64,000 nt of DNA from Planctomycetota bacterium (lineage in GTDB: Bacteria; Planctomycetota; JAJSAM01), in NCBI GenBank assembly GCA_024274785.1, contig JAJSAM010000009.1, positions 1-64,000 of the forward strand. Reading direction: 5' to 3'. A model generated the notes under the pieces. The model had not been told where the DNA came from and did not search any database. It saw only the letters and a list, made by a program, of their open reading frames with translations. This document shows, piece by piece, positions 1-64,000 of the stretch. A program made the translations under genes and the position numbers. How positions within the stretch are numbered: position 1 is the first letter of the stretch; the number at the start of each line of letters is the position of its first letter.

Positions 1-1
1 C

Positions 2-64
2 CGCATGAAGAACCTGAAAGCCCCGAGGGGCAAGGGAGGTGTGCGAACGAAGAAGACCGCCTGA
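2..64 (+). CDS. C-terminal end of a gene entering from the left edge
   Basis: An open frame enters at the left edge and stops with TGA at 62-64. The visible tail is short, basic and rich in Lys, Arg and Gly (ends RTKKTA). Such tails are common on nucleic-acid-binding proteins, but nothing here identifies the family. It could also be a chance open frame, since only about 20 codons are visible. Confidence 0.3.
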   Translation, partial: RMKNLKAPRGKGGVRTKKTA

Positions 65-89
65 TCATGTGATCCGTCGGCGATCTCCC

Positions 90-140
90 GGGGGGTCACG
101 TTTGATGATCATTGGGGGGTCACTTGACTTGATCGGTCAC
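90..140. repeat. Short direct repeats GGGGGGTCAC / GGTCAC
   Basis: GGGGGGTCAC occurs at 90-99 and 114-123, each followed by a TTGA-like run, and GGTCAC recurs at 135-140. They lie in the non-coding stretch 65-256 between the partial first gene and the tRNA. They might be half-sites for a regulator or coincidence in G-rich DNA; no gene start nearby makes the role obvious. Nothing else is recognisable between 65 and 256. Confidence 0.25.
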
Positions 141-255
141 AGGGGAGAGATGTTCTTGGGTGAATTGGGTGCCCTGGCGGGTGCCGTGCCTGATTTGACG
201 GCGGTGGCACCCGTCTGCGTGGACCGCGCAAATACTTACGGCCAAAGAAGTTAGG

Positions 256-334
<79 letters not shown>

Positions 335-486
335 ACCGTTTGAGGGCCTGAGTTTAGCCGGGTGGGGGGCCGGGTCAAGGATTAAGGTGCCGTGGGAGTG
401 GGGGCGATGGAGTGCCGTGCGGCTCGTCTCGTCGGTGGGTTCGGCCTGGGGTTCAGTGCGGGGGGCGCTTTGTATCCGCCTTGTTC

Positions 487-1269
487 ATGACTGCTCCGGC
501 CGAGTTGCTCACCTGGGACGAAGACCAGCGTGAGTTGGTCACCACGTTCGCCCTTTGGTATCTGTCGCCGAGGACGCTCGGCGGGATGCTGTCGGTTGAT
601 CCGGAGATCATCGGGAGGCGTCCGGGGGTTGGACCGCGGTACCGGGTGGCGCTTGCGGACCTGAAAGTCCGCAAACTCGAATTGACCGGGGACGCGGGGT
701 GCCCGGAGGATGTCCTGCCCCTCGACCTCCGGCTCGAGCTCGCCAGGCTGGGGCGTATGCCAATGGCGACGGAGGCGGAAACCGATCAGATCTGGACGCT
801 GGCGGCTGCCGCGAGAGCGCTTCTCGACCGCTTCCAGCGCGTCCGGGAGGCCGCGGGCCGCATTCGCCTGAACCTCTCCTTCCTCGACCAGGACGAACAA
901 AGGCTCTTGCGGAAGCTGCGCAGGCGGCACCCCTTCGGCGTGACCGAGCCCGTTGGCCTGCTCGACTTCGATCCGGTGGCAATCATCGGCATGGTCGGGC
1001 CTGGAGACAGGTCGACCCGCCAGTTCCGTGAACTCTCTCCGTCGGGAAGGGAGGGGCTCTTATCTCGCGGAGGGGGAGTACACGACCACGGGTCCGCCGC
1101 CTCACAACGCGACCTTTCCACCGTACTGGACGGTGTCGAGGAAACCCTCCGCGAGTATCGGTGCCCGGTGGAGGTCTCCGTGCTGAAGGAGCGCCTCGAT
1201 CCGACCCTCCGACTCCCTTTCCCTGCGATATCGATCCTGCCCACGATACGTGTCACCCCCATATTGTAG
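487..1269 (+). CDS. Hypothetical protein
   Basis: A 260-residue frame starting at the ATG at 487 (protein begins MTAPAELLTW). The frame is open further upstream, but the upstream codons look non-coding. No family is recognised. The first 170 residues are mixed charged/aliphatic, with a helical middle rich in Arg and Glu. No signal peptide or membrane segment is visible. The last third (after about residue 190) has less convincing composition and could follow a frameshift. It ends 12 nt before the HNH gene, so the two may be co-transcribed. The antisense frame here is Arg/Gln-rich and typical of a shadow. Confidence 0.5.
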   Translation: MTAPAELLTWDEDQRELVTTFALWYLSPRTLGGMLSVDPEIIGRRPGVGPRYRVALADLKVRKLELTGDAGCPEDVLPLDLRLELARLGRMPMATEAETDQIWTLAAAARALLDRFQRVREAAGRIRLNLSFLDQDEQRLLRKLRRRHPFGVTEPVGLLDFDPVAIIGMVGPGDRSTRQFRELSPSGREGLLSRGGGVHDHGSAASQRDLSTVLDGVEETLREYRCPVEVSVLKERLDPTLRLPFPAISILPTIRVTPIL

Positions 1270-1272
1270 AAT
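1267..1272 (+). promoter_or_regulatory. Possible -10 element TAGAAT directly upstream of the HNH gene
   Basis: TAGAAT ends 9 nt before the ATG at 1282, and no Shine-Dalgarno sequence lies between them. Transcription from this box would begin at or within a few bases of the ATG, giving a leaderless mRNA. The -35 region is poor. The same TAGAAT box recurs upstream of the genes at 7709 and 58445. Confidence 0.35.
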
Positions 1273-1281
1273 ACGAACATC

Positions 1282-2913
1282 ATGAGAACGGCGACCGACA
1301 AGCGCGACGAAGCAGAGCAGTTCAGCCGTCTGGCTCACCGGCTGGACGCCGCGGCGGTGAGGCTGGTGCGGGGGCGTCCGGCCATCGATCTCGCTCTCGG
1401 GGAGATCTTCCTGCGGATGGGGGAGGGCGGGCATATCGAGGAACTCAGCTTCTCGAAGTTGACCGACTTTGCAAACGAGGCCCTGGGGATCCCTCCTCGA
1501 ACCTTCTTCTCGCTTTGTGAACTGGCTTCCGGGTTGCGGGAGCGGCCACTGCTTCGGCGGGCGGTACTCTCGGGGCGAGTCACGCCGGAGAAGGCCCGCA
1601 CGATCATGGATCTGGCGACGGGCCTGGATGAAGGGGCCTGGACTGTCGCGGCAATGGAGATGACCGGGAAGGAACTGAAGGTGGCGGTGAGGGGGCGGTC
1701 TGGAGAGGAAGCTGTGGATCATGATTGGCGCCTGAAGACCCTCCGCTTTCGCATGACCGTCGATGAGCAGGATCAACTCGACTATGCGCTCTCCCTGGCG
1801 AAGGAGATCGTGGGGTACGACGCGCCGCGGTGGAAGCTGATCGAGGCCATCGCGCGGGAGTGGCTGGCCCGGGATCGGAACCCGGATGCGGGCGTTGAAG
1901 CCGGAGCCGCCAGGGATCCGGTCTGGCTCGATGAAATGACGAAACAAAGCGACGAGGTTTCGCGGCAACTCAGGGCGGTGTTCGAGGCGGAGGACGTGCT
2001 CTCGAAGCCGGGTGGGGAGGTGCCAGAGGAGAATGCACTCGCAATGCTCGCCCGGGCCAGGCTGCTGCTTTCGCGCCGGGAGCGATTCGATGATCCTCTC
2101 GGGCGGGTGCTCCTCCGGATCTCACGGGAGCGCTTGTGGTGGTGGCTTGGGTTCGAGACGTTCGGGGACTATTGCCGGGAACGACTGGGGATCTCCGAAA
2201 GCACGGCGCGTCAGCGGATCAGACTGGAGCGGCGGCTGGCGAGGCTGCCGTCGCTCCGCGTGGCGCTGAAGACGGGGCGCGTGACCTACAGCAAGGCGCT
2301 CCTGATCTCGAGAGATGCCACGCCTCTCGATGTGGATGAACGCATCGCCGAGGCGGAATCGACCACCTGGCAGAAGGTGAAGCAGCGGGCGGATCGGGAA
2401 GAGCGGGAGGCTGAACGCCTGAACGAGGAGATTGCGGTCGAGGGGCCCGAAGTGGCGGTGGACGTGGTGACGGAAGCGGTGGACGACGCCCGGCGGCAGA
2501 TTCTCGCACTCGGAGCGGAGAAGGTGACCGAGGGAGCCGCCATGGCGCGCATCGCAGACCACTTTGTCGCGGTCTACGAGATCCCTCTGGGGCGTGCGGA
2601 GTGGCGGAACGCCTGGCAGAAGAGCGTGCTGATGCGCCACGGGGGGCTCTGCGCGGTTCCGGGGTGCACCCGGGCGGCGCGGGACAACCATCACATCATC
2701 TATCAGTCGAAGCATGGGCCGGATGAGCCCTGGAACATGGTCGGCTGCTGCAGGTTTCATCACCAGAGGTGCATTCATCGGGGGCTGCTGACGGTGCGGG
2801 GGCGAGGCGGAGAGGTTCTGGTGTGGCGCTTCGTTGATTCCTCGCTGACGCCCTGGGCGGAGTTCGAGGCGGTTTCTGACGTCGAAGTGTGCGTGGGGCT
2901 GGATGCGGCCTGA
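1282..2913 (+). CDS. HNH endonuclease with duplicated DUF222-like domain
   Basis: A 543-residue protein resembling the DUF222/13E12-type HNH proteins. The C-terminal HNH nuclease spans about residues 457-501: Cys457 and Cys462 of a zinc site, the His-His pair at 470-471, Asn485 and His493-494. The N-terminal part carries the same helical unit twice, at about residues 39-115 and 270-345. Both copies contain an ...F..LG(I/...)...TA/F R... stretch followed by L.G RVT..KA. Such proteins probably nick or cut DNA; substrate and biological role are unknown and the family is often multicopy. No terminal inverted repeats or target duplications flank it, so mobility is not shown. Confidence 0.8.
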   Translation: MRTATDKRDEAEQFSRLAHRLDAAAVRLVRGRPAIDLALGEIFLRMGEGGHIEELSFSKLTDFANEALGIPPRTFFSLCELASGLRERPLLRRAVLSGRVTPEKARTIMDLATGLDEGAWTVAAMEMTGKELKVAVRGRSGEEAVDHDWRLKTLRFRMTVDEQDQLDYALSLAKEIVGYDAPRWKLIEAIAREWLARDRNPDAGVEAGAARDPVWLDEMTKQSDEVSRQLRAVFEAEDVLSKPGGEVPEENALAMLARARLLLSRRERFDDPLGRVLLRISRERLWWWLGFETFGDYCRERLGISESTARQRIRLERRLARLPSLRVALKTGRVTYSKALLISRDATPLDVDERIAEAESTTWQKVKQRADREEREAERLNEEIAVEGPEVAVDVVTEAVDDARRQILALGAEKVTEGAAMARIADHFVAVYEIPLGRAEWRNAWQKSVLMRHGGLCAVPGCTRAARDNHHIIYQSKHGPDEPWNMVGCCRFHHQRCIHRGLLTVRGRGGEVLVWRFVDSSLTPWAEFEAVSDVEVCVGLDAA

Positions 2914-3065
2914 AGGTCCTGTTCTTTGACAAGTGAATCTAAGAAATGACGGTCCCGACCCGGCCTGAGGTGGGCGGGAGGAGGGAGTCTACCCTCTGAT
3001 CGCTCGCCTCATGGGCCGGGGTGCCGGAGTGGCAGATGTCTGCAGTCGGCGGTATGTGGCCGGGA

Positions 3066-3097
3066 CGGAGCCCTGCCCTCCGACAGGGCGGGCTCCG
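3066..3097 (-). terminator. Hairpin downstream of the RND operon
   Basis: CGGAGCCC (3066-3073) pairs perfectly with GGGCTCCG (3090-3097). Inside it GCCCT pairs with AGGGC around a five-base loop, with one bulged T. It sits 11 nt beyond the stop of the RND permease on the minus strand. There is no T-run, so termination strength is uncertain. Nothing else was recognised between 2914 and 3108. Confidence 0.5.
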
Positions 3098-3108
3098 CTC
3101 GGTTGGTG

Positions 3109-6100
3109 TCAGGCGGTCGGTTGCGGCTCGGGCTCGTCGCTCTCGTCAGCTTCACCATCCTCCGGCTTCTTCGGGCCGCCACCCAGGAACTCGGAGATCT
3201 TCTGGATGATGAAGTAGAGGACCGGGACGGCGATGACTCCGACGACCGTGGCGACCAGCATTCCTCCGAACACCGTGGTGCCGAGGACCTGCTGGCTCTT
3301 CGCGCCGGCGCCGGTGGCGATCAGCAGCGGGATGACGCCCAGGATGAAGCTGAAGGCGGTCATGAGCACCGCCCGGAATCTGAGCCTCGTGGCGTTGATC
3401 GCCGCGTCCCTGATCGAGATGCCTCGGTCCCGTTCCTCCTTCGCGAACTCCACGATGAGGATGGCGGTCTTGGTCGACAGGCCGATCAGGAGTACCACGC
3501 CGACCTGGGTGTAGACGTTGTTGTCCATGTTTCGGTACATCACCGCCGCGACCGCACCGAGCAGGGCGCCCGGCACCGCGAAGCAGACCGTGAGCGGCAG
3601 GGCCCAGGACTCGTACTGGAACGCCAGCACCAGGTAGACCAGGACGATCGAGAACAGGAAGATCAGCGCCATACCGGTCGAGGCCTTGGCCTCCTGGTAG
3701 GACAGGTCCGTCCATTCGAAGCCCATGGTGGGCGGGAGTTTCTCCTTCGCCATCTCCGCCAGAAGTTCCATAGCCTGACCGGAGGTCTTGCCGCCAGCGG
3801 CATTTCCGTTGATCTTGGCCGAGGGGTAGATGTTGTGGTGGGTGACGATCTGTGGACCGAAGGTCTCCTCGACGTTGATGAAGGTGGAGAGCGGGATCTT
3901 GTCGCCGTTTCTGTTGGTCACCTCGAGCGCGCCAATGTCACTGGGATCGTCGCGGTACTGGCTCAAAGCCTGCACGCGCACCTGGTAGATGCGCCCGAAT
4001 TGCAGGAAGTCGTTGACGTAGGCCGAACCGAGGTTGGCCTGCAGAGTGCCGAAAACATTGGCCAACTCGACGTTGCGGTCGCGGACCTGCTCGCGGTCGA
4101 TGTCTACGAAGAGCTGGGGTGCGGTCGACTTGAAGCCCGTGAACATGCGCTGCAGCGAGGATTGGGCGTTGCCGTCGTTGATGAACTCGGTGGCCATCTG
4201 GTCGAGCATGCCCAGTCCGGCGCCGCCTCGGTCCTGCAACTGAAGCGAGAATCCGCCCGCCATGCCCACACCCGGGAGGGAGGGCGGCTCGAAGGCGAGA
4301 ATGACCGCTTCCTGGATCGGCGCCAGGATGGCGTTGATATTGTTGACGATGCTGAGTTGATGCAGATGGGGCTCACTGCGGACTCGCCAGTCATCGAAGG
4401 TGACGAGGAAGCTGGCCTTGTTCGAGCCGGCGGAGCCGTCGATCAGGGAAAAACCGCCAATTCCGATCGCGCCGCGCACGCCCTCGATCTTTTCGATCTC
4501 CTTCGAGGCCTGGAGCAGAACCTTGTTGGCACGGGCCAGGGCGGCGCCCTCCGGCAACTGGACGTTGACGATGCAGTAGCCCTCGTCTTCCTGCGGGACG
4601 AAGCCGGTGGGCAGGTCGCCGAAGCCCTTCAGCGCCAGTGCGACCAGCCCGACGAAGATGATCAGGGTGATGATCCCGACCCGAATGGCCCACTTCACGA
4701 TTCCGGTCAGCATGTTAGTGCTGAGACTGAGCGTGCTGTTGAACCACTTGAACGGTCCCCAGGCCGGCCGCCCCTTCTTGAGCAGGATGCCGCACAGTGC
4801 CGGGGAGAGGGTCAGGGCGTTGATGCTGGAGAAAACCGTGGCGATGGAGATCGTCACCGCGAACTGCTTGAACAGTTGGCCGGTGATGCCCCCCATGGCC
4901 AGCGTCGGCACGAACACCGCCAGGAGCACCATGGTGGTGGCGACGATCGGGCCGGTGACCTGTTTCATCGAGAGGACCGCGGCTTCCTTGGCCGACATGC
5001 CCTGCTCTTCGATCAGCCGCGTGCAGTTCTCGACGACGACAATCGCGTCGTCCACCACGATGCCGATGGCCAGCACCAGTCCGAACAGCGTCATCTGGTT
5101 GATCGAGAAACCGAGCAGGGCCAGCGCCGCGAAGGTGCCGATCAGTGCCACGGGGATGGTCACCGCCGGGATGATCGTGGCCCGGAAGCTCTGCAGGAAA
5201 ATGTAGACCGTGAGCACCACCAGGATGAGGGTGATGAACAGCGTGGAGATCACCTCCTCGATCGAGGCGCTGACCACGCTGGTTGCGTCATAGGCGATCT
5301 CGTAGACGAGCGAGTCCTGGTAGGTCACTTTGAAGCCGACGAAGAGTTCGTCCAGCTTCTCCTTGACGCCCGTGGCGACTTCGAGCGCGTTGGCGCCGGG
5401 CAACTGATAGATGCTCATTGCCGCGCACGGCCGGCCCTTGTAGATCGCGGAAAAGTCGTACGTCTTCGAGGCCAGTTCCACCGTGGCCACGTCGCGCACG
5501 TAGACCATGCGGCCCTGCGCATCCACCTTGACGACGATGTCTTCGAACTGTCTTGGTTCGGAGAAACGCCCGGTGGTGTTGACGATGTACTGGTATGCCT
5601 GGTCCTCACCGGTCGGGGGCTGGCCGATCTGTCCGGCGGCCACCTGCACGTTCTGCTCGCGGATCGCGGCGAGCACCTGGCTCGTCGTGACGTCCCGGCC
5701 CTTCATCAGTCCGGGGTCGAGCCAGATGCGCATCCCGAATTCGCCGGTCCCGAAGGTCTTGACATCGCCGACGCCGGGGACGCGCTTGATCTCGTCCTCG
5801 ACGTTCTGCTTTGCGAAGTTGTGCAGGAAGCTCGAGTCGAGTGAACCGTCCGGGGAATAGAACGTGACGAAGAAGGTGATCTCGGGCGACTTCTTCTTCG
5901 TCATGATGCCCTGGCGGCGGACATCCTCGGGCAGCTTGGCCTCCGCGGTGCTCACCCGGTTCTGGACGAGCACGTTCGCCATGTCGAGGTCGGTGCCCAC
6001 CTCGAAGGAGACGCTCAGGGTCATGCTGCCGTCGGAGGAACTGGTGCTCGACATGTAGAGCATGTTCTCGACGCCGTTGACTTCCTGCTCGAGAGGCGTG

Positions 6101-6285
6101 GCGACGGTTTCACCGATGGTGACCGCGTTGGCCCCCGGGTAGGTGGCGGTGACCTCGATCGTCGGCGGAGCGATCTCCGGATAGCGCGCAATCGGCAGGG
6201 TGAGCGCCGACACCGCGCCGATCAACATGATCAGGATGGCGACGACCGCCGCGGCGATGGGGTGGTAAATGAAGAACCTGCTCAT
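3109..6285 (-). CDS. RND multidrug efflux permease (AcrB/MexB-type, HAE1)
   Basis: Inner-membrane proton-driven pump of 1058 residues, the full length of the hydrophobe/amphiphile efflux family. The N-terminus reads MSRFFIYHPIAA as usual. The proton-relay aspartates are present in TM4 (Asp412-Asp413 within GIVVDDAIVVVEN), and the partner lysine in TM10 is in GLSTKTAILIVEF. Two large periplasmic loops follow TM1 and TM7. It starts 6 nt after the adaptor stop, so the two form an operon. No outer-membrane TolC-like channel gene is present locally. Substrates cannot be read from the sequence; drugs, detergents or metabolites are all possible. Confidence 0.95.
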   Translation of the reverse strand: MSRFFIYHPIAAAVVAILIMLIGAVSALTLPIARYPEIAPPTIEVTATYPGANAVTIGETVATPLEQEVNGVENMLYMSSTSSSDGSMTLSVSFEVGTDLDMANVLVQNRVSTAEAKLPEDVRRQGIMTKKKSPEITFFVTFYSPDGSLDSSFLHNFAKQNVEDEIKRVPGVGDVKTFGTGEFGMRIWLDPGLMKGRDVTTSQVLAAIREQNVQVAAGQIGQPPTGEDQAYQYIVNTTGRFSEPRQFEDIVVKVDAQGRMVYVRDVATVELASKTYDFSAIYKGRPCAAMSIYQLPGANALEVATGVKEKLDELFVGFKVTYQDSLVYEIAYDATSVVSASIEEVISTLFITLILVVLTVYIFLQSFRATIIPAVTIPVALIGTFAALALLGFSINQMTLFGLVLAIGIVVDDAIVVVENCTRLIEEQGMSAKEAAVLSMKQVTGPIVATTMVLLAVFVPTLAMGGITGQLFKQFAVTISIATVFSSINALTLSPALCGILLKKGRPAWGPFKWFNSTLSLSTNMLTGIVKWAIRVGIITLIIFVGLVALALKGFGDLPTGFVPQEDEGYCIVNVQLPEGAALARANKVLLQASKEIEKIEGVRGAIGIGGFSLIDGSAGSNKASFLVTFDDWRVRSEPHLHQLSIVNNINAILAPIQEAVILAFEPPSLPGVGMAGGFSLQLQDRGGAGLGMLDQMATEFINDGNAQSSLQRMFTGFKSTAPQLFVDIDREQVRDRNVELANVFGTLQANLGSAYVNDFLQFGRIYQVRVQALSQYRDDPSDIGALEVTNRNGDKIPLSTFINVEETFGPQIVTHHNIYPSAKINGNAAGGKTSGQAMELLAEMAKEKLPPTMGFEWTDLSYQEAKASTGMALIFLFSIVLVYLVLAFQYESWALPLTVCFAVPGALLGAVAAVMYRNMDNNVYTQVGVVLLIGLSTKTAILIVEFAKEERDRGISIRDAAINATRLRFRAVLMTAFSFILGVIPLLIATGAGAKSQQVLGTTVFGGMLVATVVGVIAVPVLYFIIQKISEFLGGGPKKPEDGEADESDEPEPQPTA

Positions 6286-6291
6286 GATCCC

Positions 6292-7506
6292 TCACTCCCC
6301 TTCGTCGTCGGTACTGGTCTCGGTGTCCTCGTCGGCTGGTTTCCCGGGGGCCTGCTCGTGCACCTTCGCATTGACCTTGATCCCCTGCCGGGCCCGCTGC
6401 AGGCCATTGATGATCACTCTCTGGTCCGGCTCGAGTCCCCCCTTGATCACCCTCATGTCTTTCAGCAGCTTGCCGGGTTCGATGTTCACGCGGAGCACTT
6501 CGCTCTGCTCGTTGACGGTCATGACGAAATACCCGGCCAGGTCGCGCTGCACCGCCACCTCGGGCACGAGCATGGCCCCCTTCGTCTCTCGGGGCACCAT
6601 CACGCGCCCGAACATCCCTGGGAAGATGTCACCGTCGGGGTTGGGGAAGACCGCGCGGGCGGTCAGGGTGCCGGTCTCGGGGTTGACCGTATTATCGATG
6701 TAGTCGAGCTTCCCCTCGTGCGCGTACTCCGTGCCGTCGGCCAGCCTGAGGAGCACGACCTGCAGGTCCTCCTCCGGAACGTCGGCGAGCGACTTGTGCC
6801 TGCGGGCCTCCGGGCGATTCTTGAGAAGCTGGATCAGGTCACGTTCGCTGATCGTGAAGAACGCATAGAGCGGATCCTGCCGGACCACCGTGGTCAGGAG
6901 AGTCGTCTCGCCCTGGCCGACCAGGTTTACTTCGGTGACGAGGGTGCGGAGGGCGTTGCCGTCGATGGGGCTCAGTATCTTCGTGTAGCTGAGATTGAGT
7001 TCCGCCTCCGTCAGCCGGGCCTGGGCGGTGGAGATCTTGGCGTTGGCCACCTTCACCGCGGCCTCGGCCTGGATCGCTTCGAGCTTGCTCACCGCGCCCT
7101 TCTCCGCCGCCTCGTTCAGGCGGTTGAACGTTGCCTCAGCGAGGTCCCGCTCGGCGACCGCCGCCTCCATCATCGCGTCCGCGCCATCGAGCCCCGCCTG
7201 GTACTCCCGGGGGTCGATCTCGTAGAGCTGCTGGCCCCTTTTGACGTCATCGCCGTCCTTGAACATCGGCACCTTGAGGAAACCGCGGACCCGCGCCCGG
7301 ATCTCCACCGACTCCACGGACTCGGTCCGTCCGGTGAATTCGAGATACTGGACGATGTCCTTCACCACCGGCGCTGCGACGGTGACGTCCGGCGGTGGGG
7401 GAGCGACGTAGGTGTTTTCCTGCTTCCCGCAGCCCGTCGCGATCGCGGCGATGGCGAGCACCGTCAGAGCGTGGTGAAGCCGAAGGACGGATGACGTGCC
7501 GATCAT
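6292..7506 (-). CDS. RND efflux periplasmic adaptor (membrane fusion) lipoprotein
   Basis: A 404-residue HlyD/AcrA-type adaptor that would bridge the RND permease and an outer-membrane channel. The ATG at 7506 is preceded by AGGAG at good spacing; a longer upstream frame exists but lacks coding character. A lipoprotein signal ends in ATGC, with Cys26 as the lipidation site. Next come a barrel-sandwich (lipoyl-like) half, a long helical hairpin around residues 100-190 rich in Ala and Glu, the second lipoyl half and a beta-barrel. The C-terminal tail is acidic. It is first gene of the operon with the permease. Confidence 0.93.
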   Translation of the reverse strand: MIGTSSVLRLHHALTVLAIAAIATGCGKQENTYVAPPPPDVTVAAPVVKDIVQYLEFTGRTESVESVEIRARVRGFLKVPMFKDGDDVKRGQQLYEIDPREYQAGLDGADAMMEAAVAERDLAEATFNRLNEAAEKGAVSKLEAIQAEAAVKVANAKISTAQARLTEAELNLSYTKILSPIDGNALRTLVTEVNLVGQGETTLLTTVVRQDPLYAFFTISERDLIQLLKNRPEARRHKSLADVPEEDLQVVLLRLADGTEYAHEGKLDYIDNTVNPETGTLTARAVFPNPDGDIFPGMFGRVMVPRETKGAMLVPEVAVQRDLAGYFVMTVNEQSEVLRVNIEPGKLLKDMRVIKGGLEPDQRVIINGLQRARQGIKVNAKVHEQAPGKPADEDTETSTDDEGE

Positions 7507-7642
7507 GTTGGTGAACTCCTGCGCTGGCTGCGATGCAATAGGACTCGGCGAATACCCCGGATGCCCCCCGGGGAGCCCTGACTTTAGCCTGCCCCGTACC
7601 CCTCCGCAAGATAGGCGGGGAAAGCTCGAAAAGAACGCCGCT

Positions 7643-7671
7643 GCGACATCCCGGTGACGGACGCGTAGAAT
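7643..7671 (+). promoter_or_regulatory. Candidate sigma70-type promoter for the DUF3352-like gene
   Basis: GCGACA (7643-7648) and TAGAAT (7666-7671) are separated by 17 nt, 37 nt upstream of the ATG at 7709. The region lies between the divergent adaptor and DUF3352-like genes. Only the -10 box is a good match. Confidence 0.4.
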
Positions 7672-7708
7672 GCTCCGTGCCCCGAGTTCACTTGTCCCGG
7701 AGGAGCCG

Positions 7709-9700
7709 ATGATCCCACCACGCCCGATTGCTTTCGCACTCTGTCTTCTTGCCGTGGCGGTGTCGGCCCTTCCGGCCCTCGCCATGGAAGACCTCTCCCC
7801 GGCACTTCCGGAAGAGACCATGGTCTATGTTCGTCTGGCGGGGATGCAGGCCCTGTTCGATGAACTGGAGGCGTCGCCGCTGGTCACCGACGCAAAGTTG
7901 CTTCCCGCCCTGTATCTGCGTCAGCTGCGGGAGGTGCTGCCGTTTCTAGCCGGGGAGACGGATGTGTCGGCCGAAACCTGGGAAAAGGCGCTGTTCTCCA
8001 TCGAAGTCGTCCACTGTGCGATCGGGGGAATGGAATCGGCGACGGAAACGCCCGACCTCCTGGTCGCCATCGAGACCCGGGAAGTCGACCTCGTCCGGGG
8101 CATCGTTTCGCAACTGACCGGGAAGGAGAGTTTCTTCGCTGGAGAGGTCGCCGGCGCCCGGGTGATGGGCTTTCCGGGATCCGACGGCACCGACTGGTAC
8201 TACGCCTTCCAGGACGGCATGCTGCTCGGTGCGACTACGCCGGAACGGATCACTTCGGTCCTCGAGGGGCGCGTCACTCCCGCCCGGCGGAACCTGGCCA
8301 CGCGCCCCGCGTACCGCTCCGGAGTGCTGCCGGCCGGGCGAGGCACCACCCTCTGGGCGTGGGCCGATCTCAAGGCCTACTTCACCGGGGTCAACGACTA
8401 CTTCGGCATGATCAGTCCGCGAGACCGCGACATCCTGCAGGCCATCGACGTTCTCGAACTCGACCTGATGCGCTCACTCTGCGTGGTCTCCGGCGCGGGC
8501 GCCACGCGTATCCGCGTCACTCACGAAGCGGAGCACCGCTGGCTCTCGGCGATTCAGGGCGTCGCGGGCCCGGTGAGCCTGTCGGCCTGGGTGCCTCCCG
8601 GCTCTCTCTTCATGGGCGTCGACCGCGGTTCCATCGAGAAGAAGTACGAGGCGCTGAAGAGACTGATCGTCGAGGAAGACCGGTTCGGGATCGGCGACGA
8701 GTTCAAGAAGGGCATCGCCGAGGCGGAGCAGCAACTCGGCGTCCGCTTCGACAAGCTGGCGAAGACCCTCGGGAGCGAGTGGGCGATCTTTCTGCCGATC
8801 CGTCCGGAAAGGGGCCGGATCGACGAGGACTACCTGACTTTCGCCTTCGCCATCGAGGACCGCGAGGCGTTCGACCTCCTCGTGACGAGCCTGCTCGAGA
8901 GTCCCCTGGCGAAGCAGTTCGCCGAGCGCGGCCGTCCCCTGACCCGGATCATGAAAGAGGACGCCGAGATCTTCCACTCCGGCCGCGAGGGTCGCACCGA
9001 CGGGCCCTGCTTCGCCGTCGACGGCAACGTGCTTCTGCTGTCCGGCGACCGCCTGGCCCTCGAATCAGCTCTGGATGCCAAAGCCACCGGGTCCAACCTG
9101 CTCGGCGCCCCTGGAGCGAACCTGGGCAGCCTGCCCACCGCCGCCGGCAAGCATTTCGCCTTCCTGCTCGAGCCGATGCTGATGGAGGAGCGGGACTTCA
9201 CGCCGCTGCTCGACCTGGTCCGGCCGGGCGCCCTCCTGGCCGCCACCGTTGACGAGACTCCGGGCAGCCTGGAGATCATGGTCAACCACCCGACGGCGTC
9301 CTTCATCACGTTCCTGCTCGGCGGCGAACTCATCTCCGAGGCGTATGGCGACCAACGCAATGCGTGCCTTTCCAACCTCCGCGCCATCGGAGACGCGGTG
9401 GCCCGCTACCGCAAGGAGCGCGGCGAGGATCCCCGGTCGCTGACGGCCCTGGTTCCGGACTTCCTCGACCAGCAGCGCCTGGTCTGCCCGTTCGATCGGA
9501 AGGGCGAGGGGGAGGAAGAAGGGCAGACGACCTGTTCCTACCTGGATCTGCTGCATACCGGGAGCATCGACGATTGGGCGATCCTGGCCTACTGCCCCCA
9601 TCGTCTGCACGGGAGGGTCGTGCTCTATGGCGGCGGCAACGCATCGACGGCGAGGGAGTCCTCGTTTCTCCGCCGGTTGAAGCGGCAGGAAGGCGAGTAG
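7709..9700 (+). CDS. Exported DUF3352-like protein with prepilin-associated C-terminal segment
   Basis: A 663-residue protein. The ATG at 7709 follows GGAGGAG, which decides the start over a longer frame beginning at 7670. A signal peptide ends near ALA/MEDL. The body resembles the large DUF3352-type exported proteins: alternating short strands with ...VYVRLAG..., repeated FA.DGNVLLLSGDRLALE-type segments and limit-testing Glu/Asp-rich stretches. The last 100 residues look like the processing-associated tail of prepilin-type proteins (ACLSNLRAIGDAVARYR, then a VCPFD cysteine). Function is unknown; location should be periplasmic. No partner gene is evident. Confidence 0.65.
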   Translation: MIPPRPIAFALCLLAVAVSALPALAMEDLSPALPEETMVYVRLAGMQALFDELEASPLVTDAKLLPALYLRQLREVLPFLAGETDVSAETWEKALFSIEVVHCAIGGMESATETPDLLVAIETREVDLVRGIVSQLTGKESFFAGEVAGARVMGFPGSDGTDWYYAFQDGMLLGATTPERITSVLEGRVTPARRNLATRPAYRSGVLPAGRGTTLWAWADLKAYFTGVNDYFGMISPRDRDILQAIDVLELDLMRSLCVVSGAGATRIRVTHEAEHRWLSAIQGVAGPVSLSAWVPPGSLFMGVDRGSIEKKYEALKRLIVEEDRFGIGDEFKKGIAEAEQQLGVRFDKLAKTLGSEWAIFLPIRPERGRIDEDYLTFAFAIEDREAFDLLVTSLLESPLAKQFAERGRPLTRIMKEDAEIFHSGREGRTDGPCFAVDGNVLLLSGDRLALESALDAKATGSNLLGAPGANLGSLPTAAGKHFAFLLEPMLMEERDFTPLLDLVRPGALLAATVDETPGSLEIMVNHPTASFITFLLGGELISEAYGDQRNACLSNLRAIGDAVARYRKERGEDPRSLTALVPDFLDQQRLVCPFDRKGEGEEEGQTTCSYLDLLHTGSIDDWAILAYCPHRLHGRVVLYGGGNASTARESSFLRRLKRQEGE

Positions 9701-9714
9701 AGATAAGAAGGGGG

Positions 9715-9736
9715 AGGAGAACGGGGGGCCGTTCTC
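9715..9736. terminator. Bidirectional hairpin between convergent genes
   Basis: GGAGAACGG (9715-9723) pairs perfectly with CCGTTCTCC (9728-9736) around a GGGG loop. It lies in the 41-nt gap between the stop of the plus-strand DUF3352-like gene (9700) and the stop of gpsA on the minus strand (9742). It could therefore end transcripts from both sides, although no T-tract is present. Confidence 0.65.
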
Positions 9737-9741
9737 CCGCG

Positions 9742-10755
9742 CTATCGGTATTCTTCCGCCTCGGCCCGGTAGGCCCTCGACATCAGGTCTGTGAGGCCGC
9801 GGATCGGCGACTTGCGGTTGAACAGGATCCGGTAGATCTGCTCCGTGATCGGCATCTCCAGCTCGTGCTTCTTCGAGAGCTGGTACGCCGCCTTCGTGGT
9901 GGGGACCCCCTCCGCCACCTGGGTCATCGAGGCCATGACTTGCTTCACCGTCTCACCCCGGCCGATCCGTTCGCCCACCGCGCGGTTGCGGCCGTGGGGG
10001 GAGACGCAGGTGGTGATGATGTCGCCGATTCCGGCCAGGCCGTAGAACGTCTGGCGGTTCGCGCCGAGCGCCACGCCGAGCCGGGCGATCTCCACCACGC
10101 CGCGGGTCAACAGCGCCGACTTCGCGTTGTCGCCGAGGCCGAGGCCGTCGCACATGCCGGCGGCGATGGCCAGCACGTTCTTCAAGGCCGAGGCGAACTC
10201 CACGCCGAGCACGTCGTGGTTCGTGTACGCGCGGAAGCGGTCGGTGGAGATGATCTCCTGGACCTCCCGGCAAAACGTTTCGTCCCGCGAGGCCACCACC
10301 ACCGCGGCGGGGAGGCCCCGGGCGACCTCCTCGGCGTGGCTCGGTCCGACCAGCACCGCGAACTTTCGCCGCCCGGTGACCTCCCGGAGAATCTGGGTGG
10401 GCCGGGTCAGCGTCGTCACCTCGATGCCCTTGCTGACCGAGAGGATCGGCGCGTGCTCGGAACGGTCCTCTTCGCGCAGGACGGTCCAGGTCTTCCGCAG
10501 GAACTGGGTCGGCACCGCGGAGACGAGCAGGTCCGCGCCTTCCGTCGCCTCGGAGAATTCCGGCGTGACCAGGATGCTCTTCGGCAGGGGGATTCCGGGC
10601 AGATACCGGGGATTCTCGCGTGTCTTCGCAGTCTCGACGACGTAGTCCGGCTCGATTCCCCACAAGCGCACCGAGTGGCCCTTGCCGGCCAGCACGAGCG
10701 CCACTGCCGTTCCCCAGCCCCCGTTCCCCGCCACGGCGATTGCCTTACTCTTCAT
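9742..10755 (-). CDS. gpsA: Glycerol-3-phosphate dehydrogenase [NAD(P)+]
   Basis: Cytosolic enzyme of 337 residues that reduces dihydroxyacetone phosphate to sn-glycerol-3-phosphate, the backbone for phospholipids. The N-terminal dinucleotide-binding loop is GNGGWGTAVA. GPSHAEEVA and the catalytic lysine segment SALKNVLAIAAG are present, followed by LGLGDNAKSALLTRG and GIGDIITTC of the helical C-terminal domain. The start at 10755 overlaps the end of plsY by 11 nt, implying translational coupling. The product feeds PlsY directly. Confidence 0.97.
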   Translation of the reverse strand: MKSKAIAVAGNGGWGTAVALVLAGKGHSVRLWGIEPDYVVETAKTRENPRYLPGIPLPKSILVTPEFSEATEGADLLVSAVPTQFLRKTWTVLREEDRSEHAPILSVSKGIEVTTLTRPTQILREVTGRRKFAVLVGPSHAEEVARGLPAAVVVASRDETFCREVQEIISTDRFRAYTNHDVLGVEFASALKNVLAIAAGMCDGLGLGDNAKSALLTRGVVEIARLGVALGANRQTFYGLAGIGDIITTCVSPHGRNRAVGERIGRGETVKQVMASMTQVAEGVPTTKAAYQLSKKHELEMPITEQIYRILFNRKSPIRGLTDLMSRAYRAEAEEYR

Positions 10756-11389
10756 CCGCGGAATTCTCCTTCTTCGATGGCCGGACGGCCTTCGGTTCTT
10801 CACCCCGGATCAGGCGTCCGATGTTGCTTCGATGCTTGAAGACAATGATCAGGGCCATTGCCACGAGGGCAAGGAGTGTCGCGCCGAAGGCTTCCTTTCC
10901 GTGAAGCGCCACGTGTGCGAGCGGCAGCGTGGCCACCGCGCACATCGAGGCCAGGGAGACGATGCGCAGCGGAAGAAACACGGCCAGGAAGACGAGCGCT
11001 CCGATTCCGGTCGCCGCCGGTGCAATGCCGGTGACCGCACCCGCCGCCGTCGCCACGCCCTTGCCTCCCTTGAACCTCAGATAGACCGGCCAGATGTGAC
11101 CGGACATCGCCGCGAACCCGTAGAGCCGGCCGATCGTCTCGGGGGCGTCGAACCACTTCCCGGCGAAGTGCCCGAAGACGAATGCCGGCATGAAGCCCTT
11201 CAGGAAATCGAAGATGAAGACCACCGCGAACCACTTCGCCCCGAGCAGGCGTCCGGCGTTGGTGGCTCCGAGGTTTCCCGATCCGACCTCCCGGAGATCC
11301 ACCCCGCGCAGCACTTTTCCCAGCACGTACCCGAAGGGAATGGCGCCGATGAGATAGGAGGCGATGGTGATGAGCCCGTACGCGATCAC
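10745..11389 (-). CDS. plsY: Acyl-phosphate:glycerol-3-phosphate acyltransferase
   Basis: Inner-membrane acyltransferase of 214 residues making lysophosphatidic acid from acyl-phosphate and glycerol-3-phosphate. The three family motifs are present: SGNLGATN, the GHIWPVYLRFKGGKGVAT loop and KHRSNIGRLIRGEE. Five hydrophobic segments are visible. The start codon is GTG at 11389. No Shine-Dalgarno precedes it, and a good promoter places the transcript start almost on the GTG, so it may be leaderless. The C-terminal tail is charged and longer than usual. It overlaps gpsA, which makes its substrate. Confidence 0.97.
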   Translation of the reverse strand: MIAYGLITIASYLIGAIPFGYVLGKVLRGVDLREVGSGNLGATNAGRLLGAKWFAVVFIFDFLKGFMPAFVFGHFAGKWFDAPETIGRLYGFAAMSGHIWPVYLRFKGGKGVATAAGAVTGIAPAATGIGALVFLAVFLPLRIVSLASMCAVATLPLAHVALHGKEAFGATLLALVAMALIIVFKHRSNIGRLIRGEEPKAVRPSKKENSADEE

Positions 11390-11397
11390 GGCGCGCG

Positions 11398-11426
11398 ATT
11401 CTGCGGGGTCGTGTCCAAACCGTCAA
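11398..11426 (-). promoter_or_regulatory. Sigma70-type promoter for plsY-gpsA
   Basis: On the minus strand TTGACG (11426-11421) and CAGAAT (11403-11398) are separated by exactly 17 nt. Transcription should begin about 11390-11392, only a few bases before the plsY GTG at 11389. The promoter sits inside the 53-nt divergent gap with hyuA. Confidence 0.6.
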
Positions 11427-11442
11427 CTACCATGTCGCCACC

Positions 11443-13428
11443 ATGCGAATTGGCATCGACACCGGCGGCACTTTCACCGACATCGTCCGCATCGCGGATG
11501 AGGGCGTCCGCGTCCACAAGGTGCCGAGCACCCCGGACGATCCCGGCCGGGCGGTGGCCGATGCGCTTTCGGGACTCGGGACGGCAACTCCGGCGGACCG
11601 CCTGATTCACGGGACCACCGTCGCCACCAATGCGCTCCTGACCCGCGGGGCCGCTCCGGTGGCCCTCGTCACCACCCGGGGCTTTCGCGATGTCCTTGTG
11701 ATCGGCCGGCAGGCCCGCGCCGACCTCTACGCGCTCGAACCGTCGCGAGTGGAACCGCTCATCGGCGACCAGTACCGGTTCGAAGTATCCGAGCGGACGC
11801 TCTTCGACGGGACGATCGAGACGGTCCTCGAAGAGGATGACCTGCACCGGATCGGCGCTCGCCTCCTGCGGGCCGGCATCGAGTCCGTGGCCGTTTGCTT
11901 CCTGCATTCCTATGCTAATCCGAAGAACGAGCGCCGGGCCGCGGCGATCCTGCGAAAAGCCGGATTCATTGTGACCGCCAGCCACGAGGTGCTTCCGGAG
12001 TATCGCGAGGTCGAGCGCTTCTCCACCACCGCCGTCAATGCGTATGTCGCGCCGGTGGTATCCGATTACCTGAAGCGCCTCTCCCGCCGGGTGGGTCGCG
12101 ATCGCCTGGCGGTCATGCAGAGTAACGGCGGCATCGTCTCGTGGCGGGCTTCGGTCAGGGCGCCGGTGCGGACCGTCCTCTCGGGACCCGCGGGGGGGGT
12201 GGTGGCCGCGCTTCGAACCGGCCGGGAACGCGGCACGCCGAACGTCATCTCCTTCGACATGGGCGGGACCTCCACGGACGTGGCGCTGGTCACCGGCGAA
12301 CTCTCCTGGACCACGGAGTTTTCGATCGCCGGTCTGCCGGTGGCGCTTCCCGTCCTCGACATCCTGACGGTGGGGGCCGGGGGCGGTTCGATCGCGCGGG
12401 TGGATGCCGGAGGCGCCCTGGTCGTCGGGCCGGAGTCGGCGGGTGCAGTGCCGGGGCCGGCTTGTTACGACCGCGGCGGCACCGACGTGGCGGTGACTGA
12501 CGCCCACGTTCTCCTTGACCGCATCCCACCGTCCCGTTTCCTCGGCGGCAGGATGCGCCTCGCCCCGGACCTCGTCACCGGGCCGTTCGCCCGTCTTTCG
12601 AAGGCGGCCGGGTTGAGCCCTGCCGAGACCGCGCTCGGCATCCTCCGCGTGGTCGAGGCGAAGATGGAGCGGGCGATCCGGCGGATCTCCCTCGAGCGGG
12701 GCCACGACCCGACCGACTTCTGCCTGGTCTCCTTCGGGGGCGCCGGCGCCCTGCACGCGGCCCGCCTGGCGGAATCGCTCGGCATCGCCGAAGTGGTCGT
12801 GCCTCCCGACCCGGGCGCATTCTCGGCGATCGGGATGGCTCGGGCCGATGTGGTGCAGGATCTCTCCGTCGCGGTGCTGCGGCCATTCGATGGACGGTGC
12901 GCGAAGCCGCTCCAGGCGATCGCCGATCGGCTGTCGAAGAGGCTTGCCAGGTCGATGGCCCGGGACGGGAGCAAGAACCCCCGCTTCACGGTCGCCTTCG
13001 ATCTTCGCTACGCCGGACAGTCTTTCGAGATCACGGTCGACCGGCCCGCCGGGGCATCGCCGGCAGAAGTCGCGGAGGCGTTCGCCGTCGCCCACGAGCG
13101 GCTCTACGGCGCCCGACATCCCCAGCGGTCGCTGGAGGTGGTGGCGATCCGCGTTCGCGCGGTGGGGGAGATCCGGGTGGCTCCGACGAAGCGGCGTCGA
13201 TCCGCGGGGTTGGATCCGTCCCGAGCGCTCTACGAGACCACCGATGCGGTTTTTCGCGAGGGAACGATGCCGACGCGCTTCTTTTCCCGGGACCGGCTCC
13301 GCGCCGGAAACCTGATCGAGGGACCCGCGGTGATCACCGAGGAGACCGCCACCGCCGTGGTGCCGCCGGGGCACCGGGCGAAGGTGGATGCGAGGTTGAA
13401 CCTGGTGCTGACGAGAGACGGGCGATAA
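11443..13428 (+). CDS. hyuA: Hydantoinase/5-oxoprolinase subunit A
   Basis: Cytosolic ATP-dependent amidohydrolase subunit of 661 residues, acting with HyuB on hydantoins, 5-oxoproline or related lactams. The N-terminal phosphate loop is RIGIDTGGTFTDIV, and HGTTVATNALLTR follows. The actin-like core shows FDMGGTSTDVAL, VGAGGGSIARVD and SFGGAGALHA. The C-terminal domain occupies about residues 480-661. The stop overlaps the hyuB start as TAATG, the usual arrangement for the pair. The true substrate cannot be told from sequence. Confidence 0.93.
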   Translation: MRIGIDTGGTFTDIVRIADEGVRVHKVPSTPDDPGRAVADALSGLGTATPADRLIHGTTVATNALLTRGAAPVALVTTRGFRDVLVIGRQARADLYALEPSRVEPLIGDQYRFEVSERTLFDGTIETVLEEDDLHRIGARLLRAGIESVAVCFLHSYANPKNERRAAAILRKAGFIVTASHEVLPEYREVERFSTTAVNAYVAPVVSDYLKRLSRRVGRDRLAVMQSNGGIVSWRASVRAPVRTVLSGPAGGVVAALRTGRERGTPNVISFDMGGTSTDVALVTGELSWTTEFSIAGLPVALPVLDILTVGAGGGSIARVDAGGALVVGPESAGAVPGPACYDRGGTDVAVTDAHVLLDRIPPSRFLGGRMRLAPDLVTGPFARLSKAAGLSPAETALGILRVVEAKMERAIRRISLERGHDPTDFCLVSFGGAGALHAARLAESLGIAEVVVPPDPGAFSAIGMARADVVQDLSVAVLRPFDGRCAKPLQAIADRLSKRLARSMARDGSKNPRFTVAFDLRYAGQSFEITVDRPAGASPAEVAEAFAVAHERLYGARHPQRSLEVVAIRVRAVGEIRVAPTKRRRSAGLDPSRALYETTDAVFREGTMPTRFFSRDRLRAGNLIEGPAVITEETATAVVPPGHRAKVDARLNLVLTRDGR

Positions 13429-14999
13429 TGGGAACCACGAAGCTGGATGCCGTCCGTCTCGAAGTTTTCAAACATCTCTTCGCGGCCGTGGCCGAGGAGA
13501 TGGGGGTCGTGCTCGGCCGCTCCTCTTTCTCCCCGAACATCAAGGAGCGGCGGGACTTCTCCTGCGGGGTCTTCGATGGCGCCGGCCGGCTCGCGGCGCA
13601 GGCGGCGCACATTCCCGTGCACCTCGGTTCCATGCCGCTCTCGGTGGCGGCGGTGCTGACGGACCTCGACCTCGGTCCGGGGGACGTCGCCGTCCTGAAC
13701 GACCCCTTCCGCGGCGGGACGCACCTGCCGGACATCACGATGGTGCAGGCGGTCTTCATCGACGGACGGCGGCGGTTTCATGTGGCGAACCGTGCGCACC
13801 ACGCGGACGTCGGCGGTGTCCGGCCGGGCTCGATGTCACTCACCGGTTCCATCTTCGAGGAAGGCCTGCGGATTCCCCCGGTGCTGCTGGCGCGGGCCGG
13901 GGAGGTCTCGCCGGGTGTGCTCGATCTGATCCTCGCCAATGTGCGCACGCCGGACGAGCGGCGCGGTGATCTCGACGCCCAGCGCGCCTCGCTCCTTTCC
14001 GGGGAGCGGCGGCTCCTGGCGCTGGTCCAGAAGTATGGAGAGGTCCCCCTCGAGGACGCGGCGAGCGCGCTCATGGATTACACCGAGCGCATGGTCCGTT
14101 CGATGATCCGGGGTATTCCCGACGGAGAGTATCGAGCTGCCGACGTGATGGACGACGACGGCATCAGCGAGCATCCGGTCGACCTCAGGGTCTCGGTTCG
14201 CGTCCGGGGCGACCGGGTCGCCGTGGACTTCTCGGAGTCCGCGGACCAGGTCGAGGGCGGGGTGAATGCGAATCGGGCGGTGACGCTTTCCGGAGTGCTC
14301 TACGTTTTCCGCACGCTGTTGCCGGCGGAGGTGCCGGCGAATGGCGGGCTGCTCCGCCCGATCGAACTCATCACGCGTCCGGGGACGGTGGTGGATGCCG
14401 TGTTTCCCGCCGCGGTGGCCGGCGGCAACGTGGAGACCAGCCAGCGGGTGGTGGATGTTCTGCTGCGGTCGCTTGGTGCGGCACTGCCCGACCTGATCCC
14501 GGCGTCGAGCGCGGGCACCATGTCGAACCTCTCGATCGGGGGGCTCGACCTTCGCGGGCGGCCGTTCTGCTACTACGAGACGATTGCCGGGGGCGCCGGA
14601 GCGGGGCCGCGGAGAGACGGCTGCTCCGGCATCCAGACGCACATGACGAACACGCTGAACACCCCGGTCGAGGCGCTCGAGCACGTCTGCCCGCTGACGG
14701 TGACCGCCTATCGCCTGCGGAATCGTTCCGGAGGCCGCGGCGCCCGCCACGGGGGCGACGGCGTGATCCGGGAGATCCGCGCCGAGGTTCCGTGCCGGGC
14801 GTCGCTCCTCTCCGATCGTGTGAAGAACGGTCCGCCCGGTCTGGCCGGCGGAGCCCCGGGCCGCCCCGCCGCCCCCGCTGTGATCCGAAACGGCAAGAGG
14901 CGCCGCATCGCCTCGAAGGTGGACGTGGACCTCTCTCCCGGCGATCGCATCCGGATCGAAACCCCTGGCGGTGGTGCCCATTCCCCGCCTCCGGGGTGA
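13428..14999 (+). CDS. hyuB: Hydantoinase/5-oxoprolinase subunit B
   Basis: Partner subunit of 523 residues, slightly shorter than many HyuB proteins. The ATG at 13428 overlaps the hyuA stop. Family features include KERRDFSCGVFD, AAHIPVHLGSMP, LNDPFRGGTHLPDI with metal-site Asp/His residues, NRAHHADVGG and GGNVETSQRVVDV. The glycine-rich C-terminal region GLAGGAPG and a Pro-rich terminus close the protein. It should form a heteromer with HyuA; no transporter gene lies alongside to suggest an imported substrate. Confidence 0.93.
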   Translation: MGTTKLDAVRLEVFKHLFAAVAEEMGVVLGRSSFSPNIKERRDFSCGVFDGAGRLAAQAAHIPVHLGSMPLSVAAVLTDLDLGPGDVAVLNDPFRGGTHLPDITMVQAVFIDGRRRFHVANRAHHADVGGVRPGSMSLTGSIFEEGLRIPPVLLARAGEVSPGVLDLILANVRTPDERRGDLDAQRASLLSGERRLLALVQKYGEVPLEDAASALMDYTERMVRSMIRGIPDGEYRAADVMDDDGISEHPVDLRVSVRVRGDRVAVDFSESADQVEGGVNANRAVTLSGVLYVFRTLLPAEVPANGGLLRPIELITRPGTVVDAVFPAAVAGGNVETSQRVVDVLLRSLGAALPDLIPASSAGTMSNLSIGGLDLRGRPFCYYETIAGGAGAGPRRDGCSGIQTHMTNTLNTPVEALEHVCPLTVTAYRLRNRSGGRGARHGGDGVIREIRAEVPCRASLLSDRVKNGPPGLAGGAPGRPAAPAVIRNGKRRRIASKVDVDLSPGDRIRIETPGGGAHSPPPG

Positions 15000-15287
15000 T
15001 CGTCCCGAGTCTGAAAAGGGCCGGTTTGTAGAAGAGCAGTCTCGTCGAGATCGCAGCTTTCGCCCCCGGGGGAGCATTCGGCAGCGGGTGCGGGGTTGCG
15101 CGGGGGGGGCCGGGGATGGAGAATGGATACGGAGCCCACCGCGTAGAGGAAAAGTAGCTTTCGGTGGGCCCCGGCGGGGCGCCTCGGCGTCCCGCTTCTC
15201 TATCGGGCGGGGGGGCCTGTCTCCGGAGCGAAATCCGGCGGTTCTTCTTCCTTCCGCAGGGTAGGGTTGGGTCTTTGGAGGCGAGTT

Positions 15288-16061
15288 ATGCGCTGGATTA
15301 TGGCCAGTCTCGGACTGTTGACGGTGATCGTCGTGTTTTCGCTCGCGGCTCTCGATCAGAAGAACGTGGTCTGGGTCGGCGACGAGCCTCTTTGTCCTCA
15401 CTGTCGGCACGAAGTCACCGAGTTTGCGTCTGTCTGTACCTCCTGCCAGCGGGCCTTCGACTGGAAGATCAACGAGGTGCCCTGCGATGCCTGCCTGAGC
15501 TCTCGCGATGCGCGGTTCTACCTGCACAAGGTCCAGGCGAACGCCGAGGCTTTCGAGGCCGCCCTGCAACAGGCGGGGATCGAAAAGGAGCAGTTGCCGG
15601 GCTTCCTCGAGTACGCGGAGTCCCTGAAGGAAGGCCGCTGCGGTTATTGCGGCGGGTCCGGGGAATGGCTGGCGCCGGGGTACCAGGAGAGGACCACCGG
15701 CGACGGCGGGATCACCGAACTCTATCCCCTGATGCGGGACTACATGAACGGCAAGTGCCCGGTTTGCTTCGGCACCGGACGCTGCGTGCTCTGTGACGGG
15801 GACCGCATGGTCGAGATCGGCCGCGAATCCGCCAAGCGGGACCTGTTGCGGGTCAGCAAGATGGGCGCCCGGATCGATCCCCTCCGGGATGAGCGCAGCG
15901 CCGGGGCGAAGTTTCAACTCCTCGATGCGTATGTACGCAATCATCGGGGGCGGGGTGAAGTCCGGAAAGTCGCATCGTTCGACCAGATTTCCGAGCGCCA
16001 CATCGAGCGAGCTCTGGCGCGCCGCAGGTTCATCGAGGAGATCATCCTGACCTTGCCATGA
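15288..16061 (+). CDS. Membrane-anchored zinc-ribbon protein with DnaJ-type CxxCxG repeats
   Basis: A 257-residue protein starting at the ATG at 15288, seven nt after GGAGG. An N-terminal membrane anchor (about residues 5-22) precedes a double zinc ribbon (CPHC ... CTSC, then CDAC). Farther on come DnaJ-like zinc knuckles: CGYCGGSG, CPVCFGTGRC and VLCDGD. The remainder is helical and charged. The stop overlaps the next gene as ATGA. It is probably a surface-facing or cytoplasmic scaffold or chaperone-like protein, but no exact family is recognised. The 288 nt before it (15000-15287) hold nothing recognisable. Confidence 0.7.
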   Translation: MRWIMASLGLLTVIVVFSLAALDQKNVVWVGDEPLCPHCRHEVTEFASVCTSCQRAFDWKINEVPCDACLSSRDARFYLHKVQANAEAFEAALQQAGIEKEQLPGFLEYAESLKEGRCGYCGGSGEWLAPGYQERTTGDGGITELYPLMRDYMNGKCPVCFGTGRCVLCDGDRMVEIGRESAKRDLLRVSKMGARIDPLRDERSAGAKFQLLDAYVRNHRGRGEVRKVASFDQISERHIERALARRRFIEEIILTLP

Positions 16062-17656
16062 AGCGGCTGATACCGATCCTCCTGGCGCTCCCTTTTCTCG
16101 GCTTGTTCGCCTGGATCACTTTCAGCGGCCCGTCACCGGAACTGGCAAAAAAGGATCCGGTCCGGCCGAAGGAGCGCATCGAGGACTTTCGACGGCCCCT
16201 GCCATCCCTGCCCGATGATCGCCGCCGGCGCAAGGATCCGAAGCCGGCGCCCGGGCCTGAGCCGGTTCCCGGGGAGGAGGGCTGTGCGCTCTTCGGCGTG
16301 GTCCAGCTCCCCGATGGCGAACCGGCCGGGGGCGTCCTCGTCTACCTGACCGTCCCCGGCGCGGTCGTTCGCGTCGACGGCCCGAAGACTGCCACCGACC
16401 CGTCCGGGCAGTTTCTGCTTACCGTCCTTCCGGGCTACTACGACGTCATCGCCTGGCAGGCCGGTCTGGTCCCCGCGGTGGTGGCGGACGTGCGCGCTGC
16501 GGCGGGCCGCCGCCTCGACCTCGGAAACCTGAAGCTCCTCCCCGGACTCACCATCACCGGCCGCGTGGTGGATACCGAAGGCCGTGCGATCCCGGACGCC
16601 GCGGCGGGAGCGCGTTCCCCCGACCTCCGACTGCCCGGAGGCGGCCTTCCCGGTCGGGTAGCGATCGGCCGGTTCTCGTCCGCCGCGACCGAGCCGGACG
16701 GCACGTTCCGGCTGACCGGGCTGCTGCCGGGCACGCTGCTGGTCCGGGCCGATGCGCTCGGATTCAAGATGATGGCGGAACCGAAAGAAGTTTCGGCCGG
16801 GGAGACCGGTGTGGTTATCGAGCTTCAAAGACGGCTTCTTCTCACCGGCCGGATCCTCCGCGAAGCCGACGGTCGTCCCATCCCGGGCGTCACGGTGAAA
16901 CTGGAGATCAGGACGAGGCAGTTTACCGGCAGCCAGTTCTTCAAGACCGTGGCGGACGGGCGCTTCTCGTTCGACCTTACCCAGGAGGACCTTGAGGATC
17001 AGGAGGTGGAACTTACGCTCCGCGTCTCCGGGGCGGGATATGTGGAGCTGACCGCGACGGCGCTCTCCCTCGAGGAACTCAGTCCGGCGAGGAAGTACGT
17101 CCTGCGGCTCATCGAGGCTGTTCCCGAGGAGCCTGGCATTCTCATCGGACGCGTGCTTTACGACACCGGCGCTCCGTTTGTGGGCAGCCTCACGCTCTCG
17201 TTCTCGCGGGAGGGCAGCGCCGGCGACATCTTCCGGGTGCGGACGGATGACGAAGGCCGCTTCAAGCTGCCCGGTATTCCGCCCGGTGAGTACAGGCTGC
17301 ACACCGCGCCGCACAGCACCGAGGTCCTCCTCGAGACCGGCAAGGTCATCCTGATCACGGCCGGCGGGGAGGAGATGACGGAGTTCACCATTCCGCGAGG
17401 CGGCGACGTGAAGATCACCGTGACCGACGATCGCGGTGAGATCGTGGCGGATGCGGAGGCCGCGTTGCTGGATGCCACCGGCGCCACGATCCGGGTCCAT
17501 CCGGCCCGGGACGGCGCCATCGTTTTTCACGACCTCGAGCCCGGTGAGGTCCGGTTCAAGGTCACCGCGCCCGGGTACGGATTCGCCACGCTCACGGCCA
17601 CGATCGAGAAGGACCGCGCCGTCGGACTCTCCGCCCGCCTGCCGGAGGCTCGATGA
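16058..17656 (+). CDS. Exported carboxypeptidase-regulatory-like repeat protein
   Basis: A 532-residue protein with an N-terminal hydrophobic segment (signal or anchor, residues 4-22) and a basic, Pro-rich linker to about residue 75. At least four beta-sandwich units of the CarboxypepD_reg/SdrD-B kind follow. Each has the pattern G.V....G.P..G..V and ...T..DG.F.L..L.PG.Y.... No catalytic domain is visible. It lies between two ATGA overlaps, so it is translationally coupled to both neighbours. A structural or adhesive envelope role is likely but not proven. Confidence 0.7.
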   Translation: MKRLIPILLALPFLGLFAWITFSGPSPELAKKDPVRPKERIEDFRRPLPSLPDDRRRRKDPKPAPGPEPVPGEEGCALFGVVQLPDGEPAGGVLVYLTVPGAVVRVDGPKTATDPSGQFLLTVLPGYYDVIAWQAGLVPAVVADVRAAAGRRLDLGNLKLLPGLTITGRVVDTEGRAIPDAAAGARSPDLRLPGGGLPGRVAIGRFSSAATEPDGTFRLTGLLPGTLLVRADALGFKMMAEPKEVSAGETGVVIELQRRLLLTGRILREADGRPIPGVTVKLEIRTRQFTGSQFFKTVADGRFSFDLTQEDLEDQEVELTLRVSGAGYVELTATALSLEELSPARKYVLRLIEAVPEEPGILIGRVLYDTGAPFVGSLTLSFSREGSAGDIFRVRTDDEGRFKLPGIPPGEYRLHTAPHSTEVLLETGKVILITAGGEEMTEFTIPRGGDVKITVTDDRGEIVADAEAALLDATGATIRVHPARDGAIVFHDLEPGEVRFKVTAPGYGFATLTATIEKDRAVGLSARLPEAR

Positions 17657-19170
17657 AGATCCTGCTGCTGATCGGTGTGCTCGTCGCCGCCGGCGCCGTG
17701 GCCGTGGCGTTCGTGCTGCTCCTCGATGGTCCGGCCCCCTTCACCGCGCAGACGCCCTCGCCGGAAGTCGCCCCCGATGACTCACGGCCGGTGATCCCGG
17801 CCGCCGATCCCATGTCCGTCACCGGTCGCGTGGTCGGTCCAGCCGGCGCGCCGCTCGCCTCCGTCGATGTGTATCTGCTCTCCCCCGACAATCCGCTGGT
17901 CCCGACCGATGAACCGCAGAGGGCTCGGACCGGCGAGGATGGAACCTTCATCCTGCGCGGCATGCAGGGCGAGCGCGTCGATATCATCGCGTTTCGCGCC
18001 GGCTTCCGCCCGGGAGTGGTGCCGGATGTTTCTCCGGGAACGACTCATCGCCTGACGCTTAAGGTGGGGGTGGTCGTCGCCGGAACGGTCACCGACGACC
18101 TCGGGCATCCGCTGCCGGGAGTGAGCGTGACCGCCCGGACCAGCGGCACGAACTTCGTCCCCGGCCGCGGCATGTTCCTGCCAAATCACGAGGCCCTGGC
18201 CCTGACCTGGGTCCGTACCCTGTCCGGCTCCGATGGCGGGTTCAGGCTGCGCGGCGTGGGGGATGGCTTGCTCAACATCACCGCCGGGAAACGCGGCTAT
18301 CCGGAGATGGAGAACCCGCTGAACGGTTTCGCCCCTGCCGGCGGGCCGGCCCGCATCGTGTTGCTGCGCCCGTTCACCGCGTCGATCACCGTACGGGACG
18401 CCGAGTCAAGCAAGCCCCTTCCCCGCGTGGCGGTGACGGTGTCCCGGGTGGATGCGGAAGAGGAGCGCGCCATCGGTCGCACCAACCATCGTGGCCTCTT
18501 CACCGGGCGGATGCCCTGGCCCGCGGCGCAGGCGCCGGATTGCCGTGTCTCGATCGTTGCCTGGGACCGCCGCTACGGTGAGATCAGGGCGGACGGCATC
18601 GCGCTCGCCAAAGTCGAGGAGGGGAAGGGCTTCACGCTGCACGCGCTGCGACGGGATCCGGGAGTGGTCCGCCTGCGGGTGGTCTACGACACCGGGGAAC
18701 CCTACTCGCGGTGGATCGGATTTCGGTTCGAGGTCACGCCGAAGGTGAACCAGTTCCGTGGCGGCCGACCGGACGAGGATGGCTATGTCACCATGAAGGT
18801 CCCCGCGGGTACGTATCCGAAGGTGCGGGTAGCGGCGGGAGGAACGGTCGGCCGGGCGGAACTCTCTGGCGTGCAGGTCCTCTCGGGCGAGACGTTCGAG
18901 AAGAGCGTTGTGGTCGAGCGTGGCGGCGATCTGCGGCTGCACTTCGTCGGTGAGGACATCGCGGACCGCGTTTCGGGAAGCGTGAAGCTCGAGTCGAAGG
19001 ACCACCTTACGCAGCGTGGAGTCTGGGGCCGGGAGTTCAGGATCCGGGACCTGCCTCCCGGTGACCTCAAGGTCACGGTCGAAATCCGGGACTATCTCCC
19101 CGTTACGATGAGTATCCAGATCATCAAGGGGAAGAGGTTCGATCTCCCGGTAAAGCTCCGTCGTCGCTGA
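17653..19170 (+). CDS. Exported carboxypeptidase-regulatory-like repeat protein (paralogue of preceding gene)
   Basis: A 505-residue paralogue of the gene before it, overlapping it as ATGA. An N-terminal membrane segment (residues 3-24) is followed by CarboxypepD_reg-like sandwiches. Clear units are SVTGRVVGPAGAPLASVDVY and VVAGTVTDDLGHPLPGVSV, each with TGEDGTFILRG-type strands. Its last 47 nt are also coding on the other strand for the C-terminus of the MurJ-like flippase. Function is unknown; probably co-exported with its neighbour. Confidence 0.7.
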   Translation: MKILLLIGVLVAAGAVAVAFVLLLDGPAPFTAQTPSPEVAPDDSRPVIPAADPMSVTGRVVGPAGAPLASVDVYLLSPDNPLVPTDEPQRARTGEDGTFILRGMQGERVDIIAFRAGFRPGVVPDVSPGTTHRLTLKVGVVVAGTVTDDLGHPLPGVSVTARTSGTNFVPGRGMFLPNHEALALTWVRTLSGSDGGFRLRGVGDGLLNITAGKRGYPEMENPLNGFAPAGGPARIVLLRPFTASITVRDAESSKPLPRVAVTVSRVDAEEERAIGRTNHRGLFTGRMPWPAAQAPDCRVSIVAWDRRYGEIRADGIALAKVEEGKGFTLHALRRDPGVVRLRVVYDTGEPYSRWIGFRFEVTPKVNQFRGGRPDEDGYVTMKVPAGTYPKVRVAAGGTVGRAELSGVQVLSGETFEKSVVVERGGDLRLHFVGEDIADRVSGSVKLESKDHLTQRGVWGREFRIRDLPPGDLKVTVEIRDYLPVTMSIQIIKGKRFDLPVKLRRR

Positions 19171-20701
19171 CGTTGCGCTTCGCGAGAGCCCGGATGACTT
19201 GCGCCAGGTGAATGTTCCTGCATACGGCCAGCACGCCGAGGTAGACCGCCAGGCTGACCGCGCCGAGTGCTCCGAGAATCGCGGCGCGAAGAAGGAACGG
19301 ATTGCCCCGCGGCGGGATCAGGTCGCGGGCGAACCAGAGGATGGTCGCGGTAACCGCTCCGGCCAGGGCCATCTGGAGGAGTGACTTCAGGATGCCCTCG
19401 CCGCGTGGTCTGCCGAGCAGCAGCAGCAGCGCCGTCCCGGTGAAGATCGCGGTGACGGAGATCCCGATGCCGGCGAGGAGCGCCAGGCCCCGGTACCCGA
19501 AGGCGTTGCGCATTGGTATGCCGAGCGTGGCGTAGACGAGCAGGCCGGCCATCGCCGCCAGCACCGGGACCTTCACCTTCCGGAGCGCGAGGAAGGCGTG
19601 GTTCAGGACCCGGCCCGCCGCCGCGAGCACCAGGAACGGGAGCAGGAGTCGCAGGACCGCAGCGGCGTGTTCGGTGTCCCGGGGACCGAAGCGGCCGCGC
19701 TCGAATACCAGTGAGATCGCGTCCCCGGCAAAGACGAAGAGCAGGATCGCGCCGGGGAGGATGACCAGGAAGAGGATCACCGCGGCGCGCCAGGTGCGGC
19801 TGCGCAGTTCGACGAGATCCTTCCGGGCGGCGGACTCCGCGAAGGACGTGTAGGAGGTGATGATCAGGGATGTTCCGAAGAGCATGATCAGCAGGTTGGC
19901 CGGGCGGCGGCCATAGTCGAGCCAGGAGACGGGACCCACCGCGGGGTCGGCGATTCCGGAGGCGAAGCGCTTCTCGATGATGAGGTAGGCGGTGACGAGC
20001 GCGGCGGCGAAGAAGAGGGGGGGCAGCAGGGTGAGGATCCGGCGGACTCCCTCATCGCCGAGGTGGAAACGTGGCCGGTAGCGTCCGGTCCGGAAGGTCG
20101 CCACGAGCAGGATCAGCAGTTGCGCCCAGCAACCGGCGACCAGTCCGAATGCCATTGAGGCGACGCCCATCGATTCGCGAAAGAGCAGCAGGCCGGTGAT
20201 CAGGCCGATCGGCTGGGCGAGCGTGGCGGTGGCCGGAAGGGCGAACTTTCGCAGTCCCTGCAGGGCGGCGGCGAGCACCAGTGACGCTCCCGCCGCCGGG
20301 ATCGCCCAGATGGCGATTTCGAGGAGCGTGCGTGTCAGGGCGAGCCGGGCCGGGTCGAAATCGGGGACGAGCAATCGCGTCAGCGGTTCCGAGTAGATGG
20401 TGACCAGCACGGCCAGGACCCCGAGGCCGATGAACGTCAGGTTCGCGATGCCGGAGAGGACGGCAAACCACTCCGCTCCGCGTTCCTTCCGGACGGAAAC
20501 GAAGACCGGCAGGCACGCCTTGCCGAGCGATGCGAAGAGGGCGAACGTCAGGAAATTCGGCACCGCCACCGCGGAGAACCAGGCATCCGCGCTGAGTCGG
20601 GCCCCGAACATCCCGGCAAAGAGGATGTGCACGGACAGGGAGACCAGGTATCCGCAGAGGTTGAGCAGCGTGATCCGGGCGGTGGAACGGGCGAGACTCA
20701 T
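19124..20701 (-). CDS. MurJ-like lipid II flippase / MOP-superfamily exporter
   Basis: A 525-residue polytopic membrane protein of the MviN/MurJ branch of the MOP superfamily, with 13-14 hydrophobic segments. Features include GARLSADAWFSA near the N-terminus, VFERGRFGPRDTEHAA (compare the FERG.F motif of MurJ) and a conserved LAAAGRVLNHAF segment. It should translocate lipid-linked peptidoglycan precursor or another undecaprenyl-linked sugar. The ATG at 20701 has no Shine-Dalgarno; a TATCCT box lies 8 nt upstream. The 3' end overlaps the convergent gene by 47 nt. Confidence 0.8.
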   Translation of the reverse strand: MSLARSTARITLLNLCGYLVSLSVHILFAGMFGARLSADAWFSAVAVPNFLTFALFASLGKACLPVFVSVRKERGAEWFAVLSGIANLTFIGLGVLAVLVTIYSEPLTRLLVPDFDPARLALTRTLLEIAIWAIPAAGASLVLAAALQGLRKFALPATATLAQPIGLITGLLLFRESMGVASMAFGLVAGCWAQLLILLVATFRTGRYRPRFHLGDEGVRRILTLLPPLFFAAALVTAYLIIEKRFASGIADPAVGPVSWLDYGRRPANLLIMLFGTSLIITSYTSFAESAARKDLVELRSRTWRAAVILFLVILPGAILLFVFAGDAISLVFERGRFGPRDTEHAAAVLRLLLPFLVLAAAGRVLNHAFLALRKVKVPVLAAMAGLLVYATLGIPMRNAFGYRGLALLAGIGISVTAIFTGTALLLLLGRPRGEGILKSLLQMALAGAVTATILWFARDLIPPRGNPFLLRAAILGALGAVSLAVYLGVLAVCRNIHLAQVIRALAKRNVSDDGALPGDRTSSP

Positions 20702-20953
20702 GGGGGGGAGGATACGCGATGGTTGGCCTTCAAGCGGGGCTGATTCGGGCGATTTCGTCACCGCTTGCACGTGCGAGGGGCCGGTGGCCCGAAGGCGGTC
20801 GCACCTGGACCAGCGCGGTGGGGACGGCGTCTCGCCCTCCCGGTCGCCCCGGCCCGCCCGAGCCATTCGATTGCCTCCGCCATCCCGTCTTCCCGATCAA
20901 CTCCCGATTTGAGACTAAAGCCCATGCCCTCTCCGTTCCGATTTCGAACCATC

Positions 20954-20970
20954 GGGGCTGATTTCGCCCC
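20954..20970 (+). promoter_or_regulatory. Small hairpin abutting the ribosome binding site of the TPR gene
   Basis: GGGGC (20954-20958) pairs with GCCCC (20966-20970) around a seven-base loop. The Shine-Dalgarno sequence AGGGAGG begins at the very next base (20971). It could influence access to the ribosome site. The rest of the divergent gap 20702-20953 shows nothing recognisable. Confidence 0.25.
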
Positions 20971-20982
20971 AGGGAGGTCGGC

Positions 20983-22311
20983 ATGATTCGTACTGCTATC
21001 CTGACGGCGCTCGTACTCTCGCTGGTCGCAGGCGCGACGCTCGCGGGTTCAGCCAATGACGCCCTGGCCGCGCTGAAGGCCGGGGATCACGAGAAGGCGT
21101 TGGCCAGGGCCGATCGTGACATCGCCCAGAGCGGCGACCAGGCGACGTCCTGGTTCGTGAAGGCTTACGCTCTGACGGAACTCTCCCGGTTCGAGGAAGC
21201 CTTCGAAGCCTACGAGCAGGCCGTCAAGTACGACGTGAAGAACCCCCGCGTCTGGAACAATCGCGGCGTGGTGCTCGACCGGCTCGGGCGTTATGGCGAG
21301 GCGGAAACGTCCTACCGCAAGGCCGTCACCCTCGATCCGAAGTATGCCTCCCCCTGGAACAACCTCGGCGTGACTCTGGACAAGCTGGGCCGTCCCGAGG
21401 AGGCGATGCAGGCGTTCGAGAAGGCGATCGACTACGACTCGGACTATGCCGCGCCGCACAACAACCTCGGCGCCATGCTCTACGAGCGCGGAGAGAAGAC
21501 CGAGGCGGGCAAGCACTTCCAGGCCGCCCGCAGGATCGACCCGAGTTACAACCTCCCGGTCGTCAATCTGGTGATGCTCGCCCACGAGCGGGGCGACATC
21601 CGGGAGGCCGAGCTCACCCTGCGCACCGTTCTGTCGCAGGACCCGGAGCTGGCCGAAGCCCGGTTCAACCTCGGCATCGTCCTCTTCCAGCAGAAGCGTT
21701 ACGAAGAGGCTCTGGCCGAGATGGAGACGGTGCTCGCTGCGCGGCCGGAAGACACCCGGGTCTTGAACAACCTCGGCGTCCTGAACTTCTACCTGGAACG
21801 TTACCGCGGGGCGATCACCTACCTCGAGGACGCCGTGCGGGTGAAGCCTGACTTCCAGCAGGCCTGGGACAATCTCGGACTCGCCCACTACTTCACCGAT
21901 AACTACGACGCCGCCCTGCTCGCGTTCGAGAAGAGCGTGAGCCTGGCGCCCGACAACTCCTTCGCCTACTACAACCTCGGCTGCGTCTATGCCGACATGG
22001 GCCTGACGAAGCGTTCCGCCCAGGCGTTCAACAAGGCGCTTTCCCTCGAGCCCCAGAACCCCTACGCCCACCACAACATGGGCGTCCTGGCGGGGACGAC
22101 GAAGGACCCGGCCTCGGAGTTGAGGCACTACAAGGCCGCGCTCGATGTGGATCCGAACTATGCCGACGCGCACCGGAGCCTCGGGATCTTCTACGCCCGC
22201 CAGAAGGGCTATATCGACCCGGAGAAGGCCGAGCAGCACCTTCGCACCTACCTCGCCCTGGTGCCGGGAGTGGAGGACAAGGAGATTGCCGAACTGCTGC
22301 GCGACCTGTAG
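20983..22311 (+). CDS. Exported tetratricopeptide repeat protein
   Basis: A 442-residue protein with a signal peptide (MIRTAILTALVLSLVAGATLAG) and about eleven consecutive TPR units filling the rest. Units are regular, for example WNNRGVVLDRLGRYGEAETS and WNNLGVTLDKLGRPEEAMQA. The Shine-Dalgarno AGGGAGG sits 5 nt before the ATG. No catalytic domain is present, so it most likely works as a periplasmic protein-protein scaffold. It stands alone, with a hairpin and a tRNA gene downstream. Confidence 0.85.
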   Translation: MIRTAILTALVLSLVAGATLAGSANDALAALKAGDHEKALARADRDIAQSGDQATSWFVKAYALTELSRFEEAFEAYEQAVKYDVKNPRVWNNRGVVLDRLGRYGEAETSYRKAVTLDPKYASPWNNLGVTLDKLGRPEEAMQAFEKAIDYDSDYAAPHNNLGAMLYERGEKTEAGKHFQAARRIDPSYNLPVVNLVMLAHERGDIREAELTLRTVLSQDPELAEARFNLGIVLFQQKRYEEALAEMETVLAARPEDTRVLNNLGVLNFYLERYRGAITYLEDAVRVKPDFQQAWDNLGLAHYFTDNYDAALLAFEKSVSLAPDNSFAYYNLGCVYADMGLTKRSAQAFNKALSLEPQNPYAHHNMGVLAGTTKDPASELRHYKAALDVDPNYADAHRSLGIFYARQKGYIDPEKAEQHLRTYLALVPGVEDKEIAELLRDL

Positions 22312-22338
22312 GCGCCGAAGCTGAGCGAGCACGAGCCG

Positions 22339-22356
22339 CAGGGGGCTCGCCCCCTG
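22339..22356. terminator. Hairpin between the TPR gene and tRNA-Pro(CGG)
   Basis: CAGGGGG (22339-22345) pairs with CCCCCTG (22350-22356) around a CTCG tetraloop. It lies 27 nt after the TPR stop and, on the other strand, 20 nt downstream of the tRNA 3' end. It can serve either transcript. Confidence 0.6.
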
Positions 22357-22375
22357 AAAACGAACCGGAGGAAGG

Positions 22376-22453
<78 letters not shown>

Positions 22454-22697
22454 ACCGTGTGAGACTGGAAATCACGTTGCGGGTGCAGGATACACAGCGC
22501 TTCCGCAATGGGAGCGCAAATCCTGCAAGCCTCGGCGGTCTGGTTCAACGTTTTTCGGAGAGGGGGGCTCAATGATTCCATCGAGGGATGGCGGGGGCAA
22601 TCTACTCAAGTCGGCTGTGGGGCTGACTCGATGATGAATCGGCGGACCGCCGCGAGATTCTCTCCGTTGGTTCGATCGCAGGAGGACCACCTCTGAA

Positions 22698-23801
22698 ATG
22701 AAGATTCTGGTTGCCGACGACAACGAGATCGTGACCCGCGCGCTGAATCAGCTTCTCTCCCGGAGTGGCTTCTCGGTGACGTGTGTCGAAAGCGGAGGGG
22801 CGGCACTCGATGCGGCCGAATCCACCGACTTCGACCTGGTGCTCCTGGACGTCAATATGCCGGATCTCGACGGGATCGAGGTTTGCCAGAAGCTGAAGAC
22901 CGGAAGCAACAGCTTTTTGCCGGTCATCCTGATTACCGGCAGCCAGTCCACCGAGGGAAAGGTGGTGGGGCTCGAGGCCGGTGCGGACGACTACATCCTG
23001 AAACCGTTCGACAGCAGGGAGATGCTCGCGAGGATCAAGGCGCTCCTGCGCATCAAGACGCTCCACGACGAAGTCCGGCACCTGGCCCAGGTTCGGGAGC
23101 AGATCGTTTACACGGTGTCCCACGACTTCCGCACGCCGCTGGTGGGCATCCGCGGCGCCATTCGCAACCTCCTGAACGGCCTGGTCGGTGAACTGAACCC
23201 GGACCAGCGGGAGTACATGGAACTCGTGGACGACGCCACCGAGCGGCTGACTGAAATGACCGAACAGCTCACGCGCGCGGCGCGACGGCAATCCGTTTCA
23301 CCCGTCAGCCGCGAGCCTGTGGATCTCGAAAAGGCCAGCAATACCGCAATCGCCGGTCTGCGCGCCAACATCGTCGAACGACGTCTGCGGGTCTATCTCC
23401 AGCCGGAAGAAAATCTCCTTCCGGCGTGGGGCGACCGGGAAAAGCTGATCCAGCTGCTCGGGAACCTGTTCGACAACGCCATCAAGTACTCCCCGGACGG
23501 CGGCCTGGTCCGGATCGAAGTGAAAACCGAAGACTCGAAGCGAGGTCCGGCTATTCACCTGACGGTGAAGGACCAGGGACCAGGCATCGCGCGATCCGAC
23601 TTTGAGCGGATCTTCTATCGGTTCGAGCAGGTCGGCGTTCCGGAGCACACCATGGGCCTCGGCACCGGACTCGGCCTGGCGATCTGCAAGGAGATCGTCG
23701 AAGCCCACGGTGGCAGGATCTGGGTGGAGAGCGACCGCGGCCAGGGCGCCGTCTTCCATGTGGTGCTTCCCGCCGCCACTCCGAAGAGAGGCGCGGCATG
23801 A
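22698..23801 (+). CDS. Receiver-histidine kinase (REC-HisKA-HATPase)
   Basis: A soluble 367-residue protein with an N-terminal receiver domain (about residues 1-120; phosphoacceptor Asp51 in LLDVNMP, Lys102). It is joined by a short coiled coil to HisKA (His142 in SHDFRTPL) and an ATPase domain (N-box LLGNLFDNAIKYS, G1 DQGPGI, G2 GLGTGLGLAI). No sensory or membrane domain is present, so its input is probably phosphotransfer onto the receiver. AGGAGG lies 12 nt upstream of the ATG, a rather long spacing. The next gene encodes a receiver protein that may be its partner. Confidence 0.9.
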   Translation: MKILVADDNEIVTRALNQLLSRSGFSVTCVESGGAALDAAESTDFDLVLLDVNMPDLDGIEVCQKLKTGSNSFLPVILITGSQSTEGKVVGLEAGADDYILKPFDSREMLARIKALLRIKTLHDEVRHLAQVREQIVYTVSHDFRTPLVGIRGAIRNLLNGLVGELNPDQREYMELVDDATERLTEMTEQLTRAARRQSVSPVSREPVDLEKASNTAIAGLRANIVERRLRVYLQPEENLLPAWGDREKLIQLLGNLFDNAIKYSPDGGLVRIEVKTEDSKRGPAIHLTVKDQGPGIARSDFERIFYRFEQVGVPEHTMGLGTGLGLAICKEIVEAHGGRIWVESDRGQGAVFHVVLPAATPKRGAA

Positions 23802-23934
23802 GTGTGACCGCACACCGCGCGGCCGATCCGCGGGCGAAGCCACGCACGGAGGGTCGGGTCTTGTCCCGGCCGTGCCGGACCCATCGAGAGTGCTGCGAAG
23901 ATTCGAAACGTCAGCTGAACAGAAGAGGTGCAGT

Positions 23935-24633
23935 ATGAGCATGACGGACAAATCGACTCGCGAGATCCTCCTGATCGACGACGACCCGCTCGTCGTGAAG
24001 GTCTATGCGGAGCGCATGCGCTTCGAGGGGTGGAATGTCTCCGTGGCCCGGGACGGCTGGGAAGCCTGTCAGGAGGCGAAGCGGGCCAGGTTCGACATGA
24101 TCCTGCTCGACATCAGGATGCCCTTCCATGACGGTGTGGAAGTCCTCCGCGACATCCGCGGCGGCGAAACGAACAAGGACAGCCTGATCTACATCCTGAC
24201 CAGCCTTTCCGAGGGCGACGAAGTGGACGATGCCGTGCGTCTCGGAGCGGACGGGGTCTTTCGCAAGGCCAACGTCCGGCCGGATGAACTCACCCGCCAG
24301 ATCGACCTCATCCTGAACACGGCCGGCGCGGACAATGATCTCGATCTCGGTGGCACCGATGACCCGGTGGAGGGTGAGGGTTCCGGCGACCCGCTCGATT
24401 TCGGCCCGCCCGACACGAAACCGGCCCTCGACATGGAGCGCACCTACGAGGTCTATGTCAATCCCCTTGCCGGGGACGGCGTCAACCTCTCCCAGGCGCT
24501 CGGGTTGCCGGAACTCTACACCTGCTCCGGATGCGGCGGGCAGGTCTGCCTCGTGCTCACGCCGGTGGAGGCCGGGGATGGCCGCGACCTCCTGGGGCGG
24601 TTCATCTGCTCGAGTTGCCAGACCGACGCATAG
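23935..24633 (+). CDS. Response regulator with C-terminal zinc ribbon
   Basis: A 232-residue cytosolic protein. The start at 23935 follows AGAGGTG. The receiver domain (about residues 10-130) has the acidic pocket LIDDDPL, phosphoacceptor Asp59 in LLDIRMP and the Lys in FRKANV. An acidic linker (residues 135-170) leads to a C-terminal domain with CSGC and CSSC pairs about 35 residues apart, a probable zinc ribbon. There is no helix-turn-helix, so output is more likely protein interaction than DNA binding. The gap 23802-23934 before it shows nothing notable. Confidence 0.85.
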   Translation: MSMTDKSTREILLIDDDPLVVKVYAERMRFEGWNVSVARDGWEACQEAKRARFDMILLDIRMPFHDGVEVLRDIRGGETNKDSLIYILTSLSEGDEVDDAVRLGADGVFRKANVRPDELTRQIDLILNTAGADNDLDLGGTDDPVEGEGSGDPLDFGPPDTKPALDMERTYEVYVNPLAGDGVNLSQALGLPELYTCSGCGGQVCLVLTPVEAGDGRDLLGRFICSSCQTDA

Positions 24634-24798
24634 GGCTCGTCTGGAAATCAGTGCGACCGTTGCACCGAGAGCGCCGCCCGGCCCGAGAAAGCAAGGCGCG
24701 AGGAGGGCGCGATCTTACTGGTTTCAATCGACGGGCAACAATGCGTAGCGGGATGGAGCGGCTCTCGAATGCGGGAGTTCTTTCCAGACCGGCCCATG
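24634..24798 (+). repeat. Dispersed repeat, copy A
   Basis: The roughly 164-bp segment directly after the response regulator stop matches, in inverted orientation, the segment 38872-39034. The best conserved core is GAGAAAGCAAGGCGCGAGG preceded by CCGTTGCACCGAGAGCGCC and followed by GGTTTCAA.CGA, then TCGAATGCGG.AG. By eye the copies agree at most positions, with scattered substitutions. It has no convincing coding frame. It may be a mobile palindromic-type element, a remnant, or a structured RNA. The rest of the gap (24799-24940) shows nothing. Confidence 0.75.
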
Positions 24799-24940
24799 GG
24801 AAGCGCTCCGGGGATCGGGCGGCTCGTCCCTCCGGCACGAAGTCCTTGACCGAAGGTGGAGACAGCATCTGCTGGTCCGGCTCCCACGGGCGGAGAGTTT
24901 CGCCGTTCACGAGCTGCTCTCCGGTCCGCCGAAGGCCGGC

Positions 24941-26830
24941 CTACAGGAACGTCAGCAGTTCAGTAACCGAGGCCACCACCATCCGGTAGTTGTAGTGCTC
25001 GCCGACTCGGGAGAGCAGGGGCACCTCGTGGCGATCCAGGGCCAGTCCCAGTGCTACCGCCACGAAGGCGCGGGTGGTGTTCGAATTGCCGGAATCCCGC
25101 AGCACTTCCACCAGTTGAAGGGCGGAGGTGGTGCTCACCAGGCGGCCGACCGCGGTGGCGGCGCTGCCCCGAACGTACTCGGTCCTCCCACTCCGGACCA
25201 GGTCGATCAGAACCGCGGTCGCCTCCCGATCCCCGAGCAGGCCGAGCGCAAGGGCGATTTCGCGCTTGATCGCGGGATCGGATCGCTCGGTCAGCGCCTT
25301 GCGCAGCGCGGGAGCGGCCTCCGTCGCGCCGAGCAGCCCCAATCCCACCGCCACGTGCCCTCGCAGCGTCGGCGCGCCGGATGCTTGCAGGATTCTGGTG
25401 AGCGGTTCGATCGCCTGGCGGTCGCCGGCGATGCCGAGAGAAAGGGCGAGCGCGCCGCGCAGGTCGACGTTCTTGCGCTCCATGAACTGGGCTCGGAGGA
25501 ACGGCACGATTCGTTCGGAGACGCCATCGGCTTCCGAGTTTCGCGCGAGGAGCGCCAACCCGAGAGCCGCGTAGGGAACGACCACGCCGTCGCCTTTGCG
25601 GTAGGCGTAGAGCAGGGAGTCCGCCGCTTTCGGTGAGCCGATTTCGCCGAGGGCGACGGCGGCGAAGGCCCGGGTCTGGGAGTCGCGGTCCTTTCCAAGG
25701 ACGTACAGCAGGAGTTTGATGACGGTCTCGTCTTCCGGCCCGGCCATCGTTGCGATTGAGAGCGTCGCCTGCCGTCGGACCTGCTTTTCCGGGTCGCCAA
25801 GGGACCGCATCAATGCGGGCAGTGCCGCGCGGGAGCGGATCATGCCGAGGGCGGCGGCGGTGTGGGCGCGGAGTTGATCGTCCCGCTCGCGCCGTCCCGG
25901 GTGGCCGGAAAGAGCTTCGGCCAGGTCCGGGACGAGAATCTCGTCGCCGATGAGCCCTATCGCGAGCAGCGCCGAGGCTGCAATCTCGTTGTGCGGCGCT
26001 TTCCTGCGCCAGAGCGACATCAACGAAGGGATGGCGCCGGCATCGTCGTGAAACCCGAGGCCGAGGGTGGCAAAGGCCCGGGTTCGCCAGGGCCGCTTCT
26101 CGTCACGCGCCACTGCAGTCAGAAACGCCCGTACTCCGTGTTCGGGTACGCCGATCATTCCGAGCGCCAATGCGGCGGATTCCGGTACGGTCCGATCCGC
26201 GGTCTTCTGGTCCACGAGCTTCGTCAGAAGCGGGATCGCGGCGGGGTCACCGGCCTTGCCGAGAGCGAGAATGGCCCCGGTGGCGACATCCGGGTTGTCG
26301 TCCTCGGCCGCGGTGAGGAGTGCCGAGATGATCGCCCGGCGTGCCTCCGCCGATTCGGATGCACGGACGTTCCGATCGCCACCCTCACCGAGGAAGTGGG
26401 GGGAGCTCTCGGTGGTGCTCGCCCGGAGTCGGGCCGCCTGCAAGCTGCGCAGGCTGAGGATCCGTTCCCGGTTGAGGTTCCACCAGTAGACCCAGTGGGA
26501 GATGCCCGGGCCCGCGGCGGGAGTTCCGACGGGCCGCCCTTGCGGAGTGGTCGGTCGCGCCGGCGTGGCGGGGGCTGGAGGACGCTCCGGCTGGGAAACC
26601 GGGCCGGGGGCCGCACCCGGACCCGGATGCCCCGGTGCTTTCGGGGGAGTGATCGGCCCTCTTCGCGGGGGAGTGGTCGGTCCCGGTGCGGCGGGCGGAT
26701 CACTCGGAATCCGGGAACCGGGGGTGACGCCCCGCGGGCCGCGGAAAGCGCCGCCGTGGGCGCTCGCGGCGGTGGTCAGCAGCAGCAGAAGGAGCACCGC
26801 GAGAATCGCGCGTCTCAAGTCGATGGTCAT
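24941..26830 (-). CDS. Exported HEAT-repeat protein with Pro-rich linker
   Basis: A 629-residue protein with a signal peptide (ends ASA/HGG), then a long Pro/Gly-rich low-complexity stretch to about residue 110. About twelve HEAT/PBS-lyase-like repeats follow; typical units are ATGAILALGKAGDPAAIPLL and TRAFAAVALGEIGSPKAAD. No catalytic residues are seen. The start overlaps the stop of the HAD gene as ATGA, making it the last gene of the uppP-btpA-HAD-HEAT run. It probably acts as a periplasmic or surface scaffold. Confidence 0.8.
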   Translation of the reverse strand: MTIDLRRAILAVLLLLLLTTAASAHGGAFRGPRGVTPGSRIPSDPPAAPGPTTPPRRGPITPPKAPGHPGPGAAPGPVSQPERPPAPATPARPTTPQGRPVGTPAAGPGISHWVYWWNLNRERILSLRSLQAARLRASTTESSPHFLGEGGDRNVRASESAEARRAIISALLTAAEDDNPDVATGAILALGKAGDPAAIPLLTKLVDQKTADRTVPESAALALGMIGVPEHGVRAFLTAVARDEKRPWRTRAFATLGLGFHDDAGAIPSLMSLWRRKAPHNEIAASALLAIGLIGDEILVPDLAEALSGHPGRRERDDQLRAHTAAALGMIRSRAALPALMRSLGDPEKQVRRQATLSIATMAGPEDETVIKLLLYVLGKDRDSQTRAFAAVALGEIGSPKAADSLLYAYRKGDGVVVPYAALGLALLARNSEADGVSERIVPFLRAQFMERKNVDLRGALALSLGIAGDRQAIEPLTRILQASGAPTLRGHVAVGLGLLGATEAAPALRKALTERSDPAIKREIALALGLLGDREATAVLIDLVRSGRTEYVRGSAATAVGRLVSTTSALQLVEVLRDSGNSNTTRAFVAVALGLALDRHEVPLLSRVGEHYNYRMVVASVTELLTFL

Positions 26831-27546
26831 TCGTTCACCGGAAGCTCGGCCCCAATTCCTCCATCGTAGCTGAAATGGTCATCGAGCAGGTCGGTGATGC
26901 TTCGAATCCTGCGGCAGGAGGCTTCCGGGAACAGATCGAGCGGATCGATGAGCAGTGGAGTCAGCCCGGCCCGCGCCGCGCCGAGGACATCCACCGACGG
27001 CAGGTCGCCGAGGTACGTGGTTTCCGAAGGGATCACGTCCATCGCGCTCAGGGCGATGCGGAAGATCTCCGGATCCGGCTTCGAAATGCCCACCTTCCCG
27101 GAGTCCACGACCACCTCGAAGTGATGGAGAAGCCCGGCCTCCTCGATGCGCCGGTCCACCGCGCCGTCCGAGTTGCTGACGACCCCAAGGCGGTGACCGC
27201 GGGCCTTGAGCTTCGTCAGGGTTTCGTCAGCGCCCTTTACGGGGCATCCCCACAGCAGCGGCAGGGCAGGGAGGATATCTTCGGTGATCGGTTCGCGGTT
27301 TTCAGGGGGAACTCCGAGCCGGTGAAAGACCAGCGCGAGGAAGAACGCACGGGCGTCGCTGCTCTCGGTCGAGGCGGCGGGTTGCCGGAGGAAGCGATCG
27401 AGGTCGGGACGGATCCGGATGGCTGCCTCGGCCATGGCGTCGGCGGCCACCGGCGAGCCGTGTTGCGCGCAGATCGCCGCCAGCCTGGCGAAGTCGAGTT
27501 CGATGATCGTGTTGCCGGCGTCGAAGAGCAGCACCTGCGTCAGCAC
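26827..27546 (-). CDS. HAD-superfamily hydrolase
   Basis: A 239-residue cytosolic phosphatase-like protein. The chosen start is GTG at 27546, preceded by GAGGAG inside the last codons of btpA. HAD motif I is DAGNTI: the second catalytic Asp is replaced by Asn (DxGNT instead of DxDGT), which still fits some subfamilies. Motif II is VVSNSD, motif III is the Lys in SKPDPEIF, and motif IV is YLGDLPSVD. The cap is helical. Substrate is unknown; overlaps with btpA and the HEAT gene suggest one coupled unit. Confidence 0.8.
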   Translation of the reverse strand: MLTQVLLFDAGNTIIELDFARLAAICAQHGSPVAADAMAEAAIRIRPDLDRFLRQPAASTESSDARAFFLALVFHRLGVPPENREPITEDILPALPLLWGCPVKGADETLTKLKARGHRLGVVSNSDGAVDRRIEEAGLLHHFEVVVDSGKVGISKPDPEIFRIALSAMDVIPSETTYLGDLPSVDVLGAARAGLTPLLIDPLDLFPEASCRRIRSITDLLDDHFSYDGGIGAELPVNE

Positions 27547-28349
27547 GAGGTCTCCTCGCGCCACGCCCGGGCCAGCCTTTCGGCGCAATCAGGATCGACC
27601 GGCTCGGTGGTGATGCCGCCGAGCTTCACCGAGGTGCCGACAATCGCTCCGTCCGCATGCGGGGCCAGCGTGATGATGTTGTTCTCGGAGAGTCCGCTGC
27701 CGATGAGCACGGGTGTGCCGGGTACGGCGGACCTGGCGGCGTCGATCAGTGCGGGGTCGGCGCCGGCGCCCGTCGAGTGGCCCGTGATGACGATGGCATC
27801 GGCCAGTCCGCGGTGAACGGTGTCCCTCGCGGCGAGGGCGGGGTCGTCCGTGCCGAGCGGGCAGCCGTGCTTTACCAGGATGTCGGCGAGGATGGCCACG
27901 TCGGCGCCAAGGCGTCTGCGCTCGCGCAAGGTCTCGTGGGCCCGGCCCTCGATGACGCCCTGGTCCGTGGCGGTGGCGCCGGTGTGGACATTCACCCGGA
28001 TGAAGCGGGCGCCGGTGGCGTTGGCGATGGCGAGAGCGGTCAAGGCATCGTTGCGGAGGACATTGACGCCGATCGGGAGCCTGGTGGCCGTGACCACGGA
28101 GAGCACGAGGGAGGTCATCACCGCGCACGTTTCCGGGCCCACCTGCCCGGGCATGAACGGGGCGTCGCCGAAGTTCTCGACGATCAGGCCGTCGAACCCC
28201 GCGCCGGCGAGCGCCCGTGCGTCCTCGATGGCGCGACGTTCCACCTCCCGCGGATCGCCGCCGTATCGGGGGGAGCCGGGAAGGGGGAGCAGGTGGATCA
28301 TGCCGATCAACGGCAACTTGTCCGGAAAGAGATCCTTGAACCCATTCAT
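27540..28349 (-). CDS. BtpA family (beta/alpha)8 protein
   Basis: A 269-residue TIM-barrel-like protein of the BtpA family, named for a cyanobacterial photosystem I biogenesis factor but widespread in non-phototrophs. Typical stretches are LIGMIHLLPLPGSPRY, GFDGLIVENFGDAPF, IRVNVHTGA and LIGSGLSENNI. The ATG at 28349 has GGAGG at 6 nt; an in-frame ATG at 28364 is possible but has no site. The biochemical reaction is not established for the family, although its fold hints at a nucleotide or sugar-phosphate ligand. Confidence 0.88.
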   Translation of the reverse strand: MNGFKDLFPDKLPLIGMIHLLPLPGSPRYGGDPREVERRAIEDARALAGAGFDGLIVENFGDAPFMPGQVGPETCAVMTSLVLSVVTATRLPIGVNVLRNDALTALAIANATGARFIRVNVHTGATATDQGVIEGRAHETLRERRRLGADVAILADILVKHGCPLGTDDPALAARDTVHRGLADAIVITGHSTGAGADPALIDAARSAVPGTPVLIGSGLSENNIITLAPHADGAIVGTSVKLGGITTEPVDPDCAERLARAWREETSC

Positions 28350-28360
28350 GACGGCCTCCG

Positions 28361-29143
28361 TCAAACGATGAGCAGTACGAGGGCGGTGGCGCCCACGAGC
28401 AGGCAGTAGAACCCGAACCGATCGAGACGGCCGCGCTGGACCATTGCGAGAAGCCAGCGGAGCGCCAGGTATCCGGAGACGAAGGCCGCCGCGGCGCCGA
28501 TCGAAAAGGCCAATAGCTCACTCGATGGGGGCGGGGCGTCCGCCAGGTCGATGGCCTTCAGCAGTGTTGCCCCGCCCAGGGCCGGGATGGCGAGCAGAAA
28601 CGAGAAGCGGGCCGCCCCGGCCCGGTCGACCCCGGCGTGAATTCCGGTGACGATGGTCGATCCGGACCGGGAAATCCCGGGGATGATGGCGAACCCCTGT
28701 GCGATCCCGATGGCCAGGGCGGTCGGCCAGCGAACTTCCCCGTTTCCCGGTTTTGTGAGCCGGAGCGAGAGCAGAATCAGGCCGGTGAGCGTCAACATGG
28801 CGGCGACGAGGACCGGGGCGTCGAAGAGCGCCTCGATCCGATCCTTGAAACTCAAGCCGATCACCGCCGCGGGCAGGCTGCCGAGGACCACCAGGAGTGC
28901 CAGGCGAAAGTGCTCGTCGCGCCGGAACGTGAAAACCGAGACGGTCATGTCGATGAGTTCACGCCGGTACCAGATCAGGAGGGCGAGCAATGTGCCCGCG
29001 TGGGCGAGAACTTCGAACCCCGCGCCCGGGCTCTGCACGCCGAGCAGTTTCCCCCCCAGCACGAGGTGTCCGGAGGACGAAACCGGCAGGAACTCCGTCA
29101 GTCCCTGCACGATGCCAAGGATCAGTGCTTCCAGTGGACTCAA
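28361..29143 (-). CDS. uppP: Undecaprenyl-diphosphatase
   Basis: Polytopic inner-membrane enzyme (about 260 residues) that dephosphorylates undecaprenyl pyrophosphate to recycle the lipid carrier of cell-wall synthesis; also called BacA. Conserved motifs are GLTEFLPVSSSGHLVL with the catalytic glutamate and PGISRSGSTI. Eight hydrophobic segments are visible. The start is put at TTG 29143, where GAGG lies 5 nt upstream and the protein begins LSPLEALILG. The frame extends to 29209, but that extension lacks membrane-protein character. It heads the run into btpA. Confidence 0.93.
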   Translation of the reverse strand: MSPLEALILGIVQGLTEFLPVSSSGHLVLGGKLLGVQSPGAGFEVLAHAGTLLALLIWYRRELIDMTVSVFTFRRDEHFRLALLVVLGSLPAAVIGLSFKDRIEALFDAPVLVAAMLTLTGLILLSLRLTKPGNGEVRWPTALAIGIAQGFAIIPGISRSGSTIVTGIHAGVDRAGAARFSFLLAIPALGGATLLKAIDLADAPPPSSELLAFSIGAAAAFVSGYLALRWLLAMVQRGRLDRFGFYCLLVGATALVLLIV

Positions 29144-29223
29144 GCGCACCTCGGGTCGAGCGTGACTTTCCGCGGTCCGGTCCGGACAATGGCCGGAACA
29201 CCCGGTCACCGCAGGGGAGCATT

Positions 29224-29784
29224 ATGAAGGTTTGGACAGTTCTCGCCATTCTTGTGCCGATCCTGATGGGATGCTCTTCCACGCCGCCGGAGCCGTCGGT
29301 GCCCACCGGCATCGCCGTGACCTCCCTGGATCGGGGCCGCCTTGCCGGCGCCCGGGCCTATTTCGCGGTGCACGCGCCGGTCTCGGTGGCCCTCGATGTG
29401 CTGATCGATTTCGACCGGCATGCGGAGTTTCGCCCGGGTGTCACCGAGTCGCGGTCCATCGCCGCCGACAAGGGGGGTGGACAGGCTTTCGTTCGCTATG
29501 AGGGGATGTACGCGGACGACATCAACGCCACCTGCGACTACTCGATCTCCGAGTCGGATGGCGTGTTCAGGGTCGAGTACAAGATGACCGACCCCTCCTT
29601 CGCCATGTGGGCCCGGAACGGCGGATTCACCCTGAGTCCGGCAAAGAACGGCGAGTGGACGGTGATCGACCAGGAGGTCCTGATCTCCGCGCTCTCCTCG
29701 GACCGCGATGCGACCCTGGCCGCCGTGCGCGCCGACGCGGAAGCGATTCAGCGGCGAATCGAGGGGGTCGCCGGAGCGCCATAG
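29224..29784 (+). CDS. SRPBCC/START-domain lipoprotein
   Basis: A 186-residue lipoprotein. ATG 29224 follows GGGGAG; the signal ends LMGC with Cys17 lipidated. The mature part is a helix-grip fold of the polyketide cyclase/START type: VSVALDVLIDFDRHAEFRPGV, then strands with FRVEYKMTD and a long C-terminal helix. Such domains bind hydrophobic ligands. It is divergent from uppP and convergent with mqnD; no operon partner is present. Confidence 0.75.
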   Translation: MKVWTVLAILVPILMGCSSTPPEPSVPTGIAVTSLDRGRLAGARAYFAVHAPVSVALDVLIDFDRHAEFRPGVTESRSIAADKGGGQAFVRYEGMYADDINATCDYSISESDGVFRVEYKMTDPSFAMWARNGGFTLSPAKNGEWTVIDQEVLISALSSDRDATLAAVRADAEAIQRRIEGVAGAP

Positions 29785-29827
29785 CCGGGAAGCCGCACCC
29801 GGTGAGTGATCGATCCGGACGGCTCGA

Positions 29828-30622
29828 CTACGCGAGGAGAGGCCGGCTGCTCTCCGGGTAGAGCCCTTCGCCGGCGCCGAACGCCAACAGTGCTTCCACC
29901 GCGTTCAGATCGAGCGACCGGGTGTAATCGTTGACGTAGAGTTCGATGTGTCTGCGAATCACGTCCGGGGCGATTTCCCGGGCATGATCCCGCACGAACT
30001 CGTGGCTCGCGGTGGGGTTCGCGAGCGCGAAGTCGATGCTGTCGCGCAGGCGTTGATCGAACTCGCGGGCGATCTCCGGCCCGAGCGATCGGCGGATGGC
30101 GATCGCGCCGAGCGGGATCGGGACGTGCATCCGGTCTTCCCAGACTTCACCCAGGTCGGACAGTTTCACCAGGCCTCGATCGGCGTAGGTGAATCGGCCC
30201 TCGTGGATGAGGACCCCGCCATCGACGACACCATCGAGGACGGCCTGGTCGATCTGGTCGAAACGCATGGACACCGTCTCGAAGCGGCCGAGGAGACGAA
30301 GGAGCAGCGCCGCCGTCGTTCGCTCCCCGGGGATGGCGATGCGTCCCCCGGGTTCCCGCGACCTCGCCGCGACCAGCAGCGGTCCGACACCGAACCCCGC
30401 GGCGCCGCCTGCGCGGAGCAGGCCGTATCGCTCGCGGAGGTGTCCGAAGGCGGCGACGGAGACTTTGGCGATGTCGAGTTCGCCCCGGAGCGCCATGCCG
30501 TTCAGGGCTTCGACGTCGTCGATGACGAGATGGAATGCCTCGCCATGCTCGGTCAGCAATCGGTGGAAGACGAAGGTGTCGTTGGGGCAGGGGGAGATCC
30601 CGAGGGTCAGCTTTTCAGCCAT
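29828..30622 (-). CDS. mqnD: 1,4-dihydroxy-6-naphthoate synthase
   Basis: Cytosolic enzyme of 264 residues that converts cyclic dehypoxanthinyl futalosine to 1,4-dihydroxy-6-naphthoate in the futalosine menaquinone pathway. Periplasmic-binding-protein-like fold with the family N-terminus LGISPCPNDTFVFH. Further family stretches are ELDIAKVSVAAF, GRIAIPGERTTAALLL and VLIHEGRFTY with the active-site His. The ATG at 30622 overlaps the mqnB stop by 8 nt, so the two are coupled. mqnA, mqnC and mqnE are not in the window. Confidence 0.93.
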   Translation of the reverse strand: MAEKLTLGISPCPNDTFVFHRLLTEHGEAFHLVIDDVEALNGMALRGELDIAKVSVAAFGHLRERYGLLRAGGAAGFGVGPLLVAARSREPGGRIAIPGERTTAALLLRLLGRFETVSMRFDQIDQAVLDGVVDGGVLIHEGRFTYADRGLVKLSDLGEVWEDRMHVPIPLGAIAIRRSLGPEIAREFDQRLRDSIDFALANPTASHEFVRDHAREIAPDVIRRHIELYVNDYTRSLDLNAVEALLAFGAGEGLYPESSRPLLA

Positions 30623-31223
30623 GGGTTTCCAGCCAGGCGAGTACCGCCTCCTGCGCCGCGGCCGCCGCCTCCTCGACCCGCCACGCGGTGCGGTCGCGCA
30701 GACCCGCCAGGTTCGAGATGCCGCGAACTTCCCCGACCGGGATTCCGAAACTCTGCGCCGCCTGGACGAGGGCCGCTCCCTCCATGGACTCCACGGCACC
30801 GCCGGTCCGTGTGGCGAGTTCGACCGCCCGTTCGTCCGTGCCGGTGCAGGTGGAGCAGGTCACGAAGGGAACCTGGTGTTTCGTGGGGAAGAGGTCGAGG
30901 TCGAATCTCGATGGCGTGTCGAAGCCGAGGTCGGCCGTGGTCAGAAACCCCCGCGGTGTCTCCACGCCCAGGTCTCCGAATGTCTCGGACACGGCGCAGA
31001 CCACATCCCCGATCTCGAGCCCGCTGCCGGGGTAGGCGCCGCCGATGCCGCAGATGACGATCCCGTCCACGGAGTCCCGCGCGAGATGGCGGGTCAGGGT
31101 GATGGCGGCGCCGATCGGTCCGATGCCGGTCGTCAGGGTCCGGATTCCCGCCCTCGCGAGGAGCCGAGCTTCAAGATCGGTGGCCGTCAGGACGAGGATG
31201 CCCGCCCCCTCACTCCCCGTCAT
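30615..31223 (-). CDS. mqnB: Futalosine hydrolase
   Basis: Nucleoside-hydrolase-type enzyme of 202 residues that removes hypoxanthine from futalosine, preceding MqnC. It has the nucleosidase fold signatures TTGIGPIGAAI, ICGIGGAYPGSGLEIGD and AVESMEGAALVQAA, plus VRGISNLAG. The start overlaps the ferredoxin stop by 14 nt and its end overlaps mqnD. Presence of mqnB implies the futalosine rather than the direct aminofutalosine variant, although a MTA/SAH nucleosidase-like alternative cannot be excluded without alignment. Confidence 0.9.
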   Translation of the reverse strand: MTGSEGAGILVLTATDLEARLLARAGIRTLTTGIGPIGAAITLTRHLARDSVDGIVICGIGGAYPGSGLEIGDVVCAVSETFGDLGVETPRGFLTTADLGFDTPSRFDLDLFPTKHQVPFVTCSTCTGTDERAVELATRTGGAVESMEGAALVQAAQSFGIPVGEVRGISNLAGLRDRTAWRVEEAAAAAQEAVLAWLETHG

Positions 31224-31443
31224 CCCCGATCGCTTCGACCGGGCAACCCTCGAGTGCGTCCCGGCACTGCTCCTCTTCTTCCGGGCCGTCGGGCTGCCTG
31301 GTCACGTAGGAATAGCCCTCTTCCTCGCTGCGGACGAAGTTTGTTGGAGCCATTTCGCGGCAGGCATCACAGTCGATGCAGGTGCTGTCCACGTATAAAG
31401 TCCCCGCTGCGTTCTCGGGAACCTTGTCTTCACGATCGGCCAT
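31210..31443 (-). CDS. Small [4Fe-4S] ferredoxin
   Basis: A 77-residue ferredoxin with Cys22, Cys25 and Cys28 (CIDCDAC) plus Cys67 in GCPVEAI ligating one cluster, and an extra Cys60 that could pair or be free. It is acidic, as expected for a soluble electron carrier. The ATG at 31443 follows TTGGAGAG. It overlaps mqnB, suggesting it supplies electrons to a step of menaquinone synthesis such as a radical SAM enzyme; that link is inference. A perfect 9-bp inverted repeat lies just upstream. Confidence 0.88.
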   Translation of the reverse strand: MADREDKVPENAAGTLYVDSTCIDCDACREMAPTNFVRSEEEGYSYVTRQPDGPEEEEQCRDALEGCPVEAIGDDGE

Positions 31444-31470
31444 GATTTGCGGCTCTCCAACTATGAGTTT

Positions 31471-31493
31471 TCCGGATCCTAAATGGATCCGGA
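31471..31493. promoter_or_regulatory. Palindrome upstream of ferredoxin-mqnB-mqnD
   Basis: TCCGGATCC (31471-31479) and GGATCCGGA (31485-31493) form a perfect 9-bp inverted repeat with a TAAAT centre, 28-50 nt before the ferredoxin ATG. On the minus strand the repeat contains a TAGGAT -10-like hexamer. No T-run follows in either direction, so an operator is more likely than a terminator. The remainder of the 175-nt gap to the E3 gene shows nothing else. Confidence 0.5.
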
Positions 31494-31618
31494 CCCACTT
31501 GACCAGAAACTCCGGATTGGGATGCTCTCGATTTCTCGATCCGATCGCGTCTTCCCCGCGGAAATCCCGGCGGGCCGGGTGTGGCCGGGACAAGGCACGA
31601 CCTTCCGGGCAAAAGCGT

Positions 31619-33025
<1,407 letters not shown>

Positions 33026-33056
33026 CATCGTCTCCCTGGCGCTGCAGCGGAACTGC

Positions 33057-34127
33057 TCAAAGTGGGAATGCGCCTTCCCAGTCGCGGTCTCCGGCTTTCC
33101 GGCCACGGACCGCCTCGGCCTGTTCCTTCAAATTCCACGGCACATCGGCGTAGATGTCGGTGAAGACGTCATCGGCGGTGAGCGGCTCCGCCGCCTCGGC
33201 GATCCTGATGGCTGCGCCGACCTCGGCGTTGATGCGGGCTTCGAGCGGGGCGGTCTGCTCGGGAGACCAGAGCCCCCTTGCCACCAGGTGAGTGAGCATC
33301 CGGTCGATGGGGTCTCGCCTCTTCCACTCCTCGACTTCTTCGGGGTCCCGGTACCGCGTGGGATCGTCGGAGGACGAGTGGCCCATCTGCCGGTAGGTCA
33401 GGCATTCGATGAGCGTCGGGCCGCCGCCGTCGCGGGCGCGCCCGGCCGCCTCCCTGACTGCGCCCATGACCGCGAAGACGTCGTTGCCGTCCACGCGTTC
33501 GCCGGGCATACCGTAAGCCTCGGCCTTCTCGGCGACGCTCGCGGACCCGCTCTGCCTTGAAAACGGCACCGAGATCGCCCATTGGTTGTTCTGGCAGAGG
33601 AAGACCACCGGCGCTTCATACACCGCCGCGAAATTCAGCCCCACGTGGAACTCCGCGGCGGAGGTCGCGCCATCGCCGAGGAACCCGAGCACCACGGTGT
33701 CGTCGCCCTTGATCTTCGCCGCCATCGCCACGCCGGTGGCATGGGTGAGCTGGGTGCCGATCACGCTCGACCAGGAGACGACGTGATGCTTTCGGGATGC
33801 GGCGTGGACCGGCATCTGGCGGCCCTTCAGGATGTCCATGCCGTTACCGATACACTGCGCGATGTAAAGTTCGAGGGGGAATCCGCGGTAGATCAACCCG
33901 CCGCCCTGCCGGAGCGCCGGCAGCACCCAGTCGGTGTCCCGGACGCCGGCGAAGGAACCGATGACCGAAGCCTCTTCTCCCGTTGCGGTGCCGTAGAAGC
34001 CGATGCGTCCCTGGCGCTGCATGTTGAGTAGCCGGGTGTCGGTGACGCGGATGCGCACCATCGCTTCGAGCAGCCGGATCCGCTCCCCGTCAGTGATCCC
34101 CGGGACTCGTGATTCGTCGAGCGCCAT
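33057..34127 (-). CDS. 2-oxoacid dehydrogenase E1 alpha subunit, second copy
   Basis: A 356-residue thiamine-diphosphate-dependent E1 alpha subunit of the pyruvate/branched-chain type. The TPP/Mg motif begins GDGATSAAEFHVGLNF and ends QNNQWAIS. The phosphorylation-loop region GHSSSDDPTRYR is present. It is clearly paralogous to the E1 alpha at 36380-37495 (both share RQGRIGFY, GRQMPVH and a ...GAFPL/GYFPL end). It sits after the E2 gene, away from the single E1 beta. It may pair with that beta subunit as an alternative, or be a specialised isoform. Confidence 0.9.
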   Translation of the reverse strand: MALDESRVPGITDGERIRLLEAMVRIRVTDTRLLNMQRQGRIGFYGTATGEEASVIGSFAGVRDTDWVLPALRQGGGLIYRGFPLELYIAQCIGNGMDILKGRQMPVHAASRKHHVVSWSSVIGTQLTHATGVAMAAKIKGDDTVVLGFLGDGATSAAEFHVGLNFAAVYEAPVVFLCQNNQWAISVPFSRQSGSASVAEKAEAYGMPGERVDGNDVFAVMGAVREAAGRARDGGGPTLIECLTYRQMGHSSSDDPTRYRDPEEVEEWKRRDPIDRMLTHLVARGLWSPEQTAPLEARINAEVGAAIRIAEAAEPLTADDVFTDIYADVPWNLKEQAEAVRGRKAGDRDWEGAFPL

Positions 34128-34137
34128 TCGCTCCCCG

Positions 34138-35376
34138 CTACCTGAGACTGGCGATCAGCCGGCCCGGCTCTTCGAGCAGTGAGACGACGCGGGCCAGGAA
34201 ACGTGCTCCGGTCATCCCGTCCACGACGCGATGGTCGAGCGAGAGGGAGACGTTCATCACGTGGCCGATGACGACTTCGTCGTTTCTCACCACCGGCTTC
34301 TTCCTGATCGCATGGATGCCGATGATCGCCACCTCGGGGTGATTGATCACGGGCGTCGCGAGAAGGCCGCCGTGAGCGCCGGTGCTGGTGATCGTGAAGG
34401 TGCCGTCTGCGATGTCCTCGGTGGTGGACTTGCCCGCGCGGGCGCGATCCGCGGCGCCGGCGATCTCGGAAGACAACTGCTGGAAGTCCTTGCCCGGCAC
34501 GTTGTGGATCACCGGGACGGAAAGTCCGGCATCGGTATCGACCGCGATGCCGAGGTTGATGCGGGCCTTCAGAATGATCTCCTGCAACTCCTCATTGTAG
34601 CTGGCGTTCAGGTACGGGAACTCCCGGATCGCCACGACCAGCGCTTTCATCACGAAGGGCAGGTAGGAGATCTTCGTCTCGCCCTCGCGAAGGTCGCCGT
34701 TCAGGACGTTGCGCAGGCGGACCAGCTCGTCGACGTGCGCTTCCTCCACGATCGTGAAGTGGGCGGCGGTACGCTTGCTGCGCGCCATGCTTCGGGCGAT
34801 GAGTCGGCGCAGTCCGCGGACCGGGATGATCCGGTCGGTTTCGAGGGCGACGATCGGCGTGGCCGCCGGGACGGGGGCGGCCCCGCTGAACTGGTCGATA
34901 TTCTCCCGGGTGACCCGGCCGCGCGGGCCGGTGCCGGTGACCTGGCGGATGTCCACGTCCTTCTCCCGCGCGTATTTCCGGGTGGCGGGGGCGGCGAGGA
35001 CGCGGCCGGTGGGCGACTTCGGGGCGGGGGCTCGAACCGGCGTGGGAGCGGGTTCCGGCTCCGGTTCCGACGACGCGGCGGTTTCTGCCTGCTCGTCGGC
35101 GCTCTTTGTGACTTCGGAGGGCGCTGCGGAGCCACCGCTGCCGTCCTCGATCACGATAATCACATCACCGACCGGCACGACCTCGCCCTCCTCGGCGCGG
35201 ATGTCGCTCACCCTTCCCGCGATGGGGGAGGGAAGTTCCACGGTGGCCTTGTCGGTCATCACCTCGACCATGGGCTGGTCTTCGCCAAGCGTGTCACCCA
35301 CCCCGACCAGCCACTTCACGATCTCGCCTTCGACGAGCCCTTCTCCAATGTCCGGCAGCTTGAATTCGTAGGCCAT
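34138..35376 (-). CDS. 2-oxoacid dehydrogenase E2 acyltransferase
   Basis: A 412-residue dihydrolipoamide acyltransferase. One N-terminal lipoyl domain (residues 1-78, lipoyl Lys43 in MTDKATVE), an Ala/Pro/Glu-rich linker, a peripheral subunit-binding domain near residues 128-165 (ATRKYAREK...[10 protein letters not shown]), then the catalytic core. The core carries the active-site His382 and Asp386 in [12 protein letters not shown]. It resembles pyruvate or branched-chain E2; sequence alone does not fix the acyl group. It lies 16 nt after E1 beta and 10 nt before the second E1 alpha. Confidence 0.93.
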
Positions 35377-35392
35377 GAAACTGTCCCCGTGG

Positions 35393-36370
35393 TCAGAAGT
35401 TCACGACGTGATCGATGGCATTCAGGATCCGCCCGGCGTCGGGCAGGTAGACGTGTTCGAGAGTGTAGGGGAACGGTGTGTCGAATCCGGCGACGCGCGC
35501 GATCGGCGCCTCCAGGACCTCGATGGCCCGCTCCGCGATGATGGCGGCAATCTCAGCGCCGAAGCCTCCGGTGCGCGGGGCCTCGTAGGCAATGACCACG
35601 CGGCCGGTATTCCGGACGGTCTCGAGTACGGCGGCGACGTCGAGCGGCGAGATGGACCGCAGGTCGAGCACTTCGACGGAGATGTCCTTCTCCCTCGCTT
35701 TCTTCGCGGCTTCAAGGGCGACGTGAACCATGGCGCCCCAGGAAATCACCGAGACGTCGGTCCCCTCGTTTCGCACCGCGGCCTTGCCGAGCGGCACCGT
35801 GTACCAGCCGTCCGGGACCTCTTCCTTGAACTTCTTGTGATAGATGCGCTTCGGCTCGAGGAAGAGCACCGGGTCCTCGTCCTCGATCGCGGAGAGGAGC
35901 AGGCCCTTGGTGTCCGCCGGGGTCGTCGGCATGACGATCTTCAGCCCCGGAGTGTGCGCGAAGTATGCCTCGGAGGACTGGCTGTGGTAGTGGCCGCCCT
36001 TGATCCCGCCACCGCAGGGCGCGCGGATGACCATCGGGCAGGTGTACTCACCGCCGGAGCGGTAGCGGAACTTCGCGGCTTCGCTCACCACCTGGTCGAA
36101 CGCCGGGTAGATGAAGTCGAGAAACTGGATCTCCGGGATCGGCCGGAGTCCGTAGAGGGCCATGCCGATCGCCGTCCCGATGATGCCGCCTTCGGCGAGG
36201 GGAGTGTCGAACACCCTTCGCTCGCTGAACTCGGCCTGCAGGCCGTCGGTGGCCCGGAAGACGCCACCGGTTTTGCCGACGTCCTCACCGAGGATGACGA
36301 CGCGGTCGTCCTTTGCGAGGGCGGTCTTCAGCGCGTCGTTCACCGCTCCGAGAATAGTACTGGTCGCCAT
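35393..36370 (-). CDS. 2-oxoacid dehydrogenase E1 beta subunit
   Basis: A 325-residue E1 beta subunit that pairs with an E1 alpha to decarboxylate a 2-oxoacid on thiamine diphosphate. Family stretches: [50 protein letters not shown] with the His-rich [13 protein letters not shown] loop, and [14 protein letters not shown]. It is the only beta subunit in an operon with two alphas. It starts 9 nt after the first E1 alpha. Confidence 0.95.
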
Positions 36371-36379
36371 GCTGACTCC

Positions 36380-37495
36380 CTAAAGGGGGAAGTACCCCTC
36401 GTCCTTCCCGGTAAGCTGCCCGCTCTTCGCCAGGCCCACGAGTCCGTCCCTCTGGAGCGCGAGTTCGGGGGGGATCTCGCGGTAGACACCCTCGAACATG
36501 GTCTCCACCGCCGGCGGTCCGGCCTTCTCGGCCTCCTTTGCCGCGGCGTAAAGAAGTGCCTTCGAACCCTCCTGGCACTCCGTCTCGAACTCCTCGTCCC
36601 AGAGGTTCTTCCCGGTCAGGAACTCGCGAAAACGCAGGATCGGGTCCTTTTTCTGCCACTGTTCGACCACTTCGTCCGGGCGGTACCGGCTCGGGTCGTC
36701 GGAGGAGGAGTGGGGGCCCATGCGGAACGTCAGTGCTTCGATCAGCGTGGGGCCTTTGCCATTGCGCGCGCGGCTTCCGGCATCCTTCACCGCGGCGTAG
36801 ACCGCGAGGGCGTCGTTGCCGTCCACCCGGACGCCGGGCATGCCGTAGGCCTTGGCCTTGATGGCCACCGACTCGGCCCTGGTCTGCTTCTCGAAAGGGA
36901 CCGAGATGGCCCACTGGTTGTTGTTGCAGAAGAAGATGACCGGGGCCTCGTACACCGCGCCGAAGTTCAGGCCGACGTGGAAGCCGTCGGAAGAGGTTCC
37001 GCCATCGCCCATGAAGGTGATCGCCACGCTCTTCTCGCCCCGGTACTTCATGGCCATCGCCGCACCCACGGCCTGCGGGATGTGGGTCCCGATGGGGCTT
37101 GAGATGGAGACGAAGTTCTGTTCGCGAAACGAGTAGTGCACCGGCATCTGCCGACCCCGGCAGGTGTCCGCCGCGTTGCCGAAGATCTGGTTCAGCATCA
37201 TCGCCGGGTCGACGCCTCGCGCCAGGGCGAAACCGGGCATGCGGTAGGACGGAAAGGACCAGTCATCGGGCTCGAGTGCCAGGGCGCAGCCGACCTGGAG
37301 GGCCTCTTCCCCCCGGCTCGGAAGATAGAAGCCGATGCGTCCCTGCCGCTGCAGGTTCATCCCCCGGTCGTCGAAGGCCCGTGTCAGCACCATCAGGCGG
37401 TACATCTCTCTCAGCCGGTCGTCGGTGAGGTCCGGCAGCATGCCGTTTTTCACCTTCCCGTCCGGTTGGAGGACGCTTTGCACGTCTGTGGGCAT
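36380..37495 (-). CDS. 2-oxoacid dehydrogenase E1 alpha subunit, first copy
   Basis: A 371-residue E1 alpha subunit and the first gene of the dehydrogenase operon. The start at 37495 follows AGGGAG at 9 nt. TPP/Mg binding is GDGGTSSDGFHVGLNF (GDG at 163-165) through NNNQWAIS (Asn191-193), and the loop GPHSSSDDPSRYR follows. It lies next to E1 beta, so this is the likely default alpha partner. Compared with the second copy it has a short N-terminal extension. Confidence 0.93.
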   Translation of the reverse strand: MPTDVQSVLQPDGKVKNGMLPDLTDDRLREMYRLMVLTRAFDDRGMNLQRQGRIGFYLPSRGEEALQVGCALALEPDDWSFPSYRMPGFALARGVDPAMMLNQIFGNAADTCRGRQMPVHYSFREQNFVSISSPIGTHIPQAVGAAMAMKYRGEKSVAITFMGDGGTSSDGFHVGLNFGAVYEAPVIFFCNNNQWAISVPFEKQTRAESVAIKAKAYGMPGVRVDGNDALAVYAAVKDAGSRARNGKGPTLIEALTFRMGPHSSSDDPSRYRPDEVVEQWQKKDPILRFREFLTGKNLWDEEFETECQEGSKALLYAAAKEAEKAGPPAVETMFEGVYREIPPELALQRDGLVGLAKSGQLTGKDEGYFPL

Positions 37496-37552
37496 GGTCA
37501 AAAGCTCCCTGAAGATGGGGAACCGGCGCAACTGGGCACCGGGAAAGCGCCG

Positions 37553-37580
37553 ATAGTAAGGTGGCGGACAAGGGCACCAA
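37553..37580 (-). promoter_or_regulatory. Possible promoter of the dehydrogenase operon
   Basis: On the minus strand TTGGTG (37580-37575) and TACTAT (37558-37553) are separated by 16 nt, about 57 nt upstream of the first E1 alpha ATG. Both hexamers are partial matches. The region is the divergent gap with the winged-helix gene. Confidence 0.3.
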
Positions 37581-37705
37581 AGAAATGATCCCATGCCGCC
37601 ACCGGCCGACGGGAGCCTGTCTTTCGCGGTCGATCACCGCTCCTGATGGAGGGTTGGCCGGAGCGGTTCGGGCGACCGATCAACCCGGCAGATGCGAGGA
37701 TTCTC

Positions 37706-38884
37706 ATGACGGTCATTCAGGTGACGAGAGAACGGACGAACGCATTCCGGCTCCACCAGCAGGGGCTCTCGCCGAAGCGGCCGGAACTCGAGGAATCCCT
37801 CGCTGGAACCGGCTACCTCCCCACTCGCGAGGCGGCGTACCTTTCGGCCGCCGCCCGGGTCGAGGGGTTTCAGCGAGCGGACCTCGATCGCCTGGTCTTC
37901 GGGCGGTCGAGCATGGTGGAGGTCGCGGCATCGGGGGGGCGGTCGTTCCTCGTGCCGGCGGCGATTGCTCCGGCGCTGATTCGATGCCCCGCCCCGGATG
38001 AGCGCCGCGCCGCCGAGGCGAAACTCGCCACGGTGCGGGCATCCATGGCGGTGTCGGTGATGCTGAAGGATGCGGTGCTCGACACGGTGGCGGATTCCGG
38101 CCTTGGGATTCGCGACCTGAAGGAGCACTTCAAGCGGGGCACGGATGAGGTCTCGGGATGGCTGCGGCGTCCCGGAATCCTGCCGGCGATTCTGACCATC
38201 CTGCGTCAGGACGGTGAACTCGTGCGGACCGTCCTTTCACCTCCGCTCGATGGTGGAGAGGTCGTCTTTGCGCGAACGGATACGCTTCTGCCGGGTGTGA
38301 ACGTGCCCGCGCTAGAGCCGGTCGACGCGCTCGAGATGCTCTGCGCCTGGTATTTCCGGGTGCATGGTCCGGCCGGGCGGGCCGACTTCGGGTGGTGGGC
38401 GGGGACCGGGGTCGACGAGGCGCAGGTGGCATTCGATGCGATCCGTCCGTCCCTGGCGCCCATTCGCATCGAAGGGGTGCCCTACGAACTCTACATGACT
38501 CCGGCCGCCCTCGCTGAACTCATGGGATTCGAGAGCCTGCTGCCCGACCCGGTCCACCTCGTGCCCTGGCAGGATTGCTGGCTGATGAGCCACGAGACCC
38601 GGGCCGGCCGATTCGGCTCCCGCGAAGCGATCCGGCGGCTTTGCCCCGGTCCGGCCCTTCCGGCGATCCTGGTCTCCGGTGAGGTCAGGGGGCGCTGGAC
38701 TCTCGACGCGCCGGCCGGCGCCGTGGAACTGGACTGGTTCGCTCCGCCGCGCCAGAAGATCCGCGAGCGCGCGGAGGCCGTGGCCATGGATCTGGGTGCA
38801 TTCGTCAAGCGGGAGATGCCGAACATCGCTCCCCTGACGCTCCCGTCGGTCGAAGGGGAGTTCCCGGTCTATGGGCCCGTCTGA
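37706..38884 (+). CDS. Winged-helix DNA-binding protein of the AlkZ/YcaQ-like family
   Basis: A 392-residue protein resembling the HTH_42 family, whose studied members (AlkZ/YcaQ) are DNA glycosylases that unhook alkylated or cross-linked bases. The start at 37706 (AGGA 7 nt upstream) gives the usual opening RTNAFRLHQQGL. The body has tandem winged helices. The C-terminal section DPVHLVPWQDCWLMSH, AILVSGEVRGRW and WFAPPRQKIRERAEA fits the family order. The catalytic Gln-x-Gln/Asp motif is not certain here, so glycosylase activity is not claimed. Its stop lies inside repeat copy B. Confidence 0.7.
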   Translation: MTVIQVTRERTNAFRLHQQGLSPKRPELEESLAGTGYLPTREAAYLSAAARVEGFQRADLDRLVFGRSSMVEVAASGGRSFLVPAAIAPALIRCPAPDERRAAEAKLATVRASMAVSVMLKDAVLDTVADSGLGIRDLKEHFKRGTDEVSGWLRRPGILPAILTILRQDGELVRTVLSPPLDGGEVVFARTDTLLPGVNVPALEPVDALEMLCAWYFRVHGPAGRADFGWWAGTGVDEAQVAFDAIRPSLAPIRIEGVPYELYMTPAALAELMGFESLLPDPVHLVPWQDCWLMSHETRAGRFGSREAIRRLCPGPALPAILVSGEVRGRWTLDAPAGAVELDWFAPPRQKIRERAEAVAMDLGAFVKREMPNIAPLTLPSVEGEFPVYGPV

Positions 38885-39034
38885 GAATAGCTGCCGCATT
38901 CGATGGGCGCTGCATCCCGCAGAGCCGCGTTGTTCATCGGTTGAAACCGGCAAGGTTGCGCCCTCCTCGCGCCTTGCTTTCTCGGGCGCAGCGGCGCTCT
39001 CGGTGCAACGGGCGCATTTCTTTCCAGACGAGCC
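38872..39034 (-). repeat. Dispersed repeat, copy B
   Basis: Reverse-complement match to 24634-24798. It begins within the last codons of the winged-helix gene and fills the first part of the gap to the next gene. Matching landmarks on the minus strand are GGCTCGTCTGGAAA, CCGTTGCACCGAGAGCGCC, GAGAAAGCAAGGCGCGAGG and ATCGAATGCGG. Both copies begin immediately next to a gene 3' end, but at opposite ends of the element. The remaining gap 39035-39260 holds only a possible promoter. Confidence 0.75.
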
Positions 39035-39150
39035 CTGTCGGCAAGGGCGCGGACCGGACGAAGCTCGTCCTTCCGGAAGGGTGCCCCCGCGCCGCACGAT
39101 GGTCCCGGTTCGACAAATTCCCGGTTCCGCCGTCATCTGAACAGTCGGTT

Positions 39151-39180
39151 TTGATTCACCTCCGATTTCGCCGCGACTAT
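39151..39180 (+). promoter_or_regulatory. Candidate promoter of the ASPIC-cytochrome-rhodanese operon
   Basis: TTGATT (39151-39156) and GACTAT (39175-39180) are separated by 18 nt, 80 nt upstream of the ATG at 39261. TTGATT is a 4/6 match to the -35 consensus. Confidence 0.4.
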
Positions 39181-39260
39181 TCTGGTGCCGATGCGTCCCT
39201 CTTCATGGGGGCATCGGACATTGGGACGGACCGGCCCTTCGGCCGGGAAAGGCGGTGAGC

Positions 39261-40979
39261 ATGACGCGGTGGGGCGCACTTCTGATCCTGCTGATCGTTC
39301 CCGGGCTCGCATTTGCGGCGCCACCTCCGGGAGACGTCTCCTTCCGGGACATCACGGCCACCTCCGGCGTGACGTTCCGCCATACCTTCGGCGACCGGGA
39401 TTTCAGCAAGATCCTGAAAGCCACCGGCTCCGGCGTGGGGATCCTCGACTACGACGGCGACGGCGACCTCGACCTCTACTTCGTGAACGGCTCCTACCTC
39501 GAAGAGATCTGCGATGAAGCGGGCAAAGTGAACGAGGGTGCCACGAACCGGCTGTTCCGCAACGACGGCCGCAACGCCGAACTCGGCACGATCACTTTCA
39601 CGGACGTGACCGAGGAAGCCGGCGTGGGTGACACCGGGTACGGCATGGGCTGCGCCGTGGCCGACTACGACAACGACGGCGATACGGACCTCTATGTGAC
39701 GAACTACGGTCGGAACGTCCTGTACCGCAATAACGGCGACGGGAGATTCACGGTGGTGACCGACACGGCGGGCGTGGCCGGACCATCGAGCCTGAACGGG
39801 TTCGTCAAGTGGTCCACCAACGCCTGCTGGTTCGACTACGACAAGGACGGCCAGCTCGATCTCTACGTCTGCAACTACCTGGCCTTCGATCCGGCCTTCA
39901 ACAACTTTTACGGCCCCGAAGGTTTTCCCGGGCCGTCGAACTACCTCGGCCAGCCCTCGATCCTCTATCGGAACAAGGGCGACGGCACCTTCGAGGACGT
40001 GACCGTGAAGGCCGGCCTCTTCCGCAAGGAGGGCCGGGGCATGGGCGCTTCCGCCGGCGACCTCAACAACGACGGTTGGCCGGATCTCTTCGAGGCGAAC
40101 GACGACATGGTGAACTTCCTGTTCATCAACCAGGGCGACGGAACCTTCCGGGAGGCCGCCGATGAGACGCTCGTCGCTCGTGGGCAGGGTGGAGAGAACA
40201 CCGCCGCGATGCACGGGGCGATGGGGGATTTCGACCGCGACGGCCGGCTCGACATCTTCGTCCCCGACATGAATTACTTCTCGCTGTTCCGGAACCTCGC
40301 CTCGGAGAGTTGGACGAGAATGGTCTTCGAGGACACCACCATGCGCTCCGGCATCGCTGCGGCCTGCGGCCAGTATGTCGGCTGGGGCGGTTTCTTCTTC
40401 GACTACGACAACGACGGCTGGCAGGACATCTTCGTCGCCACCGGCGAGGCCCACCGGCCGGAAAATGAGCCGAACCTGGTGCTCCGGAACCTCGGCAACG
40501 GCAAGTTCAAGGATGTCTCCCTCTCCCTCGGCAAGCGCCTGTTCTGGGAGCGGCGGCTCTCTCGGGGCGCGGCCTGCGCCGACCTCGACAACGACGGCGA
40601 CCTCGACGTGGTGGTCGTGAACATCGACGTCAAGGCGAAGGGAAAGGAAGGGCTGCCCTCGGTTCTCGAGAACATCGGTGGCAACGCCAGGAACTGGCTG
40701 ACCGTGAAGCTCATCGGCGCCCGCAGTAATCGCGACGGGATCGGGGCGAAGATCATCGTAACCGCGGGCCGGCGTACGTATGTCGACGAGGCGCGCTCCG
40801 CGGTGGCCTATCTTTCGTCGGTTACGCCCCGCGTGCACTTCGGCCTCGGCGATGCGGAAGCGGTGGAGCGCGTGGAGGTCCGGTGGCCTTCCGGGGAGGT
40901 CCAGGTGCTCGAGGATGTTTCGGTGAACCAGCTTCTGATCATCACTGAGAAAGTGGCCCGGAAGGGGGGTGGCCGATGA
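39261..40979 (+). CDS. Exported FG-GAP/ASPIC-UnbV repeat protein
   Basis: A 572-residue protein with a signal peptide (LIVPGLAFA/APPP). Six or more FG-GAP/VCBS blades carry calcium-type Asp motifs such as DYDGDGDLDLYF, DYDNDGDTDLYV, DYDKDGQLDLYV and DLDNDGDLDVVV. The ASPIC/UnbV domain occupies about the last 90 residues (RNWLTVKLIG, GVGAKI-like GIGAKIIVTAG, RVEVRWPSGEVQVLEDV). These proteins are beta-propellers of unknown role found in large numbers in Planctomycetota and Acidobacteriota. The stop overlaps the cytochrome gene as ATGA. An in-frame GTG at 39255 is an alternative start. Confidence 0.88.
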   Translation: MTRWGALLILLIVPGLAFAAPPPGDVSFRDITATSGVTFRHTFGDRDFSKILKATGSGVGILDYDGDGDLDLYFVNGSYLEEICDEAGKVNEGATNRLFRNDGRNAELGTITFTDVTEEAGVGDTGYGMGCAVADYDNDGDTDLYVTNYGRNVLYRNNGDGRFTVVTDTAGVAGPSSLNGFVKWSTNACWFDYDKDGQLDLYVCNYLAFDPAFNNFYGPEGFPGPSNYLGQPSILYRNKGDGTFEDVTVKAGLFRKEGRGMGASAGDLNNDGWPDLFEANDDMVNFLFINQGDGTFREAADETLVARGQGGENTAAMHGAMGDFDRDGRLDIFVPDMNYFSLFRNLASESWTRMVFEDTTMRSGIAAACGQYVGWGGFFFDYDNDGWQDIFVATGEAHRPENEPNLVLRNLGNGKFKDVSLSLGKRLFWERRLSRGAACADLDNDGDLDVVVVNIDVKAKGKEGLPSVLENIGGNARNWLTVKLIGARSNRDGIGAKIIVTAGRRTYVDEARSAVAYLSSVTPRVHFGLGDAEAVERVEVRWPSGEVQVLEDVSVNQLLIITEKVARKGGGR

Positions 40980-42511
40980 AACGGTTCCTGGCGATCTTCC
41001 TGCTGGCGGGGGTGGCCGTGCCGCTCGTCATCGCCCTGGCCCAGGACGCGCCGGATGCGCAGGAGGCCGGTGAGTCCCTCTGCCAGACCTGTCATGAGAC
41101 GGCCGGGACGGGCAACCAGTGGGCGGTTTACACGCAGAGCGCGCACTCCCGGTCTTTCGCTTCGCTGGCCGGCGAAAAGGCCGAGGGAGTGGCTGCCCGG
41201 GCTGGTGTGGACGGCGATCCGAAGGTGTCCGAACTCTGCCTTTCCTGCCACGCGCCGATCGCCGCCGACCGCGCCGCGGGGGTGAGCTGCGAAGCTTGCC
41301 ATGGCTCCGGGGAGAAGTATGCGGGGGTCTGTGGGGAGTCATTCGCGAAGGCCGTCCCGCTCGGGTTGCATCTCTCCGGTGAGCGGCAATGCGTCAATTG
41401 CCACGTGAAGAGCAAGGCGCACCCCGATCTCGACTTCCTGTTCGTCCTCGACTGGGAGGACATCGCCCATCCGCGCCCGCCCGCGAAGAGCGACGAAGCG
41501 CTCTTCAGCACCGAAGGGATCTATCGCCACTGGGAGATCTTCACCGAAAAGGACGGGCTGCCCCACCACATGGTCTTCGGGGTGACGCCGGCCGGTGACG
41601 ACGTCTGGTTCGCCACCGAGGACGGCGTCGCACTCTACCGGGATGGCGAATTCAAGACCTGGAGTGTCGCCGAGGGCCTGCCGCACCGGGCGGTGACGCA
41701 GATCGTGGTGGACGAGGAAACCGGCGAGGTCTGGGCTTCGACCATGGCCGGCATCGCCTCGTTTGACGGCGAGAAGTGGACGGCCTACACCCAGGAGAAC
41801 TCGGGGCTCGCCAACAACTGCACGTTCGGCATCACGCTGTTCGATGACGACGTCTGGGTCGCTACCTTCGATGGGATCTCGCGTTACAACCGCAAGACTG
41901 GTGAGTGGAAGAAGTACTACCTGGACAACGCTCCGCTCGAGGAAGTGTGGATCTACGGCACCGAGGCGGACCACGAGAAGGTCAATTTCGCGGTGTGGGG
42001 CGGCGGGCTCGTCGAGTACTTCCCCGCCGAGGATCGCTTTGCCGCTCACCACGACCCGGATGGATCCTTCGAAATGGACCTGATCCAGAACGACGGGGTG
42101 ATTTCACAGATGACCACGTCGGTCTCCCGGGACAACGGCTGGACCTTCGTCGCCAGCTACTTCGGAATGAGCGCCTACAATGGCCGGGACTGGATCGAGA
42201 TGGACATGGATAACTCCGGACTCCTCTCGAACTTCATCAACTTCGTGAAGGCCCGGCGCTCCGAGGGCTGGTTCGCCACCGACCGGGGACTCTCCTCCTT
42301 CGACGCCAAACGGGATCGCTTCGTGAACTACCGGCGGCTCGACGGTCCCGGGGATTTCTGCGAGATCACGATCAGGTCCCGGGACGGCAAGCGGAGCAAG
42401 ACCTTCGTCAGCGGGTCCTCGTTCCCCTTCAACTTCATCTGGGGAGTGGGTTTCCAGGGCGAGGACATCTGGGTGGTTACCAGCAACGGCGTCGCCCGGG
42501 GGAGGTACTGA
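40976..42511 (+). CDS. Tetraheme cytochrome c fused to a two-component-type beta-propeller
   Basis: A 511-residue exported protein. After a signal peptide (to about residue 22) come four CxxCH heme sites: Cys36-His40, Cys88-His92, Cys105-His109 and Cys139-His143. The spacing resembles the cytochrome c554 family. From about residue 175 the protein becomes a propeller of Reg_prop-like blades (DDVWFATEDGVALYRDGEFK, GEVWASTMAGIASFDGEKW, DDVWVATFDGISRYNRKTG). No kinase or DNA-binding output follows. It probably sits in the periplasm, combining electron transfer or redox sensing with a binding surface. It overlaps the gene before it and is 1 nt from the gene after it. Confidence 0.85.
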   Translation: MKRFLAIFLLAGVAVPLVIALAQDAPDAQEAGESLCQTCHETAGTGNQWAVYTQSAHSRSFASLAGEKAEGVAARAGVDGDPKVSELCLSCHAPIAADRAAGVSCEACHGSGEKYAGVCGESFAKAVPLGLHLSGERQCVNCHVKSKAHPDLDFLFVLDWEDIAHPRPPAKSDEALFSTEGIYRHWEIFTEKDGLPHHMVFGVTPAGDDVWFATEDGVALYRDGEFKTWSVAEGLPHRAVTQIVVDEETGEVWASTMAGIASFDGEKWTAYTQENSGLANNCTFGITLFDDDVWVATFDGISRYNRKTGEWKKYYLDNAPLEEVWIYGTEADHEKVNFAVWGGGLVEYFPAEDRFAAHHDPDGSFEMDLIQNDGVISQMTTSVSRDNGWTFVASYFGMSAYNGRDWIEMDMDNSGLLSNFINFVKARRSEGWFATDRGLSSFDAKRDRFVNYRRLDGPGDFCEITIRSRDGKRSKTFVSGSSFPFNFIWGVGFQGEDIWVVTSNGVARGRY

Positions 42512-42512
42512 G

Positions 42513-43910
42513 ATGCGCACCATCGTGTTTCTGAGCATTGCCGCGATCATCGGCGCGGTCTTCGGTTTTCTCGCGTCGGCTCCGATGCCCACCAATGCGG
42601 GGGAGGCTCCGGTCAAGGAGCCGATCCACCGGCCGGCCGCGATGGATGGCGAGGAGGCGCCGGGGGCGATTGCGGAGGAGCGTCCTGACATCGGCTTTGC
42701 CGGTCGGGTCCTGCACCCTAAGTTCGTCCAGCCCTACTACAACTTCGCGCGCCCCAGTTCAATTCCGCTCGACCGCTCCTTCTCCGATTTCGTGGATCCG
42801 ATCGGTCGCAGCGACGCCTCGTTCGAAAACGACGAAGAGGTACGGATCGGCTTCATCGGCTGCCTCTCCGGCCCTTTCAAGTTCTATTCCGGCGAGATGC
42901 TGAACGGGGCCATGATGGCGGTCGAGGAGATCAACGCGGCCGGCGGCTACCACGGCAAGCCGGTGCGCCTGATCCAGCGCGACGACCGGGCGCGGATGGG
43001 TGAAGACGCCAACCAGATGGTGAAACTCTGTTACGAGGATCGGGTGCTCGGCGTGCTTGGCTCCATGTCCTCGGACACGACGCACGTGGCCCTTCGCGTG
43101 GCCTTGAAAGCCGAAGTTCCGCAGATCACCTGCATCTCCACCGACCCGACCATCACCCAGATCGTCGTTCCCTGGATCTTCCGCAGTCTGGCCGACGACT
43201 GGTCCCAGAGCCGGGCGCTCGCCAAGTACGTTTTCCAGCAGCGTGGTTTCAGGAAAGTGGCGCTGCTCGAGCACAACAACCGCTATGGCCGGATGGGCAG
43301 CGCGGAGTTGAAGCGTGTCGCGAAGCGGATGGGCGTCCCGATCAAGGTGGCGATGAAGTATCCGTCATCCCAGAAGGACTTCGCGAAGTACATCCAGGTG
43401 ATCAAGGACTACGGCGCCGATGCCATCGTCAACTGGGGTCTCTATCCCCATGGCGCCCGGATCGTCAGGCAAATGAAGGAGGCCGGGCTCGACATCCCCT
43501 TCTTCGGGGCGGACGGACTCGTGGCGCAGGCTTTCATCGACCAGGCCGGGGAAGCGGCCGAGGGCGTGGTGGTGACCTACCCCTACGATTTCTACCGTGA
43601 CGATCCGCTCACGCAGTCGTTCAACAAGCGCTTTCTCGAGAAGTACGGCCACTCACCGGACTCGTTCGCGGCGCATGGCTACGACACCATGTACGTGATG
43701 TGGCGGGCGGTCAAGGAGGGGGGGCTCAACCGGACCCGCATCCGGGACGCTCTTGCGAGGACGAAGGACTTTCACGGCGTCACGGGTATGATCTCTTTCG
43801 ACCATCGCGGTAACGACATGCGCGGCGTTGATTTCGCCGTCGTGCACAAGGGACAGTTCCTGCCGCTCCGCATGGCTGGGGAATTCGTCCGCAAGGGGGC
43901 GCATGAATAG
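42513..43910 (+). CDS. Branched-chain-amino-acid-type ABC substrate-binding protein (orphan)
   Basis: A 465-residue periplasmic binding protein of the Peripla_BP_6/LivK class. An N-terminal membrane segment (residues 3-24) is followed by a Pro/Glu-rich spacer of about 80 residues before the binding fold starts at VRIGFIGCLSGPF. Further family stretches are EEINAAGGYHGKPVRLI, VLGVLGSMSSDTTHVAL, FGADGLVAQAFI and AHGYDTMYVMW. No permease or ATPase gene is nearby, so it may be a sensor or carrier rather than part of an importer. Its last codons overlap the rhodanese start. Confidence 0.85.
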   Translation: MRTIVFLSIAAIIGAVFGFLASAPMPTNAGEAPVKEPIHRPAAMDGEEAPGAIAEERPDIGFAGRVLHPKFVQPYYNFARPSSIPLDRSFSDFVDPIGRSDASFENDEEVRIGFIGCLSGPFKFYSGEMLNGAMMAVEEINAAGGYHGKPVRLIQRDDRARMGEDANQMVKLCYEDRVLGVLGSMSSDTTHVALRVALKAEVPQITCISTDPTITQIVVPWIFRSLADDWSQSRALAKYVFQQRGFRKVALLEHNNRYGRMGSAELKRVAKRMGVPIKVAMKYPSSQKDFAKYIQVIKDYGADAIVNWGLYPHGARIVRQMKEAGLDIPFFGADGLVAQAFIDQAGEAAEGVVVTYPYDFYRDDPLTQSFNKRFLEKYGHSPDSFAAHGYDTMYVMWRAVKEGGLNRTRIRDALARTKDFHGVTGMISFDHRGNDMRGVDFAVVHKGQFLPLRMAGEFVRKGAHE

Positions 43911-44754
43911 AGTTTCGATCTGGAGAGGGATCGCCGCGGGTCTCGCCGGCTTGCTGTGGGTGGTGACGATGGCCGCCTGCGGAAATGGGGGAGGTGAGTC
44001 CGCGGCACCGACGAAGAAGGTCGTCGATCTCGACATCAAGGCGTTCGCCGCGGAGGTTCGCAGGGATCTCGCGGAGGACGGCCGCCTGGATTCCTTCCTG
44101 ATTTTCGATGCGCGTCAGCCGAGGGAATATGAGATCCGCAGGATTCCCGGAGCGATCTCCCTGCCCTATGGTGGCGCTCCGCTGAACCCCGGGAAGCAGT
44201 TCTTCACCAATCCCGCGACCGGGAAGACCGGAATCGATGCGATGACCCTTCCGGACGGCTCCGCCATTCCGAAGGGCCGCCGGATGGTTTTCTATTCCGG
44301 GCGCAGCGGGTGAGCATCTTCCGGAGCGGCCTGGGCGGCCGCTACGCACGGCTTTACCAACGTTCAGAAACTCGTGGACGGGATGGATGCCTGGACCTGG
44401 CTCGGATTCGCCACCGGGGTATCCACCGCGGCCGAACTTGCGCGCAAGGCGGAGGCGGGGGCCGTACCACTGGACCTGCGATCCCCCGAAGCATTCGCCG
44501 CCGGGCACATCCCGGGCGCGGTGAACGTGACCGCGAAGGAGGTGCTGGCCGACCCCGCGGCCGTTCAGGCCCGGGTTCGCAAGGAGGTTCCGGAGGCCAG
44601 GGCGGTTACGCTCTACCTCGCCGGTGGCCGGGAGGCGGACCTTTACCGCGCCGCGTTCGCGCTCGAGGGCGAGGTTCGCCTGGCGATCTTCCTCTTCCCA
44701 GCGGGATTCTCGGCCTGGAAGGCCGAAGGAAGGCCGGTTTACTCCACGGAGTGA
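43903..44754 (+). CDS. Tandem rhodanese lipoprotein, predicted selenoprotein (in-frame TGA 44311-44313 = Sec137)
   Basis: Sulfurtransferase-type lipoprotein of 283 residues if TGA is read as selenocysteine. The signal ends MAAC (Cys26). Rhodanese domain 1 runs about residues 50-165: DARQPREYEIRRIPGAISLP, then VFYSGRSG-U-ASSGAAW and GFTNVQKLVDGMDAW. In the family with FYC(5)CxxS loops the second Cys is catalytic; here exactly that position is TGA, with Ser at the first Cys. Domain 2 (about 175-283) has LYLAGG where YC is expected and should be inactive. Both sides of the TGA are in the same frame, and a SECIS-like hairpin follows. Alternatives are a nonsense mutation or a sequencing error. Confidence 0.75.
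44325..44343 (+). promoter_or_regulatory. Bacterial SECIS-like stem-loop after the rhodanese TGA
   Basis: AGCGGCC (44325-44331) pairs perfectly with GGCCGCT (44337-44343) around the five-base loop TGGGC. The loop begins 18 nt after the TGA and has G at its second position. This agrees with the bacterial SECIS rules known from formate dehydrogenase and other selenoprotein mRNAs: small apical loop with an early G, 16-37 nt from the UGA. It would bind SelB. Confidence 0.65.
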
Positions 44755-45161
44755 AGGAAGCAGGATCCGGTCAGGCTGGTGAGGGTCGCCTTCTCGAGGC
44801 GCCCGGTGATCATGCCCTGGAGTTCGTCCCAGAGGCTGTACATCTTGCAGTGGTCTTCCCGCTCGCACCAGCCGCGGTCCATCGTGCAACTGGAGATGGA
44901 GATCGGGCCTTCCATGCCTTCGACCACTTCGCGCAGGTTGATCTTGTCGGGAGAGCGGGAGAGCGTGTAGCCGCGCTTGGCGCCCCGGTGGGATGTGACC
45001 AGGCTGAGCCTCGACAGGATCTGAAAGATGTTGCTCAGGTAGTTCGTGGGGGCGCCGATAGACTTGGCGATATCAGCCAGCAGAATGGGATCCGGCTTCT
45101 CCTGCATGGACAGGAAAACCAGCCCGCGAATCGCGTATTCACAGCCTCGAGTCAACTGCAT
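44739..45161 (-). CDS. Rrf2-family transcriptional regulator
   Basis: A 140-residue winged-helix regulator with the standard opening MQLTRGCEYAIRGLVFLS and recognition region GAPTNYLSNIFQILSRL. Cysteines 92, 99 and 105 (C-x6-C-x5-C) can hold an iron-sulfur cluster, as in IscR, NsrR and RsrR. It should therefore sense iron-sulfur status, NO or redox state. GGGAGG lies 9 nt before the ATG. The 3' end overlaps the rhodanese gene by 16 nt on the opposite strand. The target is unknown; autoregulation and control of the divergent aro genes are candidates. Confidence 0.92.
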   Translation of the reverse strand: MQLTRGCEYAIRGLVFLSMQEKPDPILLADIAKSIGAPTNYLSNIFQILSRLSLVTSHRGAKRGYTLSRSPDKINLREVVEGMEGPISISSCTMDRGWCEREDHCKMYSLWDELQGMITGRLEKATLTSLTGSCFLHSVE

Positions 45162-45439
45162 CGTGTAAACCTCCCGCCGGGAAAAGCCCCCTCGGGCGCC
45201 GGCGGGACAGATATTAGCCTGCACATCCACTCAACTGCACGGATCTCTTTCTACGAGGCACGCACTGCCGCCGACCCGTGCCGCCATGGGCGAAATGGCC
45301 TGCCCCCGGGCCTCGCATATCTTATGGCGGGGCGCTTCACTCCGGGATACAATCAGCCTGTCGGGTTTGCTTCGGTACAAGGGAATGACGCGGCGGGTGA
45401 CTGAAACCACGGAGTAGAGCCTGCAGGAGGCGCAGCCTT

Positions 45440-45451
45440 GTACTGTAGTAC
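45440..45451. promoter_or_regulatory. Small palindrome in the rrf2-aroF divergent gap
   Basis: GTACT-GT-AGTAC (45440-45451) is the clearest inverted repeat in the 442-nt gap 45162-45603. It could be an operator half-pair for the Rrf2 protein, but the match to known Rrf2 sites is not demonstrated. Apart from the tandem repeats at 45538-45591, nothing else was recognised in the gap. Confidence 0.25.
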
Positions 45452-45537
45452 TGACGTTCGAAATCTCCGCAGCACCCCTGGAATTTACGTGGCGTTCCCG
45501 GAGTGCCCGCACGGTCAATCCTCCATTGAGGCAGGGG

Positions 45538-45591
45538 CGCACTGTGGTCCTTTCAAGCGGAGTGGTCCCTTCATGCGGAGTATTCCCTTCA
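45538..45591 (+). repeat. Three 18-bp tandem repeats before the DAHP synthase start
   Basis: Units at 45538-45555, 45556-45573 and 45574-45591 share the consensus nGCGGAGTGGTCCCTTCA; unit 1 is the most diverged. They end 12 nt before the ATG at 45604. Because each unit is six codons they also stay open in the downstream frame, so a longer N-terminus from 45526 is formally possible. They may affect translation or bind a regulator. Confidence 0.6.
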
Positions 45592-45603
45592 AGGATGGGC
45601 CCG

Positions 45604-46458
45604 ATGGGTGACCACCGGAGCTACCCTCTGATTGCACGCGCGGGCAAGGACGGATACGAGAACAACCTGCAATCCAGGACCTTCAGCGTCGGTTCCGCCG
45701 TATTCGGCGCCGATCTTCCCACCATCATCGCCGGTCCCTGCGCGGTCGAGTCCCGCGAGCAAACGCTCGGAATTGCCAAAGCGGTCAAGGAAGCCGGAGC
45801 GGACTGCCTGCGCGGCGGCGCGTTCAAACCGCGCACCAGCCCCTATTCGTTCCAGGGCCTCGGGCGGGAAGGCCTGGAGATTCTGGCCGAGGCCCGGGCG
45901 GAGACGGGTTTGCCGGTGGTCACGGAAGTCATGGACGTCCGGCTGGTCGAACTCGTCTGCGAGGTCGCGGACATGCTCCAGATCGGCTCTCGCAACATGC
46001 AGAACTTCCCCCTCCTGATCGAGGTGGGGAAGGCCGGCAAGCCGGTGTTGCTGAAGCGGGGGATGAGTGCCACCATCGACGAGTGGCTCTGTGCGGCGGA
46101 GTACATCGCCCTTTCCGGCACCGCGGAGATCCTGCTGGTGGAGCGTGGCGTCCGGTGTTCCGTCAGTCGCGGGTATACGCGGAATACGCTCGACCTGAAC
46201 GTGATCGTTCCCACGCGCGAGGAGACGGTGCTGCCGGTGCTGGCGGACCCCAGCCATTCCACCGGCCGGGCCGACCTGGTTCCCTGGGTGTCACGTGCCG
46301 CGATCGGCGCCGGGGCCCAGGGGCTCATCATCGAGGTGATCGGGGAGGACATGAGGCCCGAGGATGTGCGCTGCGACGGCGCCCAGTCCATCAAGCCGAG
46401 CGTTCTCCGGGAGATCATCGACACGGTGAAGACACCGGTTCCCGGGACGGCTGTGTAA
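45604..46458 (+). CDS. aroF: 3-deoxy-7-phosphoheptulonate (DAHP) synthase, type I beta
   Basis: First enzyme of the shikimate pathway, condensing phosphoenolpyruvate and erythrose-4-phosphate; about 284 residues. Signature stretches: [68 protein letters not shown] and [12 protein letters not shown]. There is no fused chorismate mutase or regulatory ACT domain. ATG 45604 is preferred for its AAGGA at 8 nt, though ATG 45595 is possible. It is separated by one codon-length step from aroC, forming a shikimate pair. Confidence 0.93.
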
Positions 46459-47571
46459 ATGAGCAATACTTTCGGCGAGAGGTTTCGGGTCACCACCTTC
46501 GGTGAAGCGCACGGCCCGGCCATGGGGGCCGTGATCGACGGTTGCCCGGCGGGGCTCAGACTCTCCGCGGACGATCTGCTGCCGGATCTGGCCCGCGACG
46601 TGCCGGACGAAGCGATCGGGACCCCGCGCCGGGAGCCGAACACTCCGGAAATTCTCTCCGGCGTCTTCGATGGACGTACGCTCGGCACCCCGATCCTGAT
46701 CCTGATCCGGAATGAGGATGTCTGCTCGAGAGGTTACCTCGCTCGCCGGAACACCCCGCGTCCCGGACACGCCGATCTCACTTTTCGGCAGAAGTACGGC
46801 CACTACGATCCCCGGGGCGGTGGCCGGTCGTCCGGTCGGGAGTGCATCGCGAGGATCGCCGCGGGCGCGGTGGCGCGGAAGCTGCTGCGAACCCTCGGCA
46901 CCGCGATCACCTCGGAGGTGCTGGAACTCAGCGGTATCGAGATCCGGACGAAGGACGACCTCGCACGTGCTCGCGAAGAGGTCCGGCGGATCGGATCCGA
47001 GGGCGACTCCACCGGCGGGATCGTTCGCGTGACCGCGAAAGGAGTCCCTGCGAGTCTTGGCACCCCGGTGTTCGGGAAACTCTCCGCCCTCCTCGGCGCG
47101 GCGTACCTCTCCATCGGCGGCGTGAAGTGCGTCGAGTTCGGTGAGGGGCGCGGTCACGCCCGGATGAAGGGCAGCGAGAGCAACGATCCGCTCGGCCCCG
47201 CCGGCCGCGAGGTCCGTCCGATGACCAATCGGGCCGGTGGCACACTCGGTGGCATCAGCACCGGGCTTCCGGTGGTGGCCACCCTCGCGGTGAAGCCGAC
47301 GCCGAGCATCCGTCGCGAACAGGATACGGTGGACCTGGCGACGGCCAGGCCGGTCAAGGTGAGAGGCGTGGGGCGGTTTGACATGAACTTCGCCCCCCGG
47401 GTCGCGGTGATCGCCGAAGCCATGACCGCCCTCGTCCTGGTCGACGCCTGCTTCGAGGCCGGTTTCCTGCATCCCTCCCGGGTGACGGAGAGCGAGGAGG
47501 AGGTGGCCGCGGGCGACCCCGCCCTGGCGGACTCTCAGCCGCGGTCCCGGGCGCCGGAGAGCGAGGGGTGA
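46459..47571 (+). CDS. aroC: Chorismate synthase
   Basis: FMN-dependent enzyme of 370 residues forming chorismate from 5-enolpyruvylshikimate-3-phosphate. Conserved features: VTTFGEAHGPAMGAVIDGCP, RPGHADLTFRQKYGHYDPRG with the GRSSGRE box, GGISTGLP and the C-terminal SIRREQDTVDL. The ATG directly follows the DAHP synthase stop. The 3' end overlaps the polyferredoxin start as GTGA. The C-terminal tail is Pro/Arg-rich. Confidence 0.97.
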   Translation: MSNTFGERFRVTTFGEAHGPAMGAVIDGCPAGLRLSADDLLPDLARDVPDEAIGTPRREPNTPEILSGVFDGRTLGTPILILIRNEDVCSRGYLARRNTPRPGHADLTFRQKYGHYDPRGGGRSSGRECIARIAAGAVARKLLRTLGTAITSEVLELSGIEIRTKDDLARAREEVRRIGSEGDSTGGIVRVTAKGVPASLGTPVFGKLSALLGAAYLSIGGVKCVEFGEGRGHARMKGSESNDPLGPAGREVRPMTNRAGGTLGGISTGLPVVATLAVKPTPSIRREQDTVDLATARPVKVRGVGRFDMNFAPRVAVIAEAMTALVLVDACFEAGFLHPSRVTESEEEVAAGDPALADSQPRSRAPESEG

Positions 47572-48746
47572 GGTCCGCGCTGCGCGCGTGGTGGTTCCTG
47601 GTCCCGGCGGGTCTGCTCCTCGTTGTGGCCCTCGACGTGGACTACGACTATCTGCTCGGGCTGAACACCTACGGCAACTTCGACGCGCCGTCGAGCCAGG
47701 CATTCGTGCAATACCTCCTGCCGGGAACTCCCGACTCCGCCGGAGCAAAAATCTATCGGTTCGGATCGGGCATCCACCTCGAGCCCATCGTGGCGCTGTG
47801 CTCGATTTTTGTGATCTTCCTGTTCCTCCGGGCCTTCCGCTCCGTGGATGTGAAACTCGGCATCTCCCGCTGGCTCACCGCCTGGGCGGCGTTCGTCGTT
47901 GCCCGTTTCGGCCTGCTACGGGTCTCCGGGGTGGCCCCGGTGAAACGCTGCACCTACGGGATCTTTCCGTTTCTGAACTGCCAGGCTTGCGAGATGGCTT
48001 CCGGCGGGTGTCCGATCGGCGCTCTCCAGGCCTCCCTGCTCCAGGTGCGGTTCCCCCTCCTGCCTCTGGCGGTGCTCCTCCTGACCGGTCTGGCTCTCGG
48101 TCGGTGGATCTGCGGCTGGCTCTGTCCCTTCGGACTCCTCTCCGACATTTTCGACCGGTTCTCGAAGAAGAAGGTGACGCCCGCGCGGGCGTGGTCGTGG
48201 CTCAAGTTCGTCGTGCTCGTCCTGATCTTCATCGTGCCGCTCATCATGGCCGGCCAGGGCGGAGCGACCTGGCTGCCGTTCTGCTCGACGCTTTGCCCCT
48301 CGGGGTCGTTTTTCGGACTGCTTCCCTACTATGCGACGACCGCCGCGGGCGACGTCGGCGCGCTCTTCACTCCGGGCCACACCGTGGGACTCCTGATCCT
48401 CGGCTTCCACACCGCGGTGGCGCTCACCTTCGTCTGGCTGGCACGCGTGATCTCCGGCCGGGTCTTTTGCATCTACCTCTGTCCGATGGGGGCGTTCCTC
48501 GGGCTGTTCCACCGGTTCTCGATGGTGCGGGTGGTGCACTTCGACGACCCCTGCAACGATTGCGGGCACTGTCGCGGGGATTGTCCGATGCGGATCGACC
48601 TCTCCGACCCGCACTTTCTCACAAGAAGCAACTGCATCCGCTGCGGGCGATGCGTGGCGCTCTGTCCCACCGACGCCCGGCAGTGGAAGTTCGGCTTTTC
48701 GAATCGAGAGACGAAAGAGACGAAGGAGGCGGGCGTTGCCGGCTGA
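47568..48746 (+). CDS. Membrane polyferredoxin (NapH/NosR-like 4Fe-4S protein)
   Basis: A 392-residue inner-membrane iron-sulfur protein starting at GTG 47568. Six or so transmembrane segments carry cytoplasm-facing CxxxCP motifs: CEMASGGCPIG, CGWLCPFG, CSTLCPSG and CIYLCPMG. Two C-terminal ferredoxin-type motifs follow: CNDCGHCRGDCP and CIRCGRCVALCP. It resembles quinol-linked electron relays such as NapH, NosR and CcoG. No matching terminal reductase is adjacent, so its electron partner is unknown. It is coupled to both aroC and the ligase gene by overlaps. Confidence 0.88.
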   Translation: MRSALRAWWFLVPAGLLLVVALDVDYDYLLGLNTYGNFDAPSSQAFVQYLLPGTPDSAGAKIYRFGSGIHLEPIVALCSIFVIFLFLRAFRSVDVKLGISRWLTAWAAFVVARFGLLRVSGVAPVKRCTYGIFPFLNCQACEMASGGCPIGALQASLLQVRFPLLPLAVLLLTGLALGRWICGWLCPFGLLSDIFDRFSKKKVTPARAWSWLKFVVLVLIFIVPLIMAGQGGATWLPFCSTLCPSGSFFGLLPYYATTAAGDVGALFTPGHTVGLLILGFHTAVALTFVWLARVISGRVFCIYLCPMGAFLGLFHRFSMVRVVHFDDPCNDCGHCRGDCPMRIDLSDPHFLTRSNCIRCGRCVALCPTDARQWKFGFSNRETKETKEAGVAG

Positions 48747-50037
48747 ACCTGGCTTCAAGCTGACACTGAAGGGCCGGCTGCTCCGGGCGCTCATCGGCCG
48801 GAAATGTCTGAGTCCGGAACGGATGGCCGCCTACGCGGTGAAGCAGACGGCGTTCTATGCGAAGCACTACGAAGGGTGTGACCTCGCGCAATTCGAGAGT
48901 CTGCCACTGCTCACCAAGAAGATCGTCCGTGACCAGTCCCCGTACGATCTCCTCTCTCGCGCCCTGGCCGACAAGGTCGTCTACTACGGTGAGACCACCG
49001 GCTCCACCGGCAGCCCGACGCCGAGCTTTTTCACCGCGAAGGAGTTCCACGCCTCGACACTGCTCACCTACATGAGTCCGTACTTTCCCTACCTGATGGA
49101 GGCGAAGCGGGAGAACCGGACGGCTTTGAACGGGCTGGCCTTCGGATTCACCGTGGCAGGGATGTCTTTCGGAGATCTCCTGGTGAACGTGGGCTTTCTG
49201 GTGGCGAACACCGGCAGCCGTTCCACCCTGGCGACGCCGCCCCGCATTGCCCGGGGACTCGCCCGGCTCATGCCGTCGGTGGTGACCGCGGCGCCGATCG
49301 ATTTCCTCTGCTGGATGCGGATCGTCGAAGAGGACTACCCGGACGAGGCGCCCGCGGTGAAAGCGAAGCTTCGGGCGCTGATGTCCACGGCCGAACTCTG
49401 TGCCGAGGAGCGCGCCGCGCGGATCGCCGAGCACTTCGATATCCAGTCCGTCGATATCTACGCCTGCGTGGAGGGGTTCTTCACCCTGCCCTGCCCCTGC
49501 GGTGAGAAGCACATTCTTCCCGCCTATCACGTGGAACTCTTCGACGAGGAATTGAACCGCATCGGCGAGACGGGAACCGGACGATTCGCCTTCACCAACC
49601 TGCTGAAGCGATCTTCGCCGATGGTGCGCTATCTGCTCGACGACCTGGTGACGATCCGGCCGGCCGACTGCCCGGCGGGGTTCAAGTGGACGATCGTGCC
49701 GCACGGCCGATGGGAACTGACGGTGCGGATCGGCGGCGAGAACGTCAACGTCCGGCACTTCGAAAACGAGATCTTCCGCCACGGCCTGTTCGGCGACTTC
49801 AAAGTGGTGGTTCGCGACGATCGACTCGACGTCACGCTCGAGGACTACGCCGCGCCCGCGGGTGTCGCGGATCTCGTGGCGAAGGGGCTCTCGGACCGGT
49901 TCGGACTTCCGGTAACCGTGGACCTCGTGCCCTTCGGCACCCTGACCGACTATCGTGCGCCGCGAAAGAGCAAGCCGATCCTGAAGATCGAGGATGCCCG
50001 GGCCGAGTCGACGCAGGAGGTTCCCAAGCTCCTCTGA
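48736..50037 (+). CDS. Phenylacetate-CoA ligase-like (PaaK family) adenylate-forming protein
   Basis: A 433-residue member of the PaaK branch of AMP-binding enzymes. The start is TTG 48736, with AGGAGG six nt upstream inside the end of the polyferredoxin gene. The AMP/phosphate loop is YYGETTGSTGSPTPSFF. An early helix LPLLTKKIVRDQ and a central zinc-type CPCG motif, plus the DDLVTIRP hinge, are typical. It should activate a carboxylic acid as its adenylate and possibly CoA thioester; the acid is not deducible. The setting next to aroC invites an aromatic substrate, which is only inference. Confidence 0.82.
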   Translation: MPAEPGFKLTLKGRLLRALIGRKCLSPERMAAYAVKQTAFYAKHYEGCDLAQFESLPLLTKKIVRDQSPYDLLSRALADKVVYYGETTGSTGSPTPSFFTAKEFHASTLLTYMSPYFPYLMEAKRENRTALNGLAFGFTVAGMSFGDLLVNVGFLVANTGSRSTLATPPRIARGLARLMPSVVTAAPIDFLCWMRIVEEDYPDEAPAVKAKLRALMSTAELCAEERAARIAEHFDIQSVDIYACVEGFFTLPCPCGEKHILPAYHVELFDEELNRIGETGTGRFAFTNLLKRSSPMVRYLLDDLVTIRPADCPAGFKWTIVPHGRWELTVRIGGENVNVRHFENEIFRHGLFGDFKVVVRDDRLDVTLEDYAAPAGVADLVAKGLSDRFGLPVTVDLVPFGTLTDYRAPRKSKPILKIEDARAESTQEVPKLL

Positions 50038-50057
50038 TTCCGGGTAAAAGGGGGGCC

Positions 50058-53000
50058 ATGAGAACCACCAGTCGCTTTCTTCTTCTTCTTCTTCTTCTTC
50101 TTCTTCCGGTTTTCTCCTCCTGCGGCAACGGTGGCGCCGACGGCAACGGCGAGCCCCCCGCAGGCGAAGCGCTCCTGGCCATGAACCGCGGTTTGGCCCA
50201 ACTCGAGGCTTTCGAGTATCTCCCGGCCACGGTCGAGTTCGAAAAGGCGATGAAGGCCGAGCCGGGGTGGACCGCCGCGAAGATCAACCTGGCCATCGCG
50301 CTCATGAACGTGCAGGGAAAGGACGAGCACACCCGCGCGACGAAGCTGATGAAGCAGGTTCTCGTGCGGGATCCGAAGAACCCGTACGCGAACTTCCTGA
50401 TCGGGTTCATGGCGCGGATCGACAGTCGGGCCGAGGAGGCGATTCCTTATTTCGATCGCGTGCTCGAGGTCGATCCGGACGACGTCGGTGCCCTGTTCTG
50501 GAAGGGCATGTGCCTTGGCGATCTCGGGAAACACGAGGCGGCGAACGCGGAGTTCAGCGCGGCGATCAAGGCCGACCCCTATCTCGCCGCGGCCTACCAC
50601 GCCCGTCACAGCCGATTGATGCTGCTCGGCCGCCGTGAGGAAGCGAAGCAGTCCCGGGCGACGTCGGACCGTCTCCGGGCGCCGCGCGGGAAGGCGTTCC
50701 CGATCCAGGGGACGCTCATCACCGCGATGGCCTATCACGAGATTGGCCGGTATGCGATGGCGATCCGGGACTACGCGGTGGAAGCTCCGGCGGAATCGCC
50801 GGAGCCGGCGGTCTTCTCGCTCCACCGGGATCCGGCACTCGACGCCTACCGTTACGGCGGCGACTCCGGGCCGGAGTTCGTTCCGATCGACTTCGATGAT
50901 GCTCTTTCGCCGGAGGAGGCCGTGCTGCTCGCCGTCAGCCGGATCGGCCCCGGCGTGGCGGTGGGGGATATCGACGGTGACGGAGACCCCGACGTGTTCC
51001 TTCCGGAGTGGAATGGTCCCGGCCGGATCTTCGTCAACCAGGGCGGGCTCGTGTTCACGGCGAGGAGCGCGGAGATCGGTCTTGATCGAACCGTAAACGG
51101 CGTCTCCGGGGTGTTTTTCGACGCGGATGGCGATGGGGATCAGGATCTCTATGTCTGTTGCGCCGGCACGAATGTCTTCTACCGGAATCTCGGGGACGGC
51201 ACCTTTTTGGACCAGACGGAGGCCAGCGGCCTCGGTGGGCCCGCGGACGTCGTCAGCGTCTCCGCCACCCCCGGGGACTTCGACCACGAGGGCGACCTCG
51301 ACCTCTTCGTGGCGAACTATTGCAGACTGGACGATCGAGACCTCGGCGGCGCACCGGATGCGTTGTTCCAGAACAATCGGGACGGCACCTTCAAGGAGAT
51401 CGCCGCGGAGTACGGTATCGATGGTGGAGCGGAGCGTTCGATCGGAATGCTGGCTATCGACATCGAGAAGGACCAGGATACCGACCTGCTCGTGATTCGC
51501 GACCGCGGGCCGGCGGCGCTCTGGCTGAACGAACGGATCTGGAAGTTCCGGGCCGGAGAGCTGCCTCCCGAACTGTCCGGTACCGACCCCGCCTGGGGCG
51601 CGGCGGCGGGCGACCTCGACCGCGACGGATTCGAAGAGGTGCTGGTCCTGCGGGGCCCGGGTGCGGAGCCGACTCTGTTCACCACGGACCGGAAGGGGCG
51701 CATGGCCCGGGTACCGGATGGGTTCGCCGCTTGCCGCTGGCGTACCGCCGCCTTTCTCGACCTGGATCTCGACGGCCGGCTCGATCTCGTCGGTCCGGAC
51801 GTGGTCCTGCTTTCCGGGTACGACGTTCCGGTGAACACCGGGGAGGCCGCCGAGGACTCCAACCGGCGTGGCGTGGGGTTTGCCGATTTCGACGGAGACG
51901 GTGACCTGGATCGGCTCCTGGCCGGACCGGACGGAGTGGAACTCTTCGTCACCGAGGCGCCGAAGGAAAACCACTGGCTCGCGCTGGCGCTCGAGGGGCG
52001 GGAGGCGTTGCAGCCCGCGGCCTGGTCTGCGCGGACCGGCCCCGGCCAGGAACTGGAGATCCGCGCGGGGCGACTCTGGCAGCCCCTGCGGACCCGGGCG
52101 ACCACCGGGTTCATCTCCACCATCGAAGGTGTGGCGCGCTTCGGGCTGGGCCCGCACCCCATGGCCGACCTGGTGCGGATCGTCTGGCCGGACCGCGTGC
52201 TGCAGGTGGAGGCGGAGATCCCCGCCGACCAGGTGAAGCGCGTGGTGGAACTGAACCGCAAGCCGGCCTCCTGCCCGATGCTCTTCGCCTTCGACGGGAA
52301 GCGCTACCGATTCGTCTCCGACTTCCTCGGAGTGGGCGGTCTCGGCTTCTTCCTCGGTCCGGGACTCTACGGCGAGTCCGACCCCGACGAGTTCGTGCGG
52401 ATCGGGAAATGGGTGCAGCCGATCGACGGTGAGATCGTGCTGCAGGTGATGGAGCCGCTCGAGGAGATCTCCTACGTGGATGAGACGACGCTGCTCGTGG
52501 TGGATCACCCCGCCGGGATGGATGTCTATCCGAACGAGCGCTACGTGGGGGAGAAAGCCCTGTTTCCCGAGGCCCGGATTTACGGAGTGGCCGAGAAGGT
52601 CTTTCCCCGGGCGGCGACGGACCTGTCCGGTGAGAGCGTGCTCGATACGATCCTCGAGGTCGATCGTACCTATGCTCCGCTGACGCCCGACCTCCGGTTT
52701 CCGGGCGTGGCGAAAGAACACGCGCTGACCCTGGACTTCACCGGCCGGGTGCCGGAGTACGGCAGCGGCGATCGGCTGGTGTTGTTTCTGAACGGCTGGA
52801 TCGAGTATGGCTACTCCAACACGTTCTTCGCCGCCTGGCAGGCCGGGGTGGAGTGCGTGGCCCCGGTGCTCGAAGTGCCGGACGGGAAAGGCGGCTTCGA
52901 GGTGGTCATCCGCAACATGGGTTGCCCGGCGGGGCTGCCGAAGGGTATGACCGTGGATGTCACCGGGATCGTCACGAACGAGTCGCCGATCATCCGCATT

Positions 53001-53528
53001 CGCACGAACCTCGAGGTCTACTGGGACCAGGCGTTCCTCGGTGTCGACCGGGCCGGGGGCAACATCCGGATCACGAAGGTCTCGCCGAAGTCGGCGCACC
53101 TGCACGACCGGGGCTACCCCCGAGAGTATTCTCCGGACGGTCGCCAGCCCCTACTCTACGACTACGGCATCATGGACCCCGGTTACACCTTCAAGTACTT
53201 CACCGGGGAGTACACGAAGTTCGGCAACGTGACGCCTCTGGTGCTCACCGCGGACGACGAGTACGTGATCATGGCCCACGGGGAGGAACTGACCCTGCGG
53301 TTCGACACGGCGGAATTCCCGGCGCTGCCGGCGGGCCATGCCCGGACCTACATCCTCTACGCCGCGGGCTGGTGCAAGGACATGGATCCGTACACCGCCT
53401 TTCCGGACACGGTGGGACCGCTGCCGTTCCGCGGCATGTCGGGCTACCCTTACGGAGACGGTGAGCAGTACCCGGGAGGGACGAAGTGGCGGGAGAAATG
53501 GAATACGCGGAAGATAGAATCTCGGTGA
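50058..53528 (+). CDS. Large TPR-FG-GAP-ASPIC lipoprotein
   Basis: An 1156-residue lipoprotein. The ATG at 50058 opens a signal with nine consecutive Leu codons and a lipobox FSSC (Cys22). About six TPR-like helical pairs (residues 35-220) precede FG-GAP blades (DIDGDGDPDVFL, DADGDGDQDLYV, DFDGDGDLDRLL) to about residue 640. An ASPIC/UnbV-like domain follows (QELEIRAG, DLVRIVWPDRVLQVE). The C-terminal 400 residues form an uncharacterised beta-rich domain with Tyr/Trp-rich ends. It is probably an outer-membrane or surface assembly protein; no enzymatic motif is seen. Confidence 0.83.
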   Translation: MRTTSRFLLLLLLLLLPVFSSCGNGGADGNGEPPAGEALLAMNRGLAQLEAFEYLPATVEFEKAMKAEPGWTAAKINLAIALMNVQGKDEHTRATKLMKQVLVRDPKNPYANFLIGFMARIDSRAEEAIPYFDRVLEVDPDDVGALFWKGMCLGDLGKHEAANAEFSAAIKADPYLAAAYHARHSRLMLLGRREEAKQSRATSDRLRAPRGKAFPIQGTLITAMAYHEIGRYAMAIRDYAVEAPAESPEPAVFSLHRDPALDAYRYGGDSGPEFVPIDFDDALSPEEAVLLAVSRIGPGVAVGDIDGDGDPDVFLPEWNGPGRIFVNQGGLVFTARSAEIGLDRTVNGVSGVFFDADGDGDQDLYVCCAGTNVFYRNLGDGTFLDQTEASGLGGPADVVSVSATPGDFDHEGDLDLFVANYCRLDDRDLGGAPDALFQNNRDGTFKEIAAEYGIDGGAERSIGMLAIDIEKDQDTDLLVIRDRGPAALWLNERIWKFRAGELPPELSGTDPAWGAAAGDLDRDGFEEVLVLRGPGAEPTLFTTDRKGRMARVPDGFAACRWRTAAFLDLDLDGRLDLVGPDVVLLSGYDVPVNTGEAAEDSNRRGVGFADFDGDGDLDRLLAGPDGVELFVTEAPKENHWLALALEGREALQPAAWSARTGPGQELEIRAGRLWQPLRTRATTGFISTIEGVARFGLGPHPMADLVRIVWPDRVLQVEAEIPADQVKRVVELNRKPASCPMLFAFDGKRYRFVSDFLGVGGLGFFLGPGLYGESDPDEFVRIGKWVQPIDGEIVLQVMEPLEEISYVDETTLLVVDHPAGMDVYPNERYVGEKALFPEARIYGVAEKVFPRAATDLSGESVLDTILEVDRTYAPLTPDLRFPGVAKEHALTLDFTGRVPEYGSGDRLVLFLNGWIEYGYSNTFFAAWQAGVECVAPVLEVPDGKGGFEVVIRNMGCPAGLPKGMTVDVTGIVTNESPIIRIRTNLEVYWDQAFLGVDRAGGNIRITKVSPKSAHLHDRGYPREYSPDGRQPLLYDYGIMDPGYTFKYFTGEYTKFGNVTPLVLTADDEYVIMAHGEELTLRFDTAEFPALPAGHARTYILYAAGWCKDMDPYTAFPDTVGPLPFRGMSGYPYGDGEQYPGGTKWREKWNTRKIESR
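50077..50106 (+). repeat. (TTC)10 microsatellite in the signal peptide
   Basis: Ten perfect TTC units encode the run of nine Leu residues (all as the otherwise scarce CTT codon) in the hydrophobic core of the lipoprotein signal. Slippage would change signal length by whole residues without a frameshift. Confidence 0.9.
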
Positions 53529-53559
53529 CAACCGCCGCTTGCGGACGTTGATAGAGACA

Positions 53560-54660
53560 GTGGGGCGCACGATACGCCACTTCCTGGCCGTGATGGTCCT
53601 CTGCGCCCTCTCCCCGGCCGTTGCGCAGGAACCCCCGGCCCGGGAGCCTGATCCGCAGCCCGAGCAGACCGTGGAGCAGCAACTGATCGAGCGAGGGGTG
53701 GCCTACATCAGGGGGGAACAGAAGCCGGACGGCTCGTTCGAGCGAGACACCGGAATGACGGCCCTTGGCCTCTACGCCCTGGCCCACGCCGGTCTGGATC
53801 GCGAGGACAGGGCGTTCGAACGCGGGTTGCGCTGGCTCCTTGCCAACCAGGCGCGCCCGGATACCTACAGTTCCTCGCTGACGATCATGGCGCTCTCCAC
53901 CCTGGATGCGGCGCTGTTCAAGAAGCAGATCAGGCGCCTGGCGAAGCTCATCGCCCGGGGCCAATGTGAAAACGGTCAGTGGACCTACAAACTGAAGCGA
54001 GGCCGGGCCGGGGGCGATAATTCGAATACGCAGTTCGCGTTGATCGCGCTCTGGTACGCCCGCCGGGCCGGCGCCGAGGTCGATCGCGGGGTGTTCGGCA
54101 AGGCGCTGGCGTATTTTCTCTCCACCCAGAACGAAGACGGCGGGTGGGGCTACACCGAGAAGGGGCGGAAGAAGTCCTATGGATCCATGACCGCCACGGG
54201 GCTCGTGTCGGTGCTCATCGCGAGGGCGGCGGTGACGAAGCGCAAGGTGGCCGACCTGGCCGGAAGGCGCGAGCCGGGAGAGGCCGCGGCGATCAAGTGG
54301 CTCGCCGGGCACCTGGCCCTCGACCGGAACCCGGAGGCGAATTTCACTCTGGCTGCCGGGAAGGGCCGCGCCCGCAAGGAGATCACCGACTCCTTCTGGC
54401 GCCACTACTGGCTGTGGTCGCTCGAGAGGTCGATGGCCGCGGCCGGCGTGTCGAAGCTCGGGGATCGCGACTGGTACGCGGAGGGTGTGAAACATCTCGC
54501 CGCCTCGATCCGCGACGACGGCTCCTGGGTCGGCTCGGAGTCCGCCCTCAAGGCCACGACGTTCGCGGTGCTCTTCCTCTCCCGGGCCACCCGGAAAGCC
54601 ATCGTTACGGAGAAGGCCGAGCGGTCGGGCCCGGTGACCCCGGATCCGCGGGAGGACTGA
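53560..54660 (+). CDS. Exported prenyltransferase/squalene-cyclase-fold repeat protein
   Basis: A roughly 366-residue protein with a signal peptide (FLAVMVLCALSPAVAQ/EPP) and an alpha/alpha-toroid of repeated helix pairs. Repeats carry the QxxDGSW-like pattern, for example YIRGEQKPDGSFERD, LSTQNEDGGWGYTE and ASIRDDGSWVGSE. The catalytic DxDD of squalene cyclases is absent, so it is not a cyclase by sequence. The start is uncertain: GTG 53560 is used, TTG 53539 and ATG 53593 are alternatives. A related domain occurs in the gene at 59777-61765. Confidence 0.78.
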   Translation: MGRTIRHFLAVMVLCALSPAVAQEPPAREPDPQPEQTVEQQLIERGVAYIRGEQKPDGSFERDTGMTALGLYALAHAGLDREDRAFERGLRWLLANQARPDTYSSSLTIMALSTLDAALFKKQIRRLAKLIARGQCENGQWTYKLKRGRAGGDNSNTQFALIALWYARRAGAEVDRGVFGKALAYFLSTQNEDGGWGYTEKGRKKSYGSMTATGLVSVLIARAAVTKRKVADLAGRREPGEAAAIKWLAGHLALDRNPEANFTLAAGKGRARKEITDSFWRHYWLWSLERSMAAAGVSKLGDRDWYAEGVKHLAASIRDDGSWVGSESALKATTFAVLFLSRATRKAIVTEKAERSGPVTPDPRED

Positions 54661-54712
54661 CCGGGACTCCGGGCGGCGATCGCCCTGCTCCCCGGTGCTG
54701 CCCGAATCAGAA

Positions 54713-54740
54713 AGGAGGAGGAACCGAAGCTCCTCCTCCT
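54713..54740. terminator. Hairpin between convergent toroid and MscS genes
   Basis: AGGAGGAGG (54713-54721) can pair with CCTCCTCCT (54732-54740) around a ten-base loop. It lies in the 109-nt gap between the stop at 54660 and the MscS stop at 54770, so it could act in both directions. The repeat allows sliding registers. Confidence 0.5.
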
Positions 54741-54769
54741 CCGCGACGCGTTGCCACAGCTCTACAGCT

Positions 54770-56059
54770 TCACTGCGCCGCGACCTGGTGCATGTGCACG
54801 TCGGACTGCGGGAACGGGATGGAAACGCCGGCGGCGTCGAAACGCTCCTTCACCTGGCGCGTGACGTCCCAGTAGACCGTCCAGTAGTCGGAGGTCTTCA
54901 CCCACGGGCGGCAGACGAAGTTGACGGAAGAGTCCGCGAGTTCATGGACCTGGATCACGGGCTCCGGGTGGTCGAGCACGAGTTCGTGGTCCGAAAGGAT
55001 TCCTTCCATGATCTCCTGGGCCTTGCCGATGTCGTCGCTGTAACCGATGCCGAACACGAGGTCGACGCGGCGGGTGTCGGTGCCGGTGATGTTGGTGATG
55101 ATGCCGCCCCAGATGGAGCCGTTCGGGACGACGACGATCTGGTTGTCCGGGGTCTTCAAGGTGGTGGAGACCAGGCTCATGGCGTCCACCTTGCCGAGCA
55201 CGCCGGAGACGTTCACGACATCGCCGATGTCGTAGGGGCGGTACATCAGGATCATGATGCCGCTCGCGAAGTTGGCGAGAGTGCCCTGCAACGCGAAGCC
55301 GACCACGAAACCGACGGCGCCGATAGCGGCCACGAACGGTCCGATGTTCACGTCGAGCACGGAGAGCGCCACGACGAGTCCGATCAGGAAAGTCGCCTTC
55401 TTGACCACGTTGACGAAGAAGTCCTTCAGCAGGCTCGAGGTCTTCTTCAGGGTGCCGACCGCCTTGCTGGTGATCTTGCCGAGGACGCCGGACAGGATCT
55501 TGAAGGCGAGCAGGGTGAGCAGGAAGAGGACGATCTTCGTGGCCCACTTGATCCCGCCGTCGGGACTCTTGACCCATTCGTAGGCCATGGTGCCGAGGCG
55601 ACCGGCGGAGGCCAGATCGTCGAAGTCCTCCATGCCGATCGGGCTCTCGGAAACGGCCGAGATGTAGGTGCTGTAGGTCTCGGCATCGCCGCCCTTCGCG
55701 GCGAGGGCGGACACGACCGCCTTGAAGCGATCGATCAAGGCGCCGAGTTCACTCTTGCGGGCGTCCACGGCCGCGCTGTCGCCGCCGACGCGGGCGTGAG
55801 CGAGTTCGATGCCCTTTTCCTTGACGGTGTTCTGCCATTCGGCCGCCAGGGCCTCGATATCCTCTTTCGTTGCGGGCTTGAGCAGCGCCTGCATGGTATT
55901 CATGTCGATGTCGGTGTCGGTGAGCGCGGGAAGCTTCTTTGTCGCTTCCGCCTCCCCGGGTGCCACGGGATCCTGTGCGAGAGCTGCGGGGGCCAGGGCC
56001 ATTGCCATCAACACCGCCACCGCCAGCGCGATCAATCCGCGCACTGGTACTGTCCACAT
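54770..56059 (-). CDS. MscS-family mechanosensitive channel
   Basis: A 429-residue channel protein that would release solutes on hypo-osmotic shock. ATG 56059 follows GAGGAG. A cleavable signal (ALAPAALAQ) is followed by a 150-residue helical periplasmic domain not found in E. coli MscS. Three to four membrane spans come next, including the pore-lining VGFVVGFALQGTLANFASG. The MscS beta domain has YDIGDVVNVSG, VPNGSIWGGIITN and the alpha/beta C-terminal domain. It is convergent with the toroid gene and divergent from the hydrolase-like gene. Confidence 0.93.
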   Translation of the reverse strand: MWTVPVRGLIALAVAVLMAMALAPAALAQDPVAPGEAEATKKLPALTDTDIDMNTMQALLKPATKEDIEALAAEWQNTVKEKGIELAHARVGGDSAAVDARKSELGALIDRFKAVVSALAAKGGDAETYSTYISAVSESPIGMEDFDDLASAGRLGTMAYEWVKSPDGGIKWATKIVLFLLTLLAFKILSGVLGKITSKAVGTLKKTSSLLKDFFVNVVKKATFLIGLVVALSVLDVNIGPFVAAIGAVGFVVGFALQGTLANFASGIMILMYRPYDIGDVVNVSGVLGKVDAMSLVSTTLKTPDNQIVVVPNGSIWGGIITNITGTDTRRVDLVFGIGYSDDIGKAQEIMEGILSDHELVLDHPEPVIQVHELADSSVNFVCRPWVKTSDYWTVYWDVTRQVKERFDAAGVSIPFPQSDVHMHQVAAQ

Positions 56060-56178
56060 GGTCTTCTCCTCTTCCAATACTGCCGGTCTGTCCAGCCTGC
56101 CCGCCCTACATGAGCATGAAGGTAATCGCCCGCAAGGCGGGACCAAAGATTTGTGCCGAAAGTGTAGGATGTCCCACG

Positions 56179-57201
56179 ATGAAGTTGATTCTGATCGCCG
56201 CATTCGCACTCCTGACCATCGCCATCGGCCACTCGCGGGCCGAGGATGGACCGTTCCCCGCGGGGGCCTCGAGCCATCCCGCCGAGGCGGGCCGAGCGGC
56301 GTTCACGGTCTATCTTCCGCGCAACCTGGTCGGAAAGCACGCGGACCTGTCCGTGCTCCTGCACGAGACGGGCTACACCGATCTGGATTCGGCGGCACTG
56401 GCGAAAACCTTCTCCGAAGAGGGGCGGGTCGCGGTGCTCTGTCCGAAGGCCGAGGGACTCGGATTCATGGATGCGGACCTGGACCGGCTCGAGCGGACGG
56501 CGCAATACGTGAAGGGCCTCCTTTCGAGTGAAAGCGTCCACCTGATCGGCGTGCGGGATTCCGCCCGCCAGGCAGTGCTCTACGCCCTGGCCCGGCCGAA
56601 GCTGTTCCGAAGCGTCGTTGCCCTCGGTGCGGATGTTCCGTGGGTGCGCCCTCCATCCGCGGCGGCGTCTCTTCGCCTGCTGGTGCTGAAGAGGGCCGAT
56701 GATCGTCCCGCGATGGGGCGCGAGTCGGTTCTGCGGATTCGCGAGCACATCGAGGTGGCGGAGTTTCGGCAGCTACTCGGAACCGTTCGGATGCCGGACC
56801 CCGCCACCCGGCAGTACATGATCTACTTTCAGAACGCGGCGGCGGGGAAGGGGGCCGCGGGGCACGACCGCAGCTTCCAGTGGAGGGCGCTGGCCCCCGG
56901 CCTCGCGGAGCGCACCCGCCGCAAGGCCCGGGCCCTCGTCTACCTGTACGATGACTCTCCGGGTGGGCGGCGGAAGACCCGGCAGATCCAGGACGAGATC
57001 CTCTTCGACCCGAAGTTGCGGGCTGCTGCGAAGGGCGCGGTACCGATCATGGCTCACCGCAAGGAAGTCGGGAAGGTGGATCCCAACCTGAGGATCAAGG
57101 CCGGGCCGGCCCTGCTGGTGCTCGACGAGGAGGGAAAGGTCGTCGGCGTGCTGCAGCGCAGGCCGACTGCGAAGGCGCTGATCGCGCTGCTCAACTCGTA
57201 G
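56179..57201 (+). CDS. Exported protein with alpha/beta-hydrolase-like and thioredoxin-like halves
   Basis: A 340-residue protein with a signal peptide (FALLTIAIGHSRAEDG). The first half resembles a degenerate alpha/beta hydrolase: LIGVRDSARQAVLYAL occupies the place of the G-x-S-x-G nucleophile elbow but reads G-x-R-D-S. The last 110 residues resemble a thioredoxin-fold unit (ALVYLYDDSPGGRRKT ... AGPALLVLDEEGKVVGV). Where a redox Cys would be expected it has Ser. Its 3' end overlaps the next gene on the other strand by 11 nt. Function is unknown. Confidence 0.65.
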   Translation: MKLILIAAFALLTIAIGHSRAEDGPFPAGASSHPAEAGRAAFTVYLPRNLVGKHADLSVLLHETGYTDLDSAALAKTFSEEGRVAVLCPKAEGLGFMDADLDRLERTAQYVKGLLSSESVHLIGVRDSARQAVLYALARPKLFRSVVALGADVPWVRPPSAAASLRLLVLKRADDRPAMGRESVLRIREHIEVAEFRQLLGTVRMPDPATRQYMIYFQNAAAGKGAAGHDRSFQWRALAPGLAERTRRKARALVYLYDDSPGGRRKTRQIQDEILFDPKLRAAAKGAVPIMAHRKEVGKVDPNLRIKAGPALLVLDEEGKVVGVLQRRPTAKALIALLNS

Positions 57202-58162
57202 AGGCGTCGACCGGGCTCGTCAGGCGGGCGACCTCGGCCAGCGCCCGGTCCCAGTCCTCGGTCGCTTCCACCAGCCGGGTCTTCGCATCCCGGAGTCGTG
57301 CGATGGCCTGGTCCCGAGCCTCGTCATCGATCCGGCCGCCCTGGGCCGCAGCCCCCCGCACCGCGTCAGATCCTGGCTTTACCCCGGGTGAAACCGTGTC
57401 GGCGGTATGGGGCTTTGGCACGATCGACACGTCGTCTTCGAGGAAGCGCAGCCAGGTTCGCCATTCGTGATCCCCGAATGTCGCCGGTCTCGAACCGGGA
57501 TTCGCGTGCCGAACCGATCCGAGATCGTCCTCTCCGCCAAGGGCCTTCATCGCGGCGCTTTCCATGTCCTCGATCCGCTCCGTCTCGAGTCGGAGGGCGC
57601 GCTCTTCGAGGGCGTCGGCGCGGCTCCGGCAGGCCTCTGATTCGGCGATCGCCCGGCGCCGGTCGTCGAGCAGGGACAGGACATCGTGCGGGGTACTGCT
57701 GGTGGTGAAGGCTCGGATCTGCGACGAGACGGCCAGGGTCCGCTCGATCGCTGCGAGAGCGTCGGTGCGCATCCTGGTGCTCGATGCCAACATCCCCAGC
57801 ACTTCGCGCGGGAGCCTCTCTTCCGTCTCGGAGGGAGCATTGCGGAGGCCGTCGATACAAGCATTGAGCAGGGGGACGGCCTGGGTTTCAGCATCATAGA
57901 TCCGGCGGTAGGCTTTGCCGGCGGCGGTGAGATCGACGACCAGCTTCTTCAGGCTCTTCTCCCAGTGCGTCCCCTTCAGGGGATGCACCCTGGTGCGCGT
58001 CTCCCATGCGCGGATGGGCTCCTCCAACCGGCGGGCGGTGGATCTCCTGCTGGCGGCCACGTCGAGGAGGCCGCAGGCCTCGGCCAGGAGCTCTCTCGAC
58101 TTCTCGGAGAGGTAGGAGTCGAGCGTCCGGTCCAGGGGGCCTGTTTCCGGTGTCTGGATCAT
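57191..58162 (-). CDS. Hypothetical coiled-coil protein
   Basis: A 323-residue soluble protein of unknown function, almost wholly alpha-helical and charged, with coiled-coil stretches around residues 160-205 (AIAESEACRSRADALEERAL) and 275-310. No signal peptide, membrane span or catalytic motif is visible. The Pro/Gly-rich stretch 240-265 may be a hinge. The gap upstream (58163-58444) holds only a possible -10 box for the divergent gene. Confidence 0.6.
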   Translation of the reverse strand: MIQTPETGPLDRTLDSYLSEKSRELLAEACGLLDVAASRRSTARRLEEPIRAWETRTRVHPLKGTHWEKSLKKLVVDLTAAGKAYRRIYDAETQAVPLLNACIDGLRNAPSETEERLPREVLGMLASSTRMRTDALAAIERTLAVSSQIRAFTTSSTPHDVLSLLDDRRRAIAESEACRSRADALEERALRLETERIEDMESAAMKALGGEDDLGSVRHANPGSRPATFGDHEWRTWLRFLEDDVSIVPKPHTADTVSPGVKPGSDAVRGAAAQGGRIDDEARDQAIARLRDAKTRLVEATEDWDRALAEVARLTSPVDASTS

Positions 58163-58408
58163 CGGCTTTGTCGTCCTCCCGAGCCACTCGTTCCGGCGAT
58201 GTCTTGTTCAGTGAACGTCAGGGCTCAGCGGCACCTGGTAGAAACGACTGATCAGTAGGCACTTACGTTTGTGTGTGGCTCGCCGAGGTCGCTCCTGACA
58301 TTCATGACATCAACCAGAGCAAAGGGAGTGCCGGACGATGACCGGAATTCTGAACACTCGGGCGGGGACGGTTCCGAATTTCGCCGGGTTCGCCCTCCGC
58401 GGTTGCGG

Positions 58409-58414
58409 TAGAAT
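58409..58414 (+). promoter_or_regulatory. Possible -10 element TAGAAT
   Basis: TAGAAT 30 nt upstream of the GTG at 58445, in the divergent gap. The -35 region is weak (GGGTTC). Same hexamer as upstream of the genes at 1282 and 7709. Confidence 0.35.
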
Positions 58415-58444
58415 CCGGGCGGACCGCGGCGGGAGGATCGAGAA

Positions 58445-59689
58445 GTGATCAGACAGTCCCTGCTCATCCCGCTCACCCTGGCTGTTCTTACTCCGATCGC
58501 CCATGCCGGCATCGAATGGAAGCACGACATCCGCCAGGCATTCGACGAGGCCGAAGGACGGGGCGTTCCACTTCTCGTCTACCTCTCCCGGGACGACTGA
58601 GGCGTTGCGGAAGCCGTGGAGGGCGGAGCCTTCCAGAACAAGTCACTGGCCCGGGTGAGCCGGAATGACGCGATCTTCGTGTTCCTTCACCAGACCCGTG
58701 AAGACTCGGTGAAGAGCTACAAGCTGATCACCGAGGAGTACCTCGAGGAGAACTTCCAGCATCCCGCCTACCTGTACTTTCGACCCGATGGAACAGAATT
58801 CGACCAGTCGGAGCGGATGCACCACACGGCGCTTCCCGCACAGCGCATCGCCAGAGTGTTGAGGCGGATTTCGAAAGAGTGGGGGAAGCACCTCCCGGTT
58901 CTCGAGTACGAAAAGGCGCTCCGTGAAATCAAGGCCGCCGAAGACCTCCTTCGGACCGGGAACTGGGAGGAGGCTTCGGGATTGCTCGAGCGTGCGGCAG
59001 GGCTGCGGGCCCGCTGCGGGGTGAGGGATCGCGCGACGGCCATCCTCGGAACCATCGAAGCCCGGAAGCGGATGCTGGCCGAATGGCGGAGCATCGAAGA
59101 CGCTCCGCGGGCGCTGGCCGGGAGTGTGGAGCAGTCGCTCCTCGAGGGTAACCCCGTGCGCGTCCTTCAGATTCTTCGGAAGGATCCTGTCGACGACGAG
59201 AAGATCGCAGCTTTTGAACTCGGTCTGATCGCGTATCTTCGGGAAGTGATTCGCCTGGAACCTTTGCGCTTCGAAAAGGTGTACCTTTCGACCGGTACCC
59301 TCTATCAACTGAAGGCCTGTTGGGCTACCGACCTGCCGGAGTTCGACGGTCTGGGGGTGCAGATCTCCTATCGCACCGATCGGGACCAGACCCTTGAGGG
59401 CTATGGGATTTACGAGAACATGCGGCCCTACTCCCACCACCGTGCCGCGGTGTCGCTGACCGCGCGTGGGTTGCACTATGCGGAGGTGGTGAACGCCCGG
59501 GTCCAGTTGTGGGTCGCCGACGTAATGCTTGACGAAGCGAAACTGCACGATGAGCCCGCCGATTTTCCGCCTGAAGAATCACATGTCCAGGTCGGTCCGG
59601 ATCTCCTCGGTGCGAGCGAGAGCCTCTCCGCGGGCGCGAAAGCCGATGTTCTGCTCTTCAAGGTCGGGAAGTACAAGCCGATCCGGTGA
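58445..59689 (+). CDS. Exported thioredoxin-fold protein, predicted selenoprotein (in-frame TGA 58598-58600 = Sec52)
   Basis: A 414-residue protein if TGA is selenocysteine. GTG 58445 has an excellent GGGAGGA at 7 nt, and the signal peptide ends PIAHA/G, so translation clearly enters the TGA from upstream. The thioredoxin fold is marked by VPLLVYLSRDD-U-GVAEA at the first strand and active-site helix, then IFVFLHQ and the cis-Pro strand HPAYLYFRPDGTEF. The TGA takes the place of the redox Cys, with no second Cys in the U-x-x-A turn. Beyond residue 150 lies a helical region and a beta-rich C-terminal domain of unknown type. The frame is uninterrupted on both sides. Confidence 0.75.
58609..58634 (+). 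promoter_or_regulatory. Bacterial SECIS-like stem-loop after the thioredoxin-fold TGA
   Basis: GGAAGCCG (58609-58616) pairs with CGG (58624-58626) and CTTCC (58630-58634), leaving a three-base AGC bulge on the 3' side. The apical loop TGGAGGG starts 16 nt after the TGA and has G at its second position. This fits the bacterial SECIS geometry and parallels the element at 44325-44343. Confidence 0.6.
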
Positions 59690-59776
59690 GTCGGGGCCCC
59701 GGAGCCCGCGACGCCTCCCTCCACGGGGATGCGGCCGCCGTCGAATCTCCAGACGGCCCCTTGCCGCGGAGCGGCT

Positions 59777-61765
59777 CTACCGGCTCGAGATCGGCGCCGT
59801 CGCCTTCTTCAGAAACAGGATCGCGAACGCCGTCTGCACCGGCTCATTGTACCCCGGGCGCCAATGGCCGTCTCGACTCTGCTCCTCGATCAGGCGCTTC
59901 GCTCCGGGGACGTACCAGGGCTTTTTGCCCATCAGGCTGCGGCTGCCGAGGACGCCGGCGCGTTCGATGCCGTAGAGGGTGTAGAGCGAGTCCTTGTCGA
60001 TCTTCATCTTCTCGCCGAGCGTGGTGAATCCGCCGTCGATCACCTCGATCAGGTTCGCACGTTCCGGATCGCTCAGGTCCGCGTTTTCGAGACAGATCAG
60101 CAGGCAGGTTACCCCCGCGGCGGTCATGGAAGCTGAACTGGTGGTGCCGGCCGGAGTGGGACGGTAGGACCAGCCGCCGTCCTGGTTTTTCGTGTCGTAG
60201 AAGTGCGTGAGGATCCTCTTCCAGATCCGCCCCGGGATCTTGATTCCGGCCCGGGTGGCGGAGCGCAGACCGAGCACCGCATACTGGGTGTTGCTGTGGT
60301 CCCCGTCACCGGAGGGATAGCCCCAGTAGCCCTCGGCATTCATGCTCTTGACGATCTTTTTCGCGCACTCGGCGATGCGCCGCTTGTAGCGCTTCGGGTT
60401 CACCGTCTCGAGTGCCATCGCCTCGATTCCGAGATCGTAGATCCGCTCGGGCACCGCCTCGTCGAGCAGGTACTTCACGCCGGCCCGGATGGCGCGATCC
60501 TTCTTCGGATTGTGACTGGCGGCGTGCAGCGCGAGCACGGCGAGGGCGGTGGTGCCGATCGGATGTCCGCCGAACTCCCAGGGCCGGTCTTCCCCGCGGA
60601 CAGCCCGCAGCGCGGCGGCGCCTTTCTCGATGGCGAGGTTCACGAGGGTCTGGTTCAGGGCCTCCGGGTCGGGCGGCTTGACGGCGGTGGGATCGAATGC
60701 CTCCCCGTACTTCACCCACCACGCTTCCCACAGGTCCAGCCGGTCACCGAACTGCTGGCCGGTGATGATCTCGAGGGTGACCTGGATCTCCACGCGAAAG
60801 ACTCCGCCGTCCTCCCGGCGCATCAACCCGATCAGCACCGGGATCGCTTCCGGGAGCGGGGATTTGCGGAGGGCTCGCACCGCAGCGACGGCTTCGATCT
60901 CATCGGGGCGCTGCGCGGACTCGACAAGCAGAGTCCGGGCTGCGTCCATGGTGGCGCCGACCGCCCCGAGACTCTCGATCAGCACGGCCCGGAACTCGCT
61001 CCCCTTCGCCGCACCAAGCGCATTCACCAATGCCGGTTGCGCCTCCCTGATTCCGGCGCGGGCGGCGATGATGGCGGCATTCCGAACGATGTCGTCCGGC
61101 GCCTTCATAATGGCCTCCGGCAAGACCGCCCTCACGTCGTCCGCGGCGTCGATGAACACCTTGGGGATCTGGTCCCGGTCGTAGGTTCGGTTGTCGTCGT
61201 AGATGCGGACGAGGATCCGCGCCGCCGGCACGCTCGGGTACTGGGTGAGCGGGCCGACGAGCGACGAAGTGCCGGTCGGGAAGTCATCGAGAAACCGCAG
61301 TGCTTCCGGGATCAGGCGCTGGTCTTTCTTCTTTCCGAAGTACCGGATCAGGTTGCTGCGAAGTCCCTGGTCGAGACTCGATCTCACCTGCTCGATCAGG
61401 CTCTCGGGGAGGTCTTCTTTCCGGTAGCTCACCAGGCCGGAGAAGGCCGACGATCGAAGGTCCGGATCCTCGAAGAACCGGAGCACCGCGCGCCAGGCGA
61501 CCGGGAGGGGGATCTGAGCGACCCGGTAGATGGTGTTGAGTTGCATGCTGCGGTCCGCATCCTGCTCGACCACCTTGATGAGAAAGCGCGCCGCCGCCTC
61601 TGTCTTGAGATCGGCGATCTCCTGGATGGTCTTCTGCCTCGTCTGGTAGGGCGCGCCTTTCTCCCGCTGGAACCGGGCCCGGAGTTTCGAGAGGCTGTCC
61701 GCGGCGGCGGGGGGGGAGAGGAGTGCCAGGATCAGGATGGTGCAGATGCCGATGACAGTTCGCAT
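59777..61765 (-). CDS. Exported HEAT-repeat/alpha-alpha toroid fusion protein
   Basis: A 662-residue protein. ATG 61765 lies 1 nt after the TPR gene's stop. The signal peptide (LILALLSPPAAADS) is followed by HEAT-like helical repeats to about residue 330 (AAIIAARAGIREAQPALVNAL and similar). The prenyltransferase-fold toroid fills the C-terminal 300 residues, with repeats such as NAEGYWGYPSGDGDHSNTQ, TKNQDGGWSYRP and SRDGHWRPGY. The DxDD catalytic motif of squalene cyclases is missing. It is probably a scaffold or binding protein in the periplasm, co-transcribed with the TPR protein. Confidence 0.8.
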   Translation of the reverse strand: MRTVIGICTILILALLSPPAAADSLSKLRARFQREKGAPYQTRQKTIQEIADLKTEAAARFLIKVVEQDADRSMQLNTIYRVAQIPLPVAWRAVLRFFEDPDLRSSAFSGLVSYRKEDLPESLIEQVRSSLDQGLRSNLIRYFGKKKDQRLIPEALRFLDDFPTGTSSLVGPLTQYPSVPAARILVRIYDDNRTYDRDQIPKVFIDAADDVRAVLPEAIMKAPDDIVRNAAIIAARAGIREAQPALVNALGAAKGSEFRAVLIESLGAVGATMDAARTLLVESAQRPDEIEAVAAVRALRKSPLPEAIPVLIGLMRREDGGVFRVEIQVTLEIITGQQFGDRLDLWEAWWVKYGEAFDPTAVKPPDPEALNQTLVNLAIEKGAAALRAVRGEDRPWEFGGHPIGTTALAVLALHAASHNPKKDRAIRAGVKYLLDEAVPERIYDLGIEAMALETVNPKRYKRRIAECAKKIVKSMNAEGYWGYPSGDGDHSNTQYAVLGLRSATRAGIKIPGRIWKRILTHFYDTKNQDGGWSYRPTPAGTTSSASMTAAGVTCLLICLENADLSDPERANLIEVIDGGFTTLGEKMKIDKDSLYTLYGIERAGVLGSRSLMGKKPWYVPGAKRLIEEQSRDGHWRPGYNEPVQTAFAILFLKKATAPISSR

Positions 61766-61766
61766 C

Positions 61767-62621
61767 TCAGTCCCCCATGGACCGGAGTTGTTCCCTGATC
61801 TCCTCGCTGTCCGGGAACATGCGCAGCCCTTCCTCGAGGGCCGCTCTTGATTTTTCCCGGTTGCCTGACTTCCGATACTGGATTCCGAGATTCGTGTAGA
61901 CGCCTTCCAGCATGGGGATGGATGGATCCTGTGCGGCCTGCTTGCGAAGAGTCTCGAATTCAGCGATGGCCGCCGGACCCTTGCCCATGGCCTCCGGCCA
62001 GAAGGTGTAGGAGACGGCCTTGGAGAACCGGGCGCCGAAGTGGTGGTCGTCGATGGCGAGCGCCTTGTTGAATGCCGCATCCGCAAGCATCGAGAGCTGG
62101 CTCTGCTCCGCGAAGCTGATCTGGCCGCTCACCAGCTTGGAGATCGCGCCGATGCCAACTCCGTACTGAGCGTCCGCGTCGTTCGGCCTGGCCTTTGCGT
62201 TCTTCACCAGCGAGGAGAGCGCTTCATCGTACCTGCCCGTGCCGCTGAGGATGTTCCAGAGTTCATTCATCTCCTCACCGACGACGTCACCGGCTTCGAC
62301 CCGCGCCAGGAAGTCCGTCAGCCGCTTTGTCTTCTCAGCGGACGGGGTGGGGGCCACCTCGGGTTCGTTGTCCGGAGCGATCTCGGTCACATCGGCCTGG
62401 AGCTGCGGCGGTGCAAGGTCGCTTTCGAACGGTGAGGGAGGAGCGGCCTTGAGTTCCGAGAGCATCTCCTCGATACGATCCAACCGTGCATCGATGGCCG
62501 ACGTGTCCGCCGGTGCGGCGGGGGCGGTCGGAGACGATCCGAATCCGGCCAGGCGGATCTCCACGTACACGATTGCGATGAGGACCGCGGCGACGACCGC
62601 GATGAGTCCCGATTTCGACAT
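61767..62621 (-). CDS. Membrane-anchored TPR protein
   Basis: A 284-residue protein with an N-terminal membrane anchor (LIAVVAAVLIAIVYVEIRLA), a short coiled coil (IDARLDRIEEMLSELKA), an acidic/Pro-rich linker and three to four TPR-like units from about residue 110 to the end (GTGRYDEALSSLVKNAKARP, NLGIQYRKSGNREKSRAALE). ATG 62621 follows GGAGGAG. It is coupled to the toroid gene. The gap 62622-62950 upstream shows no gene or clear regulatory site. Confidence 0.78.
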   Translation of the reverse strand: MSKSGLIAVVAAVLIAIVYVEIRLAGFGSSPTAPAAPADTSAIDARLDRIEEMLSELKAAPPSPFESDLAPPQLQADVTEIAPDNEPEVAPTPSAEKTKRLTDFLARVEAGDVVGEEMNELWNILSGTGRYDEALSSLVKNAKARPNDADAQYGVGIGAISKLVSGQISFAEQSQLSMLADAAFNKALAIDDHHFGARFSKAVSYTFWPEAMGKGPAAIAEFETLRKQAAQDPSIPMLEGVYTNLGIQYRKSGNREKSRAALEEGLRMFPDSEEIREQLRSMGD

Positions 62622-62950
62622 GTCGGCGCTCCTCCGCCCCGGTCGCGGTTGTCGTGCAGACGGGGCTTTCAACCACTTCGGATCAGCTCTGATCAGGCCC
62701 TCTGGCAGCGAATGCCCCCCTCGATCGGGCGAGAGAGGTGGTAACACGCATTCTACAGTCCGAGGTCGGCGGTTCACGCTCACAAAGGAGTCCCCGGGGG
62801 ATCGGTGCGGGGCGGAGTCGTGCCATTTCATCGGGGACCACGGGAATGGCGACATCGGGCCGCATCGACCGGAAGACCGGGGGCCGCCACAACCCTCCGC
62901 TTGCCGAGCGACCCTCTTCGCCTGATCGTCTCCTCGAAGAAGGCAAAACG

Positions 62951-64000
62951 CTACTTGCCTGCCGGCCCATCGGGATCCGGAGGCAACCTCGCCGGCCATG
63001 CGTCCAGAAACCCGATCCGTCCGTCGGCGCAGTCCCTGGCGAACGAGAGATTGAGCCCCTGTCCGGGGTGGCCTCGCTCGGTCCGGAGGTTCCAGACCCG
63101 GAAATCACCGGCATTCGAGTCACGTTCCATCGGCTTCCCCGGTCCGCGGCGCAGGTAGCGGTCGCGGCCACCGAGGTCGAGGAACATTCCCACCTGGGAG
63201 AGCAGGTAGGGGTACGTGTAGACGCGGGGGGGCGTGTCGTAGTTCGGACGCTGGTCCACGTCTCCGAAACCGCGCGTGCCATGATCGAGGACGTAGAGAT
63301 CGTCACCGCCCTCGTCGATGAAGAAGGCATTGCTCCGCACCATGGCCAGTCCGGTGGAGATGATCTTCGCGAGGTAGCGGTCGTTGCCGTCGCCCCGGTC
63401 GATGAGAAATGCGTTGACGACATCCCAGCCGAACCCGAAGGCGGCGCCGGCGTTCGCCCCGAGGATGTGGCGGTCGTTACCCGATTCATCGATCAGCGCA
63501 CCCACCGCGAAGTGCGCTCCGCTGCCCTGGGTGAAGTAGACGCTGTGGTAGAGGTCGTCCCCGCCTCCGTCCCAGAGGAGACCGGTGCCATACCAGTAAC
63601 CGAGGCCCTGCGAGAAGTTGCCGGCCCGGTAGGTGTCGTTGCCATCGACGTCGATCAGCGCGCCGAGGCCGCCCGCCCAGCAGTGTCCGTCCGACCCGTC
63701 GCCTCGCCGGCCGGAGCCCACACCCTGCGCGTTGCTGACCGCGATCTCGTTCGCGGAGTGGTAGTCGCCCCGGCCGGCCTTCGCCGCATCCGGTTCGGAA
63801 AAGTAGAGGTCGTCGCCGCTTCGATCCGCAAGGACGCCGATCCCGCCGGGGCCGCCGAAACCCTGGCCATCGCCCTCGGCCAGCCGGTACTCGTCCGTAC
63901 CTGCCGCGTCGAGCAGCAATCCCGCGCCGAAGAACCCCGCACCCATACCGACGGATCGCAGGTCGTACAGGTCATCTCCGCCCTCGTCGATCAGCGCACC
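62951..64000 (-). CDS. Repeat-rich protein with G-N-D-x-Y motifs (start beyond window)
   Basis: About 350 C-terminal residues are visible; the frame is open through the right edge at 64000, so the start is missing. It consists of glycine-rich repeats of about 20-30 residues centred on D-x-G-(G/N)-D-(D/R)-x-Y. Examples are ALIDEGGDDLYDL, ALIDVDGNDTYRAG, LLWDGGGDDLYHSV and ALIDESGNDRHILG, separated by Q-G-x-G segments. The pattern suggests a beta-solenoid or calcium-binding array on the cell surface. The family name is not recognised. Confidence 0.65.
   Translation of the reverse strand, partial: GALIDEGGDDLYDLRSVGMGAGFFGAGLLLDAAGTDEYRLAEGDGQGFGGPGGIGVLADRSGDDLYFSEPDAAKAGRGDYHSANEIAVSNAQGVGSGRRGDGSDGHCWAGGLGALIDVDGNDTYRAGNFSQGLGYWYGTGLLWDGGGDDLYHSVYFTQGSGAHFAVGALIDESGNDRHILGANAGAAFGFGWDVVNAFLIDRGDGNDRYLAKIISTGLAMVRSNAFFIDEGGDDLYVLDHGTRGFGDVDQRPNYDTPPRVYTYPYLLSQVGMFLDLGGRDRYLRRGPGKPMERDSNAGDFRVWNLRTERGHPGQGLNLSFARDCADGRIGFLDAWPARLPPDPDGPAGK

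Follow-up and report, generated by a model that had tools for sequence, protein, structure and literature searches.

A tetraheme cytochrome-propeller fusion in Planctomycetota and its possible origin from a hydrazine-synthase-homologue cassette

What does a protein do that joins four heme motifs to a sensor-type propeller and carries no kinase? The question is raised by an open reading frame in the window analyzed here, a stretch of 64,000 nucleotides from a Planctomycetota bacterium (assembly GCA_024274785.1, contig JAJSAM010000009.1, positions 1 to 64,000). The frame (40976..42511, + strand) starts with ATG and encodes 511 amino acids that read as a c554-type cytochrome with four heme motifs, joined to a propeller of Reg_prop type. 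A first-pass annotation made from the sequence had noted the heme motifs, the Reg_prop-like blades and the missing kinase, and had proposed either a redox-gated binding protein or an electron-transfer adaptor.

The fusion protein and its two domains

The c554-type tetraheme domain spans residues 33-172 (41072..41491, + strand), as placed by the Pfam Cytochrome_C554 match (4.3e-9), the alignment and the tree. The four CxxCH sites expected early in the frame are at residues 36, 88, 105 and 139, with motif starts at 41081, 41237, 41288 and 41390 on the + strand; shuffling residues 1-172 100,000 times never gave four or more such sites. With 37.6 bits for Cytochrome_C554 (PF13435) against a cut-off of 20.8 over residues 36-110, the domain belongs to the c554 family. 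In an 11-row alignment of c554-type domains the four CxxCH are invariant, as are two more histidines. A Pfam scan of all 511 residues at E<=1 found nothing of a kinase, transmitter or receiver, which bears out the annotated lack of a kinase; with neither a histidine kinase nor a receiver found in the same protein, the frame does not qualify as a hybrid two-component sensor.

The propeller covers residues 183-511 (41522..42508, + strand) according to the AlphaFold2 model, the alignment and a Foldseek match to 3v9f (1.9e-16). The model of the fusion, built on a 38-row alignment, has a mean pLDDT of 90.7. We counted seven blades from the predicted strand list, in which strand 186-189 would close the last blade. 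The Pfam profile Reg_prop (PF07494) gives 17.1 bits against a cut-off of 20.4 and therefore does not claim the domain; among three stand-alone homologues that were scanned, L025 (25.2) and L026 (24.1) pass and L028 (19.7) fails. Sequence and fold nevertheless agree with the first reading of the blades. The fusion matches 4a2l at 5e-16 in a phmmer search of solved sequences, where the only matches at E<=1 are periplasmic propellers of Bacteroides two-component sensors, and Foldseek ranks 1 to 15 are all occupied by the BT3049, BT4663 and BT4673 sensor propellers. VIA-align, whose rows were filled by the propeller and whose comparison covers the propeller part of the fusion only, also put a sensor propeller first (Z 30.5, 284 residues, 2.8 A), with ordinary WD40 propellers practically level at Z 29-30. 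By homology and predicted fold the propeller is thus of Reg_prop type despite its sub-cut-off Pfam score, and the possibility that it is unrelated to Reg_prop was not borne out.

The same fusion was found in all three genomes searched of the window's family (G000, G001 and G002). Identity to the two further genera is 67% and 58%, and all four heme motifs are kept. Since the fusion recurs in three genera, an assembly join of two genes, which the first-pass annotation had raised as a way to undo its reading, is rejected. A search of genome contigs with the window protein confirmed no relative; one that started from eight aligned propellers led to 17 loci. Among 23 loci, only the three of the window's family have the heme domain inside the propeller's own frame. 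In G001 (locus L022) the heme domain, the propeller and a binding protein form a single 955-aa frame; the model of this protein (mean pLDDT 79.6) has a low-confidence linker at 530-584 between propeller and binding protein and a poor heme domain, and therefore no contact between propeller and binding protein can be read from it. In the open-licence literature no paper was found that names 'cytochrome c554' together with 'two-component regulator propeller', and a search for fusions of multiheme cytochromes with propellers and binding proteins in Planctomycetes found only PMC12758564.

The operon and its candidate selenoprotein

Judged by operon-like spacing, the fusion gene belongs to an operon with the order FG-GAP/CRTAC1, fusion, Peripla_BP_6 and rhodanese. 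The upstream gene (39255..40979, + strand) encodes an FG-GAP repeat / UnbV_ASPIC (CRTAC1-type) protein (Pfam FG-GAP_3 2.1e-49, UnbV_ASPIC 1.8e-21) and overlaps the fusion gene by 4 bases. A single base separates the fusion stop codon from the gene for a Peripla_BP_6 binding protein (42513..43910, + strand; Pfam 3.1e-64, 4gnr 4.5e-40), whose closest relatives are LivJ-like and which is 75% and 74% identical to its counterparts in the two other family genera. A two-domain rhodanese follows (43903..44754, + strand), and an Rrf2-family regulator (44739..45230, - strand; Pfam Rrf2 4.7e-28) converges with the 3' end of the operon. Further on lies a DAHP synthase (45526..46458, + strand; Pfam DAHP_synth_1 4.8e-66), a gene that is in or near the cassette at 10 of 22 related loci.

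Three other assignments were rejected. Neither an ABC permease nor an ATPase was found among 6 proteins at 39.2-45.2 kb and 10 further ones at 31.6-54.7 kb, so the 16 proteins scanned near the binding protein do not make an ABC importer. Three of the proteins gave no PADLOC match to a known anti-phage system at 0.01. The accessory cluster of PQQ-alcohol dehydrogenases, which we take to combine a binding protein, a propeller and a rhodanese, was also discarded, its NCBIfam models being absent for these proteins at E<=0.1.

The rhodanese appears as two reading frames, which are one frame interrupted by an in-frame TGA (44311-44313) in the first active-site loop; its N-terminus looks lipobox-like by eye. 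All three family genomes have a TGA at the same position of this loop, and the frame continues in each. The loop up to the TGA (*) reads FYSGRSG*, FYCYGLG* and FYCYGGG*, and reading through would give UASS in the window, UPTS in G001 and UGAS in G002. The G001 rhodanese is only 36% identical to that of the window over 155 residues, and at 1e-8 this search missed the G002 rhodanese, whose contig is cut at the locus. SelB scores above its cut-off in all three genomes (336 bits in the window's genome), and tRNA-Sec reaches 72.1 bits in G000 and 69.2 in G001; G002 has an unconvincing 48.3, which is matched by some control genomes. Downstream of the TGA all three sequences contain GCGGCC, a 5-base loop with GGG, and GGCCG, a possible GG-loop hairpin whose energies do not beat shuffles; for G001 and G002 the best folds computed over 56 nt leave it out. 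The conserved in-frame TGA and the selenocysteine machinery together make the rhodanese a candidate selenoprotein. According to PMC13188914, selenocysteine rhodaneses of the form UxxS are known.

Related cassettes and the origin of the fused parts

The propeller is a separate gene in other Planctomycetota, including sister families of the same order, and in Bacteroidota. There it sits in a cassette with the order FG-GAP, HZS-alpha-like, HZS-beta-gamma-like, propeller, Rid and Peripla_BP_6, in which the beta-gamma-like member is itself a propeller-diheme protein. Order and membership vary: Rid, for instance, was seen at 15 of 23 loci. Contig ends truncate several of the loci. Cassettes of Bacteroidota are represented by L069, L070, L195 and L196, and 3 of 395 Bacteroidota genomes searched have the propeller; in Elusimicrobia GWA2_69_24 (L071) the contig breaks off after the propeller, with the cassette present to that point. 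Compared with the PDB, the L071 proteins match HZS beta at 1.3e-34, gamma at 6.1e-13 and alpha at 2.3e-9, the last being weak alone as polyubiquitin and designed propellers score about as high. The alpha assignment therefore draws on HZS_alpha (PF18582), whose cut-off is passed at the cassettes of six genomes (G003, G004, G005, G007, G167 and G289), and on L026, a 33%-identical relative carrying HZS_alpha. The beta-gamma proteins of G167 and G289 each carry ten heme motifs and begin with two c554 domains. At 4 of 23 loci (G001, G305, G319 and G188) a single frame encodes both propeller and binding protein, which favours a physical coupling of the two; since the propellers and binding proteins of G305 and G319 are sisters, at most three joining events are needed.

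The cassette corresponds to the hydrazine-synthase-homologue cluster described by Hagglund et al. 2025 (PMC12758564). That paper describes clusters that include an FG-GAP gene and ABC binding proteins, and clade I beta-gamma proteins with two c554 domains. It concludes that the homologues lack key hydrazine-synthase residues and gives no known function for those outside anammox bacteria; a word search of its main text returned no mention of a Reg_prop-type propeller. Genes resembling hzs are also reported in the Phycisphaerae MAGs OFTM5 and OFTM285, among others (PMC10732223), and our loci L067 and L068 bear these names.

Propeller and beta-gamma proteins tend to occur together. Among 392 Planctomycetota genomes, with the best few candidates per genome scored for each, a strong propeller (E<=1e-70) was found in 18, a cassette-grade beta-gamma protein in 15 (14 at E<=1e-80 and a contig-edge fragment in G188) and both in 14. 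The Fisher p of 2.5e-21 applies to related genomes and to a cut chosen after seeing the list, and the count leaves out 4 of 22 genomes with weak propeller matches (E 1e-15 to 1e-22). When all 41 genomes with a beta-gamma protein are counted, 14 have the propeller. The propeller occurs without beta-gamma in the three family genomes and in G162, where the locus holds FG-GAP, DAHP synthase, the propeller and two binding proteins; beta-gamma occurs without the propeller in G222, with Rid directly after it.

The enzyme genes appear to be missing from the window's family. With all candidates scored, beta-gamma was not found at E<=1e-10 in G000, G001 or G002, drafts that are 79-90% complete and in which absence is no proof. 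It was found in five of the six other genomes of the order (G003-G007) and also in G167 and G289, while G008 yielded neither beta-gamma nor propeller. No HZS_alpha (PF18582) was detected in G000 or G002, and G001 has one HZS_alpha-domain protein, on another contig. Within the limits of these drafts, the family's cluster thus lacks the alpha and beta-gamma members that define the hydrazine-synthase-homologue complex.

We consider it rather probable that a deletion and fusion left the family with a periplasmic electron-transfer and ligand-binding module without its hydrazine-synthase-homologue enzyme. The ancestral cassette would have resembled that of G167 and G289, with a beta-gamma gene bearing N-terminal c554 domains, then a stand-alone propeller gene, then a LivJ-like binding protein gene. 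A single deletion from inside the beta-gamma gene into the start of the neighbouring propeller gene would join a c554 domain to the propeller, which explains both the gene order and the heme-domain tree, and the alpha and beta-gamma genes would be gone from the cluster. For the tree, 71 hits were reduced to 36 distinct domains, of which 3 partial or distant ones were left out. Among the remaining 33, the fusion domains cluster with the first c554 copy in the beta-gamma proteins of G167 and G289 (92/85), and 26 other c554 domains, one of which has three CxxCH instead of four, form their own clade (97/94).

The alternative that survives best, which we regard as possible yet distinctly less probable, is domain shuffling, which would have joined an independent c554-like gene to the upstream end of the propeller; the grouping with the beta-gamma N-terminus would then be an artefact of a short, fast domain. 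Planctomycetota often carry c554-like domains: at E<=1e-20 they were found in 49 of 246 genomes, a count that takes in fused copies and the family's own three genomes. Two other c554 domains (36% and 38%) are as similar to the window's as the beta-gamma copies are (31-35%). Identity does not place the heme domain nearer to beta-gamma, and the case for a beta-gamma origin therefore rests on the tree, whose separate clade of other c554 domains goes against domain shuffling, as does the fact that gene order predicts a beta-gamma origin.

The other parts tell a less uniform story. The FG-GAP protein groups with G167/G289 at 97/95 and the propeller does so weakly (55/90), while the binding protein groups with G162 (100/100) and not with G167/G289. 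The tree of the binding protein lends no support to one common source for the whole module and argues for some mosaicism. The propeller is 39% identical to that of G167, 38% to Phycisphaerae and 37% to Bacteroidota, compared with 30-33% to the sister families of its own order; being nearer to outside lineages, it may have been acquired by transfer or have a mosaic origin.

Possible function and comparison with known systems

Under the deletion-fusion explanation, the protein would be exported and its hemes attached. The binding protein may dock on the propeller as its scaffold, and electrons could move through the four hemes between a soluble carrier and a partner or substrate held by binding protein and propeller. 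The module would work as an adaptor rather than as a transport or kinase-signalling system, which makes the electron-transfer adaptor of the first-pass annotation a fair guess. That annotation was right about the tetraheme c554-type domain, the sensor-type propeller and the lack of a kinase, but missed the operon and the hydrazine-synthase-homologue context.

A redox-gated ligand sensor, in which ligand sensing would fall to binding protein and propeller and redox sensing to the heme domain, with the complex signalling to a separate, unlinked partner, seems improbable to us. Its closest folds are indeed the periplasmic input domains of hybrid two-component sensors, no ABC permease lies beside the binding protein among the proteins scanned, the Rrf2 regulator is adjacent, and 5 of 22 related loci end with a LuxR-type regulator (domains checked for one). 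Against this, the fusion frame has no kinase or transmitter part, and in sister cassettes the same propeller is a stand-alone gene beside heme enzymes and a periplasmic binding protein, not beside receptors, and is not a receptor's input domain. A decaying remnant without function, as might be read from the catalytic subunits not found in the family, is very hard to reconcile with frames and heme motifs intact in three genera, the identities retained by the fusion (67% and 58%) and the binding protein (75% and 74%), and a G001 fusion even extended by the binding protein.

The findings indicate the propeller and binding protein as a regular partner of hydrazine synthase homologues, a partner that the window's family has kept, with hemes, where the enzyme genes are missing. 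As a small, expressible protein of two or three domains, the fusion could be used to probe the ligand and the electron route of the cassette. A more speculative idea, to which we give little weight, is that the cassette's accessory half can be reused as a periplasmic unit in its own right, in which a heme-wired propeller presents the ligand of a binding protein to a redox enzyme, and that here the HZS-like heme enzyme was swapped for the selenocysteine rhodanese. If so, the unit would have been turned to sulfur or selenium chemistry.

Compared with known systems, the window's cluster shares the FG-GAP/CRTAC1 gene and the ABC substrate-binding protein gene with the hydrazine-synthase-homologue clusters of clades I-III, and a c554 domain like the window's is found at the N-terminus of clade I beta-gamma proteins (PMC12758564). 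It differs from them in that alpha and beta-gamma were not found in the family's cluster and that the c554 domain is fused to a Reg_prop-type propeller. This fusion also sets the heme domain apart from cytochrome c554 (PF13435), with which it has in common the four CxxCH and a Pfam score above the cut-off over residues 36-110; the NCBIfam model for Nitrosomonas c554 gives the protein 16.9 bits, far below its cut-off of 400. The propellers of the hybrid two-component systems BT4663 and BT3049 are the best sequence and Foldseek matches of the window's propeller, whereas the window protein has one propeller only, no kinase part and an additional heme domain. Like the selenocysteine-containing rhodaneses described in PMC13188914, the window's rhodanese is of the UxxS form when read through, and it differs from them in adjoining, on the downstream side, a cassette related to hydrazine synthase.

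Candidate selenocysteine rhodanese

The candidate selenocysteine rhodanese carries an in-frame TGA in the active-site loop, at the identical position in three genomes: the window (43903-44754, plus strand), locus L022 of the relative G001 (8245-8700, minus strand) and locus L023 (1-719, minus strand). Ordinary gene calling would present this candidate as two genes. Two SelB-like genes scoring over the cut-off were observed in the window's own genome, G000, both past the window's end (G000:C47:39269-41152 and G000:C75:71503-73380).

Genes accompanying the cassette

According to the domain table of 23 loci, a Rid/L-PSP gene occurs in 15 (L024-L028, L067-L070, L082-L085, L087 and L090), either between the propeller and the Peripla_BP_6 binding protein (PBP) or farther downstream; none was seen in the clusters of the window's family in this table. 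DAHP synthase lies within or close to the cassette in 11 of the 23, i.e., the window (45526-46458, plus strand) and L022, L025, L026, L028, L067, L069, L070, L082, L087 and L088; in L069 and L070, both from Bacteroidota, it sits between the two PBP genes. Among the same loci, propeller and PBP also form one ORF in other families, at L084 (7996-10506), L085 (4055-6967) and L091 (7479-9500).

Other possible redox genes

A cluster of multi-CxxCH ORFs was observed elsewhere in G000, at 9897-19617 of locus L038 (G000:C48:98000-117900), with CxxCH counts of 4, 18, 8, 13 and 5. Near the operon, the domain scan detected Fer4_5 and 4Fe-4S domains in the protein at window positions 47568-48746, which is a possible electron source.

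Follow-up and report, generated by a model that had tools for sequence, protein, structure and literature searches.

A predicted exported thioredoxin-fold selenoprotein with a UGVA motif in a Planctomycetota genome

A TGA-interrupted gene and its neighbourhood

We analysed a stretch of 64,000 nucleotides (hereafter the window), which corresponds to bases 1-64000 of contig C75 (142 kb) in a 4.5-Mb genome of 83 contigs. On the forward strand, a frame at 58445-59689 starts with GTG, continues for 51 codons to a TGA at 58598-58600 and is then open to the TGA stop at 59687-59689. The TGA at 58598 is the sole interruption of this frame, and when it is read as selenocysteine (Sec) the product has 414 residues with Sec at position 52. 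Standard gene finders would end the gene early at this codon. A Shine-Dalgarno-like GGGAGG (58431-58436, +) is located 8 nt upstream of the start. By reading of the sequence alone, residues 1-21 (58445-58507, +) form a putative signal peptide with a predicted cleavage between AHA and G, in agreement with the original prediction, which had placed a ribosome site and a signal peptide before position 58510. The product of the gene would thus be exported.

The original prediction had also proposed that a thioredoxin fold continues in frame behind the TGA. Indeed, the readthrough product matches the Thioredoxin_7 profile (Pfam PF13899) over residues 24-114 (58514-58786, +) with 31.3 bits, above the curated cut-off of 27, and the domain was recovered in a whole-genome search. 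The AlphaFold2 model was used for secondary structure only, the confidence in the thioredoxin domain being low. In this model, residue 52 lies at the start of the helix after the first strand (E43-48, H51-59; low confidence at this place), which is the normal active-site position. His106-Pro107 (58760-58765, +), the HP of HPAYLYFRPDG that had been named as a feature of the fold, is invariant in three orthologues and is the candidate cis-proline, with presumed cis geometry. Downstream of the domain, a helical region is followed by a beta-sandwich-like region (residues 269-366; 59249-59542, +; AlphaFold2 secondary structure). A PDB fold search with the predicted structure, including this C-terminal region, returned no solved structure at E <= 0.001, and no PDZ domain was found in the protein by Pfam profile search.

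The redox motif is UGVA, and the TGA provides its first residue. The second redox Cys, three residues past the first, is absent in all three orthologues, which carry UGVA as well. The window protein is therefore not a simple thioredoxin of the CxxC or UxxC type, because Ala takes the place of the partner Cys. Hence, of the thioredoxin-like active site that had been proposed, Sec at the first redox position holds, but the missing partner Cys had been overlooked. Another thiol, Cys191 (59015-59017, +), is invariant in the three orthologues and could be a resolving thiol. No equivalent of Cys191 was seen in L024 and L034, two more distant relatives with UxxA/S motifs.

A second in-frame TGA is located in a neighbouring gene. 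The frame at 43903-44754 (+) encodes a lipoprotein-like double rhodanese, matched by PF00581 in two stretches (E 2.4e-25), and contains a TGA at 44311 in VFYSGRSGUASS. A hairpin with the loop UGGGC, which starts 18 nt after this TGA, has a z-score of -0.95 versus shuffles. The homologue from genome G001 (L108) has a TGA at the aligned place (FYCYGLGUPTSLGAA), and its frame also has a TAG elsewhere. Sec in the neighbouring rhodanese, as had been suspected before, is supported by this shared TGA.

Two further genes in the window were noted. A convergent gene on the reverse strand (59777-62086) with a HEAT_2 match lies downstream of the selenoprotein gene; a similar reverse-strand frame also follows the orthologue L022, which hints at a conserved gene order. 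On the forward strand, a frame of 1280 amino acids (49686-53528) matches FG-GAP, TPR and UnbV_ASPIC; the window encodes several repeat proteins of this type, this one included.

Conservation of the TGA column and the selenocysteine machinery

We searched for homologues of the window protein in genome contigs. No relative was found with a single-protein query, and two were found with an alignment query. These orthologues (L022/L036 and L023/L037) come from two independent planctomycete metagenome-assembled genomes (MAGs), are 43-45% identical and harbour the TGA at the same codon. In the three genomes, the TGA sits in the otherwise invariant motif RDDUGVAxAVEGGxF. The records of the two closest homologues are JAOZQC010000228.1 and JALOQY010000295.1.

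When 392 Planctomycetota genomes were searched with a profile, 84 gave matches. The matched stretches from this search and from the earlier homologue search were extracted with TGA read as Sec. The Planctomycetota genomes yielded 86 non-redundant domain hits of the Thioredoxin_7 type. Their aligned redox column held TGA in 49, TGC or TGT in 21 and another codon in 16, so that 70 of the 86 had either TGA or Cys. The search read through stops and favoured no column; the concentration of TGA at this position was therefore not built in. None of the 5,620 other codons in the Sec stretches was a TGA. At least 11 exchanges between Sec and Cys were counted in a tree of 68 domains, and at least four of these exchanges were forced by well-supported branches. 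This is the pattern that had been anticipated when the TGA was assigned to the first active-site Cys and Cys/Sec exchange at residue 52 was put forward as a check. Moreover, such a distribution, together with the retention of the TGA in both orthologues at protein identities of 43-45%, is far beyond chance and agrees with the earlier argument against random mutation. The gene has the hallmark of a bacterial selenoprotein, namely an in-frame UGA where homologues have Cys or Sec.

For further analyses, 47 of the 49 Sec rows were kept. One row of L096 was dropped as a probable alignment artefact and one of L033 as a duplicate of L024. The motif was UxxC in 38 of these 47 domains; the remaining nine include the clade of the window protein and the G019/G040 clade. 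Two further Thioredoxin_7 proteins with an in-frame TGA at the redox position are encoded in the window's own genome, L127 (G000:C22:108180-108440) with the motif UPPC and L130 (G000:C47:29138-29302) with UPGC. The latter is located about 9 kb from a selD-selB-selA cluster.

The genome also harbours the complete set of genes by which bacterial selenoproteins are recognised, i.e. those for tRNA-Sec, SelA, SelB and SelD, for which a search had been recommended. The tRNA-Sec scored 72.1 bits and was called SeC (tca) by ARAGORN; it lies on a small contig of 8.6 kb in a MAG with an estimated contamination of 4.65%. The selA gene scored 531.6 bits and is adjoined by selB, and selD carries an in-frame TGA of its own. 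There are two SelB factors in this genome, one of them on the contig of the window. This second SelB-type factor (L068:8483-10387; G000:C75, about 71482-73386) is encoded 7.5 kb beyond the end of the window. It is full-length (634 amino acids), scores 342.6 bits to TIGR00475 (cut-off 242) and is 42% identical to the SelB adjacent to SelA. Both copies are also found in G002, and three are present in each of G019 and G040. In the papers searched, nothing matching was found on multiple or second SelB factors. We speculate that the two factors might serve different sets of SECIS elements.

Across genomes, a selA match was found in all 35 with a Sec form, 34 of them above the cut-off. Where only the Cys form was seen (14 genomes), selA was above the cut-off in 10 (Fisher p 0.019 versus the Sec-form genomes). 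As expected, no selA match was found in G153, G290 and G018, three genomes that showed the Cys form only. The tRNA-Sec scores were lower in some of the incomplete genomes in this comparison, for instance 48.3 bits in G002, just above the cut-off.

SECIS-like hairpins downstream of the TGA

To define SECIS-like hairpins, we applied the published bacterial rule (PMC13188914) and set the minimum stem length to 6 bp, a value chosen within the published range. At 58617-58635 (+), the window harbours a hairpin that fits this rule, with an 8-bp stem (58617-58624 paired with 58628-58635), the 5′ arm TGGAGGGC and an apical GGA loop (58625-58627), 24 nt downstream of the TGA. All pairs except the outermost, seven out of eight, had pair probabilities of 0.98-1.0. 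A different hairpin had originally been proposed, with the loop TGGAGGG and starting 16 nt after the TGA; its pairing probability is about 0, and it was discarded.

The local fold at the window's TGA was not unusually stable compared to dinucleotide shuffles (z +0.8). Since the hairpin is not significant by itself, its support comes from the homologues. A hairpin according to the rule was present in 38 of the 47 Sec genes, compared to 9.3 ± 2.6 expected from synonymous-codon trials (maximum 16 in 100 trials), although these counts are not fully independent because the sequences are related. The fairest control is the set of Cys homologues, in which no excess was observed (3 of 21, 2.1 expected). 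The mean z-score of the hairpin energy was -1.23 for Sec and +0.67 for Cys genes (p 1.6e-7). In the Sec genes, the loop mostly starts 22-25 nt past the TGA. No shared RNAalifold structure was found over 25 sequences, probably because the register of the hairpin shifts by a few nucleotides between genes, and the synonymous-codon null was used in its place. SECIS prediction, another check proposed at the outset, thus gave a GGA-loop hairpin that fits the rule and is enriched in the Sec homologues only.

Proposed function and relation to known families

With the conservation of the TGA column, the Sec machinery, the SECIS-like hairpins and the fold family by profile all obtained by computation, an exported thioredoxin-fold selenoprotein is, with very little doubt, the best explanation of the locus. 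Insertion of Sec at codon 52 by UGA recoding is predicted with very high confidence. Sec-tRNA-Sec would be brought to the UGA codon by SelB, which would bind the hairpin located 24 nt downstream, and Sec would thereby stand where the active-site helix begins. Once exported by means of its signal peptide, the protein would most likely act extracytoplasmically, as a mono-selenol oxidoreductase with UxxA rather than CxxC. The electrophile attacked by Sec52 would be a peroxide, a disulfide or a different compound; Cys191 in the same polypeptide, or else a thiol from outside, would afterwards reduce the oxidised selenium. The substrate is most likely a peroxide or a disulfide, either of a protein or of low molecular weight.

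We regard such a mono-selenol role as reasonably probable. Since the partner Cys is missing in UGVA, the simplest chemistry would be a mono-selenol cycle in which a different thiol carries out the resolving step. Cys191 is possibly this thiol, and its absence from the distant UxxA/S relatives makes that step only a proposal. A serious, if less probable, alternative is that Sec is inserted but the protein acts as a disulfide reductase or isomerase of the conventional type, dependent on a separate partner, or serves a structural or metal-binding purpose, without a self-resolving mono-selenol cycle. Most Sec relatives carry UxxC, the nearest named relatives of the Sec forms are DsbD/DsbH-like thioredoxins, and the helical and beta regions might offer binding sites for partners, all of which would fit this alternative. 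The absence of the partner Cys in all three genomes of the window clade argues against it and for the mono-selenol cycle. A bolder proposal, which we consider rather unlikely, is that the UxxA/S clade makes up a separate class of selenoenzymes. Its members would be exported thioredoxin-fold mono-selenols whose oxidised Sec is resolved by a thiol that lies beyond the motif (Cys191 here), within a large uncatalogued radiation of Sec Thioredoxin_7 proteins in Planctomycetota.

Explanations without Sec are very improbable. A frame of 357 amino acids starts at a GTG downstream of the TGA (58616) and would be chosen by an automatic gene finder, with the upstream part non-coding. However, a start at 58616 would leave out the signal peptide and the initial third of the thioredoxin fold, and the 30 codons that precede the TGA are under purifying selection as protein-coding sequence in the frame of the full-length gene (pN/pS 0.18-0.37). 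Comparable short GTG frames in L036 and L037 also start within the conserved VEGG motif. Hence, the chance that the true start lies behind the TGA is very small. It is similarly improbable that the gene is a pseudogene or that an error in sequencing or assembly turned a Cys codon into TGA. TGA is one base away from TGC and TGT and the window comes from a MAG, but the same TGA recurs in independent assemblies, which makes a sequencing error very unlikely, and dozens of diverged homologues share it, without exception at the redox column. A changed genetic code would account for an in-frame TGA within a conserved gene, but is hardly credible in an organism with a full Sec machinery in which TGA terminates both the selenoprotein gene (59687) and the rhodanese gene (44752) and occurs in homologues only at the redox column.

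The gene almost certainly encodes an exported redox selenoprotein, one of a widespread, little-catalogued group in Planctomycetota. Most characterised selenoproteins have a thioredoxin-like fold (PMC13188914), and the window protein is a new subfamily of this well-known kind. It adds a subfamily that is not recognised by profile libraries and would be truncated by gene finders. The data suggest that exported thioredoxin-fold selenoproteins are common in Planctomycetota and often swap Sec for Cys. Such a natural Sec/Cys series, which includes a UxxA variant, offers a setting for testing the need for a resolving thiol. Two selenoproteome reviews that we consulted make no mention of Planctomycetota; selenoproteins have already been reported in Planctomycetes (PMC4807772), and the candidate list of that study may overlap with the subfamily described here. 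A literature search for PF13899 selenoproteins returned nothing matching.

Among the 119 prokaryotic selenoprotein families listed in 2026, there is no UxxA or UxxS Thioredoxin_7 entry; the nearest entries are the Trx7/PDZ protein (CxxU), the VPGUxxT proteins and TsoB (PMC13188914). None of the named selenoprotein models was matched above its cut-off by the window protein. The Trx7/PDZ (seleno)protein NF041199 is likewise of the Thioredoxin_7 type and weakly matches the relatives L027 and L034. However, its Sec motif is CxxU (PMC13188914) instead of UGVA, the window protein has no PDZ domain, and it did not match this model (score of at least 300 and CxxU needed) at E <= 1. The VPGUxxT selenoproteins (NF041382/NF041383) are also thioredoxin-like with Sec and no partner Cys, and weakly match L027. 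They need a VPGU motif and a score of at least 275-350, whereas the window protein has RDDUGVA and no match. TsoB (NF045694), similar to a rhodanese/DsbD fusion, is the sole named selenoprotein family touched by the window protein (E 0.0023, residues 7-120). The match reaches 16.1 bits against a cut-off of 805, and TsoB has two Sec and a rhodanese part that the window gene lacks. The DsbH and DUF255 thioredoxins (NF043050, PF03190) have the thioredoxin-like fold in common and match weakly, PF03190 with 19 bits to the window protein (cut-off 27) and NF043050 only to L027; the window protein is without their CxxC. The PF13899 proteins share the domain above the cut-off, and many homologues have Cys at the redox column. 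Compared to these, the window protein has Sec in place of the first Cys, Ala in place of the second, and additional helical and beta regions behind the domain.
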